Source: Gammaproteobacteria bacterium (lineage in GTDB: Bacteria > Pseudomonadota > Gammaproteobacteria > Steroidobacterales > Steroidobacteraceae). Taken from it: a DNA stretch of 64,000 nt. The stretch covers positions 1 through 64,000 of the forward strand of contig CANGOP010000018.1 in assembly GCA_947455595.1 (NCBI GenBank), written 5' to 3'. The notes beneath the pieces were generated by a model that saw nothing but the letters and a program-made list of their open reading frames with translations, was not told the DNA's origin and made no database searches. The first letter of the stretch is position 1. The number at the start of each line of letters is the position of its first letter. The translations under genes were made by a program, and so were the position numbers. Of this stretch, positions 1-64,000 are shown piece after piece.

Positions 1-1
1 A

Positions 2-1231
2 CAGGGTGGCAATACGTCTTATTGCGGGGGTGCGACGCCGGATGCGTCTGGACACCAAGTGGTCATCAGTCTCGAACGGATGCGGCGCGTTCGCTCCCTG
101 GACCCTACGGGCGGGACCATCATTGCCGAAGCTGGCTGCACCCTGCTCAGCGTCCGGGAAGCGGCAGAGTCGGTAGGCCGCCGTTTTCCCCTATCGCTCG
201 GGTCTGATGGAAGCTGTCAAATCGGCGGAAACTTGTCGACTAACGCGGGGGGCACTCAAGTGCTTCGCCACGGGATGATTCGCGATCTCGTCCTTGGCCT
301 CGAGGTCGTCCTGCCGGATGGCCGAGTTCTGAATCAGCTACGCCGTCTGCGCAAGGACAATACCGGCTATGACGTCAAGCAACTGTTCATCGGCGCGGAA
401 GGCACGCTTGGGATCATCACGGCAGCCTCGCTGCGATTGCTGCCGGCGACTGCGGACTCCCTAACCGCATTGGTCGCGGTGGGGGGCTTGTCCGACACCC
501 TCGCTTTACTCTCGCGCCTTCGGTCTGCTTTCGGAGATCTCGTCGAGACTTTCGAATACATGCCGGCCGGAGCGGTCGAGCTTGCGCTGAAGCATTTCCC
601 CGCTCTTGCGTTCCCCTTCCAAGGCCTGCACCCGGCCTATGTGTTGATCGATTTGCCGTTACCCACGGCGCTGGTGAACCTGCAGCCTGAATTCGAGGCT
701 TTCATGGCGAAGGAGCTCGATTCTCACGATGTACTCGATGCCGCGGTAGCCGCCTCGATTGCGCAAGCTGAATCATTCTGGTTTTTAAGAGAAAACATTC
801 CTGCCGCACAGTCACGCGAAGGCGCATCCTTGAAGCACGACGTCTCGCTGCCCTTGGATCGCCTTGCAGAATTCGAGCGCCGCGGATTGGCGCTGATCGG
901 CCAGCTGGTTCCCGGTGGTCGCAGCATTGGGTACGGTCACGCCGGAGATGGGAATCTCCATTTCAATGTCAGCCCAGCCATCGGCGTCTTGCCGGGCTCC
1001 GCTGAGGAGAGCGAATTTCTGTCGCGCAAAGACATCCTTCTGCGAGCAATTCATGATCTGGTTGCGGAACTGGATGGCAGCTTCAGTGCTGAGCATGGCG
1101 TCGGACAGCTGAAAATCAATGAACTGGAACGTTATGAGGATCCGGTTGCGCTGGATGTCATGCGCCGGTGCAAACACATGCTTGATCCGCTCAACCTGAT
1201 GAATCCTGCAAAAGTCATCCGATTCTCATGA
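2..1231 (+). CDS. FAD-linked 2-hydroxyacid dehydrogenase (D-lactate/D-2-hydroxyglutarate type), 5' end outside window
   Basis: The reading frame is open from base 2, so the gene starts before the window; the GTG at 59 is internal, because the residues before it already match the family's N-terminal FAD-binding (PCMH-type) pattern with a GGN segment and a GGATP segment. The visible part covers most of the FAD_binding_4 domain, including GGNLSTNAGG and GAEGTLGIIT, and the whole FAD-oxidase C-terminal domain with GHAGDGNLHFN and the SAEHGVGQLK motif near the end. Family members oxidise D-2-hydroxyacids such as D-lactate, glycolate or D-2-hydroxyglutarate to 2-oxoacids and pass electrons to a quinone or flavoprotein. 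The exact substrate cannot be told from sequence. The stop overlaps the next gene's start (ATGA). Confidence 0.9.
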   Translation, partial: QGGNTSYCGGATPDASGHQVVISLERMRRVRSLDPTGGTIIAEAGCTLLSVREAAESVGRRFPLSLGSDGSCQIGGNLSTNAGGTQVLRHGMIRDLVLGLEVVLPDGRVLNQLRRLRKDNTGYDVKQLFIGAEGTLGIITAASLRLLPATADSLTALVAVGGLSDTLALLSRLRSAFGDLVETFEYMPAGAVELALKHFPALAFPFQGLHPAYVLIDLPLPTALVNLQPEFEAFMAKELDSHDVLDAAVAASIAQAESFWFLRENIPAAQSREGASLKHDVSLPLDRLAEFERRGLALIGQLVPGGRSIGYGHAGDGNLHFNVSPAIGVLPGSAEESEFLSRKDILLRAIHDLVAELDGSFSAEHGVGQLKINELERYEDPVALDVMRRCKHMLDPLNLMNPAKVIRFS

Positions 1232-1812
1232 CGACTCCCAGAGTGGCTCGCGCGACAGAGATGGCGCCATTGCAGACCCAACGACTCGTGCTGCGCCCCT
1301 TTCGTCCGGGCGACTTCGATCAGCTTCAGCGCATTGTCGATCACCCGGCGGTAAGGGAATCGAATGGCGAGGAGCCGCGCGCACTGACTGCGGCGGCTCA
1401 GGCTCAGAAGGGTCGGTCTTCCAAGAGGGGCGGCAATCTTGAACTCGCGATCGTGGTACGCCGCACCGGGCGAGTGGCGGGGGCTTGTGAACTCATTATC
1501 GGCCCCCGACGATCAGGCGAGATAGGCTATCTGCTAGGTCGACGGTACTGGGGCCACGGCTATGCCACGGAGGTTGCTCGCGCGCTGGTCGCCTACGGCT
1601 TCGACGGCCTCGGCTTACGCCAACTGTACGCGATCGTCTCACTCGATAACCCGCGCTCCCGTCGAGTCTTGGAGAAAGCCGGGTTTGCTTGGGATGCATT
1701 GTTGCGCAGGCGCGGCCGGGCGACGGGTCCGGCGCTGGATACCGAGCGGTACGTCCGCTCATCGGCGTCTACGGGTTCTTCCCCTTGTCGTGCGATGCGC
1801 TCTCGCCGATGA
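1228..1812 (+). CDS. GNAT acetyltransferase, RimJ/RimL type
   Basis: A 194-residue protein with an Acetyltransf_3-like GNAT fold. It opens with LQTQRLVLRPFRPGDFDQL, typical of the RimJ/RimL branch. The acetyl-CoA loop follows as GEIGYLLGRRYWGHGYATEV near residues 90-115, then the SLDNPRSRRVLEKAGF strand-helix. It probably N-acetylates a protein terminus or a small amine; the substrate is unknown. The ATG at 1228 overlaps the stop of the preceding dehydrogenase, suggesting translational coupling, but neither this start nor the ATG at 1261 has a strong ribosome binding site. The last 25 or so residues after ALDTERY are serine/arginine-rich and unlike the family, so the C-terminus may be diverged. 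Confidence 0.85.
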   Translation: MTTPRVARATEMAPLQTQRLVLRPFRPGDFDQLQRIVDHPAVRESNGEEPRALTAAAQAQKGRSSKRGGNLELAIVVRRTGRVAGACELIIGPRRSGEIGYLLGRRYWGHGYATEVARALVAYGFDGLGLRQLYAIVSLDNPRSRRVLEKAGFAWDALLRRRGRATGPALDTERYVRSSASTGSSPCRAMRSRR

Positions 1813-1842
1813 TGGCGACAGATCACTCGGGATGATCCCAAC

Positions 1843-4557
1843 GTGAAGCCCACTCTTCGCCGCTCCTTGGTTGGCAGTGCCGTACTCATCGCTCTGTATG
1901 GCGCCGGGGGGGCGCTCGTTGTCCCGAATTTGACCCGCCAAGCGCTGCAGACCTATGCGGCAAACCACCACTACGCCGTGCGGGTTGGGGCCATTCGCTG
2001 CAACCCCTACACGCTAGCGCTCGACCTAGGACCGGTCACATTCACGGGCGGACAGGGTGAAGCGACCTTATCCATTGCTCGCGCCCAGCTGAATCTTGGC
2101 TGGACGACGTTGCTGGGACGCTCCGTCGATCTGAAGGAACTCGACATTCAGGTTGACCGCGCGCGTGCAAGCCTGCGTGCAGACGGCAGTGTGAATCTGT
2201 TCGACCTGCTGCCAGCCACGGATCCGACGAGCCCATGGCCAAAGATCGCCATCGCCAGAGCCCATCTCGATGCTCGCGACGTGGTCTATGAGCAACCCTC
2301 AGACGGACCGGCCGCCCGTGTTCAGATTGCGCATTTGACGTTGGCGTCCCGCGCGTTTTCAACTCACGCCCCCCATACGAATTGGTCGTTATCCATCGAG
2401 ACGAATCGCCATGAAACCGCGCGGACTGAGGCGACGCTGACATTAGAGCCCTTGGGTGTTTCCGGACTCATGCAAGTCGACGATTTCGATCTGGCGCGCT
2501 TAGGTCCCGAATGGGCGGGCCTGCTCAGGACGGCGGAGGGCCGGGTCAGCGGCCATGCACAGATCCATTGGTCCGAATCAAAAGACCCCTTCAATCTGTC
2601 CATCACCGATGCCCAGCTGCAAGGCGGCCCACTCAGCGTCGCGTTACCACCCGAGCATGGACCCGTGGTGAACGCAGACCATTGGTTGCTGGATGGGCTG
2701 TCTTATCAGGGCAGCACGGGGGCATTAACGATCGACCACGTAGCCCTTCAGTCGCCGCACCTCTCTGTGCAGCGAAATGCCAAGGGCTGGCTCGGTCTTA
2801 GCGCCACTGGGAAATCCGGCGGCCCGTTTAGAATGGGATCTGTCTCCGTTCAGAATGGCGAGGTGACCGTCGAAGACCTTGCCCAAGCACATCCGATCAC
2901 AACAACCGTGGGCGCAATCCAATTGCAATTAGACGCCCCTCAAGACGGGGTACGCCCACTGTCGGCCCAAGCAAACCTTGGCGCGTCGGGCCATCTGGAG
3001 GCGACTGGTCACGTCAATTTGGAAAATGGCTCAGCGACCCTCGCGGTGAAGGCCTCCAGGATCGCCATTACCGATTACAACGCCTATCTTGAGCCACACC
3101 TGAATCTGCGAATTGATTCCGCCCTCGTTTCGACGGCCGGTGAATTCGAACGTTCACAAGACGCCTGGCATTACACGGGTGAGGCAGTTCTCGATGATGT
3201 CCGCACCCATGATTTGGTGCGACAACGGGATTTTTTGGGCTTGCGTCATCTCCAAGCAGAGGGACTGGAGGTGCATGGACAGGACGTCGCCATCCATGTC
3301 CACTCGATGACCGCAGACACCCCTTATGCGGAGGTGCGGATTGACGCCAATGGGAAAATTAATCTATCCAGCCTACTGCGTGATGAGACCGAACCTGCGC
3401 CTTCGAGTGCGGCGACCGTGTCGATCGACACGCTGCACTTCGCCAATGGTCGCCTCTATTTCGCAGACGAGTCGCAGCGCCCGACGTTTACGGCAGGCAT
3501 TGCGGATCTCGATGGGCAGATTGATGGCTTGTCGTCAGACCCGTCAACACGCGCCCACCTGTCCTTCAGTGGGCATGTTGACCGCTACGCGCCGGTCGCC
3601 ATTGAGGGAGATGCCAATTTCCTGGGAACTCCCGTTGCGGCTGATGTGCGCATGCACTTTGAGAATCTCGAACTGACAGGCCTATCACCCTATGCCGGCC
3701 GCTTTGCCGGCTATCGAATTCGCAAAGGCAAGGCTACCGCAGACCTGACGTATCACGTCGCAGCGAAGCGCGTGAATGCCACACACCATATTCGACTGAA
3801 ACAGTTTGAATTGGGCGATCGGGTGGAAGGCCAAGGAGACTTCGGGGTTCCTCTGCGACTCGTGGTGGCGCTGCTGAAAGATAAGGACGGGAATATTGAT
3901 CTTGATGTGCCATTGACCGGCAGCTTCAGCGATCCGGATTTTCACTTGGGCGAAATGACCCGCAAAGTCGTGGGCAATTTATTTCGCAAGGTCGCCTCCG
4001 CACCTTTTGCATTCCTGGGTGCACTCTTCGGTGCGGGTGAAGAGATTTCGTTGATCGATTTTTCAGCAGGCTCTGCCGATCTCAACGCATCTGCGCGCGA
4101 GCGAATCTCAACGCTCGCTCGAGCCCTACAGGCAAGACCACAGATCAATATTGAGATCCCCATCTCGATAGCGCAGGTGGACGCTACTGCGTTGGCTGAC
4201 CAGCGCTACGCCTCCGCCCTGCTGAAGCGGGCACGCGAGCGTTTGGGGGACGCAGACGATGCCACGCTGAGCAGCCGTCTCGAGCAGTCATCCGAGGATC
4301 GACGATCGGTCCTAGTGGCCCTTCTGGGTAACGAAGCGACCCCAGGGGCCGAGACGGCGCAACTAGAGGTTCGCGCTCGCCAACTGACCACGCCGACTGC
4401 GGACGATTTAGAACAACTCGCGCGATCCCGTGCAGAGGCTATTCAATCGACCCTCGTCGACGGCACTGGCGTCGACCCAAGCCGCGTTTTCTTGGTGCGC
4501 GGTGCCTCCGCGGATACATCGGGCAACGCCGTACACTTGAAACTCGCCTTACGATAA
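1843..4557 (+). CDS. DUF748/AsmA-like envelope protein
   Basis: A 904-residue protein with one N-terminal hydrophobic segment (about residues 8-28) followed by a long beta-rich periplasmic body. The beginning (NHHYAVRVGAIRCNPYTLALDLGPV) and the C-terminal third (DGNIDLDVPLTGSFSDPDF, then FAFLGALFGAGEEISLIDF and an OmpA-like segment that includes SAGSADLNASARERI) are characteristic of DUF748. The family belongs to the AsmA/TamB-like repeating beta-groove proteins, which are thought to bridge the periplasm and handle lipids or outer-membrane assembly. The start is a GTG with only a weak purine stretch upstream. The gene stands alone and converges on tesB. Family assignment is firm; the specific role is unknown. 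Confidence 0.88.
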   Translation: MKPTLRRSLVGSAVLIALYGAGGALVVPNLTRQALQTYAANHHYAVRVGAIRCNPYTLALDLGPVTFTGGQGEATLSIARAQLNLGWTTLLGRSVDLKELDIQVDRARASLRADGSVNLFDLLPATDPTSPWPKIAIARAHLDARDVVYEQPSDGPAARVQIAHLTLASRAFSTHAPHTNWSLSIETNRHETARTEATLTLEPLGVSGLMQVDDFDLARLGPEWAGLLRTAEGRVSGHAQIHWSESKDPFNLSITDAQLQGGPLSVALPPEHGPVVNADHWLLDGLSYQGSTGALTIDHVALQSPHLSVQRNAKGWLGLSATGKSGGPFRMGSVSVQNGEVTVEDLAQAHPITTTVGAIQLQLDAPQDGVRPLSAQANLGASGHLEATGHVNLENGSATLAVKASRIAITDYNAYLEPHLNLRIDSALVSTAGEFERSQDAWHYTGEAVLDDVRTHDLVRQRDFLGLRHLQAEGLEVHGQDVAIHVHSMTADTPYAEVRIDANGKINLSSLLRDETEPAPSSAATVSIDTLHFANGRLYFADESQRPTFTAGIADLDGQIDGLSSDPSTRAHLSFSGHVDRYAPVAIEGDANFLGTPVAADVRMHFENLELTGLSPYAGRFAGYRIRKGKATADLTYHVAAKRVNATHHIRLKQFELGDRVEGQGDFGVPLRLVVALLKDKDGNIDLDVPLTGSFSDPDFHLGEMTRKVVGNLFRKVASAPFAFLGALFGAGEEISLIDFSAGSADLNASARERISTLARALQARPQINIEIPISIAQVDATALADQRYASALLKRARERLGDADDATLSSRLEQSSEDRRSVLVALLGNEATPGAETAQLEVRARQLTTPTADDLEQLARSRAEAIQSTLVDGTGVDPSRVFLVRGASADTSGNAVHLKLALR

Positions 4558-4568
4558 GTACGGCGACC

Positions 4569-5429
4569 TCAGGAGCGCACCCGCATGAGACCCTCTTGCG
4601 CTGTACTCGCAATCAGCACACCGTCGCGCGTGTAAATGGACCCGCGCGAGAAGCCACGCGATCCTGAGGCGCTCGGGCTATCAACGGCGTACAAAAGCCA
4701 ATCATCGACACGACACGGACGATGAAACCACATCGCGTGATCGATGCTGGCTAATTGCAAGCGCATAAAGGGGACGCCGTGTGGTCGCAGAGCGGCATCT
4801 AATAAGTTGTAATCCGACACATAGGCGAGCAAACACCGGTGCAGTTGCAAGTCATCGGAAGGCACTCGATCAACCGCCTTGAACCACACTTGTTTCACCG
4901 GTGCCGACGGCTGCGGGTCAACAAATCGCATGGGCTGGACGGGTCTGAATTCGAAGGGCCGACTGTGGGCAAGAAAGCGCCGTACGGGATCTGGCAACGT
5001 CAGGATGCGCTCGTCGGCTTCAGCGAGATAAGGGGCCAGCGCTTCCGGGGGAGGAACCTCCGGAATCGTAGCGGCATGCTCCAGGCCCTCTTCAGCCACC
5101 TGAAACGACGCTGCCAATGTAAAAATCTGCTGGCCATGCTGAATGGCCGTCACGTTACGCGTCGAGAAACTGTGGCCATCACGGCTTCGGTCAACCTGAT
5201 AAACAATCGGCGCGTTGAAATCGCCGCGACGGAGGAAATACGCATGCAGGGAATGGCAGTCGCCTCGGCCCTCCTCGAGGGTCTTGTAGGCAGCCACTAA
5301 CGCCTGCCCCAAGACCTGACCGCCAAACACCTGCGGGCTGCCGATGTCACGGCTCTCACCTCGAAAGAGGTTGACCTCAAGCGGCTCCAGTTCCAGCACC
5401 TTCAGTAGGTCGACGAGACGCACGTCCAC
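4569..5429 (-). CDS. tesB: acyl-CoA thioesterase II
   Basis: A 286-residue double-hotdog thioesterase, close to the E. coli TesB length. Family signatures seen are NLFRGESRDIGSPQVFGGQVLGQAL near residues 20-45, SLHAYFLRRGD, DRSRDGHSFSTRNVTA, the C-terminal half with LASIDHAMWFHRP, and the terminal SRGFSRGSIYTRDGVLIAS. It hydrolyses medium- and long-chain acyl-CoA to free fatty acid and CoA in the cytoplasm. It starts with GTG 6 bp after the stop of the ferredoxin-NADP reductase gene, so the two form an operon. No strong ribosome binding site is visible, consistent with coupled translation. Confidence 0.93.
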   Translation of the reverse strand: MDVRLVDLLKVLELEPLEVNLFRGESRDIGSPQVFGGQVLGQALVAAYKTLEEGRGDCHSLHAYFLRRGDFNAPIVYQVDRSRDGHSFSTRNVTAIQHGQQIFTLAASFQVAEEGLEHAATIPEVPPPEALAPYLAEADERILTLPDPVRRFLAHSRPFEFRPVQPMRFVDPQPSAPVKQVWFKAVDRVPSDDLQLHRCLLAYVSDYNLLDAALRPHGVPFMRLQLASIDHAMWFHRPCRVDDWLLYAVDSPSASGSRGFSRGSIYTRDGVLIASTAQEGLMRVRS

Positions 5430-5435
5430 GGTGCT

Positions 5436-6476
5436 TCAGCCCGCTACGCCGAGACGCTTCTGCATAGCCGGGCTCGTCGTGGTGTATTGGAGGAACTGTT
5501 TTTTCTCCGGATAGAGCCATCCTTGCACCCCAAAAGCGGCAAGTGCGGCTTCATGAAAGCCAGACAGAATCAGTTTCTTCTTGCCCGGATAGGTATTGAT
5601 GTCGCCAACAGCGAAAATACCCGGCTCATTGGTCTGAAACTTTTCCGTGTCAACTTTGAGTGCTTTTTTCTCAAGCTCCAATCCCCATTCGGCGATCGGT
5701 CCGAGTTTGGGATGCAGCCCGTAAAAGGCAAAGGCCTGATCGCAAGCGATGGTCACCGAGCTACCGTCAGGTTTCTTGATGCGCGCGCCTTTCAAGACGT
5801 CGCCCTCAATTTCGAGCCCGTCCACAAGCCCCTCATGGAAGGCCAGTTGGCCGGCGGACTCCAACTCCCGCATCCGCGCGACCGATGAGGGTGCCGCTCG
5901 GAATTCGGCGCGCCGATGCACGAGGGTGACCGATGCGGCTTTACCCGTGAAGTCGAGCGCCCAATCCAGAGCAGAGTCGCCACCACCGAGGATTAGCAAA
6001 TGTTGTCCGTGATATTGCTGCGCATCACGCACGCGATAATGGATCTGGCGCCCCTCCAACGCCTCTGCGCCTGGCGCGACCAGCCGGCGAGGCTGAAACG
6101 ATCCAACGCCACCGGCGATGATGACCGCGCCGGCATCAAAAACAGTCCCACCCGAGGTCGTCACAGTGAAGCGGCGCCCATCGGCCTGCCGCTGCAGCCC
6201 CGTAACCTCCTCGCCGAGATGCCACTCCGCGCCAAACGGCTTGATCTGCTGCATCAGGCGGTCGACCAGTTCCTGCGCGCCGCACACCGGTAGGGCGGGT
6301 ATGTCGTAGATGGGCTTCTCCGGATAGAGCTCGGTACATTGCCCGCCCGGTGACTTCAGAGAGTCCACCAAGTGGGCTTTGATACCCAGCAGGCCGAGTT
6401 CGAAGACTTGAAAGAGTCCACAGGGACCGGCGCCAACAATGACGACTTCCGCCTGGATAGGAGTTTGATCAGACAT
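5436..6476 (-). CDS. ferredoxin--NADP reductase, thioredoxin-reductase-like type
   Basis: A 346-residue flavoprotein with two Rossmann folds: an FAD site VVIVGAGPCG at residues 11-20 and an NADPH site LILGGGDSALDWAL in the middle. A C-terminal FAVGDINTYPGKKKLILSG segment contacts FAD. A redox-active CxxC between the folds, as in thioredoxin reductase, is absent, which matches the TrxR-like ferredoxin/flavodoxin-NADP reductase family (YumC type). It would transfer electrons between NADPH and ferredoxin or flavodoxin. The ATG at 6476 is chosen over the GTG at 6485 because a GAGAGG ribosome binding site lies 8 bp before it. It is followed after 6 bp by tesB. Confidence 0.9.
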   Translation of the reverse strand: MSDQTPIQAEVVIVGAGPCGLFQVFELGLLGIKAHLVDSLKSPGGQCTELYPEKPIYDIPALPVCGAQELVDRLMQQIKPFGAEWHLGEEVTGLQRQADGRRFTVTTSGGTVFDAGAVIIAGGVGSFQPRRLVAPGAEALEGRQIHYRVRDAQQYHGQHLLILGGGDSALDWALDFTGKAASVTLVHRRAEFRAAPSSVARMRELESAGQLAFHEGLVDGLEIEGDVLKGARIKKPDGSSVTIACDQAFAFYGLHPKLGPIAEWGLELEKKALKVDTEKFQTNEPGIFAVGDINTYPGKKKLILSGFHEAALAAFGVQGWLYPEKKQFLQYTTTSPAMQKRLGVAG

Positions 6477-6569
6477 CGGCGACACCTCTCGTCGGGACGC
6501 GCAATACAGGGCTATGTACGCATATTACCGCAATGAACCATCCCCACGGGCGGGTGGTAGGATCCGGGT

Positions 6570-6767
6570 ATGTCCCGTGCCCGCCTCGACTCCCGCCTCG
6601 AACTGGTTGGCGCCGCTGTCCATCGGCCCCTGCATCGTCCGACGGGATTGGCTGCCATCCCCGCAGGATTCGTTGCTGGCGGTGTGTTACCCCTGCAGCC
6701 TAGCCAGATTCAGACGCTCTGCGACGTGCCCGGTATGCTGGTGGGCCGCTGTGCTGAGGCCCCGTGA
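6570..6767 (+). CDS. small hypothetical protein, 65 residues
   Basis: I do not recognise this protein. It is a short soluble-looking ORF rich in leucine, proline and arginine, with no signal peptide or clear membrane span. It is listed because an AGGA sits about 8 bases before its ATG, it fills the gap divergent from the reductase gene, and its stop overlaps the GTG start of the acetyltransferase (GTGA), the coupling seen throughout this window. It could equally be untranslated leader of the acetyltransferase gene. Confidence 0.4.
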   Translation: MSRARLDSRLELVGAAVHRPLHRPTGLAAIPAGFVAGGVLPLQPSQIQTLCDVPGMLVGRCAEAP

Positions 6768-7315
6768 ACATACGGCAACGCATACTCGATCACGCGCGAC
6801 ATACCCGTCTACCCGACGGCACGATGGTTTACCTTCGGCCGCTGCGTGAAGCCGATTTCGATCACGCTCAAACCTACTTTCAGGGACTGTCGGCACGTTC
6901 ACGCTACCTACGCTTCATGGCGCCCACGAAGAGCCTGTCTCGATCGACTCTCAACGACTTGCGCAAAGCGATGACGGCCAAGGGATACGCAGTCAGTGTC
7001 GCGTTTGTTGACCATGGAACACCACGCGGTGAGGAGCGCCTCGGCGGCGCTCGGATCGTGCCAACACGCCGACGGGGCACCTGCGAGTTTGCGATGTCAG
7101 TGGTGGATGCATGGCAAGGGCACGGTGCAGGCACCGTGCTGATGAAAGAAGTGGTCCATCTCGCACGATCTCTGGGCTATCACCGCGTCGAGGGCCAAGT
7201 TCTCTCCATCAATACTCGCATGCTAGCGGTCGCGCGCCGACTACGCTTCTCGGTACGCCTCGCCCCAGAGGACCCGGGCGTCTCTATCGTGTCGCGTGTG
7301 GTTTACCCGAAATGA
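6764..7315 (+). CDS. GNAT acetyltransferase resembling the catalytic domain of protein lysine acetyltransferase Pat
   Basis: A 183-residue single GNAT domain. The N-terminal stretch LPDGTMVYLRPLREADF and the LSARSRYLRFM segment are the pattern found at the start of the GNAT domain in Pat/PatZ-type enzymes, which acetylate acetyl-CoA synthetase and other proteins. The acetyl-CoA binding loop is VVDAWQGHGAGTVLMKEV near residue 117. It lacks the large acyl-CoA-synthetase-like domain of PatZ. The gene begins at a GTG overlapping the 65-residue ORF and ends in an ATGA overlap with the MATE gene. Since acs lies about 9 kb downstream, Acs is a possible substrate, but that is inference. Confidence 0.82.
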   Translation: MNIRQRILDHARHTRLPDGTMVYLRPLREADFDHAQTYFQGLSARSRYLRFMAPTKSLSRSTLNDLRKAMTAKGYAVSVAFVDHGTPRGEERLGGARIVPTRRRGTCEFAMSVVDAWQGHGAGTVLMKEVVHLARSLGYHRVEGQVLSINTRMLAVARRLRFSVRLAPEDPGVSIVSRVVYPK

Positions 7316-8730
7316 AAAGTGCATTCCTGCCAGGACTGTTACCTGCCCAGCGCATCGACGCGCAGGGTCGCTCACACGTCGATGCTCGTGCCATTGCTGC
7401 GCTGGCGGGACCTCTCATGCTCAACAGCGCCATTCAGGCGGCGCTGAATCTGACCGACACGTGGTTTGTAGGTCGCATCTCCACAACAGCGGTGGCCGCC
7501 ATGGCGGCTATTTACTGGGTCGTGCTGTGTGCGATCTTGCTGCTCGGCGGCATCGGCATGGCCGTCCAGACCTTCGCTGCACAAGCCTACGGCAGCGGTC
7601 GACGGTCGCGCGCAGCGCAAGCGGCCTGGTCTGGCCTTTATGCCTCCCTCCTGACGATACCGGCCTTTATCGCGATTGGCTTTCTGGGAGGCCCGTTACT
7701 GGATGCCCTACACGTCAACCAGGAGGTCCGTTCACTGGCCCTAGCGTATTGGTGGCCACGACTGGTCATCGGCGGGCCACTCGGTCTACTCGTCTGGTCG
7801 CTGACTGCGTTCTTTAATGGCATCAGTCGTACACGCATCAGCTTGGTCGTCACGGCGGCGATGGCGGTGGCCAATATACCCTTTAACCAGTGGTTTATTT
7901 TTTCGCTCCATCTGGGGATTGCCGGGTCGGCTTGGGGAACGGTTGCCGCTGAAGTGGTCGGCTTAGCGCTGGCCATGGTCTCTTTCTTAAGCCAACCGAT
8001 GCGCCGAGACTACCGCTCGGGCCGAACATGGCGGCGCCCGATGCTGCGCCGGCAATTCCTAGAAGGCTTGCCCATGGGTCTCAGCACGACTGCCGATCTG
8101 GTGGGGCTCGCACTCTTTCAACTCATGTTGGTCACGGCCAGCAATATCGCCGGCGCGGCCACCCAGATTGTCATGATGCTGACGTCTATCGCCTACATGC
8201 CGGGCATCGGCATCGCGCTGGCGGGTACCACGCTCGTCGGTCAGTCGATCGGAATGGGCGAGTTGGACTGGGCCCGACGTGTCGGCAACTGGATCATCCG
8301 GGCATGTGCCCTTTTCATGGGCGGGATCGGTCTCGCGCTGGGGATTGCCGGTCCGTGGTTACTGCCATCGTTCGTCAGCGCAAGCGACCCTAGCGCCTCG
8401 GCGGTCGTACACCTCGGCATTCCGGTACTTTGGCTCGCTGCGGCCTATCAGACCTTTGATGGCATGAACGTCGGCGCAAGCTTCTGCTTACGCGGCGCGT
8501 CGGATGCTCGTATTCCAGCCCTGATGGTGGCGAGCCTCAGTTGGCTCTTCTTCGTACCGGCTGCCTACTTTGCGGTATTCGAATCCGGCAAGGGATGGTT
8601 CGCTCAACTTCCCGGTCTCGGCTATGGCGCTATCGGTGGCTGGGTTGTTTCCGTTGCCTATGTCGTCCTGCTCGGCACCAGTCTAACGCTGCGTTGGCGC
8701 AGCGGCGCTTGGCGACACCACCACGGATAG
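7312..8730 (+). CDS. MATE family multidrug/toxin exporter
   Basis: A 472-residue integral membrane protein with about 12 hydrophobic segments in two homologous halves. The first half begins IAALAGPLMLNSAIQAALNLTDTWFVGRI, the standard MATE opening, and the second half begins around EGLPMGLSTTADLVGLALF. It would export cationic compounds in exchange for Na+ or H+; the substrate is unknown. The ATG at 7312 is chosen because it overlaps the acetyltransferase stop (ATGA) and gives the normal family N-terminus; the open frame upstream of it is only the shadow of the acetyltransferase. Confidence 0.92.
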   Translation: MKSAFLPGLLPAQRIDAQGRSHVDARAIAALAGPLMLNSAIQAALNLTDTWFVGRISTTAVAAMAAIYWVVLCAILLLGGIGMAVQTFAAQAYGSGRRSRAAQAAWSGLYASLLTIPAFIAIGFLGGPLLDALHVNQEVRSLALAYWWPRLVIGGPLGLLVWSLTAFFNGISRTRISLVVTAAMAVANIPFNQWFIFSLHLGIAGSAWGTVAAEVVGLALAMVSFLSQPMRRDYRSGRTWRRPMLRRQFLEGLPMGLSTTADLVGLALFQLMLVTASNIAGAATQIVMMLTSIAYMPGIGIALAGTTLVGQSIGMGELDWARRVGNWIIRACALFMGGIGLALGIAGPWLLPSFVSASDPSASAVVHLGIPVLWLAAAYQTFDGMNVGASFCLRGASDARIPALMVASLSWLFFVPAAYFAVFESGKGWFAQLPGLGYGAIGGWVVSVAYVVLLGTSLTLRWRSGAWRHHHG

Positions 8731-8744
8731 CCCGCTTAACTCAC

Positions 8745-9725
8745 TCAGTTCATCTCGCGAACCAACCGGAACCCTAGATCGGCCTGACGCAATCCTTCCG
8801 CTTCCGACTCTCGCACGGCGGCGCGCGCATGAGACGGACGCGAAGCATAAGAACCACCACGCACAACCCTGGACTCGCAGCCACCCGCCCAAATCCAAGG
8901 CCGTGCATCATCCGGCCGACCTTCGTTGCTGGATGTGTAGCAGTCTTCGGTCCATTCACGGACATTGCCGATTAGATCGTACAGATCAAAAGCGTTTGGA
9001 CGATAACTCGCGACGGGCGCTGTGTAGGTACGAGCATCCACACAGCGCGCATACGGGCTGGCGAACGCAAGATCGCGCGCCGCGCCCGCGTCGTAGATGT
9101 TGGCGTACTCACAAGCGTGAGACAACAGGCTAGCTTCGTCAGAGTCCGATGCGCTGAAGAATCGGGCCGTAGACGTGCCTCCACGAGCGGCATATTCCCA
9201 TTCCACCTCGGAAGGCAGCCGATACGTATGACCGGCCTGAGCAGTCAACCACGCCGCATAGGCTTTGGCATCCGCCACGCTGACACACACGACCGGATCC
9301 GCATCTGTCTGCGGTGTACCAAAACCCGGATCCTGCCAAGAGTGTTCGGGGAACCGCTGCCATCCACCCCCACTCGGCACACGACAGTCTCCTGCCACGG
9401 GGTAATGAGTCGCCTCTACAAATAGACGAAACTGGCCCACCGTGATTTCCGTGCGCGTCATCGCGAACGACCGCGCAATGGTCACGGGTATCGCCGGGAT
9501 TTCACCGGAGTTCGGATCCGCTTCGCGATCGCCCGCAGCAGAGCCGAACCGAAAGGTACCCGCCGGCACCACAACAATTTCCGGGCAGTCGGCACATTCA
9601 CGGGCTGTCTGCGCCGAGACCACCGTCGGGGCTACCGCTACGGTCGCTGTCGGAGCGTTGCTTGCCGCCATCACAGGCAGCCAACTGATCAACAAACCTG
9701 CAATCCACAGATGATGTCGCAGCAT
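8745..9725 (-). CDS. secreted FGE-sulfatase (SUMF1) fold protein, second copy
   Basis: A 326-residue protein with a signal peptide (about residues 1-20, ending LPVMAA) and one formylglycine-generating-enzyme/SUMF1 domain. Seen are CPEIVVVPAGTFRFGS, FAMTRTEITVGQFRLF, YRLPSEVEWEYAARGG, AFDLYDLIGNVREWTEDCY and VVRGGSYASRP. The active-site cysteine pair of true formylglycine-generating enzyme should lie between RGGSY and GFR; here that segment has none, so sulfatase activation is unlikely. The ATG at 9725 has a GGGAGG 9 bases upstream and begins one base after the stop of its paralogue. Third gene of an operon with the Do-type protease. It may be a structural or regulatory domain protein; function unknown. 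Confidence 0.88.
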   Translation of the reverse strand: MLRHHLWIAGLLISWLPVMAASNAPTATVAVAPTVVSAQTARECADCPEIVVVPAGTFRFGSAAGDREADPNSGEIPAIPVTIARSFAMTRTEITVGQFRLFVEATHYPVAGDCRVPSGGGWQRFPEHSWQDPGFGTPQTDADPVVCVSVADAKAYAAWLTAQAGHTYRLPSEVEWEYAARGGTSTARFFSASDSDEASLLSHACEYANIYDAGAARDLAFASPYARCVDARTYTAPVASYRPNAFDLYDLIGNVREWTEDCYTSSNEGRPDDARPWIWAGGCESRVVRGGSYASRPSHARAAVRESEAEGLRQADLGFRLVREMN

Positions 9726-9726
9726 A

Positions 9727-10674
9727 TTAGCGACCCTCCCCACGGCCTTCGAGATCTAAGGCGACTCTCAACCCCAAGGTCTGGGCTCGGAACGTCGACT
9801 CAGTCGGTAAGCGATAAGCGCTACGCGCCTGCAACGGTGGGGACGCCCAGCTACCCCCCCTGACGACATGCCTGCGGCAACCGCCATTCCAGAACCACGA
9901 ACGGCCGTCTTTCGGACGGCCCACATAGCTGTCCGTATAGCAGTCGTCGACCCACTCAGCGACGTTGCCGATCAGGTCATACACACCAAACGCATTCGGG
10001 CGAAGCGCGCCTACGGGCGCCAGTCCCGGGTAACCATCTCGACACCGAACCGGATCCCAACCGAGCGCGTAATGCTCGCGTCCGGTCAGATCATACGTGT
10101 TGGCAAAGTCGCAGCCATCCGACGCTTCGCCACCCCAGGGCCATTGAGAAACCGATCCGGCACGAGCGGCATACTCCCACTCGGACTCCGAGGGCAGCCG
10201 ATAGGGCTTACCGGTTTTCTTGGCCAGCCACTGCACGTACGCACGGGCATCGTGCCAACTCACACAGGCCGCCGGTTGATCGTCCGATAGCTCGGCATCT
10301 GCGGTATCGCCCGATTCAGCCGGTCGATCAATCGAAAAGCGCGACTGTTCGTCATCCCAAATCACACAATCGCCCTTTTGCTCGTAGGCTGTCTCGGCCA
10401 GAAACACCCGGAATTCACGACGCGTCACTTCTGTGCGACCCATCGCAAAAGGCCGCGCGATCCGCACAACGGTCGCCTGCGATTCAGCGCGCGTATCGCC
10501 CTGCGCCGGCGCGCCCGGCGTGCCCATGACGAAAGTTCCGGCCGGAATCCGCTGCATCTCCGGGCAATCCGGACAGTCGCGAAAAGGGGCGTTGGGGTCA
10601 GCGGCAAAGGCCACCGACATGAACAACTGCAGCGCGAGTGCGGCGAGCACCGCGCGACAAGACACTATAGCCAC
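9727..10674 (-). CDS. secreted FGE-sulfatase (SUMF1) fold protein, first copy
   Basis: A 315-residue protein with a signal peptide ending in a run such as LFMSVAFAAD, then a CPDCPEMQRIPAGTFVMG start of the SUMF1/FGE domain. It has FAMGRTEVTRREFRVF, YRLPSESEWEYAARAG, AFGVYDLIGNVAEWVDDCY and VVRGGSWASPP. As in its neighbour, the catalytic cysteine positions of formylglycine-generating enzyme are not cysteine (the segment reads QARSAYRLP). I place the start at the GTG at 10674, preceded by GAGG at 5 bases and 7 bp after the protease stop; the longer upstream frame lies in the protease gene. The two copies are diverged duplicates and probably share a periplasmic role. Confidence 0.87.
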   Translation of the reverse strand: MAIVSCRAVLAALALQLFMSVAFAADPNAPFRDCPDCPEMQRIPAGTFVMGTPGAPAQGDTRAESQATVVRIARPFAMGRTEVTRREFRVFLAETAYEQKGDCVIWDDEQSRFSIDRPAESGDTADAELSDDQPAACVSWHDARAYVQWLAKKTGKPYRLPSESEWEYAARAGSVSQWPWGGEASDGCDFANTYDLTGREHYALGWDPVRCRDGYPGLAPVGALRPNAFGVYDLIGNVAEWVDDCYTDSYVGRPKDGRSWFWNGGCRRHVVRGGSWASPPLQARSAYRLPTESTFRAQTLGLRVALDLEGRGEGR

Positions 10675-10681
10675 GGAGACC

Positions 10682-12127
10682 TCAATTACCGATGCGAACC
10701 GGAATGAAAATGGTGGATCCCTGTCGATGCACGAGCAAGGCGATGGACCGTCGGGAACTAGTGATCTGCGCCTCAAGCTCAGCGACCGTTGCAACTTTAC
10801 GGCCGTTTGCGCCGACAATCACGTCGCCGACACGCAGTTCAGCCTCACGTGCCGCGCCGTCCACGCGTTCAATCACCAAGCCGGATTCAACGCCATTGGG
10901 CCGTTCACCCGCACGAATCGGACGAACCGACAAGCCTAGCTTCGCGCCACCACCACTCTTCGGCGTGGAATCGGCCACACGGGCTATCTGCCCTTCCTTC
11001 AGTTCCGCAACTTCGCACGCGAGATGCATAGCGCCTCGATTGCGCCAAACCTCGAGATCCGCTCGACTGCCGGCCTTCAACTGAGAGATGACCGATGACA
11101 GCTGACCTGAACGCTCAATCGACTGGCCGTTCACCGATACGATCACGTCGCCAGCCACGACACCGGCCCGCTTGGCGGGACCATCGGCCTCGACTTGACT
11201 GACCAAGGCACCACGCGGCCGATCAAGCCCAAAAGAGTCGGCGAGTTCCTGGCCGACATCCTGCACCAACACGCCGATTCGCCCACGCTGCACACGACCG
11301 GTCTTGACCAATTGATCTTTCACACCGATCGCAATATCAATCGGGATCGCGAATGAAATTCCCATAAATCCGCCGGTGCGGCTGTAAATCTGGGAGTTAA
11401 TCCCAACCACCTCACCCGCCATGTTGAACAACGGTCCGCCAGAGTTACCGGGATTCACGGCCGCGTCCGTTTGAATGAATGGGGTGTATTGGCCATCCGG
11501 TAGGGATCGAGCGGTCGCGCTGACGATACCGGCCGTGACGCTGTTATCGAACCCGAAGGGCGAACCGATCGCGACCACCCACTCACCCGGACGCAGTTTC
11601 GAGGGATCTCCAAACTTCACCGTCGGTAAGTCACGGCCGTCGATCTTGAGTACGGCGATATCCGTGCGAGCGTCGACGCCCACGACCTTGGCGCGAAATT
11701 CGCGTCGATCCGTCAGGCGAACCGTGACGTCACTGGCATCGGCAACCACGTGCGCGTTGGTGAGGATAAACCCGTCCGAGGTGACGAGAAACCCCGACCC
11801 CTCACCACGGGCAATCGGATTGTCTTCGCGCTGCGGAGCCCCGAATCGACGCAGAAAGTCGTGCAGGGGATCGCCGGGCCCGCCCTCATCAGAACCCGCT
11901 TTCTCGACCGTCGTGACATTCACGACCGTGGGGCCATAGGCCGCGACCAGCTCGGTAAAGTCTGGCAAACCCTTGACGAGCACCGCCGCGCTGCCTGGGC
12001 TCATACCCTTGGTACCCGCGGTCGGCGCAGTCGCGACTCGCGCGTCTCGCCCACAGGCCACCAATGCCCCCAGACACAGCGCAAGACAAGCCGGACGTAT
12101 TGTCCGAATGAATCGTTCGAAAGACAC
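10682..12127 (-). CDS. Do-family (HtrA/DegP/DegQ) periplasmic serine protease, predicted lipoprotein
   Basis: A 481-residue protease with the chymotrypsin-like triad His126 (TNAHVV), Asp156 (ARTDIAVLKI) and Ser229 (GNSGGPLF), then two PDZ domains (PDZ1 around GRIGVLVQDVG, PDZ2 near the C-terminus around LVIERVDGAAREAELRVGDVI). It degrades or refolds misfolded envelope proteins. Unusually for the family the N-terminus carries a lipobox, LVAC with Cys25, so it is predicted to be lipid-anchored. The GTG at 12127 is chosen over longer frames because GGAG lies 8 bases upstream and it gives a clean signal peptide. First gene of an operon with two FGE-fold proteins; divergent from dacB. Confidence 0.93.
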   Translation of the reverse strand: MSFERFIRTIRPACLALCLGALVACGRDARVATAPTAGTKGMSPGSAAVLVKGLPDFTELVAAYGPTVVNVTTVEKAGSDEGGPGDPLHDFLRRFGAPQREDNPIARGEGSGFLVTSDGFILTNAHVVADASDVTVRLTDRREFRAKVVGVDARTDIAVLKIDGRDLPTVKFGDPSKLRPGEWVVAIGSPFGFDNSVTAGIVSATARSLPDGQYTPFIQTDAAVNPGNSGGPLFNMAGEVVGINSQIYSRTGGFMGISFAIPIDIAIGVKDQLVKTGRVQRGRIGVLVQDVGQELADSFGLDRPRGALVSQVEADGPAKRAGVVAGDVIVSVNGQSIERSGQLSSVISQLKAGSRADLEVWRNRGAMHLACEVAELKEGQIARVADSTPKSGGGAKLGLSVRPIRAGERPNGVESGLVIERVDGAAREAELRVGDVIVGANGRKVATVAELEAQITSSRRSIALLVHRQGSTIFIPVRIGN

Positions 12128-12248
12128 GTTCGCAACTCCAAAATGGGCTCGGCAGGCAGCCAGCGTTCGGACCTGGGCTGCAAACCGGGAGTTCCCGGAT
12201 CGCACGCACGTAGCCTCACAGTCCAGCGCACCGCTACACTCACTGACC

Positions 12249-13679
12249 ATGATAACCGCCCTTGCCCGTCCGCTCGCAGCCTTCCTCGTGAGCCTCTGTA
12301 TTGCCCAGTCAACCGCCGCGGCAGGATTGGCCGTCCTACCACCACGTGTGCAGCAGGTCCTCGCAGCCGAAGGCATCCCGGCCAACAAGGTCAGCATCAT
12401 CGTGCGCGACCCCCACAGTGGGGACAGTGTGCTGGAACTCAACCCGACGATCCCCCGCAGCCCGGCATCGACTCTCAAAGTGCTCACGACTTGGTCTGCG
12501 CTGGAGTCCTTAGGCCCCAATCATCGGTGGCACACACGGGCGTACGCCACTGGACCGATCACCAACGGACGACTGGCGGGAGACCTCGTCATCGTGGGTG
12601 GCGGGGATCCCGGGCTTACCGCGGAGCACTGGTGGCGGTTTGTACGGCAGATCCGCGCGACCGGTCTGCAGCACATCGAGGGCGACATCGTCATCGACCG
12701 GTCGTTATATAAAGCGCAGTCGGAGGATCCCGACGAGTTCGACGGCAAGGGGTACCGAACGTACAACGTCTTACCGGACGCGCTGCTCGTGAATCTGCAA
12801 TCTGCTGAGTTCCACGTCCATGCGCAGAACGGTGAATCCCTAGTATGGATTGACCCTACACCCGCCAATCTTCACGTGGATAACCGAGTGAAGAGCCTCT
12901 CACACGAATGCCCAGAGGGTGGCCATTGGGTCCGCTTCACCACCGTCGACGCCGACCCTTTGCATATCGCAATCGACGGCACCATAGGCCCCACCTGCCC
13001 CGCCTACGCGCAGCGCTCCATCATGACGGCGCCCGACTACGCTTTTGGAACGTTCACCACGTTCTGGCGGTCCTTGGGCGGCAAATTTGACGGCAGTCTT
13101 CGCCTAGCGACTCGGCCAGAAAAGGCAACGCTGCTCACGAGCCTCGAATCCGACAGCCTTGCCGAGGTGATCTACAACACGAACAAGTGGAGCTCGAATG
13201 CAATGGCGCGCATGCTGCTGCTGAGCATGGCGGCGGATCAGAGCAGCGAACCTGTAGGCGCCAGTGACGGGGAGCAGGCCCTGCAACAGTTTCTATCCCG
13301 TCGCGGCCTACACTTCCCAGAACTCGTCGTCGACAATGGATCAGGGCTGTCTCGCCTCGCCCGTCTGTCCGCGGAGTCCATGTCAGCCGTGCTGTCGAGC
13401 GCCTATCAGGGACGCTACTTTCCGGAATTCGTCAGCTCCTTGCCGATTGGCGGTCAGGACGGCACGTTACGTAAACGATTCGTCGACCTCGCACCGGAAG
13501 CGCGCATCCGTATGAAGACGGGACATCTCGCTGGCGTTGCCGCCATCTCAGGCTACGTTACGACGCGCAGCGGGCGCACGTTATCGGTGGTGGTGATGGT
13601 CAATGCACCCGGCGCAGAAGCCGGTCGCGGCGACGCCATCATCGACACCGTAGTGCGTTGGGCACTCGACCGCTCATAG
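12249..13679 (+). CDS. dacB: D-alanyl-D-alanine carboxypeptidase/endopeptidase PBP4 (peptidase S13)
   Basis: A 476-residue secreted penicillin-binding protein with a signal peptide ending around AQSTAAAG. Catalytic motifs are SxxK at Ser74-Lys77 (SPASTLK), SxN as KWSSNAMA, and KTG as MKTGHLAG near the C-terminus. The inserted S13 domain includes GDIVIDRSLY. It trims peptidoglycan stem peptides and cuts cross-links in the periplasm. The ATG at 12249 gives the signal peptide directly; the open frame extending upstream overlaps the divergent protease and is not coding. The 121-bp gap to the protease gene must carry both promoters. Confidence 0.93.
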   Translation: MITALARPLAAFLVSLCIAQSTAAAGLAVLPPRVQQVLAAEGIPANKVSIIVRDPHSGDSVLELNPTIPRSPASTLKVLTTWSALESLGPNHRWHTRAYATGPITNGRLAGDLVIVGGGDPGLTAEHWWRFVRQIRATGLQHIEGDIVIDRSLYKAQSEDPDEFDGKGYRTYNVLPDALLVNLQSAEFHVHAQNGESLVWIDPTPANLHVDNRVKSLSHECPEGGHWVRFTTVDADPLHIAIDGTIGPTCPAYAQRSIMTAPDYAFGTFTTFWRSLGGKFDGSLRLATRPEKATLLTSLESDSLAEVIYNTNKWSSNAMARMLLLSMAADQSSEPVGASDGEQALQQFLSRRGLHFPELVVDNGSGLSRLARLSAESMSAVLSSAYQGRYFPEFVSSLPIGGQDGTLRKRFVDLAPEARIRMKTGHLAGVAAISGYVTTRSGRTLSVVVMVNAPGAEAGRGDAIIDTVVRWALDRS

Positions 13680-13695
13680 TCCGACAATTGCCCGA

Positions 13696-13718
13696 AGTGG
13701 TCATGGTTCATGACCACT
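13696..13718. terminator. hairpin between convergent dacB and symporter genes
   Basis: A perfect 10-bp inverted repeat (agtggtcatg / catgaccact) with a 3-base loop lies in the 71-bp gap between two convergent genes. There is no clear U-tract, so it may be a weak bidirectional terminator or an mRNA end stabiliser. Confidence 0.4.
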
Positions 13719-13750
13719 CCGTCAAGGCAAACGCCGCAGAGCCCTTCCGC

Positions 13751-15661
13751 CTAGTGTTGACTGGCCTTATGGGCCCGAAGTCCGGTGATCTGCCGAGCGT
13801 AGACCTCGTCCCACATAGACTCAGCACGTGAGTCTCGACGCCACAACGAGAAGAGAATCACCGCCAGAAATCCCAGCGGTATCGACACAATACCGGGGTT
13901 TTTCAGCTCGAAAGCCGGCTTTTCCAAGCCGATGAAGGACGTTTCCTGTCCCTCGACTTTCAACAGATCCTCATGGGCTTTCTTAACGGCCTTATCGAGC
14001 GCAGCTGACTCTTTTGTCGCCCTAGCGATTTCCGTCGCATCGGCTGACTGCAGAGCCATAGCGATGGCCTGCCGCTTGGCCGACTCGGCATCCAATACTT
14101 TGGTTGCAGCAGCGCGAACCACTTTGGGGTAGGTGAGGTTCGGGGATATGAGTGTCAAACCAACGGCAGCCACAGTGCCGACAATCATGCCGGCGACCAC
14201 CCCGTTCGTATTACACCGTTTCCAATACAGAGTCAGGAGCACGCATGGAAAATTGGCGCTAGCCGCAACGGCAAAGGCCAAGGCGACCAAGGACGCGACA
14301 TTTTGACCTTTCGATGCGATACCGATCGTAATCGCGATCGCGCCGACGAGCACCGTTGCCACTCGAGCCGCCGCCACCTGCTCGTGCGGCGGAACGTGTT
14401 CGCCACCCCGAATCACACCGACCCACAGGTCGTGCGCCATCGCAGATGCTGCCGCCAGCACGAGCCCGGCCACCACAGCGACGATGGTCGCAAAGGCCAC
14501 CGCGGAAACAAAGGCCAACATGAAATTGCCCATCAGGGACTCTGGCCCACCGCCGATGTACTGCGCGAGTAACGGGCCGGCCATATTGCCGCCAGCATCC
14601 ACGCTGGCGATCACGGCAGGGCCGACCAAATGCGCAGCACCGAATCCGAGGAACAAGGTGAGTAGATAGAAGCCACCGATGATGGCCATCGCCCACACCA
14701 CGGACTTGCGCGCCGCCTGGGCCGTGGGCACGGTGAAAAACCGCATCAGAATGTGTGGCATACCCGCCGTGCCGAATACGAGGGCTAGGCTCAGCGAGAT
14801 TTGATCGATTGGCGCCTTTAGATAAAGACCCGGCTCGAGAAATCGTTGCCCCAACTCGGCTGCCGTCATTGATTTCGCGGGGTCGCCCAAGAGCTTGGCC
14901 ACCTGTACCTGCACCTTCGCATCGCCGACGATGTCCGTGAGAAAGGCTGGCAAGGAGAAGCCGTAAGGGACCCAGACCAACATCACAATCAACAGCGACG
15001 CGATGACCAGCAAGACGGCTTTCACGATCTGCACCCAGGTCGTGGCCACCATGCCGCCAAATAACACGTAAACGAGCATCAAAATACCGACTGCAATGAC
15101 GGAAACGTCATAGTCGATACCGATGAGCGTCTTGACGAGAACGCCGCCACCCACCATTTGGGCAGTGAGATAAAAAGTCGATACGGTGATGACCGAGAGC
15201 GCCCCGACGACTCGCATTTTCTTCGGATCATTGCGATAGGCGAGAATATCGGCAAGCGTGTACTTGCCGATATTTCGGCACGGCTCTGCGATCAACAGCA
15301 AGACGGTTACGTACGCGACGAGCCAACCGACCGAGTACATGAACCCATCGTAACCGTACTGAGAGATCAGGCCAGCAATGCCTAAGAATGAAGCTGCCGA
15401 CAGGTAATCCCCCGCGATGGCCCAGCCATTCTGAAGCCCGGAAATGCCGCCACCCGCCGTATAGAAATCTGAGGCTGACCGCACTTTGCGCGCCGCGACA
15501 ACCGTGATCCACATCGTCAGCGTGATGACTGACGCAAAGACAGCGAATGTGATCCAGCGAAAATGACCGGTTGCTGCGTCTTGTGCATGCACTCCAAAGG
15601 GCACCAAGAGACCCACCACCAGGGACACCAATAGACCAAAGTAGACCTTAGGATCTTTCAT
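13751..15661 (-). CDS. sodium:solute symporter, acetate permease ActP type
   Basis: A 636-residue SSS-family transporter with 13 or so membrane segments. Typical features are SASDFYTAGGGISGLQNGWAIAGDYLSAASFLG near the N-terminus and GTAGMPHILMRFFTVP in the middle. Members take up acetate or similar monocarboxylates with Na+. It is about 90 residues longer than E. coli ActP because of a charged, coiled-coil-like alanine-rich insertion at about residues 508-589, before the last membrane segment. The start at 15661 has GGGAGG 8 bases upstream and lies 4 bp after the small DUF485 gene. The pair is divergent from acs, which strongly suggests acetate as substrate. Confidence 0.9.
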   Translation of the reverse strand: MKDPKVYFGLLVSLVVGLLVPFGVHAQDAATGHFRWITFAVFASVITLTMWITVVAARKVRSASDFYTAGGGISGLQNGWAIAGDYLSAASFLGIAGLISQYGYDGFMYSVGWLVAYVTVLLLIAEPCRNIGKYTLADILAYRNDPKKMRVVGALSVITVSTFYLTAQMVGGGVLVKTLIGIDYDVSVIAVGILMLVYVLFGGMVATTWVQIVKAVLLVIASLLIVMLVWVPYGFSLPAFLTDIVGDAKVQVQVAKLLGDPAKSMTAAELGQRFLEPGLYLKAPIDQISLSLALVFGTAGMPHILMRFFTVPTAQAARKSVVWAMAIIGGFYLLTLFLGFGAAHLVGPAVIASVDAGGNMAGPLLAQYIGGGPESLMGNFMLAFVSAVAFATIVAVVAGLVLAAASAMAHDLWVGVIRGGEHVPPHEQVAAARVATVLVGAIAITIGIASKGQNVASLVALAFAVAASANFPCVLLTLYWKRCNTNGVVAGMIVGTVAAVGLTLISPNLTYPKVVRAAATKVLDAESAKRQAIAMALQSADATEIARATKESAALDKAVKKAHEDLLKVEGQETSFIGLEKPAFELKNPGIVSIPLGFLAVILFSLWRRDSRAESMWDEVYARQITGLRAHKASQH

Positions 15662-15665
15662 CGGT

Positions 15666-15986
15666 TCAGCCTCCCACGTGGTGTTCAACCGTCATGGCGA
15701 TTTCCATCGCTAGCCGGTCAAATTCGCGATTGGCCACACGCGAATAGTAAAAAGCGACTAACCAAGCCATCAAAAACTCACTGAGCGCAAAGGCAAGGCC
15801 TAGGTTCACGGGGCCCCATATGCGGATCTTGAACAGATCTTGGAAGTAGGCGGCGCCGATGGGCAACGCGAAGTAGTACGCAACGGAAAAGCCCATGAGA
15901 CCCCATAGAAACCGGGACTTACGGCGCGCAAGCGTTTGAAAACGCGGATCGGCGATCACCGTCGCCCAATCGATCTGATTCGACAT
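15666..15986 (-). CDS. DUF485 (YjcH-like) small membrane protein
   Basis: A 106-residue protein with two hydrophobic helices (about residues 27-50 and 62-82). Family features are the N-terminal [19 protein letters not shown] and C-terminal [20 protein letters not shown]485 proteins are encoded just before acetate permease genes (yjcH-actP in E. coli) and are thought to assist the symporter. A GGGGGG run sits 2-3 bases before the ATG at 15986; longer upstream frames lack family similarity. First gene of a two-gene operon. Confidence 0.9.
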
Positions 15987-16299
15987 ATCCCCCCCTAGTG
16001 AGCGGCCCGCCCGACGACTCGGAACCGCGCGGATCCACAACCCCCCCGGGCCGCAGGCCAGTAAAACAGATCCGCCCTCGCTCGGGGAAGTCCCGGTAGC
16101 CGGCAGGACCGGCGCCGTGGCGACGTTGTGCCCCCCTGATTTGCGAGTGGACCCGTTGCTCGTTCAACATGGGGGTAGTGTGCGCCCAAGATTGGTGATC
16201 GGAATGCCGGTTGGCGACCTTGGGAACCAACCTGAATGGGGTTGTCGCGCGGCACAACCGGTTGGCCGCGTGATCAGATTGAACGAGAGGGGGGTTGAG
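15987..16299. promoter_or_regulatory. divergent intergenic region between actP operon and acs
   Basis: These 313 bases hold no convincing gene and must contain the promoters of both the DUF485-actP operon and acs. Visible structure: a 9-base direct repeat ccggttggc at 16207-16215 and 16258-16266 (51 bp apart), and an inverted repeat ggttgt/acaacc at 16240-16245 and 16254-16259 directly beside the second copy. These may be regulator sites for acetate control. I could not assign -35/-10 or -24/-12 boxes with confidence. Confidence 0.5.
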
Positions 16300-18249
16300 A
16301 TGAGTCATGTCTATCCAGTGCCTGCGGACTTTGCGGCCGCAGCAAAGGTCAATCGCGCGACCTATGACCAGCAATATGCAGAGTCAGTCGCCAATCCCAT
16401 CCAATACTGGTCACAGGTCGGGAAAGTCGTTGATTGGATGCGCCCCTTCACACAGGTCAGGGATGTTTCCTACGACATTTCCGACTTTCGCATCCGGTGG
16501 TTCGCGGATGGCGAACTGAATGTCTCGGCAAACTGCCTGGACCGTCACCTCGCCAGTCGCGGCGACCAGACGGCCATCATATTTGAGGCTGACGAACCGG
16601 GCGACAGCCGGCACATCACTTACCGAGAACTGCACCGGGACGTTTGCCGTTTTGCGAACGGATTGAAGAGCATTGGGGTGAAGCGGGGCGATCGCGTCAC
16701 GCTCTATCTGCCGATGATCCCCGAGGCGGCGATCGCAATGCTGGCGTGCACCCGGATTGGCGCTATCCACTCCATCGTCTTTGGTGGCTTTTCGCCGGAA
16801 TCATTGTCCAGTCGGATCGAGGATTGCGGCTCCAAATTCGTTATTACGGCGGATGAAGGCCTGCGAGGCGGGAAAGCCATCCCACTCAAGGCCAATGTCG
16901 ACGCCGCATTGCAACTCGGATCCGCTGGGTCGATGGTCGAGAGGGTGGTCGTTGTGCGCCGCACGGGCGGCGAGGTCCCGATGGACCCGAATCGCGATAT
17001 TGCGTATGCGACATTGATGGCCAGTGCGAGCGAAGACTGCCCCGCTGAATCGATGGGCGCAGAAGACCCGCTCTTCATCCTGTACACCTCCGGCTCCACT
17101 GGCAAACCCAAAGGCGTCCTCCATACCACGGGGGGCTACCTCGTCTGGGCCACGCACACGTTCGCAACCGTCTTCGACTACCGCCCGGGTGACGTCTTCT
17201 GGTGTACGGCCGACGTCGGTTGGGTCACCGGCCATAGCTATGTCGTCTATGGACCGTTATCGAACGGCGCGACCACGCTGATGTTCGAGAGCGTTCCCAA
17301 CTACCCCAATCCTGGTCGCTGCTGGGACGTTATCGACCGTCATGGCGTGACGATTTTTTACACCGCACCAACAGCTATCCGCGCGTTGATGCGGGAGGGC
17401 GAGGATTGGGTCACACGCTACTCACGGCAGACTTTGCGACTGCTCGGCAGCGTCGGTGAACCCATCAATCCAGAAGCATGGGAGTGGTACCACCGGGTCG
17501 TCGGTGATCGTCGCTGTCCAATCGTCGACACCTGGTGGCAAACGGAAACCGGCGGCATTTTGATCAGCCCATTGCCAGGCGCAACCGACCTCAAACCAGG
17601 CTCGGCCACCCTACCGTTCTTCGGAGTACGCCCGGCGCTGGTGGATGGTAGCGGCGCGGAACTGAGCGGCGCCACGGAAGGCAACCTCGTCCTCTTGGAT
17701 TCCTGGCCCGGTCAGATGCGCAGCGTATATGGGGATCATCAGCGCTTCATCGACACCTATTTCCGGACATTTCCGGGAACGTATTTCACCGGTGACGGCG
17801 CGCGCCGTGACGAGGATGGCTATTTCTGGATCACCGGCCGAGTGGACGACGTGATCAATGTGTCAGGCCATCGTCTGGGTACGGCTGAAGTGGAAAGCGC
17901 CTTGGTTGCACACCACGCTGTCGCGGAAGCCGCGGTGGTGGGCTATCCCCATGACATCAAGGGACAAGGCATCTATGCCTACGTCACCCTGAAGGCAGGA
18001 TTAGACCCGAGCGACGAGTTGCTCGCGGAATTACGCAAGACCGTTCGCGCACAAATCGGACCGATCGCCTCGCCGGACGTGATTCAGTGGGCGCCAGGCC
18101 TGCCGAAGACACGCAGCGGCAAAATCATGCGGCGCATACTGCGCAAGATCGCGGCGGACGAGTCGAGCCAGTTGGGAGACACCTCCACACTCGCGGATCC
18201 GAGCGTCGTGCAGCAGTTGATCAACAACAAGCCCCAGTCCCCGAGGTGA
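16300..18249 (+). CDS. acs: acetyl-CoA synthetase (AMP-forming)
   Basis: A 649-residue enzyme, nearly the length of E. coli Acs (652). It converts acetate, ATP and CoA to acetyl-CoA. Seen are the P-loop-like [13 protein letters not shown], the [11 protein letters not shown] motif, the hinge [31 protein letters not shown], and the C-terminal [11 protein letters not shown] with Lys608, the residue acetylated by Pat-type enzymes to switch Acs off in other bacteria. The ATG at 16300 follows GAGAGGGGGG; the longer upstream frame is intergenic. Divergent from the acetate uptake operon, so uptake and activation are side by side. Confidence 0.96.
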
Positions 18250-18371
18250 GCATCGGGCACCTGGGGTCACTCCGGTGTGCCCGCAGGTCGCCGCTGCGGT
18301 TGGACAGGTCTTGCGCCCGCACCGCTGTCTAAGCGGGTACAATCATGGTTCACTTAAACTGAGGTTTTGTC

Positions 18372-18848
18372 ATGCAGATTGCCCGCGACGCGGTCGTACT
18401 CATTCACTACACGCTCAAAAATGGTGCCGGCGAAGTACTGGATTCGTCCGCTGGACACGATCCGTTGGCCTACCTGCAAGGGCACGGCAACATCATCCCC
18501 GGTCTTGAGGAAGCGCTCGAAGGCAAGGTTGTCGGGGATAAGGTCCTCGCGACGATCCCGCCTGAAAAGGCCTATGGGGTCAAAGATGCCGGCTTAGTCC
18601 AACAGGTTCCACGCCGCGCGTTTCAGGGCGAAGTGCGGGCAGGCATGCAGTTCACCGCAAGCACGGAAGCCGGCCCACGTACGGTCGTCGTCACTCGCGT
18701 TCAAGGCGATATGGTGACGGTTGACGGGAATCACCCGCTCGCCGGCGAAACTCTGCACTTTGATGTGGAAGTCACCGAAGTTCGCGTGGCAAGCGAGGAA
18801 GAGCTTACGCACGGTCACGTGCACGGCCCGGGTGGCCACCACCACTAA
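18372..18848 (+). CDS. slyD: FKBP-type peptidyl-prolyl isomerase, SlyD type
   Basis: A 158-residue SlyD-like protein. The FKBP domain (VVLIHYTLKNGAGEVLDSS, then GNIIPGLEEALEGKVVGDK) is split by the insert-in-flap chaperone domain (about residues 70-125), with NHPLAGETLHFDVEV closing the fold. The histidine-rich C-terminus (HGHVHGPGGHHH) would bind nickel or zinc, as in SlyD proteins that help hydrogenase or urease maturation. It catalyses proline isomerisation and acts as a cytoplasmic folding chaperone. A strong terminator follows 17 bp after the stop. Confidence 0.95.
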   Translation: MQIARDAVVLIHYTLKNGAGEVLDSSAGHDPLAYLQGHGNIIPGLEEALEGKVVGDKVLATIPPEKAYGVKDAGLVQQVPRRAFQGEVRAGMQFTASTEAGPRTVVVTRVQGDMVTVDGNHPLAGETLHFDVEVTEVRVASEEELTHGHVHGPGGHHH

Positions 18849-18865
18849 TCGGCTCGCCGAAAAGA

Positions 18866-18902
18866 AAAACGCCCGCCGTCGCAACGCGACGGCGGGCGTT
18901 TT
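18866..18902. terminator. strong bidirectional Rho-independent terminator
   Basis: A perfect 17-bp GC-rich stem (arms 18866-18882 and 18886-18902, 3-base loop aac) flanked by A-runs on the left and T-runs on the right. It lies between convergent slyD and ald and should end transcription from both. Confidence 0.93.
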
Positions 18903-18917
18903 CTTTTGCTGCGTCCC

Positions 18918-20027
18918 TTAGGCCGGAACGTACGGGCTGTACGGCAGACCCAGATCCCGAGCCACCGCCTCAAACGTCACGAGACCATCGTGGACGTTAA
19001 GACCCGCCGCGAGACCGGCATCGCGTGCACACGCTTTCTGCCAGCCGAGATCGGCCAGAGCACGCACATAGGGCAGCGTCGCATTGGTGAGCGCGAACGT
19101 CGAGGTGCGGGGAACCGCGCCTGGCATGTTGGTCACGCAATAGTGGATCACGCCGTCGACCACATAGGTCGGCTCCGCGTGCGTCGTAGGACGGCTGGTT
19201 TCAAAGCAACCACCCTGGTCGATGGCGATATCGACCATCACGGCACCGGCCTTCATGGTCTTGACCATCGCATGGGTCACAAGCTTGGGGGCCGCAGCAC
19301 CCGGCACGAGCACAGCGCCAACAACGAGGTCCGCGTCACGCACCAAGTTCTCAATGGCGTCGGCCGTCGAGTACACCGTCTTCAACGTGTTGCCAAACTG
19401 GGCCGACAACTCGCGCAGGCGCTTCACTGAACGGTCCACAACGGTCACGTCCGCCTTGAGGCCGACGGCCATTTCGGCCGCGTGGGTGCCGGACACGCCG
19501 CCACCCAACACGACGACCTTGGCTGGCGCCACGCCTGGCACGCCACCCAGCAGCACGCCAAAACCGCCGTTCGCCTTCTGCAAGGCATCGGCACCCACCT
19601 GGATCGACATACGGCCCGCGACTTCGCTCATCGGCGTCAGCAAGGGCAAGGCGCCGCCTGGCACGGTCACCGTCTCATAGGCGATGCAGGTCGCGCCGGA
19701 CGCCACGAGCGCTTCAGCTTGCGCTTTATCCGCAGCCAAATGGAGGTAGGTGAACAACACCTGCCCGGGCTTCAACATCTTGCATTCCGACGGCTGCGGT
19801 TCCTTAACCTTCACCACCATTTCAGCCCAGTCGAACACCTCAGCAGCCGTCGCCAAAATGCGCGCACCGGCGGTTTCATAGGCGGCATCGGTCATGCCGA
19901 TTCCAGCGCCAGCCTGGGTTTCGACCGCCACTTCGTGGCCGGCAGCAACCAATTCGCGGATGCCTGCCGGGGTGAGCCCGACTCGGTACTCATGGATTTT
20001 GATTTCTTTTGGACAGCCGATACGCAT
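18918..20027 (-). CDS. ald: alanine dehydrogenase
   Basis: A 369-residue NAD-dependent alanine dehydrogenase that interconverts L-alanine and pyruvate plus ammonia. It begins [22 protein letters not shown] (family N-terminus with the substrate-binding Arg). It contains MVVKVKEP with the catalytic Lys, the NAD site [17 protein letters not shown], and the [18 protein letters not shown] motif. The ATG at 20027 is preferred over the adjacent GTG because GAGGGG lies 7 bases upstream. It is divergent from an Lrp-family regulator, the arrangement usual for alanine-responsive control of ald. Confidence 0.96.
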
Positions 20028-20143
20028 CACAAGACCCCTCTGTATATGAAGCCGTCACTCTAGCGAGGCTTTGGCGGCAGTCCCTTGCCTAATAGAGGCC
20101 AGTCGGGCGAGAATTACGCAAGATTATTTCGTTAAACAAACTT
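20028..20143. promoter_or_regulatory. ald/lrp-family divergent control region
   Basis: This 116-bp spacer separates divergent ald and its likely regulator. Its right third (about 20113-20143) is markedly AT-rich (including aagattatttcgttaaacaa) compared with the GC-rich surroundings, as expected for promoters and Lrp-type binding sites. No single site can be assigned with certainty. Confidence 0.45.
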
Positions 20144-20623
20144 ATGTCGCAATATTCTGCTAGTGATTTGGATCGCTATGACCGAATGATCCTACAGATC
20201 CTCCAACGGGACGGTCGCCTCGCCAACAGTGATCTCGCCTCAAGGGTCAGCTTGTCGGAGTCCGCATGCCTGCGGCGCATGCGCGCTTTGGAGGCCAGCG
20301 GTCTCATCGAGGGCTATACCGCCATCCTCAACCAGCAAAAGGCGGGACTCGGGGTCAACGTCTTCGTCAGCATCACGCTCGAGCGTCAGGAACGCGCCGA
20401 CATGGCTGCATTCGAGGAAGCCGTCCGGTCGGTACCCGAAGTGATGGAGTGTTACCTCATGACCGGTGAATACGACTATTTGCTGCGCGTCGTGGTTGCG
20501 GACACCGCCGACTTTGAACGTTTGCACAGCCGCCATCTGACCAGCCTGCCGCACGTATCCCGCCTTCACTCGAGTTTTGCCCTAAGAACTGTGCAGAAAT
20601 CGCGCGAGTTACCCGTGCGCTGA
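20144..20623 (+). CDS. Lrp/AsnC family transcriptional regulator
   Basis: A 159-residue regulator: an N-terminal winged helix-turn-helix (DRMILQILQRDGRLANSDLASRVSLSESACLRRMRALEASG, residues about 13-53) and a C-terminal RAM/AsnC ligand domain (VPEVMECYLMTGEYDYLLRVV). It begins opposite ald across a short AT-rich gap, so it most likely senses alanine or another amino acid and controls ald. A TPP riboswitch and TonB receptor follow, but they appear to have their own promoter. Confidence 0.92.
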   Translation: MSQYSASDLDRYDRMILQILQRDGRLANSDLASRVSLSESACLRRMRALEASGLIEGYTAILNQQKAGLGVNVFVSITLERQERADMAAFEEAVRSVPEVMECYLMTGEYDYLLRVVVADTADFERLHSRHLTSLPHVSRLHSSFALRTVQKSRELPVR

Positions 20624-20632
20624 ACGATGATT

Positions 20633-20661
20633 TTGCGCCGCACGCAGGACACGTGTAGGCT
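20633..20661 (+). promoter_or_regulatory. possible sigma-70 promoter for the riboswitch transcript
   Basis: TTGCGC and TAGGCT are spaced by 17 bases. Transcription would start near 20668, almost exactly at the 5' end of the TPP aptamer. The -10 box is poor, so this is a position-based guess. Confidence 0.33.
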
Positions 20662-20669
20662 TCGCTCCC

Positions 20670-20757
20670 TTGCTGGGGTGGTCCTTTCGGGCCTGAGACG
20701 CGGATGGTCCGCGAACCCTCTGAACCTGATCCGGGTAATGCCGGCGTAGGAATGCAA
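20670..20757 (+). ncRNA. TPP (thiamine pyrophosphate) riboswitch
   Basis: All conserved parts of the THI-box aptamer are present in order: GGGGTGGTCC, CTGAGA at 20693-20698, a P3 hairpin CGCGGA/TCCGCG (20699-20713), ACCC, then GAACCTGATCCGGGTAATGC and GGCGTAGGAA. A short P1 closes with TTGC (20670-20673) and GCAA (20754-20757). The AGGA of the last conserved element is also the only ribosome binding site, 8 bases before the ATG at 20759, so ligand binding should block translation directly. Known TPP switches turn off thiamine synthesis and uptake genes. Confidence 0.95.
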
Positions 20758-20758
20758 T

Positions 20759-22933
20759 ATGTCGACTTCAATCCGCGCGCGCAGTTGCGTGCGCATTCAA
20801 ACATTGGCGATTGCTCTGTGCGCAATCAACGCCCTGCGTGCGAGCGCAGGCGTCGTTGAGACTGCCACCCCTGGCACGCTGGAACCCGTGGTTGTCACCG
20901 CCACACTGCGCAACGAATCGGATCTCGCGATCGCCTCAAGCGTCACCGTATTGGATAGCGCTCAATTGCAGTCGAGTGGGCAGCAACACCTAGAGGACGT
21001 GCTGTCGCTGGTGCCCAACCTTAACTTCGCCGCCGGCACGAATCGCGCGCGTTACTTTCAGTTGCGCGGCGTCGGCGAACTAGATCAGTACGAAGGAGCC
21101 CCTAACCCATCGATCGGCTTGCTCGTCGATGACATCGACTTTAGTGGGCTAGGCTCTATGGCGACGTTGTTCGACGTGGACCGTGTCGAGATCCTGCGCG
21201 GGCCACAAGGCACCCGCTATGGCGCAAACGCCCTTGCAGGACTGATGTACTTGTCGAGCGCGACGCCTTCCGAAAATTGGGGCGCTCGACTCGAGGCCGG
21301 CCTCGGCGACTATGGCACCCGCTCGGTTGGCGCCGTCATCACCGGACCTGTTTCGGCGCTGGATTCCGCCTTCCGTATCGCAGCGCAGCGGTACACCTCG
21401 GACGGCTTCTATCGAAATGACTTTCTGCAACGCAATGATACCAATGGTCGCGATGAGTCCACGCTTCGTGGCCGTTGGCACTGGGCGCCCTCCTCATCGG
21501 TGACCGTGGATCTATCGTTACTGCATGTGGCCATCAACGATGGTTACGATGCCTTTTCGCCGGAAAACTTGCGCGTGGTTCATTCCGATAAACCAGGCGT
21601 TGATCAACAGCATTCGAACGGTGCTTCCGCACGTGCGGTCTGGAGCGGAGATGATGGCCGCACACTGACGGCTATTGGTACTTGGGCCGACTCCCGCATC
21701 GTGTATGGCTATGACGGCGACTGGGGAAATCCGCAGTACTGGGCTCCCTACGGTTACGATTTTACAGAGATTCAACATCGCCATCGCACGACGCATAGTG
21801 GCGAAGTCCGGTATGCATCCGCCTCGAATTCATCGCTGAGATGGCTCGCCGGCATTTACGCGTTCTCACTAAAAGAGGCGCTGAACGACTTCAACCTCGG
21901 CATCTCAATTGACCCGGTGTATGGCGAATACGACCTGCACACCGTGCTGGATTCCGGCTACCAGTCTCGCAGTATCGCAACGTATGGCGTGCTTGAAGGA
22001 GATATCGGCTCGCGAACTCATTGGTCGCTCGGGCTAAGGGGCGAACACCGGCATTCGGATTATGCTGACGCGCTTGTCGATGCCGTGTACGGCAGTCATG
22101 ATGCACACGCCTTCGCGCCGAGCGACAATCTCGCTGGTGGTCACTTATCGATCAGCCACGAACTGGATACCGCGCACAGCGTGTACATGCAAATTGCCCG
22201 TGGCTATAAAGCCGGCGGCTTCAATCTCAGCCAGGGACTGAGCCCGAGCGAGATCAACTTCAGACCGGAATTCGACTGGAATTTCGAAGCCGGCTACAAG
22301 GCGCGGACCGACCGAGTTAACTTGGCCACTGACGTATTTGTTGTTTCTCGTCAGCAAGCGCAGTTACGCAGTAGTGTCCAGACGGATCCTACCAACCCGA
22401 ATAGCTTCATTTTCTATACGGGCAATGCAGCCTCGGGCCTCGACTACGGAGCAGAAATTGCCGTTAAAGCACATCTGACGGATCGTCTCTCGACCGGTCT
22501 GTCTCTTGGGCTCCTGCACACAAGCTTCCATAATTATGTTCGTATCGGCGACATCGGCGTGACCTCCGTTTCGCGCGAACTACCACATGCGCCCCATACG
22601 AGCGGCAGCGCTCATATTGAGTACCGACTGCCGGCGGGTTGGTATGCGCGCCTTGATGTCAGCGCAATGAGCGCCTTCTATTATGATTTGCCACCCAACG
22701 AGACCCAGTCCGACGGCTATGCGCTTGCTCATGTCCGCTTGGGATATGACACACCACGCTGGTCCGCAGGACTGTATGCACGCAATTTAGCGAATCGAAC
22801 CTATACGACGCGCGGCTTCTATTTTGGACTCGAGCCGCCCGACTACCCCAACAAGCTGTACACACAGTTGGGGGAACCACGGGTCTACGGATTGGAGCTG
22901 AGCGTACGAATCGGCAGCCTTGAGCAACGTTGA
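20759..22933 (+). CDS. TonB-dependent receptor under TPP riboswitch control (likely thiamine uptake)
   Basis: A 724-residue outer-membrane receptor. It has a signal peptide (about residues 1-30), a TonB box LEPVVVTATLR near residues 41-51, a plug domain (LEDVLSLVPNLNF, VDRVEILRGPQGTRYGANALAG) and a 22-strand barrel ending RVYGLELSVRIGSL. The directly upstream TPP riboswitch indicates that the substrate is thiamine, a phosphorylated form, or a thiamine precursor; this is inference from regulation, since receptor sequence does not reveal substrate. It converges on alr with a 3-bp gap. Confidence 0.93.
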   Translation: MSTSIRARSCVRIQTLAIALCAINALRASAGVVETATPGTLEPVVVTATLRNESDLAIASSVTVLDSAQLQSSGQQHLEDVLSLVPNLNFAAGTNRARYFQLRGVGELDQYEGAPNPSIGLLVDDIDFSGLGSMATLFDVDRVEILRGPQGTRYGANALAGLMYLSSATPSENWGARLEAGLGDYGTRSVGAVITGPVSALDSAFRIAAQRYTSDGFYRNDFLQRNDTNGRDESTLRGRWHWAPSSSVTVDLSLLHVAINDGYDAFSPENLRVVHSDKPGVDQQHSNGASARAVWSGDDGRTLTAIGTWADSRIVYGYDGDWGNPQYWAPYGYDFTEIQHRHRTTHSGEVRYASASNSSLRWLAGIYAFSLKEALNDFNLGISIDPVYGEYDLHTVLDSGYQSRSIATYGVLEGDIGSRTHWSLGLRGEHRHSDYADALVDAVYGSHDAHAFAPSDNLAGGHLSISHELDTAHSVYMQIARGYKAGGFNLSQGLSPSEINFRPEFDWNFEAGYKARTDRVNLATDVFVVSRQQAQLRSSVQTDPTNPNSFIFYTGNAASGLDYGAEIAVKAHLTDRLSTGLSLGLLHTSFHNYVRIGDIGVTSVSRELPHAPHTSGSAHIEYRLPAGWYARLDVSAMSAFYYDLPPNETQSDGYALAHVRLGYDTPRWSAGLYARNLANRTYTTRGFYFGLEPPDYPNKLYTQLGEPRVYGLELSVRIGSLEQR

Positions 22934-22936
22934 TCT

Positions 22937-24025
22937 CTAATCCTGGTTGCGGTAGCGACGGGACAGCCGTGTCGAAAGTTGCGTCAGGATTTCGTAGCTC
23001 ACCGTATCAGCTGCTGAAGCCACCTCTTCCAACCGGATGTGGTGGCCCATCAGCTCCGCCTCGTCACCCACTGAGCATCCGTTCTCACCGAGGGATGTCA
23101 CGTCGAGGGTAATCAAGTCCATCGACACTCGCCCAATGATGGGAACCGACTGGCCGTTCAAATGAGCGAATCCCCGATTGCCGAGCGCTCTTGGCAAACC
23201 ATCCGCATAGCCCGCCCCGATCGTGGCAACGATCGAACCGGCCGGTAATCGCACGGTTGCACCGTAACCCACCGATCGGTCCTCGCGGAGTCTTCGGATC
23301 TGTAGGACTCGCGCGGTAAACCGCACAACGGGAGTAACGGGGGATGCCCCTGTCAGTTGGGGTCGCCCGCCGTAAAGCGCGAGACCAGGACGCACGACGT
23401 CGCCGCGATAGGCGGGGCCGAGCCAGATGCCGGCTGAATTACCGATGCTCGTAGCCACACCGGCAAAGTGACGACACACCCGTGTAAACCGCTCAATCTG
23501 CGCGGGATTCAGTGGGTGCGCCGGCTCGTCCGCGCAGGCCAAGTGAGTCATCACCAGCTCGAGACGGCAGCGTGTCCAAACGGCCTGCGCGGCCAGCCGG
23601 TCTACCTCCTCAGGATCGAGACCCACACGCGTCATCCCGGTGTCGACCTGCAATGCAGCCGGCGATTCAGGCGCCTCGTGAACCCATTCTTCGACTTCTT
23701 CCGGCGTATTCAAGACAGGAATAAGATCCGCCGCACGACACTCGGCGACGGCGCCGCCTGCGCCTTCCAGCACATAGATCCGTGCCAGCGGCACGATGCC
23801 CCGCAGTTCGAGCCCTTCGGCTAACGACGAGATGAAAAATTCCGCGCAGCCCTCGCGTGCGAGCCGTCTTGCCACCGGACCGATACCCAGCCCATACGCA
23901 TCAGCTTTCAAGACAGCCGCAACTCTCGCAGGCTGCGCCACGGCGAGAATCGTCCGGTAATTCTCGGCCAGGGCCTCCAGATCCACGTCCAGAACCGCTG
24001 GGGTCATCATTTCCGTCATCACCAC
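22937..24025 (-). CDS. alr: alanine racemase
   Basis: A 362-residue fold-type III PLP enzyme that interconverts L- and D-alanine for peptidoglycan or D-alanine breakdown. The PLP-binding lysine is Lys40 in AAVLKADAYGLG. The second catalytic residue is the Tyr in the SVGYGATVRLPAG region of the C-terminal beta domain, and VSMDLITLDVT is also typical. The start is the GTG at 24025, with AAGGA 7 bases upstream; an ATG two codons later is too far from it. Near ald and its regulator, it may serve alanine use as well as wall synthesis. Confidence 0.95.
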   Translation of the reverse strand: MVMTEMMTPAVLDVDLEALAENYRTILAVAQPARVAAVLKADAYGLGIGPVARRLAREGCAEFFISSLAEGLELRGIVPLARIYVLEGAGGAVAECRAADLIPVLNTPEEVEEWVHEAPESPAALQVDTGMTRVGLDPEEVDRLAAQAVWTRCRLELVMTHLACADEPAHPLNPAQIERFTRVCRHFAGVATSIGNSAGIWLGPAYRGDVVRPGLALYGGRPQLTGASPVTPVVRFTARVLQIRRLREDRSVGYGATVRLPAGSIVATIGAGYADGLPRALGNRGFAHLNGQSVPIIGRVSMDLITLDVTSLGENGCSVGDEAELMGHHIRLEEVASAADTVSYEILTQLSTRLSRRYRNQD

Positions 24026-24155
24026 CGCAGGATCCTTCTCTCAAGGACTCAAAGGTCAGCAGTTTACGGGCACGAAACTACCCTCGCGAGGCCGCTTCTG
24101 CGAATCGCCGCGGTCTGCTAGCGTGTACGCCTGCGACAGACGTTTGGAGACGCTG

Positions 24156-24539
24156 ATGAATGCCCCACACGAACCCAGTTTTGATACTCAGGATGTCTAC
24201 CGTGAAGATGTCTATACCGATCGGCGCGTTGGCACTCTGCGAGTTCTGACACCGGTGACGCCCGAGGGTCAGCCAGATATGACCCGGCCCACCGTATACG
24301 TCGGCCAAATTTCGGTCTCCACGCCAATGGGCACTCTGCCCATCAGTTTCGAAGTCGACGGGGCCACCACACTGTCCGCAGCTATCGCCGGTTTCGGCGC
24401 AGGCGCCCAGAAGGCCATGGACGACACCATGAGAGAGTTGCAGCAGATGCGACGCGAAGCGGCCTCGCAGATCGTGATCCCGGAAGCAGGCGGTGGCGCG
24501 ATGGGTGGCGGTGGCGGAGGACGAATTCGGATGCCTTGA
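24156..24539 (+). CDS. hypothetical protein upstream of modB
   Basis: A 127-residue cytoplasmic-looking protein I do not recognise. It has an acidic N-terminus, a beta-rich middle (VYVGQISVSTPMGTLPISFEVDG), a charged helix (MDDTMRELQQMRREAASQI) and a glycine-rich tail GGGAMGGGGGGRIRMP. No signal peptide or membrane span is seen. The ATG at 24156 has GGAG 6 bases upstream. Its stop is 14 bp before modB, so it is probably co-transcribed with modBC, but it is not ModA and has no known link to molybdate. Confidence 0.7.
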   Translation: MNAPHEPSFDTQDVYREDVYTDRRVGTLRVLTPVTPEGQPDMTRPTVYVGQISVSTPMGTLPISFEVDGATTLSAAIAGFGAGAQKAMDDTMRELQQMRREAASQIVIPEAGGGAMGGGGGGRIRMP

Positions 24540-24553
24540 AGGGGCGAGTCGCC

Positions 24554-25243
24554 ATGCTGACTCCAGAGGAAGTCGATGCACTCAGATTGAGCGTCATCGT
24601 CGCCACCAGCAGTGTGCTGGTCACCCTGCCCATCGCTGTGCTCTTGGCTTGGCTGTTGGTGCGTGGTCGTTTCACGGGCAGGTGGCTGATTGACGCCGCC
24701 GTGCATCTCCCGTTGGTACTGCCACCCGTGGTAGTAGGCTACCTGCTTCTGTTGTTGCTCGGCGTTCGCGGGCCCTTGGGTCATTGGCTGTACACCACGT
24801 TCGACCTACGCCTTGCCTTCACGACCAGTGGTGCGATTATCGCTACGGCGGTGATGACCTTGCCGCTTGTCGTACGCGCCGTCCGTCTTGCACTCGAGGG
24901 CATTGACCCAGGGCTCGAGGAGGCCGCGCGTACACTCGGCGCAGGCCCCTTCGATCGCGCTCTGTCCATCACCTTACCGTTAATGCTGCCAGGCATTCTG
25001 GCTGGCGCGATCACCGCCTTCGCAGCGGGACTCGGGGAATTTGGCGCCGTCATCACTTTCGCCAGCAACATCCCCGGCGAGACCCGAACGTTACCCTTGG
25101 CGCTCTATACGGCCTTGCAATCCCCGACGGGAGACGCCAGCGCGTGGCGCCTCGCGGTCCTATCGTTAGGCCTCGGAGCCCTCGGACTCACCGCCGCGGA
25201 ATTGCTTGCGCGGTTGATGCGCCGCCGCCTAGGGCGTGGCTGA
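24554..25243 (+). CDS. modB: molybdate ABC transporter permease
   Basis: A 229-residue permease with about five membrane helices and the binding-protein-dependent EAA loop (LEEAARTLGAGPFDRALSITLPLMLPG). It carries FAAGLGEFGAVITFASNIPGETRTLPLALY, which is characteristic of ModB/CysTW-type permeases. It would form the membrane channel for molybdate import with ModC. The ATG at 24554 is preferred to an upstream TTG because AAGGGG precedes it by 9 bases. No modA-like gene lies within 10 kb on either side. Confidence 0.92.
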   Translation: MLTPEEVDALRLSVIVATSSVLVTLPIAVLLAWLLVRGRFTGRWLIDAAVHLPLVLPPVVVGYLLLLLLGVRGPLGHWLYTTFDLRLAFTTSGAIIATAVMTLPLVVRAVRLALEGIDPGLEEAARTLGAGPFDRALSITLPLMLPGILAGAITAFAAGLGEFGAVITFASNIPGETRTLPLALYTALQSPTGDASAWRLAVLSLGLGALGLTAAELLARLMRRRLGRG

Positions 25244-26352
25244 TGCTGAAACTCAACATCCGTATTGAGCGCGGCGTCTTTGGCTTGGACGCCAACCTTG
25301 TGATTCCAACACCCGGCGTTACCGCCCTCTTCGGACCATCTGGCGCCGGCAAGACCACGTTGGCACATGCCGTCGCAGGCCTGGTAACCGCAACGGGTAC
25401 CATCGTTTTGGATGGTGAAACCTTACTCGATACACAACGCGGGATTTGCGTACCTGTCGAGCAACGCGCCATCGGCTGCGTCTTTCAGGATGCCCGACTA
25501 TTTCCACACCTGACCGTAGCCGGCAATCTCGATTACGGGCTACGCCGGCAGCGCAGAGTTGTCTACGCGCAGCGTGATGAGGTGATTGCTCTGCTCGGGC
25601 TATCGTCGCTGCTAGCCCGGCTACCCCATCAACTGTCCGGTGGAGAACGTCAACGTGTGGCACTCGGCAGAGCATTGCTCGGACAACCCCGCTTATTGGT
25701 CTTAGACGAGCCGCTCGCCTCCATCGATGCAGCGCGGCGCGAAGAAGTCTTGCCGTATCTGGAAATCCTGAGAGACCGCTTCTGTGTTCCGATGCTCTAC
25801 GTAAGTCACCAGTACGAAGAAGTCTTGCGCCTCGCTGCTCAAGTCGTATTGATGGATCGTGGACAGATCGTGGCGACCGATACGCCGGCGGCCTTAAGCC
25901 TTTCTAGCGCACTGCGATCCCGCGTTGGTACGGGTGGCGTCGGCGCTGTGATCGAAACGGAGGTCGTCTCCAAGAATGAGACAGAAGGTCTCATTACCGT
26001 CCTACTGGGCGGCCATGCATTGCGCCTGACTGCGAGTGCCGATGCGGTCGGAACCCACTTGCGACTGCATGTCCTCGCCAGTGACGTCATGCTAGCGACC
26101 GAGCGCCCACAGGGCCTGTCCGTGCGCAATGCCCTGCCCGGCAAAATTGAGGATCTCGAAGCCGAGGAGAACGGGATGGTCCTCGCAACTGTCGCGATCG
26201 GTAGCGACCGACTTCTGGCTCGAATCACGCGATCCGCCGTCGACGATTTAGCATTGGCAACCGGTCTACCGATTTGGGCTTTGGTGAAAGCCGCGTCGTT
26301 AAATCAGGGACTGTACAGACCGACTTCAGCCGCAAACCCGGCAGCCCCCTAA
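25243..26352 (+). CDS. modC: molybdate ABC transporter ATP-binding protein
   Basis: A 369-residue ATPase: Walker A GPSGAGKTT, Q-loop CVFQDARLFPHLTV, signature LSGGERQRVALGRAL, Walker B LLVLDEPLASID, H-loop YVSHQYEE. A C-terminal Mop/TOBE domain (about residues 295-355, including NALPGKIEDLE) senses oxyanion. The F-Q-D-A-R-L-F-P-H pattern and Mop domain separate ModC from other importer ATPases. Its ATG shares the last base of the modB stop (TGATG), so the two are coupled. Confidence 0.94.
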   Translation: MLKLNIRIERGVFGLDANLVIPTPGVTALFGPSGAGKTTLAHAVAGLVTATGTIVLDGETLLDTQRGICVPVEQRAIGCVFQDARLFPHLTVAGNLDYGLRRQRRVVYAQRDEVIALLGLSSLLARLPHQLSGGERQRVALGRALLGQPRLLVLDEPLASIDAARREEVLPYLEILRDRFCVPMLYVSHQYEEVLRLAAQVVLMDRGQIVATDTPAALSLSSALRSRVGTGGVGAVIETEVVSKNETEGLITVLLGGHALRLTASADAVGTHLRLHVLASDVMLATERPQGLSVRNALPGKIEDLEAEENGMVLATVAIGSDRLLARITRSAVDDLALATGLPIWALVKAASLNQGLYRPTSAANPAAP

Positions 26353-26369
26353 TCAGACGAGCCAAAAAG

Positions 26370-26393
26370 AAAGGGCCGCGTAAGCGGCCCTTT
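26370..26393. terminator. bidirectional terminator between modC and RRM gene
   Basis: A perfect 10-bp stem (aaagggccgc / gcggcccttt) with loop gtaa, preceded by an A-rich run on the left. It separates convergent genes and should stop transcription from both sides. Confidence 0.85.
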
Positions 26394-26435
26394 CTCGTGC
26401 GTCATCTGGTGCGACTGGAACCAGTCGCGATCAGA

Positions 26436-26837
26436 TTACCAGCGGCCACCGCCGCCGCCGCCGCCGCCGTAGCCGCCGCCACCGCCGCCGCCGCCATCAC
26501 GGCCGCCACGGAAACCGCCGCCGCCACCGCCGCTGCGGAAGCCGCCGCCGCCACCGCCGCTACGGAAGCCACCGCCACCGCCGCCGCCGCCACCGGTGCG
26601 CTCCTGCGCCTCGTTGACGCGAAGCGGACGACCGCCCATGTTCTGGCCGTTCAGCGTCGCGATCGCGCGCTGCGCGTCAGCGCTCGGCATTTCGACGAAG
26701 CCGAAGCCGCGAGGACGGCCGGTTTCACGGTCGTTGATCAGGGCAACGGAGTCTACCTTGCCGTGCTGCTCGAACAGCTGGCGAACGGCAGCCTCGTCGG
26801 CCGAGAACGGCAGGTTGCCCACATAAATCTTGGTCAT
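26436..26837 (-). CDS. glycine-rich RNA-binding protein with one RRM domain
   Basis: A 133-residue protein. Residues 1-80 form an RRM with RNP2 (KIYVGNLPF) and RNP1 (RGFGFVEM). Residues 82-133 are almost all glycine with FRSG, FRGGRDG and GYGG interruptions, ending GGRW. Such proteins bind single-stranded RNA and act in cold or stress adaptation. The ATG at 26837 starts exactly at the RRM; the longer frame upstream has no similarity. The GC-rich tail makes long spurious alanine-rich ORFs on the opposite strand. Confidence 0.93.
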   Translation of the reverse strand: MTKIYVGNLPFSADEAAVRQLFEQHGKVDSVALINDRETGRPRGFGFVEMPSADAQRAIATLNGQNMGGRPLRVNEAQERTGGGGGGGGGFRSGGGGGGFRSGGGGGGFRGGRDGGGGGGGGYGGGGGGGGRW

Positions 26838-27188
26838 TGATGCAATCACTCTCTGAGAAAGGTCCCGCGGTGGGTTATTAAGTCCACTACAACGAAACCG
26901 ACAATCAATGCGGGCACCCGAACTGAAACAAGCGGCCGAAGCCTCAAGTTCCGGTGCAGCGTGCGCCGCCACCCTGGATCGGAAACCCTTCGCTTCAGTG
27001 ACTGCGCCGTTACGGAGAACCCGGACGGCCTAGGACAGAAAACGATGAAGAGACACGAACCTTCCATTAAGGTACCCCATCCAGTACAAGAAAGCCACCC
27101 CACCACCCGATAACGTTGCGGAGGTCGCATTTGGAACAGGCGGGACGCTCAGGAATGGCAACATCAGGGCCGTCTCCGGAGCCTAACG
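26838..27188. promoter_or_regulatory. 351-bp intergenic region between RRM gene and glpD
   Basis: No gene is convincing here; the one ORF on the minus strand (26846-27130) lacks family features and a ribosome binding site. The region must hold the divergent promoters of the RRM gene and glpD. The length would allow a long 5' leader on the RRM mRNA, as in cold-shock genes, but I see no defined structure. Confidence 0.4.
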
Positions 27189-28691
27189 ATGTCGAACCCC
27201 TCACCTGACGTACCCGCTATGGATTGCGACTTGCTCGTTGTGGGGGGCGGGATCAATGGGGTGGGTATCGCCCGTGACGCCGTGGGTCGAGGCTACCGAG
27301 TCATTCTCGTTGAGCGCGATGACTTGGCCTCCCACACCTCGTCGGCCAGCACCAAGCTGATTCATGGCGGATTACGGTATCTCGAGCACTACGAGTTCAC
27401 GCTGGTCCGCAAAGCTCTGGCCGAGCGAGAAGTCCTTCTAGCCGCCGCGCCCCACATCACATGGCCGCTACGATTTGTCCTGCCCCATGAACCGCACCTG
27501 CGTCCGGCGTGGCTGATCAGAGCCGGGCTGTTTCTTTACGATCACTTGGCCCGTCGGAAGCGACTACCGGCGTCGCGCAGCATCAACTTAGCAGAACATG
27601 TAGCCGGCGCCCCTTTGCGCCAGACCCACCGTCGTGGCTTTATTTATTCAGACATGTGGGTCGATGACGCGCGATTGGTCGTGCTCAATGCGCTGGACGC
27701 CCACGAGCGGGGAGCCCGAATTCTGACGCGCACGCCCTGCCAGGAGATACGACGCGAGGGCGACTATTGGATCGCGACGCTCACCGGTCGGCATGCCGGG
27801 ACAGTTCGTGCCCGCGCAATCGTCAATGCCGCTGGACCTTGGGCCGATCGATTTCTCGCCACCGCTTCGCCGATTCGCCCGCGCCATTCGGTGCGCCTAG
27901 TGAAGGGCAGTCATATCATCGTACCGCGACTGTTCGAACACGAATACGCTTACATCTTTCAGAACGCAGATCGGCGAATTGTGTTCGCAATCCCCTATGA
28001 GCATGACTTCACGCTCATCGGCACGACCGACATTGAATACCACGGTGATCCTGCTAGCGTTGCGATCGATCGTCAGGAGACTGACTATCTCTGCCGATTG
28101 GCAAGCGACTATTTCAATCGCTCCGTGACGCCCGCCGATGTTGTAGCGGCCTATTCAGGCGTACGTCCCCTGTTGGAAGATGAATCCTCCGACCCGTCCG
28201 CAGTTACCCGCGATTACACTCTGGATTTGAATACCGAGGGCGCGCCATTGCTGTCCGTTTTTGGCGGCAAGATCACGACGTACCGCCGCCTCGCCGAACA
28301 GGCAATGTTCGTATTGGGCAATGCGCTGGACCAACCCGGCACCTCCTGGACGGCTGAGGTGCCGCTGCCCGGGGGTGATATACCCGATGGCAACGCATCC
28401 ACCTATCGCCGACAATTGCATGCGCGCTTTCCAACACTCCCGCCCCGCTTCATCGACCGCATCGTGCGTTCCTACGGCACGCGTGCTGAACGCTGGCTGG
28501 GGGACGGCAGCGAGGCGGCGCTTGGAACCGAGATCGTTCCAGGCCTATTTGAAGCAGAACTGCGCTATCTCGTGTCACAAGAATGGGCACTGACCGCTGA
28601 AGACATCTTGCGTCGCCGCAGCAAATTAGGCCTGCACTTGCCACCAGATGCGGAGCAAATCGTAGACAACTGGATCGCCCACCACACCTGA
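27189..28691 (+). CDS. glpD: aerobic glycerol-3-phosphate dehydrogenase
   Basis: A 500-residue FAD enzyme that oxidises sn-glycerol-3-phosphate to dihydroxyacetone phosphate at the inner membrane and reduces quinone. It shows the FAD site DLLVVGGGINGVGIARDAVGRG, the family motif SSASTKLIHGGLRYLE, and IGTTDIEYHGDP. The C-terminal DAO_C domain runs from about residue 380 to the end. It is 14 bp ahead of glpK, so the pair forms a glycerol operon. No glpF or glpR is visible in the window. Confidence 0.96.
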   Translation: MSNPSPDVPAMDCDLLVVGGGINGVGIARDAVGRGYRVILVERDDLASHTSSASTKLIHGGLRYLEHYEFTLVRKALAEREVLLAAAPHITWPLRFVLPHEPHLRPAWLIRAGLFLYDHLARRKRLPASRSINLAEHVAGAPLRQTHRRGFIYSDMWVDDARLVVLNALDAHERGARILTRTPCQEIRREGDYWIATLTGRHAGTVRARAIVNAAGPWADRFLATASPIRPRHSVRLVKGSHIIVPRLFEHEYAYIFQNADRRIVFAIPYEHDFTLIGTTDIEYHGDPASVAIDRQETDYLCRLASDYFNRSVTPADVVAAYSGVRPLLEDESSDPSAVTRDYTLDLNTEGAPLLSVFGGKITTYRRLAEQAMFVLGNALDQPGTSWTAEVPLPGGDIPDGNASTYRRQLHARFPTLPPRFIDRIVRSYGTRAERWLGDGSEAALGTEIVPGLFEAELRYLVSQEWALTAEDILRRRSKLGLHLPPDAEQIVDNWIAHHT

Positions 28692-28705
28692 TGTCTGGAG
28701 GCTAA

Positions 28706-30196
28706 ATGACCCGCTACGTGCTTGCCTTGGATCAGGGCACAACCAGCTCGCGCTCCATCTTGTTTGACCACAGTGGCGCAATGGTCGCAATGGCTCAGCA
28801 AGAGTTCACGCAGCATTTCCCATTGCCGGGTCAAGTGGAGCATGACGCCGAGGAAATCTGGACAAGCCAATCAGCCACCATCGCCGAAGTGCTCTCCAAG
28901 GCGGGCGCGAACGGGGGTGACGTGGCCGCCATTGGCATCACCAACCAGCGTGAGACGACGGTCCTCTGGGATCGGACGACGGGGCGACCGGTAGCCCCCG
29001 CGATCGTCTGGCAGGATCGTCGTACGTCATCGCGCTGCGCTGAACTGCGCGACGCGGGCCACGAGACGCGGGTTCGCGCCATCACCGGACTCACGCTCGA
29101 CCCGTATTTCTCGGGCACCAAGCTTGCGTGGCTTCTGGACCAGGTTGTGGACGGTCGTGCGCGTGCTGAGCGTGGCGAACTGCTGTTTGGCACCATTGAC
29201 AGTTGGCTTATCTGGAAGCTGACCGGCGGTGAGACGCACGTCACCGATGTCACCAATGCAAGTCGTACGTTGCTGATGGACCTAGCGACGGGCCGTTGGT
29301 CGCAGGAGATGCTTGAATTACTGAACATACCCGCGGCATGTTTGCCGCGGATCGTGGCCTCTTCATTAGCCGCGAAAGACGCGCCGATCGCGCTGATCGG
29401 GTCTTCGCGTATCCCGATCACCGGCATTGCCGGCGATCAGCAAGCGGCGTTGTTCGGTCAGGCATGCTTCAAACCCGGCATGGCAAAGAATACATATGGA
29501 ACGGGCTGTTTTATGCTGATGCATGCAGGCACCGCACCGCCCGTCTCGCATCACCATCTCCTGTCGACAATGGCGTGGGACCATGGCGGCCGTCATTACG
29601 CGCTTGAAGGGAGCGTCTTTGTCGCAGGCGCCGTTGTCCAATGGTTACGCGATGGCCTTGGATTGATCCGGTCATCGGCGGATGTGGAAGCTTTGGCATC
29701 GAGTGTGCCCGATACAGCGGACGTTTATTTCGTACCCGCTTTTGCCGGCCTTGGCACGCCTTATTGGGACCCGGACGCACGAGGTACGATCGTTGGCCTC
29801 ACACGCGGCACAACAGCAGCCCATCTCGCGCGTGCCGCACTGGAATCAATCGCCTTTCAAAGCGCTGACGTGCTCAGCGCGATGCAGGCGGATGCAGCGC
29901 ACCCATTAGTCGAACTCAGAGTCGACGGCGGCGCAACAGCCAATGACCTACTCATGCAATTCCAAGCGGATCTGCTCGGAGTCGACGTCGTACGCCCCGA
30001 AGTGGCTGAGACGACGGCTCTCGGCGCGGCCTACCTCGCCGGACTGGGTTGCGGATATTGGGCCGACGACGCAGAGGTTGCCGCAAACTGGCGCATCGGG
30101 CGTCGATACACGCCAGGCGCAGGTCAAGCCGCCGCTCAGGCGCGACGTGAACAATGGGCGCGTGCCGTCGAACGTTCGCGTGACTGGGCCCGCTGA
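28706..30196 (+). CDS. glpK: glycerol kinase
   Basis: A 496-residue FGGY-family kinase that phosphorylates glycerol with ATP. Diagnostic segments are [18 protein letters not shown] at the start, [48 protein letters not shown], and [29 protein letters not shown] ribosome binding site precedes the ATG. It supplies glycerol-3-phosphate to GlpD encoded just upstream. Confidence 0.97.
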
Positions 30197-30215
30197 TCGC
30201 GTTCAGCGGGTCCCA
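30185..30215. terminator. hairpin over the glpK stop and the MgtC gene stop
   Basis: Arms tgggcccgctga and tcagcgggtccca (one bulged base) around a 6-base loop. It covers the 3' ends of the two convergent genes, whose stops are only 6 bp apart. It lacks a U-tract, so it may be an mRNA end structure rather than a classical terminator. Confidence 0.4.
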
Positions 30216-30679
30216 TGCTCTTCGTCATCCTCAGGATCTGTGCCGAACACTCGCTCGGCAAAGTGTTCAATGGGACGGCCAAAGATCAAGATAAACAGTG
30301 CAAATGCGAGCAGCGCGCCGGTGAGTACCCAGAGGCCTAGACCCGACAAGACCGACAATCCAGCCACGAACCAAACCGCGGCAGCCGAGGTGAGGCCCGT
30401 AATGCGCCCGACGTCGGTACGGCGCAGAATCACGCCGCCGCCCAGAAAACCCACGCCGGCCATAATTCCTTGAACCACTCGAGACAGTGATTCCGCACCA
30501 CCGCCCGCTAACAGGATGCCGATGGTCAATCCCGCAGTAGACAGTGCGACGAGACCATAAGTTCTCAGACCCGCACCCTGGTGGTGCAGATTGCGGTTCA
30601 GACCCACGAGGCACCCGGAGATACCGGCTGCGGCCAACCGCATGAGGATGTCTCCCAGTCCCAAAACTTCGACGGCCAT
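30203..30679 (-). CDS. MgtC/SapB family membrane protein
   Basis: A 158-residue protein with four to five membrane helices. The MgtC core is clear: AGISGCLVGLNRN, GAGLRTYGLVALSTA, IMAGVGFLGGGVILRR and GLTSAAAVWFVAGLS. The acidic C-terminus ends EDDEEH. MgtC proteins inhibit F-type ATP synthase or aid survival at low magnesium or low phosphate in some pathogens; in free-living bacteria the role is uncertain. The ATG at 30679 has AAGGAG 6 bases upstream. Confidence 0.88.
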   Translation of the reverse strand: MAVEVLGLGDILMRLAAAGISGCLVGLNRNLHHQGAGLRTYGLVALSTAGLTIGILLAGGGAESLSRVVQGIMAGVGFLGGGVILRRTDVGRITGLTSAAAVWFVAGLSVLSGLGLWVLTGALLAFALFILIFGRPIEHFAERVFGTDPEDDEEHGTR

Positions 30680-30820
30680 GTCATTCTCCTTACCGACTGA
30701 CGCTAAACCCATCGTAGACATGACGGATGGGTTAAGTTGTTGCAAGGTTCGCGCTATCCGGCCTAATCCAGTGCAGGTTAATCGCACGCTGGACAGTGTA
30801 CCGGCCGTGGAGGAAATCGT

Positions 30821-32971
30821 ATGAACAGGTTACTGAGCACCCCCCGTCGTTGGCTAACTGCCGCCTGTCTTGGATGGCTATTGGTCAGCGCAGCCGCGTT
30901 GGCAGACGCCGACAGGGATCCGCCGGGGCGCGTCGCTCGCGTCAATCTGGCCGAGGGCCGTGTTGCCGTTCAACCAAGTGGCGCCATCAACTGGGTGGAT
31001 GACGTCGCCAATCGACCGTTGACCACGGGCGATCGTGTCTGGGCTGATCCGAACGCACGTGCCGAGTTACATATCGGTAGCACAGCCATCCGGCTCGGTG
31101 CGGAAACAGGGATCACGCTGGGAACGATCGACGACCATGCGGCGCATCTGCAATTGAGCGCTGGATCTGTGCAAGTTCGTGTACGAGCACTCGGTCCAGA
31201 TGACACGTTTGAGATCGCCACTCCTTTCGCCACAGTCGCCATCCTGACGCCGGGCAGCTTCAGAGTTGATGTCACGCCGCGCGGTGATGAACTGCGAGTA
31301 GCCGTCTCCGACGGTCAAGTCGCCGTGACCGACGGCAGTGGGGAGACAACGGTCGGTGGCGGGCACGAGGGCCTCTTCCATGGCGCGGTTGCCGCAGCCG
31401 AGACCAACCGCCTTGCCCGTGCCGATGGGCTGGACCAATGGGCAGCGGACCGTGATCAGCGCGAAGATCGCGCCGTGTCGACTCGTTACGTGTCGCGTGA
31501 AGTCATCGGCTACGAAGACCTCGATGATTACGGCACATGGCAAGTTGTGGATGAATACGGCCCCATCTGGCGCCCGAATGTCGCCTACGGCTGGAGCCCC
31601 TACCGTCAAGGTCACTGGATCTGGGTCAGCCCGTGGGGTTGGACATGGATTGATGATGCACCTTGGGGCTTCGCACCCTTCCACTACGGTCGTTGGGTCA
31701 ACTGGCGCGGAAGTTGGTGCTGGACGCCCGGCCCTCGACACCACACTCCCTACTACGCACCGGCCCTGGTGGGCTGGGTCGGCGGCTTCAGCGTGGGTGT
31801 CGCGATCGGCGGACCGCCGGTCGCCTGGTTCCCGCTCGGCTGGAATGAGGTCTATGTGCCGTCGTACCGCTCCTCGCGGCAGTACGTCCAAAACGTCAAC
31901 ATCACGAACATTCAGGTCAATAACGTTACGGTGAACGAGTACTACGACCGAGCCCGCGGTGACCGAGACGACCGTCGTCGCGACGCACCGCACGATTACC
32001 GAAACTACGGGATTTCCGGAGCCGTGGTGTCGACCACTCGCTCGGCCTTCTCGTCAGGCCAACCGGTTAATGCCCACCCCGCAGACCTACCTCGCGTGAA
32101 CCGCCCGCACGTTGACCACCTCGCGCCGGACGTCGCGCCAACACCGCAAAGCTATGGTCGCCCGGCTGGGATCGCACCGCGACAGGACGTGTTTTCCCGC
32201 CCGGTGATGGGCTCGGGCATGCCATCCGAGGGCGTCCGCCCAGACGGACGTGTCATGCCCCCGCGCGCGCCGGACTATCGCCCGCCGGTAATCATGGCCC
32301 CCGGGGCAGTGACCGCGCCCACGCCCGAGAACCGGGCAGCTCCGGTCAGGCCGGAGTGGAGAGGCAACCCGCCAGCGGTGCCGACGAATCGCAACCCGGC
32401 CGTCGTGCCAACTCCCGACTATCGGCCACCGGCGACCCCGAACCCCGAGAATCGCACGACGCCACCCCGCCCGGATTGGCGGCCAGGCGCCGTACCGGAT
32501 AACCGTCCAGAGCCGGCCACCATCGCCCCAGACTACCGCCCGCCCAGTCAGCCACGGTTTACGGCACCGGCAACGCCGGCGCCGAGCCCGGAAAATCGCT
32601 ATACGCCACCCCGGGCCGACTGGCGCCCGAGTGCGCCCGACAATCGGTCGGAACCAACGCCGATCCCGGACTATCGGCCGGCGCCGGTCAATGCGCCGTC
32701 CAACATACGGCCTGAGCCACCGCCGAGCGAAAATCGTTACTCACCGCCGCCACGAAATGAGTGGCGACCGGAGCCCGCGCAACCCACCGAGCGACCGTAC
32801 GAGGCGCCTCGGGCTCAGGAATACCGTCCAGCCCCAATCCCCCAAGCCGCGCCTCCACCGGTCATGCGTGACTACCGCCCCCCGGCACCGCCGCCGGCCG
32901 CGGCACCGCCGGCACAACGGCAGCCATCGGCACCCCCGCCGAAAGACGACCGGCGCGATCGACCTCATTGA
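30821..32971 (+). CDS. secreted FecR-domain/DUF6600 protein with proline-rich repeat tail
   Basis: A 716-residue exported protein. A signal peptide (residues 1-29, ending AAALAD) is followed by a FecR-like beta domain (about residues 40-190, with ATPFATVAILTPGSFRVDV). A DUF6600 region comes next (about residues 225-330), rich in tyrosine and tryptophan with repeats such as YGPIWRPNVAYGWSPYRQG and the HWIWVSPWGWTW segment. The last 230 residues are proline-rich with repeated DYRPP, ENR and PPRxxWRP units. No transmembrane anchor is seen. It may be a surface or periplasmic matrix-binding protein; no function is established. Confidence 0.82.
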   Translation: MNRLLSTPRRWLTAACLGWLLVSAAALADADRDPPGRVARVNLAEGRVAVQPSGAINWVDDVANRPLTTGDRVWADPNARAELHIGSTAIRLGAETGITLGTIDDHAAHLQLSAGSVQVRVRALGPDDTFEIATPFATVAILTPGSFRVDVTPRGDELRVAVSDGQVAVTDGSGETTVGGGHEGLFHGAVAAAETNRLARADGLDQWAADRDQREDRAVSTRYVSREVIGYEDLDDYGTWQVVDEYGPIWRPNVAYGWSPYRQGHWIWVSPWGWTWIDDAPWGFAPFHYGRWVNWRGSWCWTPGPRHHTPYYAPALVGWVGGFSVGVAIGGPPVAWFPLGWNEVYVPSYRSSRQYVQNVNITNIQVNNVTVNEYYDRARGDRDDRRRDAPHDYRNYGISGAVVSTTRSAFSSGQPVNAHPADLPRVNRPHVDHLAPDVAPTPQSYGRPAGIAPRQDVFSRPVMGSGMPSEGVRPDGRVMPPRAPDYRPPVIMAPGAVTAPTPENRAAPVRPEWRGNPPAVPTNRNPAVVPTPDYRPPATPNPENRTTPPRPDWRPGAVPDNRPEPATIAPDYRPPSQPRFTAPATPAPSPENRYTPPRADWRPSAPDNRSEPTPIPDYRPAPVNAPSNIRPEPPPSENRYSPPPRNEWRPEPAQPTERPYEAPRAQEYRPAPIPQAAPPPVMRDYRPPAPPPAAAPPAQRQPSAPPPKDDRRDRPH
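32272..32900 (+). repeat. in-frame degenerate proline-rich repeats
   Basis: Within the DUF6600 gene the sequence encodes about four degenerate copies of a roughly 50-residue unit ordered DYRPP - ENR - PPR - (D/E)WRP - NR. Partial copies continue towards the end. Spacing varies, so the copies have diverged and are not exact tandem DNA repeats. Confidence 0.75.
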
Positions 32972-32997
32972 AACGCTGAGCGCTGCGGTCTTGGTAT

Positions 32998-33022
32998 CCT
33001 GCGGGCGCGACATGCCCGCAGG
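32998..33022 (+). promoter_or_regulatory. hairpin abutting the cupin gene's ribosome binding site
   Basis: A perfect 9-bp stem (cctgcgggc / gcccgcagg) with a 7-base loop. Its 3' arm contains the first bases of the AGGAG Shine-Dalgarno (33020-33024), which lies 6 bases before the cupin ATG. It may end the upstream transcript or limit translation of the cupin. Confidence 0.5.
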
Positions 33023-33030
33023 AGCCCTTC

Positions 33031-33411
33031 ATGAAGACACTCATCGAAAAAATCCACACGCACCATGACCAACGAGGCTCTTTGTTCGAGCCCGGCGATG
33101 AATCGCATCTAGCCGGCAAGCGCAACCTGCACGTCGTCTTAACGGAACCCGGCTACGTCCGTGGCAATCATCGCCACATCGTGGGTACGGAGATTACGGT
33201 GATCACGGGACCCTCACTCGCTCGACTACGCGAGGACGGCGTAGATCACGATATTGAAATCCCAAGCGGCGAAACGTGGCGTTTCACCATCCCACCCGGT
33301 GTGACCCATGCTTTTAAAAACACGGGGCAATCATTGATGGTTCTGGTGGGGATCAATACCGAAGCACATGATCCTGCCCAACCAGACGCCGTGCGCGAAG
33401 AAATCCTCTAA
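33031..33411 (+). CDS. cupin-fold protein, sugar-epimerase-like
   Basis: A 126-residue single cupin. The DQRGSLFE segment and the metal-ligand pattern GNHRHIVGTEITVITG, followed by PPGVTHAFKNTG, resemble the small cupins related to dTDP-4-dehydrorhamnose 3,5-epimerase and to the CapF C-terminal domain. The reaction is not predictable; no sugar-nucleotide genes are near. The start has AGGAG at 6 bases. It converges with a small membrane-protein ORF. Confidence 0.8.
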   Translation: MKTLIEKIHTHHDQRGSLFEPGDESHLAGKRNLHVVLTEPGYVRGNHRHIVGTEITVITGPSLARLREDGVDHDIEIPSGETWRFTIPPGVTHAFKNTGQSLMVLVGINTEAHDPAQPDAVREEIL

Positions 33412-33596
33412 GGGGACCGGCCAGCCCGGCCTTCGCGCCGGGCTACTCGCACGGTCATCGCGATGAACACCCCGACGACCGCCAACAGAACGGCCATCAA
33501 TACCGCCAGCCACGCATGAAAGCGCCAAGCTTCCCGTAACCCGGCAATGACGCCAACCGGCGTCGAAATCAGAAGTAGCGGCTTGGCAATACGCAT
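33408..33596 (-). CDS. putative small two-helix membrane protein
   Basis: A 62-residue ORF, with hydrophobic segments KPLLLISTPVGVIAGL and WLAVLMAVLLAVVGVFIAMTV and a basic tail. The ATG at 33596 begins at the first helix and has only a weak ribosome binding site; an upstream start would lengthen it to 87 residues. The amphipathic hydrophobic pattern with a positively charged end looks like a real inner-membrane peptide. No family recognised. Confidence 0.5.
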   Translation of the reverse strand: MRIAKPLLLISTPVGVIAGLREAWRFHAWLAVLMAVLLAVVGVFIAMTVRVARREGRAGRSP

Positions 33597-33705
33597 AACA
33601 GGACCCAGCCTTCGGATGATGAAGAATAGTTTAGCGCGGTTGATGTAGTGAGAGCCCCCTCGGGCTATCATCGGCGGTTTCTACAGCAGTGCGCGCGAGG
33701 CTTTC

Positions 33706-35073
33706 ATGGCACACCCCCAACCGATCGATGCGGACCGTCTGCGCACCCTACTGGCTGAACGGGACATTGAACATATCAAGCTGGGGGTATTCGACGGCGA
33801 CGCGATCCTGCGGGGTAAATACGTATCCCGAGACAAGTTCCTGAGTTCCCTTAACAAGGGCTTGGGATTTTGCGACGTGGTCCTCGGTTGGGACTCGAAC
33901 GATCAACTCTTCGATAACGTCAAATACACCGGCTGGCATACGGCGTATCCCGACGCACCCATTCGGGTGCTGCCGGAAACGTTCCGTGATATCCCATTCG
34001 AACCGCGCACTGCGCTGGTGTTGGGAGAATTCTCAGGGCGTGCCGAGGCAGTCTGCCCTCGCGGAACCCTGCGTCGCGTGCTCGCGCGAGCCAAGAATCT
34101 CGGCTACGACGTCAACGCGTCAGCCGAATTCGAGTTCTTCATGTTTGAGGAAACACCTGATTCTGTGCGGGAAAAAGGCTTCCGCAATCTGAAGCCCATG
34201 ACGCCCGGCTTTTTTGGTTACTCCGTCCTGCGCAATTCCGTCCATGCCGAGCTCTACCAAGAGCTGTTGGATCTGGCTCAGGCTATGCGCTTTCCGATCG
34301 AGGGACTGCACACAGAAACGGGCCCCGGTGTTCTCGAAGCCGCCTTGGCATATACCGATGCGCTCGAAGCCGCTGACCGAGCCGCCTTGTTTAAGACCTT
34401 TACCAAAGTACTGGCACAGCGGCACGGCTTGATGGCGACCTTCATGGCCAAATGGTCGAACGACTATCCAGGACAAAGCGGGCACCTGCACGTCTCTCTC
34501 AAGCGCAGCGATGGCAGCTCCGTCTTTCATGACGCGTCGAAGTCAGACGAAATGACCGACGAAATGCGCTGGTTCATCGGCGGACAACAGGCGTTGATGC
34601 CGGAACTACTCTCGATGGTCGCCTGCACAGTCAATAGCTATTCCCGACTCGTGCCGGGATACTGGGCCCCAACGTCAGCGACCTGGGGCATTGAGAACCG
34701 CACGACAGCGCTGCGGGTCATCAAGGGCGGGCCTCACAGTCAGCGCGTCGAATATCGTATCGCGGCTGCCGACATCAACCCGTACATCGCTCTCGCGGCA
34801 GCGATTGGTTCAGGCCTCTGGGGCATTGAAAATCGGATTGAGCCGGATGCCCCCATTGTCGGCAACGCCTATGATCGCGAGCATCCGAAGAAGCGGCGCC
34901 TACCAGGCACCCTATGGGAAGCCTCCGAGCGCCTACTGGCTTCAAAGGCTGCACGCTCCCTCTTTGGCGACGAATTCGTCGAACATCATGCTGCTACGCG
35001 GCAGTGGGAAGAACGCGAATTCCGTAAAGCCATCACGAGCTGGGAACTATCCCGTTACTTCGAAATCATCTGA
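33706..35073 (+). CDS. glutamine-synthetase-like gamma-glutamylamide ligase (PuuA/GlnA4 type)
   Basis: A 455-residue member of the glutamine synthetase superfamily with a beta-grasp domain (FDGDAILRGKYVSRDKF) and catalytic domain (SAEFEFFMFEE, FMAKWSNDYPGQSGHLHVSL, NSYSRLVPGYWAPTSATWGIENRTTALRV, RVEYRIAAADINPY). The divergence from GlnA is typical of enzymes that ligate glutamate to amines such as putrescine (PuuA), ethanolamine (GlnA4) or isopropylamine (IpuC). First gene of a run ald-adh-amidotransferase-permease, so it probably makes a gamma-glutamyl amine as the first step of amine breakdown. The amine is not fixed by sequence; the neighbours suggest an alkanolamine. Confidence 0.88.
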   Translation: MAHPQPIDADRLRTLLAERDIEHIKLGVFDGDAILRGKYVSRDKFLSSLNKGLGFCDVVLGWDSNDQLFDNVKYTGWHTAYPDAPIRVLPETFRDIPFEPRTALVLGEFSGRAEAVCPRGTLRRVLARAKNLGYDVNASAEFEFFMFEETPDSVREKGFRNLKPMTPGFFGYSVLRNSVHAELYQELLDLAQAMRFPIEGLHTETGPGVLEAALAYTDALEAADRAALFKTFTKVLAQRHGLMATFMAKWSNDYPGQSGHLHVSLKRSDGSSVFHDASKSDEMTDEMRWFIGGQQALMPELLSMVACTVNSYSRLVPGYWAPTSATWGIENRTTALRVIKGGPHSQRVEYRIAAADINPYIALAAAIGSGLWGIENRIEPDAPIVGNAYDREHPKKRRLPGTLWEASERLLASKAARSLFGDEFVEHHAATRQWEEREFRKAITSWELSRYFEII

Positions 35074-35081
35074 GACACCCA

Positions 35082-36473
35082 ATGACTGTGATGCAAAAAA
35101 CGATCTCGCCCGTCGACGGTAGTGTCTATGTGGAACGGCCTTTAGCCGGCGTAGCGGAAATCGACGCAGCCCTAACTGACGCGGCCAAGGCGCAACGCGA
35201 TTGGGCCAATCTTGCGATCAGCGAACGCGTCCGTCTTTTGACTCAGGCTGTAGACGCTTTCGTTGCCGAGGCCTCTGGCATCGCCTTGGAGATTAGTTGG
35301 CAGATGGGACGACCCATCGCACATTCTCCAAGCGAGGTGCGTGGGTTCGAAGAGCGCGCTCGGTACATGTTGGCGACGGCCGAGGAGTCATTGGCTGCGG
35401 TCGTTGCGCCTCCGAAGGAGGGGTTCGATCGACGCATTAAGCGAGTTCCGTTGGGCATCGTGGCTGTCGTTGCGCCGTGGAACTATCCCTATCTCACTGC
35501 GGTGAATGCGGTAATCCCTGCCCTGGCGGCGGGCAATGCGGTGGTGTTAAAGCATTCTCACCAAACGCCTCTATGCGCAGAGCGCTTTGCAGCCGCTTTT
35601 GCTGCCGCGGGCTTACCCCAAGGATTGTTCTCGTACCTGCATCTATCGCGCGCCGCTACGGCAGCATTGATGGCAGACCCGCGGGTTGCGCATGTCTGTT
35701 TCACAGGATCGGTGGACGGTGGACGTGCAGTGGTCGCTGCTACAGCGGGCGGGTTTGCGACGTCGGGGCTTGAACTCGGCGGCAAAGATCCCGCTTATGT
35801 TCGTGCGGACGCACGGCTGGAACATGCGATTGATTCGCTCGCCGACGGCGCCTTTTTCAACGCCGGTCAGTCATGCTGCGGCATTAAACGCATTTATGTT
35901 GCGGATGCGCTGTACGACCGCTTCGTTGAAGGCGTCGTTGCCTTTGCTCATGCCTATCAACTCGGATCACCGATTGACCCGAGCACCACACTGGGACCGG
36001 TTGTCCGAACGTCGGCCGCCGACTGGATTCGTGGGCAGGTGGCCGATACTGTGAGGCGCGGCGCGCGACAACTCGTTGAGCAATCGCGTTTTGCCGCTAG
36101 CCAGGCAGGCACGCCCTACCTTGCACCACAGGTACTGGTCGACGTCGATCACAGCATGCCCTTCATGCGCGAAGAGAGCTTCGGGCCTGCCGTTGGCATC
36201 ATGCGTGTGTCCTCTGACGACGAAGCTGTTCGCCTGATGAATGACAGCGACTTCGGCTTGACGTCTGCCGTTTACACAAGCGATGACGACGCAGCGGAGC
36301 GTATCGGCGATGCTCTCGAGACGGGCACCGTGTTCCAAAATCGTTGCGACTATCTGGATCCAGCGCTTGCGTGGACTGGCGTTAAGAATTCCGGCCGTGG
36401 CTGCACGCTCTCGCGCGTGGGCTACGAACAATTGACCCGTCCGAAATCATTTAACCGCAGGACCGTGATATGA
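35082..36473 (+). CDS. NAD(P)-dependent aldehyde dehydrogenase
   Basis: A 463-residue ALDH-superfamily enzyme. It has the NAD-site proline/asparagine (VVAPWNYPYLTAVNAVIPALAAGNAVVLKHS), catalytic Glu231 (LELGGKDPAYV) and nucleophile Cys265 (NAGQSCCGIKR), plus EESFGPAVGIM near the C-terminus. It is shorter than most ALDHs at both ends but complete in motifs. It starts 8 bp after the ligase gene and overlaps the next gene by 4 bp. In the proposed pathway it would oxidise a gamma-glutamyl aminoaldehyde to the acid. Confidence 0.93.
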   Translation: MTVMQKTISPVDGSVYVERPLAGVAEIDAALTDAAKAQRDWANLAISERVRLLTQAVDAFVAEASGIALEISWQMGRPIAHSPSEVRGFEERARYMLATAEESLAAVVAPPKEGFDRRIKRVPLGIVAVVAPWNYPYLTAVNAVIPALAAGNAVVLKHSHQTPLCAERFAAAFAAAGLPQGLFSYLHLSRAATAALMADPRVAHVCFTGSVDGGRAVVAATAGGFATSGLELGGKDPAYVRADARLEHAIDSLADGAFFNAGQSCCGIKRIYVADALYDRFVEGVVAFAHAYQLGSPIDPSTTLGPVVRTSAADWIRGQVADTVRRGARQLVEQSRFAASQAGTPYLAPQVLVDVDHSMPFMREESFGPAVGIMRVSSDDEAVRLMNDSDFGLTSAVYTSDDDAAERIGDALETGTVFQNRCDYLDPALAWTGVKNSGRGCTLSRVGYEQLTRPKSFNRRTVI

Positions 36474-37633
36474 CGAATATTCGTGGCAACTGGAACTACC
36501 CGACCACCGTGTGGGCAGGTCCCGGTCGTTTAGAGGAAATTGCGGCGGCGTGTACGCGCGCCGGCATGACGCGTCCACTCATCGTCACGGATGCGGGCCT
36601 AGCCACCCATGCAATGACGGCTCGATGCAGTGAGTTGCTGGGCGGTGCGGCTGTGTTTGCTGATGTCGCGGGCAATCCATCCGCAGCACATGTCGAAAAA
36701 GGACTGCGCGCGTATCGACTCGGTCATCACGATGGGGTCGTGGCCCTGGGTGGCGGCGCCGCCTTGGATACCGGCAAAGTGGTGGCCTTCATGTCAGGTC
36801 AGACCCGCCCTCTCTGGGACTTTGAAGATATTGGCGACTGGTGGACACGAGCGGACTCGGCCGGAATAGCACCGATTGTCGCCATTCCAACAACCGCCGG
36901 CACTGGCTCAGAGGTGGGCCGAGCGGGCGTCATTCTCAATGAAGAGACCCATCAGAAGAAGATCATTTTCCATCCACTGATGATGCCGAAGGTGGTGATT
37001 CTTGATCCGGAGTTGACGATTGGCCTACCGCGCCACGTCACGGCCGCCACCGGTTTAGACGCATTCGTGCATTGCTTCGAGGCGTATTGCGCACCAGGAT
37101 TTCATCCGATGGCGGAAGGTATCGCCTTGGAAGGTATGCGCCTCGTGGCGGAATACCTGCCTCGCGCATGCCAAAACGGTCAGGACCTGGAGGCACGCGC
37201 GCAAATGCTCGCCGCTGCGTCCATGGGTGCGACGGCCTTCCAGAAGGGTCTCGGTGGTGTACACGCCATCGCACACCCAGTGGGCTCCTGGTTCAATACC
37301 CACCACGGCCTGACCAACGCTGTAATCCTGCCGTATGTGATGTGCCATAACCGCCACGCGATCAGCGACCGTTGCGCGCGAATCGCGCGCGTGCTGGGCT
37401 TAGCTGACACCAGTTTTGACGGTTTGCTTGCATGGGTCCTGGCGCTGCGGACTGAATTGGGAATTCCGCACACGTTGGCGGAAATCGGCGTTGATGACCG
37501 AAATGCGGACGTGATTGGTCGCGAATCAGCGCTAGATCCGTCTGCCGGTGGAAACCCGATTGCCATTGACGCGGCCGGTTACGAAGCTATTTTCCGCGAT
37601 GCCATCGCGGGACGAATGCCCGCAGCGGCCTGA
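36470..37633 (+). CDS. iron-containing alcohol dehydrogenase
   Basis: A 387-residue group III dehydrogenase. It has the NAD site VVALGGGAALDTGKVV, the PTTAGTGSEVGRAGVI motif, and the metal ligands Asp/His in LDAFVHCFEAYC and the histidines in GGVHAIAHPVGSWFNTHHGLTNA. It converts a primary alcohol to an aldehyde with NAD+. It sits between the aldehyde dehydrogenase and an amidotransferase with overlapping or 3-bp junctions, so it is co-translated with both. The presence of an alcohol-oxidising step suggests that the amine substrate carries a hydroxyl group, e.g. ethanolamine. Confidence 0.94.
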   Translation: MTNIRGNWNYPTTVWAGPGRLEEIAAACTRAGMTRPLIVTDAGLATHAMTARCSELLGGAAVFADVAGNPSAAHVEKGLRAYRLGHHDGVVALGGGAALDTGKVVAFMSGQTRPLWDFEDIGDWWTRADSAGIAPIVAIPTTAGTGSEVGRAGVILNEETHQKKIIFHPLMMPKVVILDPELTIGLPRHVTAATGLDAFVHCFEAYCAPGFHPMAEGIALEGMRLVAEYLPRACQNGQDLEARAQMLAAASMGATAFQKGLGGVHAIAHPVGSWFNTHHGLTNAVILPYVMCHNRHAISDRCARIARVLGLADTSFDGLLAWVLALRTELGIPHTLAEIGVDDRNADVIGRESALDPSAGGNPIAIDAAGYEAIFRDAIAGRMPAAA

Positions 37634-37636
37634 ACG

Positions 37637-38494
37637 ATGTCTGCGCCGCGCCTACTGATTTTAGACGGCAATGTGGCCTCTATCCGGGCCAAGTTAGACG
37701 CCGCTGTCGGTTACGACTCAGGCACCGGCTATGCCCGAATGTTGAAACGGCTCGACCCGTCGCTCGAGTGCGAAATCTTACGGGCTGCCGATGGTCCGGT
37801 GGCATTGCCTGGAGGTGCGGCGATCGCCGATTACGACGGGTGTGTCATGACCGGCTCTGCGCTGAATGTCTACGATGGCGGCGCTGCCATCATGCGTCAA
37901 ATCGATCTGGTGAAGGCGATCCTGACCATAGGTATCCCTTTCTTCGGCAGTTGTTGGGGCCTCCAAGTCGCGACGGTTGCGGCCGGCGGTCGAGTCGAAG
38001 CCAATACCCTCGGACGCGAATTCGGCTTCGGTCGGCGGATTGCCTTGACGGATGCGGGCCGTCGACATCCGCTGTTTGCTGGCAAGCCGGACGTGTTCGA
38101 GGCGCCGACAATTCATCGCGACGTGGTGACCACTCTGCCAATTGGCGCCACCGTGCTCGCAACCAATGAAATGGGCCTACAAGCCGCCGCGTTCACTTTC
38201 GCCAATAGCGAGGTCTGGGGTGTGCAGTACCACCCTGAATACGATTACATCGACATCGCGGCGGTCGCCCGGCGCTATGGTACGGCGCTCGTGACCGATG
38301 GCACATTCGCGGATGCCCATTCGTTGGAGCAATACGCGGTTGAACTTGAGCAATTACAGCGCGATCCCGCCAATACGGCCTTGAATTTCCGTCATGGACT
38401 CGGACCTGGTATGACGAACGAGCATTTACGGCGGCTGGAGATCAGCAATTGGCTGCAGGTCATGGTCACCCCGCGAGCGCGCCGTCATGTCTGA
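37637..38494 (+). CDS. class I glutamine amidotransferase-like hydrolase
   Basis: A 285-residue GATase1-fold protein of the GMP-synthase-like branch. It has an oxyanion/nucleophile elbow FFGSCWGLQVA with the catalytic Cys and VQYHPEYD with the catalytic His-x-Glu. A free-standing enzyme of this kind in an amine operon would hydrolyse gamma-glutamyl bonds, as PuuD and IpuF do, releasing glutamate. It lies 3 bp after the alcohol dehydrogenase gene and overlaps the permease start by 8 bp. Confidence 0.88.
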   Translation: MSAPRLLILDGNVASIRAKLDAAVGYDSGTGYARMLKRLDPSLECEILRAADGPVALPGGAAIADYDGCVMTGSALNVYDGGAAIMRQIDLVKAILTIGIPFFGSCWGLQVATVAAGGRVEANTLGREFGFGRRIALTDAGRRHPLFAGKPDVFEAPTIHRDVVTTLPIGATVLATNEMGLQAAAFTFANSEVWGVQYHPEYDYIDIAAVARRYGTALVTDGTFADAHSLEQYAVELEQLQRDPANTALNFRHGLGPGMTNEHLRRLEISNWLQVMVTPRARRHV

Positions 38495-39887
38495 GCCTGT
38501 TGGACTTGCTCGAACCCTGAGCGGTTGGCACTTGTGGGGCATCGCTGTTGGCCTTGTCATCTCGGGCGAGTATTTCGGTTGGAGTTATGGTTGGGCGCAG
38601 GCAGGCACACTGGGCTTCCTGCTGACCACGGCGTTCATAGCCGTGATGTATACGACGTTTATCTTTAGCTATACGGAATTGACCACGGCCATTCCGCATG
38701 CAGGCGGACCTTTCGCCTACAGCTACCGCGCCTTTGGCCCCATGGGCGGGTACGTTGCCGGCTTCGCAACGCTGGTCGAGTTCCTGTTTGCGCCGCCCGC
38801 GATCGCGCTCGCTATCGGTGCTTATTTAAACGTGCAGTTCCCTGAGCTACCGGCTCGCACGGCGGCGGTGAGTGCTTATTTTGTCTTCATGGCGCTGAAC
38901 ATCGCGGGTGTCACGATTGCGGCTACGTTTGAGCTCGTGGTGACCATCTTGGCCATTGTTGAACTGCTGGTCTTCATGGGCGTCGTCGCGCCTGGATTCT
39001 CCCTGAGTCACTACGTCGCGCACGGGTGGGCTGGGCAGGACTCGTTCAGTTCTGCCGCACTCCCTGGCATTTTCGGTGCGATCCCGTTCGCCATCTGGTT
39101 TTTCCTAGCCATTGAGGGCGCCGCCATGGCGGCCGAGGAAGCGCGCGATCCTCAACGAACAATTCCGCGGGCATACATCGGCGGCATCGCCACACTGGTC
39201 GCGCTCGCTTTTGGCACCATGATTTTCGCCGGTGGGGTCGGCGACTGGCGTGCGATTTCGAATATCAATGATCCCCTTCCACAGGCCATGAAGGCGGTCG
39301 TCGGCGGATCCTCGGGCTGGCTGCATTTGCTGGTTTGGATCGGGCTGCTGGGCCTGATTGCCTCCTTCCATGGCATCATCATGGGATATTCAAGGCAGCT
39401 CTATGCGCTGGCACGGGCAGGATACTTACCGAAGTTGCTTGCCCACGTTCATCCGACACGGCGTACGCCGCATTGGGCGATTCTGACGGGTGGTGCGATT
39501 GGTATCGGCGCGATTTATTCGGATAGTTGGGTTGTGATTGCAGGCCAGCCCCTCACCGCGAGCATCGTGACCATGTCGGCTCTCGGCGCCATTGTGATGT
39601 ATTTGATCAGTCTGGCATCCCTCTTCCGCTTGCGGCAGACCGAACCGTCCCTCACGCGACCCTTCCGCACGCCGGTCTACCCTTTGTTTCCCCTGACGGC
39701 GACACTGATCGCACTGACGGCGCTCATCGCCATCGTTTGGAATAATCTCGAAATTTCAGCGATCTTCGTTGCCGTCGGTACCGCTGGCGGCTTGGTCACC
39801 CTGTACCGAATCCGTCACGGCGCACTGACCCCCACGGGCGACCGTTTACTGTCCGGAACTAATGACGCCGGCGCAGACTCGGTTTAA
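38487..39887 (+). CDS. APC-superfamily amine permease, ethanolamine-permease-like
   Basis: A 466-residue transporter with about 12 membrane helices. The start (LSGWHLWGIAVGLVISGEYFGWSYGWAQAGTLGF) and the segment GIFGAIPFAIWFFLAIEGAAMAAEEARDP match the ethanolamine permease (Eat) group of APC transporters. Related members carry amino acids or putrescine. It is the last gene of the ligase-dehydrogenase-amidotransferase operon, and its resemblance to Eat is the main reason for proposing an alkanolamine substrate. Confidence 0.88.
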   Translation: MSEPVGLARTLSGWHLWGIAVGLVISGEYFGWSYGWAQAGTLGFLLTTAFIAVMYTTFIFSYTELTTAIPHAGGPFAYSYRAFGPMGGYVAGFATLVEFLFAPPAIALAIGAYLNVQFPELPARTAAVSAYFVFMALNIAGVTIAATFELVVTILAIVELLVFMGVVAPGFSLSHYVAHGWAGQDSFSSAALPGIFGAIPFAIWFFLAIEGAAMAAEEARDPQRTIPRAYIGGIATLVALAFGTMIFAGGVGDWRAISNINDPLPQAMKAVVGGSSGWLHLLVWIGLLGLIASFHGIIMGYSRQLYALARAGYLPKLLAHVHPTRRTPHWAILTGGAIGIGAIYSDSWVVIAGQPLTASIVTMSALGAIVMYLISLASLFRLRQTEPSLTRPFRTPVYPLFPLTATLIALTALIAIVWNNLEISAIFVAVGTAGGLVTLYRIRHGALTPTGDRLLSGTNDAGADSV

Positions 39888-39932
39888 CCTTCTCGCGATC
39901 CGGATCCATACGCCGGGTTCTTTGGAGACCTT

Positions 39933-40997
39933 ATGAGACGCATCGCATACACGGCATTCGCCATCGCCATCGCTCTCACCTCAGCCATGGCTGTCGCGGA
40001 CGATGCCAAACGGCTGCGTATCATCAGTTGGGCTGACTATGTCCCGGCGGAAGTGATTGCGGAATTCCAGAAGGAAACCGGCATCAAAGTCGAAGTAACG
40101 CTGTCAAATAATGAAGAAATGATCTCCAAACTTCGCGCTACCGGCGGAGCGGGATTCGATTTGGCGCAGCCGTCACAGGACCGCATTTTAGGCGCACAGC
40201 AGGAATTTCGAATCTATAAGCCGATCGATCTGTCTAAAGTGCAGGTGGCCGAGTTTCTACCCGACTTGATCGAAACGGTGCGAAAGAATGCATCCTTGGA
40301 CGGGAAACTGTATGCGCTGCCTTACGTCTGGGGCACAGAAGGTCTCGTTTACAACGCGAAGAAGACAAAAATCGCTGACTACACCGATTTATGTCGCGCG
40401 GATCTGAAAGGCAAGGTCGCGGTCAGACTAAAGCGCCCAACCTTGATGGCGTTCGCCTTCGCATCGGGGAAAGATCCATTCGCGTTGTACGGCAATGTCA
40501 AAGCGTACTCCGCACTGATGGATGAAGTGGGCAAGACACTCTCAGCCTGTAAATCCAATTTCCGCTTTTTCTACGACAACAAAGATCAGTTGCTGAATGG
40601 CGTACGCTCAGGGGAAATCAGCGCGGCGATGATGTGGGACTCAGGCGGTTGGAATTTGGGCCGTGAAAATCCGGACATTCATTTCATCAATCCAAAGTCC
40701 GGCGCCATTGCTTGGCTAGACACTTTCGCGCTGCCCGCCCGTGGCAAAAACGACGCGGGGGCCTATGCATGGATTAATTTCACCATGCGTCCAGCCGTCG
40801 CAGCGCAGATTGCCAAGCAGATCGGCAATTTCACTGCCTCTAAAGGGGCGGACGCGCTGATGGATCCGAAGTTGAAGGCGCAGTTCGCGGCAACTTTCCC
40901 AGATGGCTTGAAGAACGTACGCTGGTACCCAGCGATTCCGCCAGGCTTGGAGGAAATCGAAGGCAAGGTTCTCGATCGCATCAAGGCGGCCAATTGA
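39933..40997 (+). CDS. periplasmic polyamine-type solute-binding protein (PotD/PotF-like)
   Basis: A 354-residue secreted protein with a signal peptide (residues 1-22, ending AMAVAD). It has the PotD-family start LRIISWADYVPAEVIAEFQKETGIKVEV and LPYVWGTEGLVYNAKK, typical of spermidine/putrescine binding proteins. It would bind a polyamine or related amine in the periplasm and deliver it to the following three ABC genes, which overlap it one after another. It lies 45 bp after the permease gene with its own GGAG ribosome binding site. Confidence 0.92.
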   Translation: MRRIAYTAFAIAIALTSAMAVADDAKRLRIISWADYVPAEVIAEFQKETGIKVEVTLSNNEEMISKLRATGGAGFDLAQPSQDRILGAQQEFRIYKPIDLSKVQVAEFLPDLIETVRKNASLDGKLYALPYVWGTEGLVYNAKKTKIADYTDLCRADLKGKVAVRLKRPTLMAFAFASGKDPFALYGNVKAYSALMDEVGKTLSACKSNFRFFYDNKDQLLNGVRSGEISAAMMWDSGGWNLGRENPDIHFINPKSGAIAWLDTFALPARGKNDAGAYAWINFTMRPAVAAQIAKQIGNFTASKGADALMDPKLKAQFAATFPDGLKNVRWYPAIPPGLEEIEGKVLDRIKAAN

Positions 40998-42112
40998 ACA
41001 CGAGCGACAACGCGACAGTCGACCTTGAGGTTGATGCTGTCGAAAAAACATTTGCAGACCACCGGGCTGTTGACCGTCTATCGTTTAGCGTTGCGCGCGG
41101 CAGTTTTTTCTCCATCCTAGGCCCCTCCGGCTGCGGCAAGACCACCCTTTTGCGAATGATCGCCGGATTCATTCAGCCCGATGCTGGCGATATCCGCATC
41201 GGTGGTCGATCGATGGCAGGCGTCGCGCCCAACCAGCGCCCGGTTAATATGGTTTTTCAACAGCTCGCGCTGTTTCCCATGATGACCGTTGGCGAGAATG
41301 TGGCATTCGGGTTGGCCCGGCGCGGCGTCGGAAAACTTGAACGGATGCGTAAGGCTGACGCCATGCTTGAGCGCGTCAGTCTCGGTGGATCGGCTCATAA
41401 ACGGGTGGATGAATTATCGGGTGGTCAACGACAGCGCGTCGCGATCGCTCGGAGCCTCGTGCTAGAACCCACGTTGCTGCTCTTAGATGAGCCTTTGGGC
41501 GCTCTCGATCTCAAGTTGCGAGAGCATATGAAGATTGAGCTCAAGCAGCTTCAAGCTGCCTTCGGGACGACGTTCGTTTACATCACACACGATCAATCCG
41601 AAGCCCTCGTCCTCTCGGATCACGTGGGCGTGATGAACCGTGGCCGCTTCGAACAGTTGGGTACGCCGCAAGCGCTCTACTACGATCCTGCGACGCCGTT
41701 TGTCGCTGGTTTCGTTGGCTCGAATAACCGTATTGGCGGACGCGTGGAGTCGATCAACAACAACATCGCGACAGTCGTCACCCCAGAAGGGTGGCGTTTG
41801 GAAGCACGTACGGTCGGCGCCGTCAGCAGCGGCCAAGCGGCGACGGCTTTTGTCCGCCCCGAGGCGGCAGTGTTGGCCCGCGAACCGAGCGGACTTCCCG
41901 GTAACCTACGCGCCCATTCCGGGCGCGTCGATAGTGTGTTGTTTGACGGTGCGAACTCGGCCGTACTCGTCACCGAAAGCCAATCACGGGGCGAATTTCG
42001 AATTGCGCTCCCGCAAACAGGGCAATTTTCCAATTTGGTGTCGGGCGAGACCATCTATTTCGCCTTCGAGGCTGACCGCGCCGTCTGTTTTTCCGGCGAG
42101 GAAACTGCGTGA
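40994..42112 (+). CDS. polyamine-type ABC transporter ATP-binding protein (PotA/PotG-like)
   Basis: A 372-residue ATPase with Walker A GPSGCGKTT, Q-loop MVFQQLALFPMMTV, signature LSGGQRQRVAIARSL, Walker B LLLLDEPLGALD, H-loop YITHDQSEALVLSDH, and a C-terminal TOBE domain. Such ATPases power spermidine/putrescine importers. The start appears to be a TTG overlapping the binding-protein stop (TTGA), with AAGG upstream; there is no ATG or GTG in frame before the conserved domain. Confidence 0.93.
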   Translation: MNTSDNATVDLEVDAVEKTFADHRAVDRLSFSVARGSFFSILGPSGCGKTTLLRMIAGFIQPDAGDIRIGGRSMAGVAPNQRPVNMVFQQLALFPMMTVGENVAFGLARRGVGKLERMRKADAMLERVSLGGSAHKRVDELSGGQRQRVAIARSLVLEPTLLLLDEPLGALDLKLREHMKIELKQLQAAFGTTFVYITHDQSEALVLSDHVGVMNRGRFEQLGTPQALYYDPATPFVAGFVGSNNRIGGRVESINNNIATVVTPEGWRLEARTVGAVSSGQAATAFVRPEAAVLAREPSGLPGNLRAHSGRVDSVLFDGANSAVLVTESQSRGEFRIALPQTGQFSNLVSGETIYFAFEADRAVCFSGEETA

Positions 42113-42987
42113 CGGCATCAGAACCCAATTGGCAGCGACGGCTACTGTTGGCACTACTCTTGGCGCCAGCGCTGTTATGGCTGCTGCTATTGATCGTCCT
42201 ACCTCACGTTGACCTTGCGCTCGTCTCGTTTCGGGAGCGAGTCGCACCACGTGAGTACGTCACCAGTCTGGCCCAGTACCAGACGTTTTTCACAGAGCCC
42301 CTGTACTGGCAAATTTTCGTCCGCACCGCCGTTGTGTCGGCCATTGCGACGGCTATTACGCTTCTCATCGCATTTCCGGTTGCGTGGACGATTGCGAAAA
42401 TCGCTAAAGGGCGTCGCGCCGCGCTTCTATTTCTGGTGTGCCTGATTCCTTTCTGGGTCAGTGAAACGGTTCGCACGCTGGGCTGGATGATTTTATTGCG
42501 CGAATCGGGTGTGCTTCCATCGTTCCTCGTCAAACTCGGCTTGGTATCTGCTCCGCCGGAGTTGCTCTACCACGACGCCACCATTTTGGTGGGTCTCGTC
42601 TACACGTCGCTGCTATTCATGGTCGTCCCCCTCGTGAACAGCCTGGAAAGCCTCGACAACGCTCTGATTGAGGCCGCTTACGACCTCGGAGCCGGCGGTC
42701 TGACTGTCTTGAGAACTATCGTGATCCCACACGCAGCTCCTGGAATCACGGCAGGATGCATCGTGGTATTCATGCTCACCTTGGGCAACTACTTGACTCC
42801 CAATCTCTTGGGCGGGACCAGTTCACAATGGTTTACCGAGCAGATCTACAATCAGTTCATTACCCGATTCAATTGGGAACAGGGCGCTGCCTTTGGTTTC
42901 CTGCTGCTGGCGCTGTCAACCACGATGGTGTGGGTCGGCCTGAAGGCAAGCGGTCAACGTTTCGCTGATGTGATGCAAAGATCATGA
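42109..42987 (+). CDS. polyamine-type ABC transporter permease (PotB/PotH-like)
   Basis: A 292-residue permease with six membrane helices and the EAA loop (LIEAAYDLGAGGLTVLRTIVIPHAAPGI). FLVCLIPFWVSETVRTLGWM and LGNYLTPNLLGG are typical of PotB/PotH. It starts at a GTG overlapping the ATPase stop, with GAGGA 6 bases upstream, and overlaps the second permease by 4 bp. Confidence 0.93.
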   Translation: MTASEPNWQRRLLLALLLAPALLWLLLLIVLPHVDLALVSFRERVAPREYVTSLAQYQTFFTEPLYWQIFVRTAVVSAIATAITLLIAFPVAWTIAKIAKGRRAALLFLVCLIPFWVSETVRTLGWMILLRESGVLPSFLVKLGLVSAPPELLYHDATILVGLVYTSLLFMVVPLVNSLESLDNALIEAAYDLGAGGLTVLRTIVIPHAAPGITAGCIVVFMLTLGNYLTPNLLGGTSSQWFTEQIYNQFITRFNWEQGAAFGFLLLALSTTMVWVGLKASGQRFADVMQRS

Positions 42988-43844
42988 TCCCATCGTTACC
43001 AAGGCCCGCTTGGTTGCGCGCTGCCAATACCATCTACATCGTCGCTTTTTTAATATTTTTATTCTTGCCGTTACTGACGGTAGCAGCCTTCGCCTTCAAT
43101 GATGCGCCCTATCCGGCGCCACCCTGGCACGGCTTCACGCTCGACTGGTTCTTCGGCGATGAAGCGTCGGGTCGCGTTGGGCTTTTTCATGATAGCGAGC
43201 TACTCGACAGCATCCTGACGAGCGCTCTCGTGGCAACCTGGGTAACCGGATTGTCGGTTCTGGTCGGCACGACGAATGCATTTTTGATGGAACGTGCCCG
43301 CTTCCCGGGTCGGCAAGCGTTATCCGTAATGATGTTAGTGCCACTGGTCATTCCGGGCGTCATTCTTGGCATTTCGATCCTCGCATTCGCGAGTCGACTC
43401 GCGGACTTCGCGGATACGGCGTTTGGACTCGAACTCGAATTCCTAAGACCCGGACTTCCGCTGGTTGTGGTTGGGCAATTCTCTTACATAGCAGCCATTG
43501 CCACGCTGACGATCAGCGCCCGCTTGAAGCGCTTTGACCACACTCTGGAAGAAGCAGCTTTCAATCTCGGCGCATCGCGAACCGCGGTGCTATGGCATAT
43601 CACGCTACCGTACTTGAGGCCGGCAATGATCGGATCTGCCGTGATAGCCTTCTTGATGTCCTTTGAGAACTTCAACACCACCCTAATGTTAGTGGGAGCC
43701 GATACGCCACTGACTATCCTGATGTACGGCCGGATGCGGGACGGCGCCACCCCGGTCCTAAATGCCGTGAGCTTATTCCTAATGGTCGCATCTGCTGCGC
43801 TAGCGCTATCGTTGATGCGCCGGGGTCGTCGCAGTAATCCTTAG
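42984..43844 (+). CDS. polyamine-type ABC transporter permease (PotC/PotI-like)
   Basis: A 286-residue permease with six helices, the AAFAFNDAPYPAPPWHGFTLDWF start typical of PotC/PotI, and the EAA loop LEEAAFNLGASRTAVLWHITLPYLRPAM. It completes a full Pot-type importer (binding protein, ATPase, two permeases) with the preceding genes. It converges with the minus-strand amine operon across a 39-bp gap. Confidence 0.93.
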   Translation: MIPSLPRPAWLRAANTIYIVAFLIFLFLPLLTVAAFAFNDAPYPAPPWHGFTLDWFFGDEASGRVGLFHDSELLDSILTSALVATWVTGLSVLVGTTNAFLMERARFPGRQALSVMMLVPLVIPGVILGISILAFASRLADFADTAFGLELEFLRPGLPLVVVGQFSYIAAIATLTISARLKRFDHTLEEAAFNLGASRTAVLWHITLPYLRPAMIGSAVIAFLMSFENFNTTLMLVGADTPLTILMYGRMRDGATPVLNAVSLFLMVASAALALSLMRRGRRSNP

Positions 43845-43883
43845 TACCAAGGCGACCCGCTCCTACCCGATGCTTGCTGCCAA

Positions 43884-45245
43884 TCAGCTTACCAAGTCAC
43901 TCAACACGGCTCCAAACGCATCAACGAGCCGGTCAACCTGAACTGCTTGCGTTGCTGGGCAAACCAACATCATGTTGTGAAAGGGCGCGATCAGGCACCC
44001 ACGGTTGACGAGACCCAGATGGATCGCCGCCTCAATCGGGGGACAGTGAGCATCCGCAGCCTCCGAGCCATTGCGAAGCGGACCTGGCGCGCACACAAAT
44101 TCCACTCGCGCACCCACTCGCACGACATGCCAAGGCAAATGGTGCTGTGTAATTACCGCGGATAACCCGTCGGACAGTCGCGCCGCCAGAGTTTCCATAT
44201 GGGCATAGGCGACTTCCGTCATCACCTCTTCCAGTGCTGTTCGCATCAAGGCCATTGCCAGCGCATTGGCTGATAGCGTTGTGCCCAGCCCCGAATGGCC
44301 AGATGACTTTGTTCTGCGAATCTCATCCCATCGAGCAGCAATAGCATCGGTGAACCCCCAAACGCTCGCCGGCGTTCCACCTGCGATCGGCTTACCCACG
44401 ACAAACATGTCAGGTTCAAGGCAAAACGCTTGGGTATATCCGCCCCATCCGGTCGAAATCGTATGCGTCTCATCGATGAGTAAGAGCGTGCCAGTGCGAC
44501 GGGTGATCTCTCGCAACGCATCATGGTAGCCAGGATCCGGTAGCACCATGCAGCAGTTGGTCATGACCGGCTCAGCCATGACCACCGCGACTGACTGATC
44601 CGCCAAGGCAGCTTCAAGCCCCCCCAGATCGTTGAATTCGACAACGCGTGTCAGCTCGGTCAGATCGGTAGCTTGCCCGATCAATCCCGGCCGATTTCTC
44701 GCTTTGCCATCATGTAGCTCAACGTAGGTTTCATCCACGGCTCCGTGATAGCACCCATTAATCACCAACACCCGCTTACGACCCGTCACTGCGCGAGCAA
44801 GACGTAGCGCAAAACGGTTCGCATCAGATGCTGTGGTCGCCACCTGCCAATGGGGGAGTCCAAAGCGAGCTTGGAGTAAGTGGCCGACCGCGTAAGCGTC
44901 CTCTGTCGGCAGCATGTAGGTAAATCCGCGAGCCGCCTGACGCTCAAGTGCTCGTAACACCGGTGCGGGAGAGTGTCCGAACATGGAACCGGTGTCACCC
45001 AGACAGAAATCATCTAACTGATCACCATCGACAGTCCGTAGCATCGCGCCCCTCGCTTCCGCCACTGCCAACGGAAACGGAGATGGCCAATCCAACATCC
45101 AATGCATCGGAACGCCCGCATAAAACCCCCGAGCGGCCGACGAAGCCGCGGCGGAACGAGGATGCGCGGCGATAAACCGAGCCGTTTCCCTCTGGACGAA
45201 TGATTGCAGGCGAGTGCGGTCAAGGCCGCGAAGTCGATCAGACAT
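43884..45245 (-). CDS. class III PLP aminotransferase, glutamate-1-semialdehyde-aminomutase-like
   Basis: A 453-residue fold-type I PLP enzyme. It has DFCLGDTGSMFGHSPAPV, TTASDANRFALRLARAVTGR, LLIDETHTIS (PLP-contacting Asp) and the Schiff-base lysine in MFVVGKPIAGGTPAS. It resembles the GSA-aminomutase branch but has a longer N-terminus and sits in an amine operon, so it more likely transaminates an omega-amino acid or aminoaldehyde than makes haem precursors. Its start overlaps the ligase stop by 8 bp; it is the last gene of the operon. Confidence 0.87.
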   Translation of the reverse strand: MSDRLRGLDRTRLQSFVQRETARFIAAHPRSAAASSAARGFYAGVPMHWMLDWPSPFPLAVAEARGAMLRTVDGDQLDDFCLGDTGSMFGHSPAPVLRALERQAARGFTYMLPTEDAYAVGHLLQARFGLPHWQVATTASDANRFALRLARAVTGRKRVLVINGCYHGAVDETYVELHDGKARNRPGLIGQATDLTELTRVVEFNDLGGLEAALADQSVAVVMAEPVMTNCCMVLPDPGYHDALREITRRTGTLLLIDETHTISTGWGGYTQAFCLEPDMFVVGKPIAGGTPASVWGFTDAIAARWDEIRRTKSSGHSGLGTTLSANALAMALMRTALEEVMTEVAYAHMETLAARLSDGLSAVITQHHLPWHVVRVGARVEFVCAPGPLRNGSEAADAHCPPIEAAIHLGLVNRGCLIAPFHNMMLVCPATQAVQVDRLVDAFGAVLSDLVS

Positions 45246-46602
45246 AGAAATCGTACTCTCGCGGGAAAATATGTTCGATCAAGTCCAAATATTCTCCGCG
45301 CTTGGTAATCGAGAACACCTCTAGGTACCGCTTCGGAATGTAGTCTCCCAGCAATCGGGCCGCCACCAGTCGATCAAGTGCCACGATCAAGTCCCCGGGA
45401 AATTCCGGGTCGCCGCCGTCACTACGCCCTTCGGCGGGGGGGCCTGGGTCAATCTGGTGCCGCAGACCATGCAACAAACCTGCCAATACTGCGGCCATCA
45501 CCAGATGGGGACTCGCGTCTGCACCGGCAACACGATGTTCAACGCGACGCGCAGGCCCGTGTTGCGCGGGGATACGGAAGGCAACACTGCGATTATTTTC
45601 AGCCCAAGCGCGCGATGTTGGTACAAAAGAGCCCAAATAGCGTCGCTGCGAGTTGAAATTCGGCGCAAAAATGCCAAACGAGTCATATAACAACGCTTGC
45701 ATCCCGCCGATCGCGAAACGCAGCAACTGCTCGCCACCGTCTAGCCCGAACCGATTACGCCCAGCTTCATCAACGATACTGGCATGAATGTGCAAGCCGC
45801 TGCCTGCCTCAGCGACGAATGGCTTCGCCATGAAGGTCGCTTCCATGCCGCGAGAACGCGCCACGCCTTTGATCAGTCGCTTGAGGAGGACCGCTTGATC
45901 TGCTGCCAACACCGGATCTGCGATGTGACTCAAATTGACTTCAAACTGGCCAACCCCATATTCAGACACGCATCCCGCAACGGGCAACCCTTGCGCCTTC
46001 GCAGCTACATTGACCGCATTGAGAAAATCAGCGTAGTCATCGACCGCTTCCATGGAAAGATTAGCGCCGCGCCGGGGAGGTGATCGGCCGGCATGAGCTC
46101 CAACACGAATCGTTCCATCCTCATTTCGCTTCGGGTCGATTAGGTAGAACTCCAATTCACACGCAACGACGGGATGAACACCTTCACGCCGACACATGGC
46201 GACGATATCCGCCAAGATGAGCCGAGGGTCGTACCAGTATGGACGACCTGATTGGATATTCGTCATCTCGCACAAGACTTGCGCGGTCGGCTTATGGGTC
46301 CAAGGTGCCCGAACGATCCGACCCGGCAGTGGCATAGCCGCACCATCGGGATCACCGTCGGCGCTCCCGTAACCATGCCCTTCAATCCCATAGCCACGAA
46401 CGTCCGCTACCAGAGAAGAGGCGGAAAAGAGAACTCCGCCTTTATATAGGCCTGCTCCGTCAGCAGCTTCGAGGCGCTTGCCCTGCAGAATCCCGTTTGA
46501 ATCGATAACGAACGCGTCGATCGCCTCGATATCGGGATTCTCAGCAAAAAAGGATTCCCATTCCGTTAGGGAAGCATACGTTCCATTTGCGCGTTCATGC
46601 AT
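45238..46602 (-). CDS. glutamine-synthetase-like gamma-glutamylamine ligase, second copy (PuuA type)
   Basis: A 454-residue glutamine synthetase superfamily member, clearly diverged from the other copy at 33706. Seen are VIDSNGILQGKRLEA, VACELEFYLIDPKRNEDG, EYGVGQFEVNLSH, ATFMAKPFVAEAGSGLHIHAS and RVEHRVAGADASPHLVMAA. The last three motifs are those of gamma-glutamylputrescine synthetase. Adjacent PuuB-like oxidase and SpuC-like aminotransferase genes support a role in glutamylating putrescine or a related polyamine. Confidence 0.9.
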   Translation of the reverse strand: MHERANGTYASLTEWESFFAENPDIEAIDAFVIDSNGILQGKRLEAADGAGLYKGGVLFSASSLVADVRGYGIEGHGYGSADGDPDGAAMPLPGRIVRAPWTHKPTAQVLCEMTNIQSGRPYWYDPRLILADIVAMCRREGVHPVVACELEFYLIDPKRNEDGTIRVGAHAGRSPPRRGANLSMEAVDDYADFLNAVNVAAKAQGLPVAGCVSEYGVGQFEVNLSHIADPVLAADQAVLLKRLIKGVARSRGMEATFMAKPFVAEAGSGLHIHASIVDEAGRNRFGLDGGEQLLRFAIGGMQALLYDSFGIFAPNFNSQRRYLGSFVPTSRAWAENNRSVAFRIPAQHGPARRVEHRVAGADASPHLVMAAVLAGLLHGLRHQIDPGPPAEGRSDGGDPEFPGDLIVALDRLVAARLLGDYIPKRYLEVFSITKRGEYLDLIEHIFPREYDFYV

Positions 46603-46627
46603 GATGCCCTCTACTCAACGAATACAC

Positions 46628-47932
46628 TCAGAGCCTATCTCTGAGCGCGTAATACAGCATTGCTGCAACCAGCGTAGGCCAGCGCAACACGGGGCCACCA
46701 GGAAATGGCGGCACGGCCAGTCCGGACAGCAATTCAAACGACGCGCGCTCACCCGCAAGCGCGTCGGCGACGACCTTTCCGATGAACGGAGCCAGAACGA
46801 CCCCGAGGCCTGAAAACCCGCTCAAATTAATGATCCCGGGCTCAAGCTCTCGGACATAAGGCATGCGCGTAGTGGTGATACCGAGCGTACCTCCCCAGGC
46901 GTACTCGAATCCCACCCCACGCAGTTGCGGAAAGACAGCTTCGACATGTGGTCTGACAAATGCGCCAATATCCCTTGGAAACCGATAGCTATAGTTTTCA
47001 CCGCCTCCAAACAACAGGCGGTCATCGGGCGTCATTCGAAAGTAGTTGACCACGAATCGCGAGTCGGAAACCGCTGCACCGTTGCGGATCAGTTCACGGG
47101 CCGTCGAACCGAGGTTTTCTGTCACAGCAACATAGTTATTGATCGGCATAACGCGCGCCTGTACACGAGGCTCCAAGCGACGCAGATAGCCATTACAGGC
47201 CATCACGATACGGCGGGCTCGCACGCACCCGCTAGGCGACTCGACGAGAAACCCCGCCCCTTCTCGCGTGATCTTGGTGGCCTCGACGCCCTCATAGAGT
47301 TGAGCGCCCTGAGCCGCCGCTGCACGAGCGATACCTAGGGCCCAGTCCAACGCATGCAAATGCCCACTCCGCGCGTCAAAGGTACCGCCGAAATAACCAT
47401 CACTGGCGAGCAATTCGCGCAATTCTTCGCGCGGTAAGAACGTCAGGTCTCTATAACCATAGCGCTTTCGCATCCACTCAACATGTTCGCGACTTTCCGC
47501 CACATACCGCAACTTGTGATCGGCGTGAATGAGTCCAGGCCGGTAACTGCAGTCGATCTGGTAGGTCTGAATCAGCCAATCGAGGTGTTCACGAGCCTCT
47601 AAGGCAAGATTCCAGAAGCGTAGCGCGGCAAGTCGACCGACTTTTTTTTCGAGCCATTCCTGATCGCGACGCATGCCGACGTGAACTTGCCCACCATTTC
47701 GGCCAGACGCACCCCATCCCAATCGCGATTGCTCGATGAGCGCTACCGGAATACCGCGTCTAGCCAGATGCAACGCGGCGCCCAAACCAGCATAACCACC
47801 GCCGATGACGCAGACATCGGTCTTCACGTCACCGGAGAAAACAGACGCCGTGACGCGCTCACGCTGTGTCGCCGCATAGTAGGACGGCACGTGCTCCGAA
47901 GACGGCTGCAAGGTTGTGCCGTAGACGCTCAC
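46628..47932 (-). CDS. puuB: FAD-dependent gamma-glutamylputrescine oxidase-like enzyme
   Basis: A 434-residue DAO-family flavoprotein with TDVCVIGGGYAGLGAALHLARRG as the FAD site (about residues 37-60), SRLGWGASGRNGGQVHVGM and the C-terminal LSGFSGLGVVLAPFIGKVVAD. These are characteristic of PuuB/OrdL. It would oxidise gamma-glutamylputrescine to gamma-glutamyl-aminobutyraldehyde, releasing ammonia and hydrogen peroxide. It begins at a GTG overlapping the regulator stop (GTGA). The gene symbol reflects family similarity; the substrate is inferred. Confidence 0.85.
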   Translation of the reverse strand: MSVYGTTLQPSSEHVPSYYAATQRERVTASVFSGDVKTDVCVIGGGYAGLGAALHLARRGIPVALIEQSRLGWGASGRNGGQVHVGMRRDQEWLEKKVGRLAALRFWNLALEAREHLDWLIQTYQIDCSYRPGLIHADHKLRYVAESREHVEWMRKRYGYRDLTFLPREELRELLASDGYFGGTFDARSGHLHALDWALGIARAAAAQGAQLYEGVEATKITREGAGFLVESPSGCVRARRIVMACNGYLRRLEPRVQARVMPINNYVAVTENLGSTARELIRNGAAVSDSRFVVNYFRMTPDDRLLFGGGENYSYRFPRDIGAFVRPHVEAVFPQLRGVGFEYAWGGTLGITTTRMPYVRELEPGIINLSGFSGLGVVLAPFIGKVVADALAGERASFELLSGLAVPPFPGGPVLRWPTLVAAMLYYALRDRL

Positions 47933-48594
47933 GCTAGGGGGGCCTTCGCCAGCCCGGTTGCCTTGATCAAGCCCATTCCGTCTCGTATGTCGGAAAGAAT
48001 AGCCCGTGACAGGTCTGCCGGACGCCGACGGCGAATGGCCTGAATCGCTCGGGCGTGCTGATCCGCAAGATGCTCACCATCAAACCGGTCGTAGACGATC
48101 CGCATGTAGGGCCCGAATTGGAGCCAAAGGGTCTCGATCAACTGCACCAACGTCGGATGCGGTTGCGCACGGTAAATCGTGAAGTGAAACGCATGGTTCG
48201 CTGACATATACGCTTCGACATCGCCGTTTTCTAATGCGACACCGATATCCTCATCAACTTTCTCTAGCGATTCGATCGCCGCGTGATCGAGCCCTCGCAG
48301 CGCCTCTCGCGCAGCCGCCGGCTCAAGGAGTTCACGACACGCCAGTAAATCCGCATAGCGGTCGTGGGTCATGGGGGGCACGACGATGCGTCGCTTTGAA
48401 CGGATGTCTACAGCGCCATCGGCGGCCAGACGCCCGAGTGCATCACGGACCGGCATCTGGCTGACGCCAAGCTCAGTCGCTAGGCGGCGGGTGGAGAGCG
48501 GGGTTCCTGGGGTGATTCGGCCCGTTAAGAATCGCAGGCGCAACTCGTCATGTACGTTTGCTCGCACCAACCCGTTACGCTCTCCACCGACCAT
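47929..48594 (-). CDS. GntR family (FCD subfamily) transcriptional regulator
   Basis: A 221-residue regulator with an N-terminal winged helix (LSTRRLATELGVSQMPVRDALGRLAADGAV, about residues 33-62) and a C-terminal all-helical FCD ligand domain that includes ANHAFHFTIYRAQ and the later DQHARAIQAI. The conserved Asp and His residues often bind metal next to the effector. It is embedded inside the amine operon between spuC and puuB, so it likely controls that operon in response to an amine or its product. A candidate operator lies upstream of spdH. Confidence 0.9.
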   Translation of the reverse strand: MVGGERNGLVRANVHDELRLRFLTGRITPGTPLSTRRLATELGVSQMPVRDALGRLAADGAVDIRSKRRIVVPPMTHDRYADLLACRELLEPAAAREALRGLDHAAIESLEKVDEDIGVALENGDVEAYMSANHAFHFTIYRAQPHPTLVQLIETLWLQFGPYMRIVYDRFDGEHLADQHARAIQAIRRRRPADLSRAILSDIRDGMGLIKATGLAKAPLA

Positions 48595-48598
48595 CTTC

Positions 48599-49996
48599 TT
48601 AGCTAGCCTTCGGCAAGGCCAATAGGATTGGAGTGGCCTCTTCCAATGCTGCGCGGACGGTATCGACTAAGCGATCTAACTGGGCATGACTCACGATCAG
48701 AGGCGGACAAAATACGATGGTGTCGCGGATCGCCCGAACCATCAGCCCGCGACGAATACAGATGTCGCGAACGATGGGGCCGGCATGACCTTCAGCGCCC
48801 CCAAATCGCTCGTTAGTGCCCTTTCGAGCGACGATTTCGATTCCGCCGATCAAACCGAGCGAACGAGCCTCGCCAACCAATGGATGGTCACGCAAGCGAT
48901 CCAGCGCCCGTGCGATATACGGACCCGTATCTTCCGCTGTCCGCTCAACTAAATGCTCTCGCTCGAGAATCTCGATATTTCTCAATGCGACAGCAGCGCT
49001 CGTGGGGTGACCTGAATAGGTATAGCCATGAACGAATTCACCACCCTCCCGCAGCGTATCGACGATTTCGGTCGACATGGCTGTTGCCGAGATCGGCAAA
49101 TATCCTGATGAGAGACCCTTGGCCATTGAAACGATGTCCGGTCGAATACCGAAGTGCTGAAAGCCAAACCAGCGACCGAGGCGTCCAAAGCCACAGATCA
49201 CCTCATCGCTCACCAACAGAATCCCATATTTCCGACAAATGGCCTCGATCCGAGTCCAATACCCTGGCGGCGGGATAATCACACCGCCGGCTCCTTGGAC
49301 TGGTTCTCCAATAAAGGCTGCGACATTGTGAGGCCCGACCTTGAGGATGCGCTCTTCAAGCGCATCAGCCGCTCGCGCCGCGAACGTCTCGGGATCTTCT
49401 CCAAACGCTTCGCCGAATAGATACGGCTGCATGATGTGTTCTACACCAGGGACGGGTAGACCGCCCTGCTCATGCATCGACTTCATGCCACCGAGGCTCG
49501 CACCGGCGACCGTCGATCCGTGATAGCCGTTCCAGCGTCCGATGATGACGTGTCGCCACGGCTGGCCTTTTACAGCCCAATAGTGACGGACGAGTCGAAA
49601 GACCGTGTCGTTTGCTTCCGAACCCGAGGAATTAAAGAAAACATGCGACAGGCCATGTCCCAATTTCCCCGCCACTTTGGCAGCCAACCGGACCGCTGGA
49701 GCACTCGCCGTCTTAAAAAAGGTGTTGTAGTACGGCAATTCGGACATCTGCTCGAAGGCCACCTGGGCCAACTCCTCTCGGCCGTAGCCTGCATTCACGC
49801 ACCAAAGGCCTGCCATGCCATCTAGGATCTCGTTTCCATCAGCGTCATGGATCAAGCAACCGGACGCCTTGGTAATGATCCGGCTACCGCCGAGCTGAGC
49901 CTGCAATTTGTAATCTGTCTGGCCCGGAAGATGGTGAGATACATCAAGACGCTTCAACTCCGCGACTTCGGTGGCCGGCAGTTTTCCGATGCTCAT
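48599..49996 (-). CDS. spuC: class III aminotransferase, putrescine/polyamine--pyruvate type (SpuC-like)
   Basis: A 465-residue omega-aminotransferase. Family signatures: GNEILDGMAGLWCVNAGYGR, FFNSSGSEANDTVFRLVRHYW, LVSDEVICGFGRLGRWFGFQHF with the PLP Asp, and Schiff-base Lys in IVSMAKGLSSGYLPI. It closely follows the pattern of putrescine--pyruvate aminotransferases, which turn putrescine into 4-aminobutyraldehyde. AAGGA stands 9 bases before the ATG. It is 4 bp ahead of the GntR gene and 35 bp after the spermidine dehydrogenase gene. Confidence 0.88.
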   Translation of the reverse strand: MSIGKLPATEVAELKRLDVSHHLPGQTDYKLQAQLGGSRIITKASGCLIHDADGNEILDGMAGLWCVNAGYGREELAQVAFEQMSELPYYNTFFKTASAPAVRLAAKVAGKLGHGLSHVFFNSSGSEANDTVFRLVRHYWAVKGQPWRHVIIGRWNGYHGSTVAGASLGGMKSMHEQGGLPVPGVEHIMQPYLFGEAFGEDPETFAARAADALEERILKVGPHNVAAFIGEPVQGAGGVIIPPPGYWTRIEAICRKYGILLVSDEVICGFGRLGRWFGFQHFGIRPDIVSMAKGLSSGYLPISATAMSTEIVDTLREGGEFVHGYTYSGHPTSAAVALRNIEILEREHLVERTAEDTGPYIARALDRLRDHPLVGEARSLGLIGGIEIVARKGTNERFGGAEGHAGPIVRDICIRRGLMVRAIRDTIVFCPPLIVSHAQLDRLVDTVRAALEEATPILLALPKAS

Positions 49997-50022
49997 CTTT
50001 TACAATCCTTTCTGGTCATAGT

Positions 50023-50041
50023 CGGAGCCGGTCAGGCTCCG
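50023..50041 (-). promoter_or_regulatory. small hairpin at the spdH-spuC junction
   Basis: A perfect 7-bp stem (cggagcc / ggctccg, 5-base loop) spans the last codons of the dehydrogenase gene. It has no U-tract and could reduce read-through or stabilise the upstream message. Confidence 0.3.
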
Positions 50042-51969
50042 AGAAGTTCGTAAGCCGCACGATGCCCTTGTTCAATGGCTACATCGGTATATGCGCCTGC
50101 CCCCGTATCCGAATTGGCAATCGCAATTCGCCCAAAGCGCGTTCGAGCACGCACATAGGCTTCCTGCCCTACGGGAACATCGGCATCAAACAGTGGGTTG
50201 TTTTCCGGTGAATATCCATGGGGCCAACGATTCACGATGATGGCCCGAATATCGCGAGCGGGATCAAATGAAGTGCCCACCAACATGCGCCGCAATTGAT
50301 CGCGAATCTCTCGCTCAAATGTTTCAAATGGCGTAGCGAGTAGCTCAGCACGACCAACTTTATTCTGTTCGTGCTCGGTCAGGCCCGGCTTGCAAGGCGT
50401 ACGCACCATAGCGAGTAGGTTGGGCTCGTCGGGTGACCGGGGGCTGGCGTAGCCACCAATGTCCACCGTTGAATTCAGCCTGACTGTCGTATGGTAAGAG
50501 CCGGGGGCGTAAATCGACGACACACCCAGGTCATGAAACGAGCGCCAGTTTGATAACGCGACCGTGGTGTATACGAGGGGCGTCTTGACCGCCTCATGCA
50601 TGGCCGCTTTCTGAGCATCCGGCAATTCGGGCACTAAGTAAGGAATGATCGCGCTGTAACAGGCGAGGATGCACTGTCTCGCGCGGACCTCCAGTACGCG
50701 GCCGTCTCGGTGATAAGCGACACGGACGGAACGGCTGCGCGCAATATCAGCACTGTCGTGGTGCACGCCCACCACGATGGAATTCAGGCGTATCCGAACC
50801 GACGAATCCGGTCGATCGAGTTCGCGATAGTTGGCCTTCGCCGTGATGAGATCTTCAATGGTGGACCCAGGAATCACTGCTGGAATCAAGCGGCGCACGA
50901 GCGCACGGGCAACCGACGCATTCCCGTCAGGAAAATGCATGAACACAGAGCCGCCGGTATCCGCAAACCCTGCTGGGGTATAGCCCATTCCGGGAATCGA
51001 GCCAGATGGCAGGTTCAGACCCTGAAACCCAGGCATCTCGCTACCCCAGGCATCCAGCGCGCCGATGGCATCGATACCAACACCCCACCACCCCTTGGTC
51101 AGGGATTGGTAGAGGGCAATGACGGAGGGATCGACCTTGACCACGTCCCGCAGGTACGCGAGATAGCTCATTCGCAGCAATTTTTGCTTCTTATCGGTCG
51201 CCGACATTCCCGCCAGGTAATCGACCCGCCCAGTCTCGACCCGCTCGACATCTCGCTTGGCGGCTTCCGACAGGGGGACCCCCTTGAGAAAGTCAGTCCA
51301 CGACCGATTCCGGTAACCGCGAGCCAGATAATCCGAACCAAAGGTCTCGCTATCAAAGAAGACCGCCTGAGATAGCCCCAAGGACTGATAAAAATCGTTC
51401 TTCTGCGTTTGCTTAGCGAGGGCCACGGCATCAATGCCCACATCCCGCAGCACGCCGTCAGCGATCGCGCTGTAGGGCCGAGGACTCTCGATGGCATACG
51501 TGCCGCCGTTGAGCAGTCGCATGGATCCGTCGACCATCACCTCGTTGCGCTTGGCGTGGCCACCGAAGTCGTCATGGTTGTCCAAGATCAAGATGCGCGC
51601 GTTAGGCCGTTCGCGGCGATAGGTCAATGCAGCGGATAGACCGCTGATCCCTGCGCCGACGATGACAAGATCATATTCTTCACCGATATCAAGGGGTTGT
51701 ATGTGGAGATTGCCGTCGCGCAACGCGTGGGCGGCCTCATACGCGCCGGGATGACTCCCCCGCAGGCCTGTCCGCGTGGGCGGGTAGTAGCCAGCAGCAT
51801 CCTGAGCGGGTGGAGCGAGCGGAACTTGCCGATGAGAGCAACCGACCAACCCCGGCAAGGCGAGTGCGCCAGTACCGAGCAACGCCCCCTGCATGAAGTC
51901 CCGCCGGGTAATGGCTTCACCCATTCCAAGGGCCCGATCAGATGGTCGGTCATTGTTCCGTCTCGCCAT
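50032..51969 (-). CDS. spdH: Tat-exported spermidine dehydrogenase-like FAD enzyme
   Basis: A 645-residue FAD/NAD-binding amine dehydrogenase. The N-terminus has a twin-arginine motif (ITRRDFMQG, Arg22-Arg23), a hydrophobic stretch and a lipobox LVGC with Cys44, predicting a Tat-exported lipoprotein. The FAD site is YDLVIVGAGISGLSAALTYRRER. Further family pattern includes FGGHAKRNE and RWPHGYSPENNPLF. The overall plan matches bacterial spermidine dehydrogenases, which cleave spermidine in the periplasm. First gene of the operon spdH-spuC-gntR-puuB-ligase-aminotransferase, which supports polyamine breakdown. A GGGGGG run precedes the ATG. Confidence 0.83.
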   Translation of the reverse strand: MARRNNDRPSDRALGMGEAITRRDFMQGALLGTGALALPGLVGCSHRQVPLAPPAQDAAGYYPPTRTGLRGSHPGAYEAAHALRDGNLHIQPLDIGEEYDLVIVGAGISGLSAALTYRRERPNARILILDNHDDFGGHAKRNEVMVDGSMRLLNGGTYAIESPRPYSAIADGVLRDVGIDAVALAKQTQKNDFYQSLGLSQAVFFDSETFGSDYLARGYRNRSWTDFLKGVPLSEAAKRDVERVETGRVDYLAGMSATDKKQKLLRMSYLAYLRDVVKVDPSVIALYQSLTKGWWGVGIDAIGALDAWGSEMPGFQGLNLPSGSIPGMGYTPAGFADTGGSVFMHFPDGNASVARALVRRLIPAVIPGSTIEDLITAKANYRELDRPDSSVRIRLNSIVVGVHHDSADIARSRSVRVAYHRDGRVLEVRARQCILACYSAIIPYLVPELPDAQKAAMHEAVKTPLVYTTVALSNWRSFHDLGVSSIYAPGSYHTTVRLNSTVDIGGYASPRSPDEPNLLAMVRTPCKPGLTEHEQNKVGRAELLATPFETFEREIRDQLRRMLVGTSFDPARDIRAIIVNRWPHGYSPENNPLFDADVPVGQEAYVRARTRFGRIAIANSDTGAGAYTDVAIEQGHRAAYELLGA

Positions 51970-52202
51970 ATCCCCCCCTGAGCCGTGCGCCCGGGATGTC
52001 AGGAAAGAATTCCGCCCGCGGCTTCCAGCATCGCCTGAAACTACCGGGGCAGGTGGGTACGAGTCAATGATCTGCGATCACAGATTGAATCCTTCGCGCC
52101 GAAATTCAGATGAAAACCGCGATTTGGGTTGGCCATCGACACTTTGGTGCCGTAAATTATCGGGCTAATCCTGACTCAGACTCCCTATCCGCGAGGCACT
52201 TC
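51970..52202. promoter_or_regulatory. divergent control region between polyamine operon and TonB receptor
   Basis: These 233 bases have no gene of their own and should contain promoters for both directions. They include a near-perfect 16-bp palindrome at 52070-52085, described separately. Confidence 0.5.
52070..52085. promoter_or_regulatory. candidate operator palindrome
   Basis: ATCTGCGATCACAGAT is a 16-base palindrome with one mismatched pair, centred on GATC, in the middle of the divergent region. It could bind the GntR regulator encoded in the operon or another dimeric regulator; it does not match a specific consensus I know. Confidence 0.4.
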
Positions 52203-54695
52203 ATGACCTTCACCCCTTCTGCACTTCGCCTGTCATCAGTTCTTGCCAGCGCTTGCGCGTCCGTACTGACTTCCGCAACGGCGGTGGCTGCCGACAGCGG
52301 GCAGACGGCGAGCCTTGAAGAAATCGTGGTCACTGCGACCCGCCATGAAGAGTCCTTGAGCAAAGTCCCTGTCAGCTTGACCGCGATGACCTCCGAGGGC
52401 CTCGACCTTCGCGGAATCAAGGACATTGAAGACGTCGCCCGATTCACACCTGGAATCCACGTCGACACCTCGGGCACGGCCAACATTTCCATTCGAGGTA
52501 TCGCATCGTCGGGCGGCGCTGGCACGACGGGCATCTACGTGGATGACACGCCGATCCAGATGCGTTCAATTGCCTTCAACCCAGATGAGTCGCTGCCCAA
52601 GTCCTTTGACCTCGAGCGTGTCGAAGTGCTGCGCGGCCCGCAGGGAACCTTATTCGGCGCCGGCTCGGAGGGCGGAACGGTCCGCTACATCACGGTACAG
52701 CCATCACTCACGAAGACGAGCCAGAACGGTCGCGCAGAGATGTCCTTCAGCCCCGGCGGCGATCCGAGCTATGAGGCTGGTTACGCCATTGGGGGTCCAA
52801 TCAAGGATGGCACATTGGGCGCCCGCCTCACGGTCTGGCACAGACAAGACGGTGGATGGATCGACCGAGTGGACTCGTATCACCCGTCGACCGTCGTTGA
52901 CCACAACGCGAATCGTTCAAACACCACCCTCGTGCGACTGGCCGCCATCTGGGCGCCGAATGACACATGGACGGTCACGCCGAGCATTTACTATCAAGAC
53001 CGAAATGTGAATGACGTCGGTAACTACTGGCCGCTGTACTCGAACCCGTCATCGCACAAGTTTGTGGGCGCCAACCCGACCGCGCGGTCGTCGCCTGACA
53101 AGTTCTATCTGCCCGCTCTCAAGGTCGAAGCTGACCTTGGTCCGGTGCGGTTCATTTCGAACACGTCGTACTACCACCGTGATGAAGTCACCGGGTATGA
53201 CGGCACGCTATACAACTTGGGTTTCTACCAGTCGCTGCTAGGCCTCGGCGCCGACTCACTTCTGCTGGACCAGAACGGGATTCATTCACTCGTGCCAGGG
53301 CTCGAATACCGAGCACCCGCTTCCATCAACAACGGGCAGCGCAACTTTGTTCAGGAGTTCCGTCTGCAATCGAACGACCCGAGCTCCAAGCTGTTCTGGA
53401 CGGCTGGCGTGTTCTACGGTTCTAACAAGCAGGACTACCTCGAGCAATTGCATGATCCACAGTTGGGTGAATTCTTCGCCGCCGCAGGCTACCCCAACGT
53501 GGCTGATTATTTCGGCGTGGGGCTAGGCAGCAACCCTGCACCCTGCGACCCGACGCCCACGCCGCATTGCGGCGAAACAGTAACCGGTATCGATCCGCAA
53601 TCCTCCTACTTCCTGCGCACACACGCCAAGGATGAGCAGACAGCTATTTACGGCGAGGCAACCTACGCCATTTCGGATGAGCTCAAGATCATTGCCGGCG
53701 GGCGTTTTGCCAAGGTGAAGTTTTCGGTCGATACCGTCACCGGCGCGGCGCAGCTGTTTGATTACGATACCTATTTAACGAACAGTCATTCTGAGTCGGT
53801 TTTCACGCCAAAGCTCGGGCTCTCGTACCAGCACGACCCGAATAACCTTTACTACTTCACGTACTCAAAGGGATTCCGTCCGGGTGGCGCGAACAACCCC
53901 GTTCCGCAAGCCGCCTGTGCGGGCGACTTTGCAAACTTTGGCATCAACAGCTCACCGGGGACCTACGACTCCGACACGGTGCAGAGCTATGAAGTGGGTA
54001 CGAAGAACAACTTCGACAATCGGCTGCGCGTCGCTTCCAGCGTGTACTACATCAAGTGGCACAACATTCAGCAGACGGTATTGCCTCCCGTCTGCCAGAT
54101 CAGCTGGATTCAGAACCTCGGTGAAGCGGTTGCGAAGGGCGCCGACATCCAGGCCGAATTCGCAGTCACGCCGAGCTTTACGGCTGAGTTTTCGGCCGGC
54201 TACACCGATTCTCGGTACGTGCGCTCAAGCTACGTCGGCGCAAACCATGTCGATGTGCTGCCAGTTGCCGCCAACGGCAATGCAATCGTTGGTCAAGGTG
54301 GGCAGCCCGGAGCTCCAGTTACGGCGTCTTTGGGGCTGGAATACAAGTTTGAGGCCTTTGGTCATGAGTCGTTCGTGCGCGGCGACTGGGAATACCAAGG
54401 TAAGGCGAAGTGGGCGTCACCTGGGCAGGATCCAGGGTCGCTGCAATACGACGATGCGAATTACACGCTTCCGGCAACCAACTTTGTCACTGCGCGATTG
54501 GGCGTCCAGGCAGGCGACTGGCAGGTTGCTCTGTTCATCGACAATCTGATGGATAGCCGTAAGGTGACCAACTACAACTGGACGATCAATCCAGGTGTCG
54601 CACCGGACGGTGTCAACTCAGGCACCACGCGTCTTGAACGCGACTGGACCTACCGGCCGCGCACGATTGGCGTCACCTTCACGTACCGCCACTGA
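52203..54695 (+). CDS. TonB-dependent receptor
   Basis: An 830-residue outer-membrane receptor with a signal peptide (residues 1-30, ending ATAVAAD), TonB box EEIVVTATR at about 39-47, plug (FDLERVEVLRGPQGTLFGAGSEGGTVRYIT) and a large barrel ending PRTIGVTFTYRH. It is in the same large subfamily as many xanthomonad and sphingomonad receptors for complex organic substrates. The ATG at 52203 has GAGG 6 bases upstream. It is divergent from the polyamine operon, so an amine-containing ligand is possible, but receptor sequence does not give the substrate. Confidence 0.93.
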   Translation: MTFTPSALRLSSVLASACASVLTSATAVAADSGQTASLEEIVVTATRHEESLSKVPVSLTAMTSEGLDLRGIKDIEDVARFTPGIHVDTSGTANISIRGIASSGGAGTTGIYVDDTPIQMRSIAFNPDESLPKSFDLERVEVLRGPQGTLFGAGSEGGTVRYITVQPSLTKTSQNGRAEMSFSPGGDPSYEAGYAIGGPIKDGTLGARLTVWHRQDGGWIDRVDSYHPSTVVDHNANRSNTTLVRLAAIWAPNDTWTVTPSIYYQDRNVNDVGNYWPLYSNPSSHKFVGANPTARSSPDKFYLPALKVEADLGPVRFISNTSYYHRDEVTGYDGTLYNLGFYQSLLGLGADSLLLDQNGIHSLVPGLEYRAPASINNGQRNFVQEFRLQSNDPSSKLFWTAGVFYGSNKQDYLEQLHDPQLGEFFAAAGYPNVADYFGVGLGSNPAPCDPTPTPHCGETVTGIDPQSSYFLRTHAKDEQTAIYGEATYAISDELKIIAGGRFAKVKFSVDTVTGAAQLFDYDTYLTNSHSESVFTPKLGLSYQHDPNNLYYFTYSKGFRPGGANNPVPQAACAGDFANFGINSSPGTYDSDTVQSYEVGTKNNFDNRLRVASSVYYIKWHNIQQTVLPPVCQISWIQNLGEAVAKGADIQAEFAVTPSFTAEFSAGYTDSRYVRSSYVGANHVDVLPVAANGNAIVGQGGQPGAPVTASLGLEYKFEAFGHESFVRGDWEYQGKAKWASPGQDPGSLQYDDANYTLPATNFVTARLGVQAGDWQVALFIDNLMDSRKVTNYNWTINPGVAPDGVNSGTTRLERDWTYRPRTIGVTFTYRH

Positions 54696-54702
54696 TGAGA
54701 TG

Positions 54703-54732
54703 TCCACTGGCGGGCGTCTGCCCGCCAGTGGA
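54703..54732. terminator. terminator-like hairpin
   Basis: A perfect 13-bp GC-rich stem (tccactggcgggc / gcccgccagtgga) with loop gtct, 7 bp after the receptor stop and before the convergent gene. There is no U-tract, but the position and stability favour a terminator. Confidence 0.7.
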
Positions 54733-54745
54733 GCCATGATTCGCG

Positions 54746-55177
54746 CTAGGCGGAGCGGTAAACGGCAGCGAAGCGCTCACGGGCCACCAGCCCGCAGTCG
54801 TTCTCGGCGTACTCGACGGCCCAGTCTCCCGCTTCTCCGCTCAATCGGTCGCCTCCAGCGCACCGTTCGATCGTAAAGGGCTCGTGAATCTGCTTGGCCC
54901 AAATCACAACCGGCATATTCCGATAGGGGCCGGCTTCCCCAGCCGACTGCCCACCGGACGGGCGGTACTTCGCATCAAAACGATCCCGCGTGACGGTCCA
55001 ACGATCTCCGGTAGAGCCGGTAATCAGGGCATCTCCGCTGGCGTAGTGATTCGGCCCAACCGCGCTCATGACAAGGCCAGGCACGAGCGCAAATTCAACA
55101 CTCACTTCCTCATCTTTGACAGCGCGCATGGCCTGAGGATCAAGACTCAGTCGAGGGCACCCCAGATGACGTGTCAT
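54746..55177 (-). CDS. PGDYG-like small protein
   Basis: A 143-residue soluble protein. The core HYASGDALITGSTGDRWTVTRDRFDAKYRP resembles the PGDYG family, a small domain of unknown function, with altered P-G-D residues. Other conserved-looking parts are VEFALVPGLVMSAVGPNHY, NMPVVIWAKQI and WAVEYAENDCGLV. It may be a variant of a stand-alone PGDYG protein. Its ATG overlaps the stop of the SDR gene by one base (TAATG) with GAGG 8 bases upstream. Confidence 0.7.
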   Translation of the reverse strand: MTRHLGCPRLSLDPQAMRAVKDEEVSVEFALVPGLVMSAVGPNHYASGDALITGSTGDRWTVTRDRFDAKYRPSGGQSAGEAGPYRNMPVVIWAKQIHEPFTIERCAGGDRLSGEAGDWAVEYAENDCGLVARERFAAVYRSA

Positions 55178-55929
55178 TACAGAAACCTCAACAGGAGCCC
55201 GAGTGGCACATGACGCATCAGCATTGCGATCGGCGCCCAGGGCCACCCGGGTACACACGCCGTCGGACGCTCACGTTCGATCGCGCGTACGATCGCCCGA
55301 CAACCCGTTTGTGCGTCCACCATAAACGGTCGCCGGCGAGAGCCTGAGAGAATTTCCGTCTCGATGTACCCCGGAAGGATGGCGCTGACACGGATATTGG
55401 AGCCCCATGTGTCCGCGCGAATCCCTTCCGTCAGTGATGACAAGCCAGCCTTCGTGGCGGCGTAGACCGTCTGCGCCCGTGGCAAGCCACGGATAGCCGC
55501 GATCGACGAAATGGTCACCAAATGTCCGCCGTGACCGGCCTTAAATAACTCAACGGCGGCCTCACATTGCGCTAATGCCGCGACGAAATTCGTGTTGACG
55601 GTCGCCAAGTTATCGTCGAAGCAACCCGTCCCCACTGGGGCACCACGGCCGATACCCGCGTTCACGATGATGCGGTCTAATTCGCCTAACTCCGCCGCGA
55701 GCTCCCGAAACGTCGGCCCAATGCGAGCGTATTCCGTCACGTCTAGCGCACGGACGGCAACCCGAACCGTTGGAAACTGCGCGGCAATCTGCCCGCGCAA
55801 ATCCTCGAGTCGATCCAGCCGGCGCGCACAGAGCGCCAGATCCCGACCACGAGCCGCAAATTCAAGCGCCATACCTCGTCCAAGGCCAGAGCTTGCGCCC
55901 GTAATCAGAATTCGTTGCCGAGACTTCAT
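55177..55929 (-). CDS. short-chain dehydrogenase/reductase
   Basis: A 250-residue classical SDR with the cofactor motif TGASSGLGRG (TGxxxGxG) at residues 10-19, NAGIG, the catalytic Ser of TISSIAAIRG and the YAATK (YxxxK) pair. It would reduce or oxidise a carbonyl/hydroxyl substrate with NAD(P)(H); the substrate is unknown. ATGA overlap with the amidohydrolase upstream and TAATG overlap with the PGDYG-like gene downstream show a three-gene operon. Confidence 0.92.
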   Translation of the reverse strand: MKSRQRILITGASSGLGRGMALEFAARGRDLALCARRLDRLEDLRGQIAAQFPTVRVAVRALDVTEYARIGPTFRELAAELGELDRIIVNAGIGRGAPVGTGCFDDNLATVNTNFVAALAQCEAAVELFKAGHGGHLVTISSIAAIRGLPRAQTVYAATKAGLSSLTEGIRADTWGSNIRVSAILPGYIETEILSGSRRRPFMVDAQTGCRAIVRAIERERPTACVPGWPWAPIAMLMRHVPLGLLLRFL

Positions 55930-57212
55930 CGAGATTTCACATCCTTGAAGACGGAACCGCCTTTCATCACAAAAGACGTCTTTTGCAACAGCGCAACCTC
56001 CGCCAGTGGGTCTCCGTCGACAGCGATCAAGTCACCATAACGACCCACGGCAATGGCACCGACATCGCTACTACGACCCAACGCCTCAGCAGCGGTCACT
56101 GTAGCGGCCTGTATGGCCTGCATCGGCGTCATTCCCCATTGGACCATCGTCACGAACTGTTTGGCGTTATCGCCGTTCGGATAAACACCCCCATCCGTGC
56201 CAAAGATCATCTTCACGCCTGCTGCATGCGCAGCCTTGAAATTCTGGCGCTGCAATAGGCCGATCTTGCGCTCCTTCTCTAGCGACTCCTTAAAGGTTCC
56301 ATTGCGCTCACCTTCAGCCAAGATGTAGTCGTCGTCGTATACGTCCATTGAGAAGTAAGTGCCGTGCGCCTTGGCCAACTCAATCGTTTCGGCATCCGCG
56401 AGGCTGGCGTGTTCGATGGTATCGACGCCCGCACGAATGGCGTCCTGTATACCCGCGACCCCGTGAGCATGTACTGCGACCCGAAGACCCAACATATGGG
56501 CCTCATCCACCAGCGCCTGCATTTCCGCGAGCGAGTACTGCTGGCCGGCTACCGAATCGGTCTTGGAGAACACACCCCCGGTACCACAGAACTTGATCAC
56601 CTCCGCACCATACTTGCGCAATTTGCGAATGACGGCGCGAATCTCCTGCGGTCCATTGGCGATCCCGGGTGCCGGGACTTGTACGGAGGGCGGGAATTCC
56701 GTTGCATCACAATGGCCACCGGTTGCACCGATGGCATAGGTGGCGGGCACAATCCGAGGACCGGGCACATAGCCTGCTTCGATACCCTGCTTTAGCGCCA
56801 CGTCATCGTAGTTAGCCGACCCCACATTGCGGACGGTCGTAAATCCCGCTTCGAGCGTTTTGCGGGCATTCGCGACACCGACAACCGTCCAGAAATTGTC
56901 GGTAAATTCGAGGCCTCGGTAACCCGATAACGACGGGTCTGACGTCAAATGCACATGCATGTCGATGAGGCCGGGTAGCAAAGTCCGGTTACCCAAATCA
57001 ATGCGTCGGGCGCCCGCGGGGATGGTCGCATTTCCTGTCGATACGCCCGTGATTCGCCCATCGGTAACCGTCACGACAGGGTGCTCGACGACCCGACCCG
57101 CCACCACGTCAACCATCCGGGCAGCTGTCACCACCACGGTATCGGCTTGCGCAGTGCTGACGGCAGTAGTCAGAGCAAACAAGGCCAAGACAATCGGACG
57201 CATTGGATTCAT
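55926..57212 (-). CDS. secreted metal-dependent amidohydrolase (imidazolonepropionase/prolidase-like)
   Basis: A 428-residue amidohydrolase with a signal peptide (residues 1-23, ending AQAD). Metal site motifs: LIDMHVHL (HxH), VIKFCGTGGV (bridging lysine), VAVHAHG, IEHAS and FGTDGG (Asp). The family includes secreted Xaa-Pro and Xaa-Arg dipeptidases that split amide bonds in peptides. The ATG at 57212 is preferred, with GGGAG 6 bases upstream, over longer frames. First gene of an operon with the SDR and PGDYG-like genes. A related enzyme is encoded at 60410. Confidence 0.9.
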   Translation of the reverse strand: MNPMRPIVLALFALTTAVSTAQADTVVVTAARMVDVVAGRVVEHPVVTVTDGRITGVSTGNATIPAGARRIDLGNRTLLPGLIDMHVHLTSDPSLSGYRGLEFTDNFWTVVGVANARKTLEAGFTTVRNVGSANYDDVALKQGIEAGYVPGPRIVPATYAIGATGGHCDATEFPPSVQVPAPGIANGPQEIRAVIRKLRKYGAEVIKFCGTGGVFSKTDSVAGQQYSLAEMQALVDEAHMLGLRVAVHAHGVAGIQDAIRAGVDTIEHASLADAETIELAKAHGTYFSMDVYDDDYILAEGERNGTFKESLEKERKIGLLQRQNFKAAHAAGVKMIFGTDGGVYPNGDNAKQFVTMVQWGMTPMQAIQAATVTAAEALGRSSDVGAIAVGRYGDLIAVDGDPLAEVALLQKTSFVMKGGSVFKDVKSR

Positions 57213-57279
57213 ACAGAGCTCCCAAAAAGCCAAATAATCAGCGCCAAAATGGCATCGACGCGTTCGTTTTGTGGCGAAA

Positions 57280-57471
57280 CTACCGGCCACGCAATACCCG
57301 CGCCGGCAGCATCAAGAGTGCACGCAGCAAGGCAAACACACTTTCGACAGCAATACCCGCGAGCCGCAAGGGCAACGTCAATAGGTACAGGATCGGCCAA
57401 AGCACGAGCGCCAAGATCGCCAGAGGCCAGCAGACCACCCATAGCAACAGCCAAAGCAGCAAAGTCACCAC
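57280..57471 (-). CDS. small hydrophobic membrane protein
   Basis: A 63-residue protein, nearly all hydrophobic (LLLWLLLWVVCWPLAILALV and LLTLPLRLAGIAVESVFALL), ending in a basic tail PARVLRGR. It has one or two membrane spans with positive ends, as in small inner-membrane proteins. The start is a GTG with GAGGG 7 bases upstream. No family recognised. Confidence 0.65.
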   Translation of the reverse strand: MVTLLLWLLLWVVCWPLAILALVLWPILYLLTLPLRLAGIAVESVFALLRALLMLPARVLRGR

Positions 57472-57623
57472 CGTTCAGCCCTCGTCGGTGCAATCACCAT
57501 CCCTCCAGTATGCCGACAGGTCTGGTCGGTTAGAAAAAATTAATCGATACCCCTCATGTAGGGCGTGACGTATCACGCGCAAAGCCTTAATCTAATGGGA
57601 TACTTTGATTCGGGGGGGGCCTC

Positions 57624-58634
57624 ATGCACCGTCGCCTGCGCGCTGCCATAGTTTTGATCCCTGCCGGTCTCCTGTCCGTGCTCGTCTCAATGCCGAGCTT
57701 TTCAGCTACGCATCACCACGCGAAGTCTGCCCCGGCCGAGGAGGTCCAGACGCAGACCCATCGCCCGATGAAGAATGCGCGCGCGTCGGCCGTCCGCGTC
57801 GCCCGAACCAATGCTGCCGTGCATCCGCGATCATCCGCGGGTTCGCGCTCGGCAGCTCCCGATCTCAAATCCAATTCCTTCTACGTTCTGGATGAAGCAT
57901 CGCAGTCGGTTGTGTTGGCCAAGCAAGCTGACGTGCCGATGCCGATCGCCTCGATCACAAAATTGATGACGGCTTTGGTCGTGGTAGAAGCTCATCAGCC
58001 GATGGATGAAGTGATCACCGTCGTTCCGGAAGATCGGGGGGAGACGGCCAAGACGTCGACCTCTCGTCTGGAGTTTGGCACCTCACTCAGCCGAGGTGAC
58101 TTGCTGCATCTTGCGCTCATGTCTTCAGAAAACCGCGCGGCTCATGCCCTCGGTCGCACCTATCCCGGCGGCATCAGCGCCTGCGTAGCCGCCATGAACG
58201 CCAAGGCCAAAGCGCTCGGGATGACGTCAGCTCATTTCGTTGAACCGACTGGGCTTGATAACGAGAACGTGGCGAGCCCGGAAGATTTGGCGAAACTGGT
58301 CCGCGCGGCCAGTACCCATCAGGTGATTCAGGAATATTCGACCGATCCTAGCTATACCGTGTCCGTAAAGCATCGCGGCTCAACCGAATTCCACAACACG
58401 GACGCCTTGGTTAAGAATCCGACTTGGAACATCATCGTCCAGAAGACCGGTTATATCGCAGAAGCAGGCCGCTGCCTGGTCATGCGGGCGGTCGTGGAAG
58501 GTCGTTCGGTCATTATCGTGCTGCTGGATTCGGCGGGTAAATACACCCGTGTTGCCGACGCCCAACGTGTCCGGCAATGGTTAGAGCGCCAAATCGCGGA
58601 TCCGAGCCATACGTCGACTCGACGCGGCAACTGA
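57624..58634 (+). CDS. pbpG: D-alanyl-D-alanine endopeptidase/carboxypeptidase, PBP7 type (peptidase S11)
   Basis: A 336-residue secreted penicillin-binding protein. It has a signal peptide (about residues 1-27), a long histidine/threonine-rich spacer, then the S11 domain with SITK at Ser110-Lys113, SSEN as the SxN motif, and QKTGYIAEAGRC as KTG. It cuts cross-links or trims stem peptides in the periplasm. The spacer of about 50 residues before the domain is longer than in E. coli PbpG. An AT-rich spacer upstream likely carries the promoter. Confidence 0.92.
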   Translation: MHRRLRAAIVLIPAGLLSVLVSMPSFSATHHHAKSAPAEEVQTQTHRPMKNARASAVRVARTNAAVHPRSSAGSRSAAPDLKSNSFYVLDEASQSVVLAKQADVPMPIASITKLMTALVVVEAHQPMDEVITVVPEDRGETAKTSTSRLEFGTSLSRGDLLHLALMSSENRAAHALGRTYPGGISACVAAMNAKAKALGMTSAHFVEPTGLDNENVASPEDLAKLVRAASTHQVIQEYSTDPSYTVSVKHRGSTEFHNTDALVKNPTWNIIVQKTGYIAEAGRCLVMRAVVEGRSVIIVLLDSAGKYTRVADAQRVRQWLERQIADPSHTSTRRGN

Positions 58635-58768
58635 GTTCGGTCGGCACGGACTCGCCTGCGCGAAGGCCATGAACGTGTCGCCCGTCGGTTCCGTCCGCGT
58701 GCGCTGTTTCGGCCGGTGGGTTGGCAGGGCGCGTTCGGGACCGTAGCATCGGGATATCGTCCTTCTGC

Positions 58769-60394
58769 ATGAGTCCTGATATGCCGACGCGCCGCCTGCT
58801 GCTATCCACCCTGCTTCTGTCCTTTACGACATCATCCCTCGCCGCACCGCCGGTGGATGCCATGACGATGGAAAGAATTGCCGATGCGGGATTCAACCAC
58901 GGTGAGGTCGTCGCCACGGTCGCCCACCTGAGTGACGCGATCGGGGGTCGATTGACGAACTCTCCGGCGATGCGTCAGGCGGAAACGTGGACACAGAGCG
59001 AGTTTCGCCGCTGGGGCCTTAAAAACGTCCACACCGAAGGTTTTGAGTTCGGCCGAGGTTGGTGGATTGAGTCGTCGAGTGTTCGGATGCTGAGTCCGCG
59101 TCCACTCGCGCTTCGGTCGATACCCGTCGCCTGGACGCCCGCCACCCATGGCGCGGTCAAAGCATCGATCGTCGTTGCGCCCATGCGGACCGAGAAAGAC
59201 TTTGCCGCTTTCAAGGGCAAGCTGAATGGTCGGATCGTGCTGATCTCTTGGCCGGAAGACCCGAAAGATGATACCGATGCGCCCTTTCAGCGCTTCAGCG
59301 ATACAGACCTCTACAAGCAAGACCGCTACACCATCCCTCACACCGAAGCTGACAGCCTGACGAAAACGCTGGAGCGGCATCGATTCGCCACGGCGCTGGA
59401 TCAATTTCTAGCCGCAGAGGGCGCGGTTGCCTGGGCGCGGATGTCACGACTACCCGGAAGCCTAGTCCATGGCGAAGGCTACTCGTATCGAGTTGGGCAA
59501 ACTCCGGCCTTGCCAGGTGTGGAACTGGGCGCTGAGGACTATCGGCGACTAGCCCGCCTCGCCAAGCTCGGCGAAGTCACGCTTGAAATTGATAGTCAGG
59601 TGCATTTCGACGACCAAGATACCAAAGCCTACAACGTGATCGCGGAAATACCGGGTAAGGACCCGAAAGCCGGATACGTCATGGCAGGTGCCCATCTTGA
59701 TAGCTGGGTGGCGGCGGATGGCGCAGCTGACAACGGGGCTGGCAGCGCCGTTGTCATGGAGGCCGGTCGGATCCTCGCGAGCCTCGGCGTCACCCCCAAG
59801 CGAGCCATTCGGATCGCGCTCTGGTCAGGTGAGGAACAGGGTCTCCACGGCTCGGCAGCCTATTTGAACACCCATATCGTGCGTTGGCCGATTCCGACCG
59901 ATCCTGACGTCGCAGCGCTGGGCCCCTATTACGTTGATGACATCTCGCCGACTGATTATCTGACGGGTTACCTGGAACTCGCCGCGTACTTCAATATCGA
60001 TAATGGCTCGGGCAAGATCCGCGGCATTCACACCGAAGGCAACTTCGGAGCGGCGTCCATGCTCAGAGAATGGATGGCACCTTTTGCGAGTCTCGGGGCC
60101 AATAACGTTGTCGCATCGCCCACGGGCGGTACGGATCATGTGCTCATGAGCCGCATCGGGTTACCCGCTTTCCAGTTCGTCCAAGATCCCTTGGACTACG
60201 GTTCGCGCGTCCACCACACCAACATCGACACGTTTGATCACCTGCGACCGGATGATCTGCGGCAGGCCGCTGTGGTGCTCGCCACGCTGCTGCTGGATGC
60301 GGCCAACTCCGACGTGCCACTTCCCCACAAAGTCCCGCCCACGAAGCCGGCGGTCACCAATCCGTTCCAATATCCCGAGCCCTCTAAGCCCTAA
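58769..60394 (+). CDS. secreted M28 family metallopeptidase with PA domain
   Basis: A 541-residue secreted aminopeptidase-like protein. It has a signal peptide (ending TSSLAAP), a PA-domain-like segment with KGKLNGRIVLISW, then the M28 catalytic domain. Zinc ligands and catalytic residues include His309 (AGAHLDSW), Asp321 (AADNGAGS), Glu355-Glu356 (WSGEEQG) and a C-terminal His (RVHHTNIDTFDHL). It should remove N-terminal residues from peptides in the periplasm. The start is uncertain between ATG at 58769 and 58781; neither has a strong ribosome binding site. Followed after 15 bp by an amidohydrolase, suggesting a peptide-scavenging pair. Confidence 0.9.
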   Translation: MSPDMPTRRLLLSTLLLSFTTSSLAAPPVDAMTMERIADAGFNHGEVVATVAHLSDAIGGRLTNSPAMRQAETWTQSEFRRWGLKNVHTEGFEFGRGWWIESSSVRMLSPRPLALRSIPVAWTPATHGAVKASIVVAPMRTEKDFAAFKGKLNGRIVLISWPEDPKDDTDAPFQRFSDTDLYKQDRYTIPHTEADSLTKTLERHRFATALDQFLAAEGAVAWARMSRLPGSLVHGEGYSYRVGQTPALPGVELGAEDYRRLARLAKLGEVTLEIDSQVHFDDQDTKAYNVIAEIPGKDPKAGYVMAGAHLDSWVAADGAADNGAGSAVVMEAGRILASLGVTPKRAIRIALWSGEEQGLHGSAAYLNTHIVRWPIPTDPDVAALGPYYVDDISPTDYLTGYLELAAYFNIDNGSGKIRGIHTEGNFGAASMLREWMAPFASLGANNVVASPTGGTDHVLMSRIGLPAFQFVQDPLDYGSRVHHTNIDTFDHLRPDDLRQAAVVLATLLLDAANSDVPLPHKVPPTKPAVTNPFQYPEPSKP

Positions 60395-60409
60395 TTCGGG
60401 ACACCGCGT

Positions 60410-61669
60410 ATGAAGTCCGCTCTGGCCTCGCTTCTGCTGACAATGACCGGCATGTCGACTGCGACAGCGGCGGTGTCTCCAGTCCCGCCACCTTCGGCGC
60501 CGGCTGGGCCGACAACGCTGCTGATTTCCCATCTGTTAGACGGCACGGGCAAGGAAGCACGCGATGTGACCGTCGTGCTCCAGCACGGACGCATTGAGCG
60601 AGTGGAGGCCGGTATCCATACGCCGGCGACCGGTGCGGTCATTGATCTTCGCGGCCTCACCGTGATGCCCGGATTCATCGATACGCATGTGCATCTGGAT
60701 TCCCATTGGGATGCGCAGGGCAGGATCGCAACGGAAACCGAGTCCGTCGCGGACGCCGCCACTGGCATCGCCAATGCGGCATGGGCATCTCTGATGGGTG
60801 GGTTTACCACCGTGCAGTCCGTCGGGGATCCAACCGAACGCCCCTTGCGGGATGCCATCCGCGACCGCGGCTTCCCAGGACCGCGCGTGCTGACGTCGCT
60901 TGGCTGGATTGAAGGGGACGCCAATACGCCCGACGAAACGCTCCGCTCCGTTGTGCGGCAGCGCAAAACGGAAGGCGCAGATCTGGTCAAGATCTTCGCG
61001 TCGTCAAGCCAGCGGGTGGGCGCGCTACCCACATTTACCGAACATCAACTGAAAGTACTGTGCGATGAAGCAGCGGCGCAAGGGCTCCGCAGCATGGTCC
61101 ATGCCTATCGTTCGCAAGTCGCCGCAGCAGCCCGTGCCGGCTGTCGAGAAATCGAACATGCGACCTATGCGTCCGCACAAGATATCCATGTTGCCGCAGA
61201 AGCCGGCGCCTATCTGAGCCCACAGGTGGGGCTTGTCGTACAAAACTATATCGCCAACCAGAATCGTTATATCGGCGTCGGCAACTACACGCCCGAAGGT
61301 ATGCAGACCATGCTTCGCGACCTTCATTTCGATGTGGAGGTCTGTCGGATGATGATGGCAGAACCCCACGCCAAGATCGTTTTCTCAACCGATGCCACTG
61401 CGGGCGCCCATGGACGTAACGCCGAGGAATTTTTTGGGCGCGTCAAAGAATGCGGCCAAAGCCCCATGCAGGCTTTAGTGTCGGCACACACCCTAGCGGC
61501 AGAGGCCATCGGTTTGGGTGATCGGATCGGGCGCATCGCGCCGGGTTATGAAGCAGACTTAATCGCGCTCGAGGGAGATCCCTTGCAGGACCTAGAAGCG
61601 GTGCGCCACGTTGCCTTTGTGATGCGCAGTGGCGTGACCTACAAATGGGCCGGCACGGCTCAGCGGTAG
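60410..61669 (+). CDS. secreted metal-dependent amidohydrolase, second copy
   Basis: A 419-residue amidohydrolase with a signal peptide and a short proline-rich linker (about residues 1-33). Metal motifs: FIDTHVHLDSH (HxH), LVKIFASSS (bridging lysine), MVHAYR, EIEHATYAS and VFSTDATAG. It shares the plan of the enzyme at 55926 and of Xaa-Pro dipeptidase-like secreted amidohydrolases. It probably cleaves small peptides or other amides after the M28 peptidase encoded 15 bp upstream. Confidence 0.9.
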   Translation: MKSALASLLLTMTGMSTATAAVSPVPPPSAPAGPTTLLISHLLDGTGKEARDVTVVLQHGRIERVEAGIHTPATGAVIDLRGLTVMPGFIDTHVHLDSHWDAQGRIATETESVADAATGIANAAWASLMGGFTTVQSVGDPTERPLRDAIRDRGFPGPRVLTSLGWIEGDANTPDETLRSVVRQRKTEGADLVKIFASSSQRVGALPTFTEHQLKVLCDEAAAQGLRSMVHAYRSQVAAAARAGCREIEHATYASAQDIHVAAEAGAYLSPQVGLVVQNYIANQNRYIGVGNYTPEGMQTMLRDLHFDVEVCRMMMAEPHAKIVFSTDATAGAHGRNAEEFFGRVKECGQSPMQALVSAHTLAAEAIGLGDRIGRIAPGYEADLIALEGDPLQDLEAVRHVAFVMRSGVTYKWAGTAQR

Positions 61670-61676
61670 TAGCGGG

Positions 61677-61997
61677 TCACTCGCTACGACTCTCCGGGGC
61701 GAGTGCACGGGTGAGGTAATCTGCCAAGACGTCGAAGTCGTCGTCGTCGACCTTCGCGCCTTTTGAAATCATCGTGTCGATCTGAGCCATCCACTGACGG
61801 CGGGTCAGGCGGTGACGCATCAGGAGTTCAACAGAATGGCACTGACCACAGATTCGAGTTGCCAACGCCTGCCCCTCACCCGGCGGCAAGATCGCCGCAC
61901 CGGGATTCGCGAATGCAGCGAACGATACACACAGCGCAGCGATGCACAGCGCGGTCAGTCGGCAACATCTGTTTCGAGTTAAACGGGACAAGATCAA
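61677..61997 (-). CDS. small c-type cytochrome, partner of PQQ dehydrogenase
   Basis: A 106-residue secreted protein with a signal peptide (about residues 1-30) and one haem-binding CxxCH (Cys50, Cys53, His54). A Met in the MISKGAKVDDDDF region may be the distal ligand. It begins with a TTG that overlaps the PQQ dehydrogenase stop (TTGA), so the two are translationally coupled; it is the likely electron acceptor. Confidence 0.85.
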   Translation of the reverse strand: MILSRLTRNRCCRLTALCIAALCVSFAAFANPGAAILPPGEGQALATRICGQCHSVELLMRHRLTRRQWMAQIDTMISKGAKVDDDDFDVLADYLTRALAPESRSE

Positions 61998-63943
61998 GGC
62001 AGCGCAAAAACCAGCAGGCGGGCGCCGCTACCGGGGCCTCCAACTGCGATCGCGACGTACTGATGACCCGCCACCCGATAGGTCATTGGTGTCCCGGTCG
62101 TTTTGAGGCCACTCGTGTCATATCGCCAGACATCCTGTCCGGTCGATGCATCTACGGCATGAACGGCCATGTCGCCTCCACCCACGAATACCAATCCGCC
62201 CCGGGTGGCTAATACACCCGCATTGCCGGCAGCCCCAAGCTGCGGGGGCAAGGGGGCATTTGCGAGGGATTTATGGCGCCGGATAGCCGGGTCATCCCCA
62301 AAGGGAACCTGCCATCGCATCGTGCCATGTTCCAAGTCGACCGCGTCAAGGTAGGCATACGGTGGCTTCAACAGAGGAATGCGGTGCCGCAAATAAACTG
62401 ACGTCTCACTGCTATCGTTCGGGCCGACCGCGGGCACGTTGCCGGCAGCGTCCGTGATATCCGGATACACAATCTCCGGCGCGTCATTGACCTTGACGTA
62501 GAGCGTGGCTGAATCCGGATCAAAGGCGCCGCCACCCCAATCTGCACCGCCCTCAAGACCTGGTCGTTGCAAGGTGCCTTTGAGACTCGGCGGTGTGTAC
62601 AGCGGCCCCAACTGCAGCCGTGACATCACCGCAACGGCCTCGTCATGCAACTCCGGCGTCAAATCCGTCGCGTCTGCCAACGTGACGCCCTGCGGCACGA
62701 GTGCTGGCATCCCGACTGGAAATGGCTGGGTGGGCGAGGCGACCTCCCCAGGCACGTCAGAGGCGGGGACTGGCCTTTCTTCAATCGGCCAGAGCGGGCG
62801 TCCGGTCTGGCGATCAAAGCCGAAGATCAATCCTTGCTTCGTGAGTTGGATCACCGCATCCACCCAATGCCCATCACGCCGCAATGTCACCAACGTTGGT
62901 GCCGCCGGAGGGTCGTAGTCCCAAAGTCCGTGATGAACTAACTGCCGATGCCAACGCTTCCGACCCGTCTTGGCGTCCAAACAGACCAGTGAGTCGCCGT
63001 AGAGTCCATCGCCTGGGCGATTGCCGCCGTAGAAATCGTTGCTGGGGGTACTCACCGGCAGATAAAGCAGCCCACGACGCTCGTCGACCGACATGGGCGC
63101 CCAGACGTTGGTATGACCCGTATACGCATTCGCGCCGTTGGTCCAGGTCTCAGAGCCGGCTTCACCGGCCCGCGGGACGGTATGAAAGGACCAGACACGA
63201 CGCCCTGTCCGCGCATCAAACGCGCGTACATCTCCCGGCGGATCTTGACGGTAAACGAGCCGATCGGCGACCCCATTACCGACGATCACGAGGTTCTTCC
63301 AAACGAGCGGTGGTGAGGTATTCGTGTAGCGCTTGGGATCCACCGGCCAGGCGAGATCCTGCAGTAAGTCGACGACGCCATGATCCCCGAAGCCGTCAAC
63401 GGGCTTTCCAGTCACCGCATCCAACTCAATCAGACGGTGACGGGAGTTGATCAGAACGCGGAGATGGCCACCACGGTCATCGCGCCAAAGGGCGACACCC
63501 CGATGGACGAAGCCCATACCATTCGGAACCTGACCTTCCCGATAGGCTCCCGGATCAAAGCGCCAACGCTGTTGGCCCGTAACCGCATCGAGCGCGACGA
63601 CCTGGTTATAGGGCGTCGATAGGTACATGACCCCATCTACAACGAGCGGCGTCGTCTCGAAAATGCCCGGCGATGTGCCGAAGTCGCGATTAACCTCTTC
63701 GCCGGTTTCCCAAGACCACGCCAAGCGCAATTGCGCGACATTGCCGCGATGAATATCGGCAAGCGACGAGAATTTCTGAGCACCCCCATCGCCCCCGTAG
63801 ACAGGCCAATCAACATTCCGCATTGCCGCGGGGCTCGCAAGTCCCGGTAGCGCACCGAATCCTACACACAGGCAAGCTGCGCGCAGCCAGCGACGCACGA
63901 GATCAATCGACACGGTGGGAACCTTCGGCCGCTTCTGCTGCAT
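61994..63943 (-). CDS. PQQ-dependent quinoprotein dehydrogenase
   Basis: A 649-residue secreted beta-propeller enzyme with a signal peptide (about residues 1-37). It belongs to the glucose/quinate/alcohol quinoprotein dehydrogenase group. Repeated W-motifs include AWSWETGEEVN, VVALDAVTGQQRWRFD, AFDARTGRRVWSFH, CLDAKTGRKRWHRQ and AVHAVDASTGQDVWRYD. NRPGDGLYGDSLVCLD and QLVHHGLWDYDPPAAPTLV match the membrane-type glucose/quinate dehydrogenases, but there is no N-terminal membrane domain. It would oxidise a sugar or alcohol in the periplasm and pass electrons to the co-encoded cytochrome c. The gene is complete. Confidence 0.92.
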   Translation of the reverse strand: MQQKRPKVPTVSIDLVRRWLRAACLCVGFGALPGLASPAAMRNVDWPVYGGDGGAQKFSSLADIHRGNVAQLRLAWSWETGEEVNRDFGTSPGIFETTPLVVDGVMYLSTPYNQVVALDAVTGQQRWRFDPGAYREGQVPNGMGFVHRGVALWRDDRGGHLRVLINSRHRLIELDAVTGKPVDGFGDHGVVDLLQDLAWPVDPKRYTNTSPPLVWKNLVIVGNGVADRLVYRQDPPGDVRAFDARTGRRVWSFHTVPRAGEAGSETWTNGANAYTGHTNVWAPMSVDERRGLLYLPVSTPSNDFYGGNRPGDGLYGDSLVCLDAKTGRKRWHRQLVHHGLWDYDPPAAPTLVTLRRDGHWVDAVIQLTKQGLIFGFDRQTGRPLWPIEERPVPASDVPGEVASPTQPFPVGMPALVPQGVTLADATDLTPELHDEAVAVMSRLQLGPLYTPPSLKGTLQRPGLEGGADWGGGAFDPDSATLYVKVNDAPEIVYPDITDAAGNVPAVGPNDSSETSVYLRHRIPLLKPPYAYLDAVDLEHGTMRWQVPFGDDPAIRRHKSLANAPLPPQLGAAGNAGVLATRGGLVFVGGGDMAVHAVDASTGQDVWRYDTSGLKTTGTPMTYRVAGHQYVAIAVGGPGSGARLLVFALP

Positions 63944-64000
63944 GCGATGCCAGGGTCCCGATGTGATACCGACCGGCCGATGCGTACCACAGTAAGCCCG

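Follow-up and report, generated by a model that had tools for sequence, protein, structure and literature searches.

A five-gene operon for proposed ethanolamine catabolism by gamma-glutamylation in a Steroidobacteraceae bacterium

Results

The window analysed here, a 64,000-nucleotide stretch of a Steroidobacteraceae genome (G000), carries five tightly linked genes separated by intergenic gaps of +8, -4, +3 and -8 nt (Table 1; module, 33706-39887, plus strand). Assignment of the five reading frames with Pfam and NCBIfam profiles gave the families named in a preliminary description of this DNA, the coordinates of which proved exact. Sigma-54 and sigma-70 promoter signals upstream of the module did not exceed those of shuffled sequences. 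Two further features, a PotFABC-like transporter and a second amine cluster, lie downstream of the module and were not mentioned in the preliminary description.

Table 1. Features of the module and of the region 3′ to it, in window coordinates
Feature	Coordinates	Strand	Family or position
GS-like ligase, proposed ethanolamine gamma-glutamylase / gamma-glutamylethanolamide synthetase	33706..35073	+	Gln-synt_C
Aldehyde dehydrogenase (ALDH), proposed gamma-glutamylacetaldehyde dehydrogenase	35082..36473	+	Aldedh
Iron-containing alcohol dehydrogenase, proposed gamma-glutamylethanolamide dehydrogenase	36470..37633	+	Fe-ADH
Class-I glutamine amidotransferase-type hydrolase, proposed gamma-glutamylglycine hydrolase	37637..38494	+	GATase
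APC-family ethanolamine permease	38487..39887	+	TIGR00908 equivalog
PotFABC-like ABC transporter	39933-43844		3′ of module
Second amine cluster, Puu-like	43884-51969	-	beyond PotFABC

Inspection of motifs located the expected catalytic residues in the module enzymes. The metal and glutamate sites of the ligase (E141, E143, E204, E211, H260, R314, E349 and R351) are intact and invariant in an alignment of 12 ligases, and W320 occupies the position of the E327 flap of true glutamine synthetases (GS), the ammonia-specific acid being absent. The aldehyde dehydrogenase has the motifs LELGG (230) and GQSC (262), and the Fe-ADH has a D197, H201, H265, H279 pattern, invariant among nine aligned sequences, which we take to be the metal ligands by analogy with FucO-type enzymes. 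Catalytic motifs of the GATase fold are present in the hydrolase (GSCWG at 104, YHPE at 198), which has no close characterised relative; its 29 PDB matches, all weak, were mostly GMP synthases, with gamma-glutamyl peptidase 1 ranked second. The permease scored 573.7 bits against TIGR00908 (cut-off 381.75), which places a predicted ethanolamine uptake gene within the operon.

The arrangement is conserved in relatives of the window. In loci chosen by a match to the Fe-ADH, the aldehyde dehydrogenase gene adjoins that of the Fe-ADH in 20 of 20 cases, and a window-type ligase precedes the pair in 17; of the remaining three, two run into the end of a contig and the third carries a different type of ligase. 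Homologous operons occur in cultured environmental bacteria, among them Thalassospira mesophila (L067) and Steroidobacter gossypii (L095). This conservation argues that the gene order is not due to chance. Among 80 loci collected by the ligase, Fe-ADH orthologues lie near 58 and PuuB-like oxidases, sought within 9 kb, near none, while neither an alcohol nor an aldehyde dehydrogenase orthologue was seen at 15. Relatives of the window ligase are encoded on at least 586 DNA stretches in a scan that took orthologues and other relatives together. More divergent members of the clade have other partners, as in M382, where a ligase 55% identical to that of the window is accompanied by aminotransferase and spermidine/putrescine-type ABC genes.

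EutB had no match in the window's genome, which is 87.7% complete. Across 15 genomes of the genus, including its own, the Fe-ADH orthologue is present in 14, none of which has EutB; the exception (G013) lacks the module as a unit and keeps the flanking genes, which marks the module as a discrete entity, and it encodes EutB and EutC, both over cut-off, elsewhere in the genome, a single observation of such replacement. In a set of 98 relatives, 26 genomes with the Fe-ADH and three with EutB did not overlap, as expected by chance with a probability of 0.39. General mutual exclusion was rejected, since both genes occur in two of 369 genomes of the class against 1.9 expected, a count in which 34 Fe-ADH matches were taken irrespective of ligase-operon context and one of the two genomes, G336, has only a fragmentary EutB.

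An ethanolamine operon comprising GGAH, EtoVWX, ETAGA, GAADDH and GETADH has been described in Phaeobacter sp. MED193, whose EtoX binds ethanolamine with a Kd of 7.9 uM and did not bind four other named compounds (PMC10132767). The gene order at a Paracoccus denitrificans locus (L040), RpiR, formylglutamate amidohydrolase, TRAP small and large subunits, SBP, GS, ALDH and Fe-ADH, matches that published operon (PMC10132767). The window Fe-ADH and aldehyde dehydrogenase, found together in the operon as in Paracoccus, are homologous to that pair, at 55% and 52% identity, respectively. The window ligase, in contrast, is only 32% identical to each of the EtoX-operon ligases of Paracoccus, SC52 and L034, which are 61-62% identical to one another, and so falls outside the orthologous family that occupies the ETAGA position. 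In these comparisons the Paracoccus operon stood in for the genes of MED193 and Chromohalobacter salexigens, possibly excepting the C. salexigens ligase through PDB 5dm3, which we presume to be that protein.

EtoX orthologues also occur beside ligases of the window's own type. They lie within 6 kb of the ligase at seven of the 80 ligase loci (L067, L069, L082, L091, L097, L107 and L124), six of which, all but L107, also have the Fe-ADH and aldehyde dehydrogenase, and likewise at L032 and L033, two of the 20 loci from relatives of the window. The ligases adjacent to EtoX are 64-71% identical to the window ligase, and the EtoX of L124 matches 4uab/4xf5 at 533 bits. No EtoX was found within 6 kb at the other 73 loci, many of which are cut by contig ends; 6 kb is available on both sides at 46 of the 80, and EtoX is present at four of these. 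Permeases in the surroundings of the 80 ligases numbered 20, of which 18 are only 33-39% identical to the window permease, and when five of the 18 were compared with TIGR00908, two passed and three fell 3-12 bits short. On a 93-row ligase tree, built by a quick method whose program warns that long branches meet at the outgroup, nine EtoX-linked and 24 permease-linked ligases are related by seven label changes, at least four of them forced by starred branches, which suggests that the transporter was exchanged while the ligase stayed; when the EtoX label was shuffled 500 times, as few changes were needed in 78 cases. Alternation of EtoX with the permease (overlap at 0 of 80 loci; chance 0.12, not significant) and of the GAT and FGAH hydrolases (chance 0.05) was set aside as statistical proof.

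The pot genes adjacent to the module probably belong with the neighbouring Puu-like cluster. PotFABC stays with a Puu-like cluster at four loci (L129, L132, L133 and L134) at which the module is missing or lies in another place, and we judged its membership in the module unlikely. The association is not universal: at L025 potFABC follows the permease and no Puu-like cluster is seen in the 4.3 kb beyond, at L028, which has no permease in that place, it directly follows the hydrolase, and at L135 and L137 it occurs in stretches with neither the module nor a Puu-like cluster. Some role shared by PotFABC and the module is conceivable.

Discussion

We consider it highly probable, from the gene content and its comparison with described systems, that the five genes form a self-contained module for ethanolamine catabolism of the gamma-glutamylation type. 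The permease would import ethanolamine, and the ligase would spend ATP to form an amide between the amine of ethanolamine and the gamma-carboxylate of glutamate. The hydroxyl group of the resulting gamma-glutamylethanolamide would be oxidised to an aldehyde by the Fe-ADH, and the aldehyde to gamma-glutamylglycine by the aldehyde dehydrogenase; the amidotransferase-type hydrolase would then release glycine and glutamate. Glutamate would be recycled, leaving glycine as the net product; the window's genome also encodes a glycine cleavage P-protein. Each enzyme activity, the order of the steps and the choice of ethanolamine over a close analogue as the natural substrate we infer from comparison, by which ethanolamine is well supported. 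Because the ligase is so distant from its EtoX-operon counterpart, the substrate is deduced from gene neighbours and not from orthology, and it is the repeated occurrence of window-type ligases beside the ethanolamine-binding EtoX in other genomes that makes ethanolamine chemistry the best-supported reading.

The same four enzymatic steps have been reported for Phaeobacter, and related genes as an ethanolamine pathway in C. salexigens and Agrobacterium (A. tumefaciens) (PMC10132767). The Phaeobacter-type operon differs from the window, apart from its ligase, in having an N-formylglutamate amidohydrolase in place of the GATase-class hydrolase and a TRAP transporter and RpiR regulator in place of an APC permease with no RpiR gene alongside the five genes. 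The GlnA4 cluster of Streptomyces coelicolor is described as encoding a GS-like ligase, an aldehyde dehydrogenase and a glutamine amidotransferase, with an ethanolamine permease in the cluster of other Streptomyces, and GlnA4, as described, resembles the window ligase in having equivalent metal-site residues and in loss of the E327 flap acid; its product was reported at m/z 189 in negative mode (PMC6529630). It differs in its short-chain dehydrogenase, where the window has an Fe-ADH, and in its regulator gene epuRI; for the last step, the discussion of that paper names the formylglutamate-amidohydrolase-type SCO1615 and a figure legend the glutamine amidotransferase (PMC6529630). The Puu pathway of E. 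coli for putrescine shares gamma-glutamylation, an aldehyde dehydrogenase, a hydrolase of the class-I amidotransferase fold and the overall logic, with the amine oxidase PuuB where the window has an alcohol dehydrogenase. The EutBC ammonia-lyase route would act on the same substrate by different chemistry. The window's genome has no EutB match, and the five genes include an alcohol dehydrogenase and no PuuB-type oxidase.

It is also possible, if unlikely, that the same chemistry serves another primary alkanolamine, such as alaninol, 3-aminopropanol or serinol, yielding another gamma-glutamyl amino acid, with ethanolamine as a side substrate. An Fe-ADH and aldehyde dehydrogenase pair should suit any primary amino alcohol, the ligase clade has diverged far from its counterpart in the EtoX operon, and none of the compounds that EtoX is reported to have failed to bind (PMC10132767) is an amino alcohol whose amine is free, which leaves room for close analogues; the EtoX linkage and a permease above the ethanolamine-permease cut-off speak against it. 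That the ligase acts like PuuA on putrescine or another diamine, making the operon a Puu variant, is very improbable. The neighbouring Puu-like cluster and PotFABC genes, and the partners of the divergent ligase in M382, would be in keeping with such a role. The ligase, however, scores 193 bits against the GGputSyn profile (cut-off 650) and is 27% identical to PuuA, compared with 35% for LIG2 (45238-46602), no PuuB-like gene lies within 9 kb at any of the 80 ligase loci, and PotFABC keeps company with the Puu-like cluster at the four loci named above that lack the module or have it in another place. Gamma-glutamylputrescine, moreover, offers an alcohol dehydrogenase no role.

An Ipu-like route for isopropylamine or isopropanolamine appears more improbable still. 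The ligase is distantly related to IpuC (39% identity), but the five genes include no oxygenase, whereas genes for a P450, a ferredoxin and a ferredoxin reductase lie beside ipuC in TC1; isopropanolamine fits poorly, since as a secondary alcohol it should leave the aldehyde dehydrogenase without a substrate. The preliminary description had cited both GlnA4 and Ipu as related glutamylation steps, and the published GlnA4 steps are indeed the same (PMC6529630), Ipu being related only distantly.

Ethanolamine-to-glycine chemistry, as proposed in the preliminary description, is thus retained as a prediction, and its suggestion that a complete set in a gammaproteobacterium would be new is not: the same steps have been published for S. 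coelicolor (PMC6529630), Phaeobacter and C. salexigens (PMC10132767), the last a member of the Gammaproteobacteria by taxonomy look-up. The pathway is already known, and the difference lies in its parts, namely the ligase clade and an amidotransferase that replaces the formylglutamate-type hydrolase. We lean towards the view that ethanolamine gamma-glutamylases include a second family, represented by the window ligase and about 32% identical to that of the EtoX operon, which shares the Fe-ADH and aldehyde dehydrogenase partners of the first and combines with hydrolases and transporters of both types. This family would be common across Proteobacteria and may constitute a major non-Eut route for ethanolamine among bacteria of soils and the sea.

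Phosphatidylethanolamine, one of the main lipids of bacterial membranes, is a source of free ethanolamine. If the proposed function is correct, many GS-like proteins annotated only as glutamine synthetase could be named ethanolamine ligases, and estimates of ethanolamine turnover based on eutBC or on the EtoX-operon ligase would miss many users. A route that needs no B12 and produces no free acetaldehyde would then be more common than has been thought.

Limits of the module

Comparison with related genomes indicates that the five genes (Table) form a discrete unit. A close orthologue of the iron-containing alcohol dehydrogenase (Fe-ADH; 54-100% identity) occurs in 26 of 98 genomes, its own included, and in 14 of 15 within the genus. 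Across 20 relatives' loci picked by Fe-ADH match, the aldehyde dehydrogenase (ALDH) gene adjoins that for Fe-ADH in all 20, 17 loci carry a window-type ligase (of the other three, two end at a contig edge and one has the EtoX-type ligase), the class-I amidotransferase (GATase) hydrolase comes next in order in 14, and a close permease (at least 71%) is found in 10.

The Puu-like cluster and potFABC occur together in four congeners without the module at that place. G013 is the sole congener without the module: its locus L129 runs glpD, cupin, potFABC and Puu-like cluster, and none of the five genes stands between cupin and potF. In G010, G001 and G004 (L132, L133 and L134), potFABC lies beside the Puu-like cluster and the ligase module stands elsewhere. 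This gap and these displaced modules mark the module as discrete and make it more likely that potFABC goes with the neighbouring cluster. There are counter-cases, however: no Puu-like cluster is in view around potFABC of L025, L135 and L137, and in L028 the hydrolase is followed directly by potFABC, with no permease. The cluster itself looks Puu-like (polyamine); its GS-like protein is 35-36% identical to PuuA and its DAO oxidase 39% to PuuB.

Features of the window and of the compared loci
Feature	Position	Strand	Remarks
Five-ORF module	33706-39887	+	Intergenic gaps +8, -4, +3, -8 nt; products by Pfam/NCBIfam: GS-like ligase (Gln-synt_C), aldehyde dehydrogenase, iron-containing alcohol dehydrogenase, class-I amidotransferase-type hydrolase, APC permease
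potFABC	39933-43844	+	PotFABC-like ABC transporter genes
Second amine-catabolism (Puu-like) cluster	43884-51969	-	Convergent with module; two class-III aminotransferases (one PRK07480-type), GS-like ligase, DAO oxidase, GntR regulator, FAD protein
GlpD gene and GlpK-like gene	27189-30196	+	Upstream of module; GlpK-like gene recognised by eye
GS-like gene, own genome (L002)	G000:C6:152284-154322		Followed directly by a gene for a PotF-like binding protein
Ligase relative, Rhodobacteraceae bacterium M382	L039 6765-16986		Ligase 55% identical
EutB and EutC, G013	L128 7975-10229		Separate from L129 locus

Two side observations concern the surroundings. The module also has glpD nearby in L018, L033 and L070, and may be connected with the use of phospholipid headgroups and glycerol; against this, glpD of G013 adjoins the cupin gene though the module is absent. 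The own genome, a 3.04 Mb draft that is 87.7% complete, has four GS-family genes, two of them inside the window, and the L002 gene pair suggests an additional gamma-glutamyl-amine pathway. The genome probably belongs to Steroidobacteraceae, since loci from genomes of its family align at 74.5% and 80.2% DNA identity, across 12.2 and 10.4 kb, with loci assigned to Steroidobacter gossypii and Steroidobacteraceae.

Predicted chemistry

The module permease passes the ethanolamine-permease equivalog TIGR00908 (573.7 bits, cut-off 381.75); no NCBIfam cut-off is exceeded by any of the four enzymes among the matches listed (the best 25 of 44 in the case of ALDH). Metal- and glutamate-site residues are found in the ligase and are invariant across 12 aligned ligases. 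Its W320 aligns with the flap acid E327 of Salmonella glutamine synthetase, a residue likewise lost in PauA7 (W) and GlnA4 (F), according to the available text of PMC6529630.

Roles for the two dehydrogenases follow from comparison with published operons. The legend for the Phaeobacter sp. MED193 operon reads RpiR, GGAH, EtoV, EtoW, EtoX, ETAGA, GAADDH and GETADH (PMC10132767), and the Paracoccus denitrificans PD1222 locus (RpiR, formylglutamate amidohydrolase, TRAP small, TRAP large, SBP, GS, ALDH, Fe-ADH) matches it gene by gene in order. By position, therefore, Fe-ADH would be the gamma-glutamylethanolamide dehydrogenase and ALDH the gamma-glutamylacetaldehyde dehydrogenase. The window proteins are 55% (Fe-ADH), 52% (ALDH) and 32% (ligase) identical to those of the Paracoccus EtoX operon.

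The putative gamma-glutamylglycine hydrolase is the weakest of the enzyme assignments. This protein has a GATase fold with motifs GSCWG and YHPE; its 29 PDB matches are weak and mostly GMP synthases, the second being gamma-glutamyl peptidase 1, and other loci carry a formylglutamate-amidohydrolase (FGase)-family enzyme in its slot. The glycine cleavage system could then use the glycine produced; the genome encodes a protein of its P-protein family.

Gene neighbours and the substrate

Genome contigs were scanned with the 12-ligase alignment and the best 80 of 586 loci were analysed; because a full 6 kb flank on either side is available for only 46 of the 80, neighbour counts are lower bounds. 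Within 6 kb of the ligase in these best 80, orthologues of Fe-ADH (at least 48%) and of ALDH (at least 50%) each occur in at least 58 loci, both in at least 51 and neither in 15. Hydrolases are of GATase type in 26, of formylglutamate-amidohydrolase type in 12, of both in one and of neither in 43. A TIGR00908-like permease accompanies 20 and EtoX seven, and the two never occur together within 6 kb in the 80; nor does a PuuB-like oxidase lie within 9 kb of any of these ligases. Eighteen of the 20 permeases share only 33-39% identity with that of the window, and of six nearby permeases tested, one of them a close one, three exceed the TIGR00908 cut-off and three fall short by 3-12 bits.

EtoX is an ethanolamine-binding TRAP protein. 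According to the available text of PMC10132767, the Phaeobacter protein binds ethanolamine (Kd 7.9 uM) and does not bind phosphorylethanolamine, phosphocholine, glycerol-1-phosphate or glycerol-3-phosphate. The EtoX proteins of Paracoccus (567 bits) and Pseudomonas flexibilis (L124, 533 bits) match PDB 4uab/4xf5 over nearly their full length. We take 4uab to be a C. salexigens protein with bound ethanolamine. Six of the seven EtoX-bearing loci (not L107) also have Fe-ADH and ALDH; about 0.24 of the 80 would have EtoX within 6 kb by chance, assuming one EtoX per genome placed at random (12 kb in 4 Mb).

Within the family to which the window belongs, EtoX adjoins a window-type ligase in L032 and L033, whereas L034 (genome G058) combines EtoX and the same ALDH/Fe-ADH pair with the other ligase and hydrolase types. 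A single family thus pairs the same EtoX and dehydrogenase genes with either of two ligase types that share about 32% identity, which amounts to a naturally occurring exchange of the first enzyme.

On a quick tree of 93 ligase rows (9 labelled EtoX-linked, 24 permease-linked), seven changes between the two labels are needed, at least four of them forced by starred branches; the EtoX label shows hardly any clustering (as few changes were needed in 78 of 500 shuffles), and the program warned of long branches at the outgroup. These repeated changes indicate that the ligase clade stayed in place as transporters were swapped, which would fit a common substrate for all. The assignment to ethanolamine comes from gene neighbours, not from ligase orthology.

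Some divergent clade members keep other company. In M382 the genes around the ligase relative encode ALDH, an aminotransferase, a protein resembling formylglutamate amidohydrolase and an ABC transporter of the spermidine/putrescine type; the stretch examined has no Fe-ADH, and the substrate of this ligase may be a diamine rather than an alkanolamine. A Rhizobium relative (56%) has a GMC oxidoreductase upstream, and that of Burkholderia vietnamiensis (53%) has a GATase and no Fe-ADH within the stretch. Given these other partners, substrate specificity may vary across the wider clade; the EtoX-linked ligases fall among the window ligase's closer relatives (64% and up).

Relation to published routes

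The preliminary description had proposed that a complete set would be new in a gammaproteobacterium. That suggestion does not hold, since the route is in print for C. salexigens, itself a member of the class: related genes are stated to have been demonstrated as an ethanolamine pathway there and in A. tumefaciens (per PMC10132767), and its steps were proposed for C. salexigens (per PMC9397018). Phaeobacter ethanolamine operon proteins are raised on phosphorylethanolamine (PMC10132767), and GlnA4 makes gamma-glutamylethanolamide, with the same later steps proposed and a cluster of short-chain dehydrogenase, ALDH and glutamine amidotransferase (PMC6529630). In its make-up the window operon resembles a mosaic put together from both published layouts. 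We did not find its ligase clade combined with Fe-ADH, GATase and APC permease in the open-licence literature.

Among 369 class genomes (taken as Gammaproteobacteria), EutB (21) and the Fe-ADH orthologue (34) occur independently, both being present in two. G013 has EutB (725 bits) and EutC (312 bits), each over its cut-off, and in this single case one ethanolamine route has possibly taken the place of the other inside a genus.
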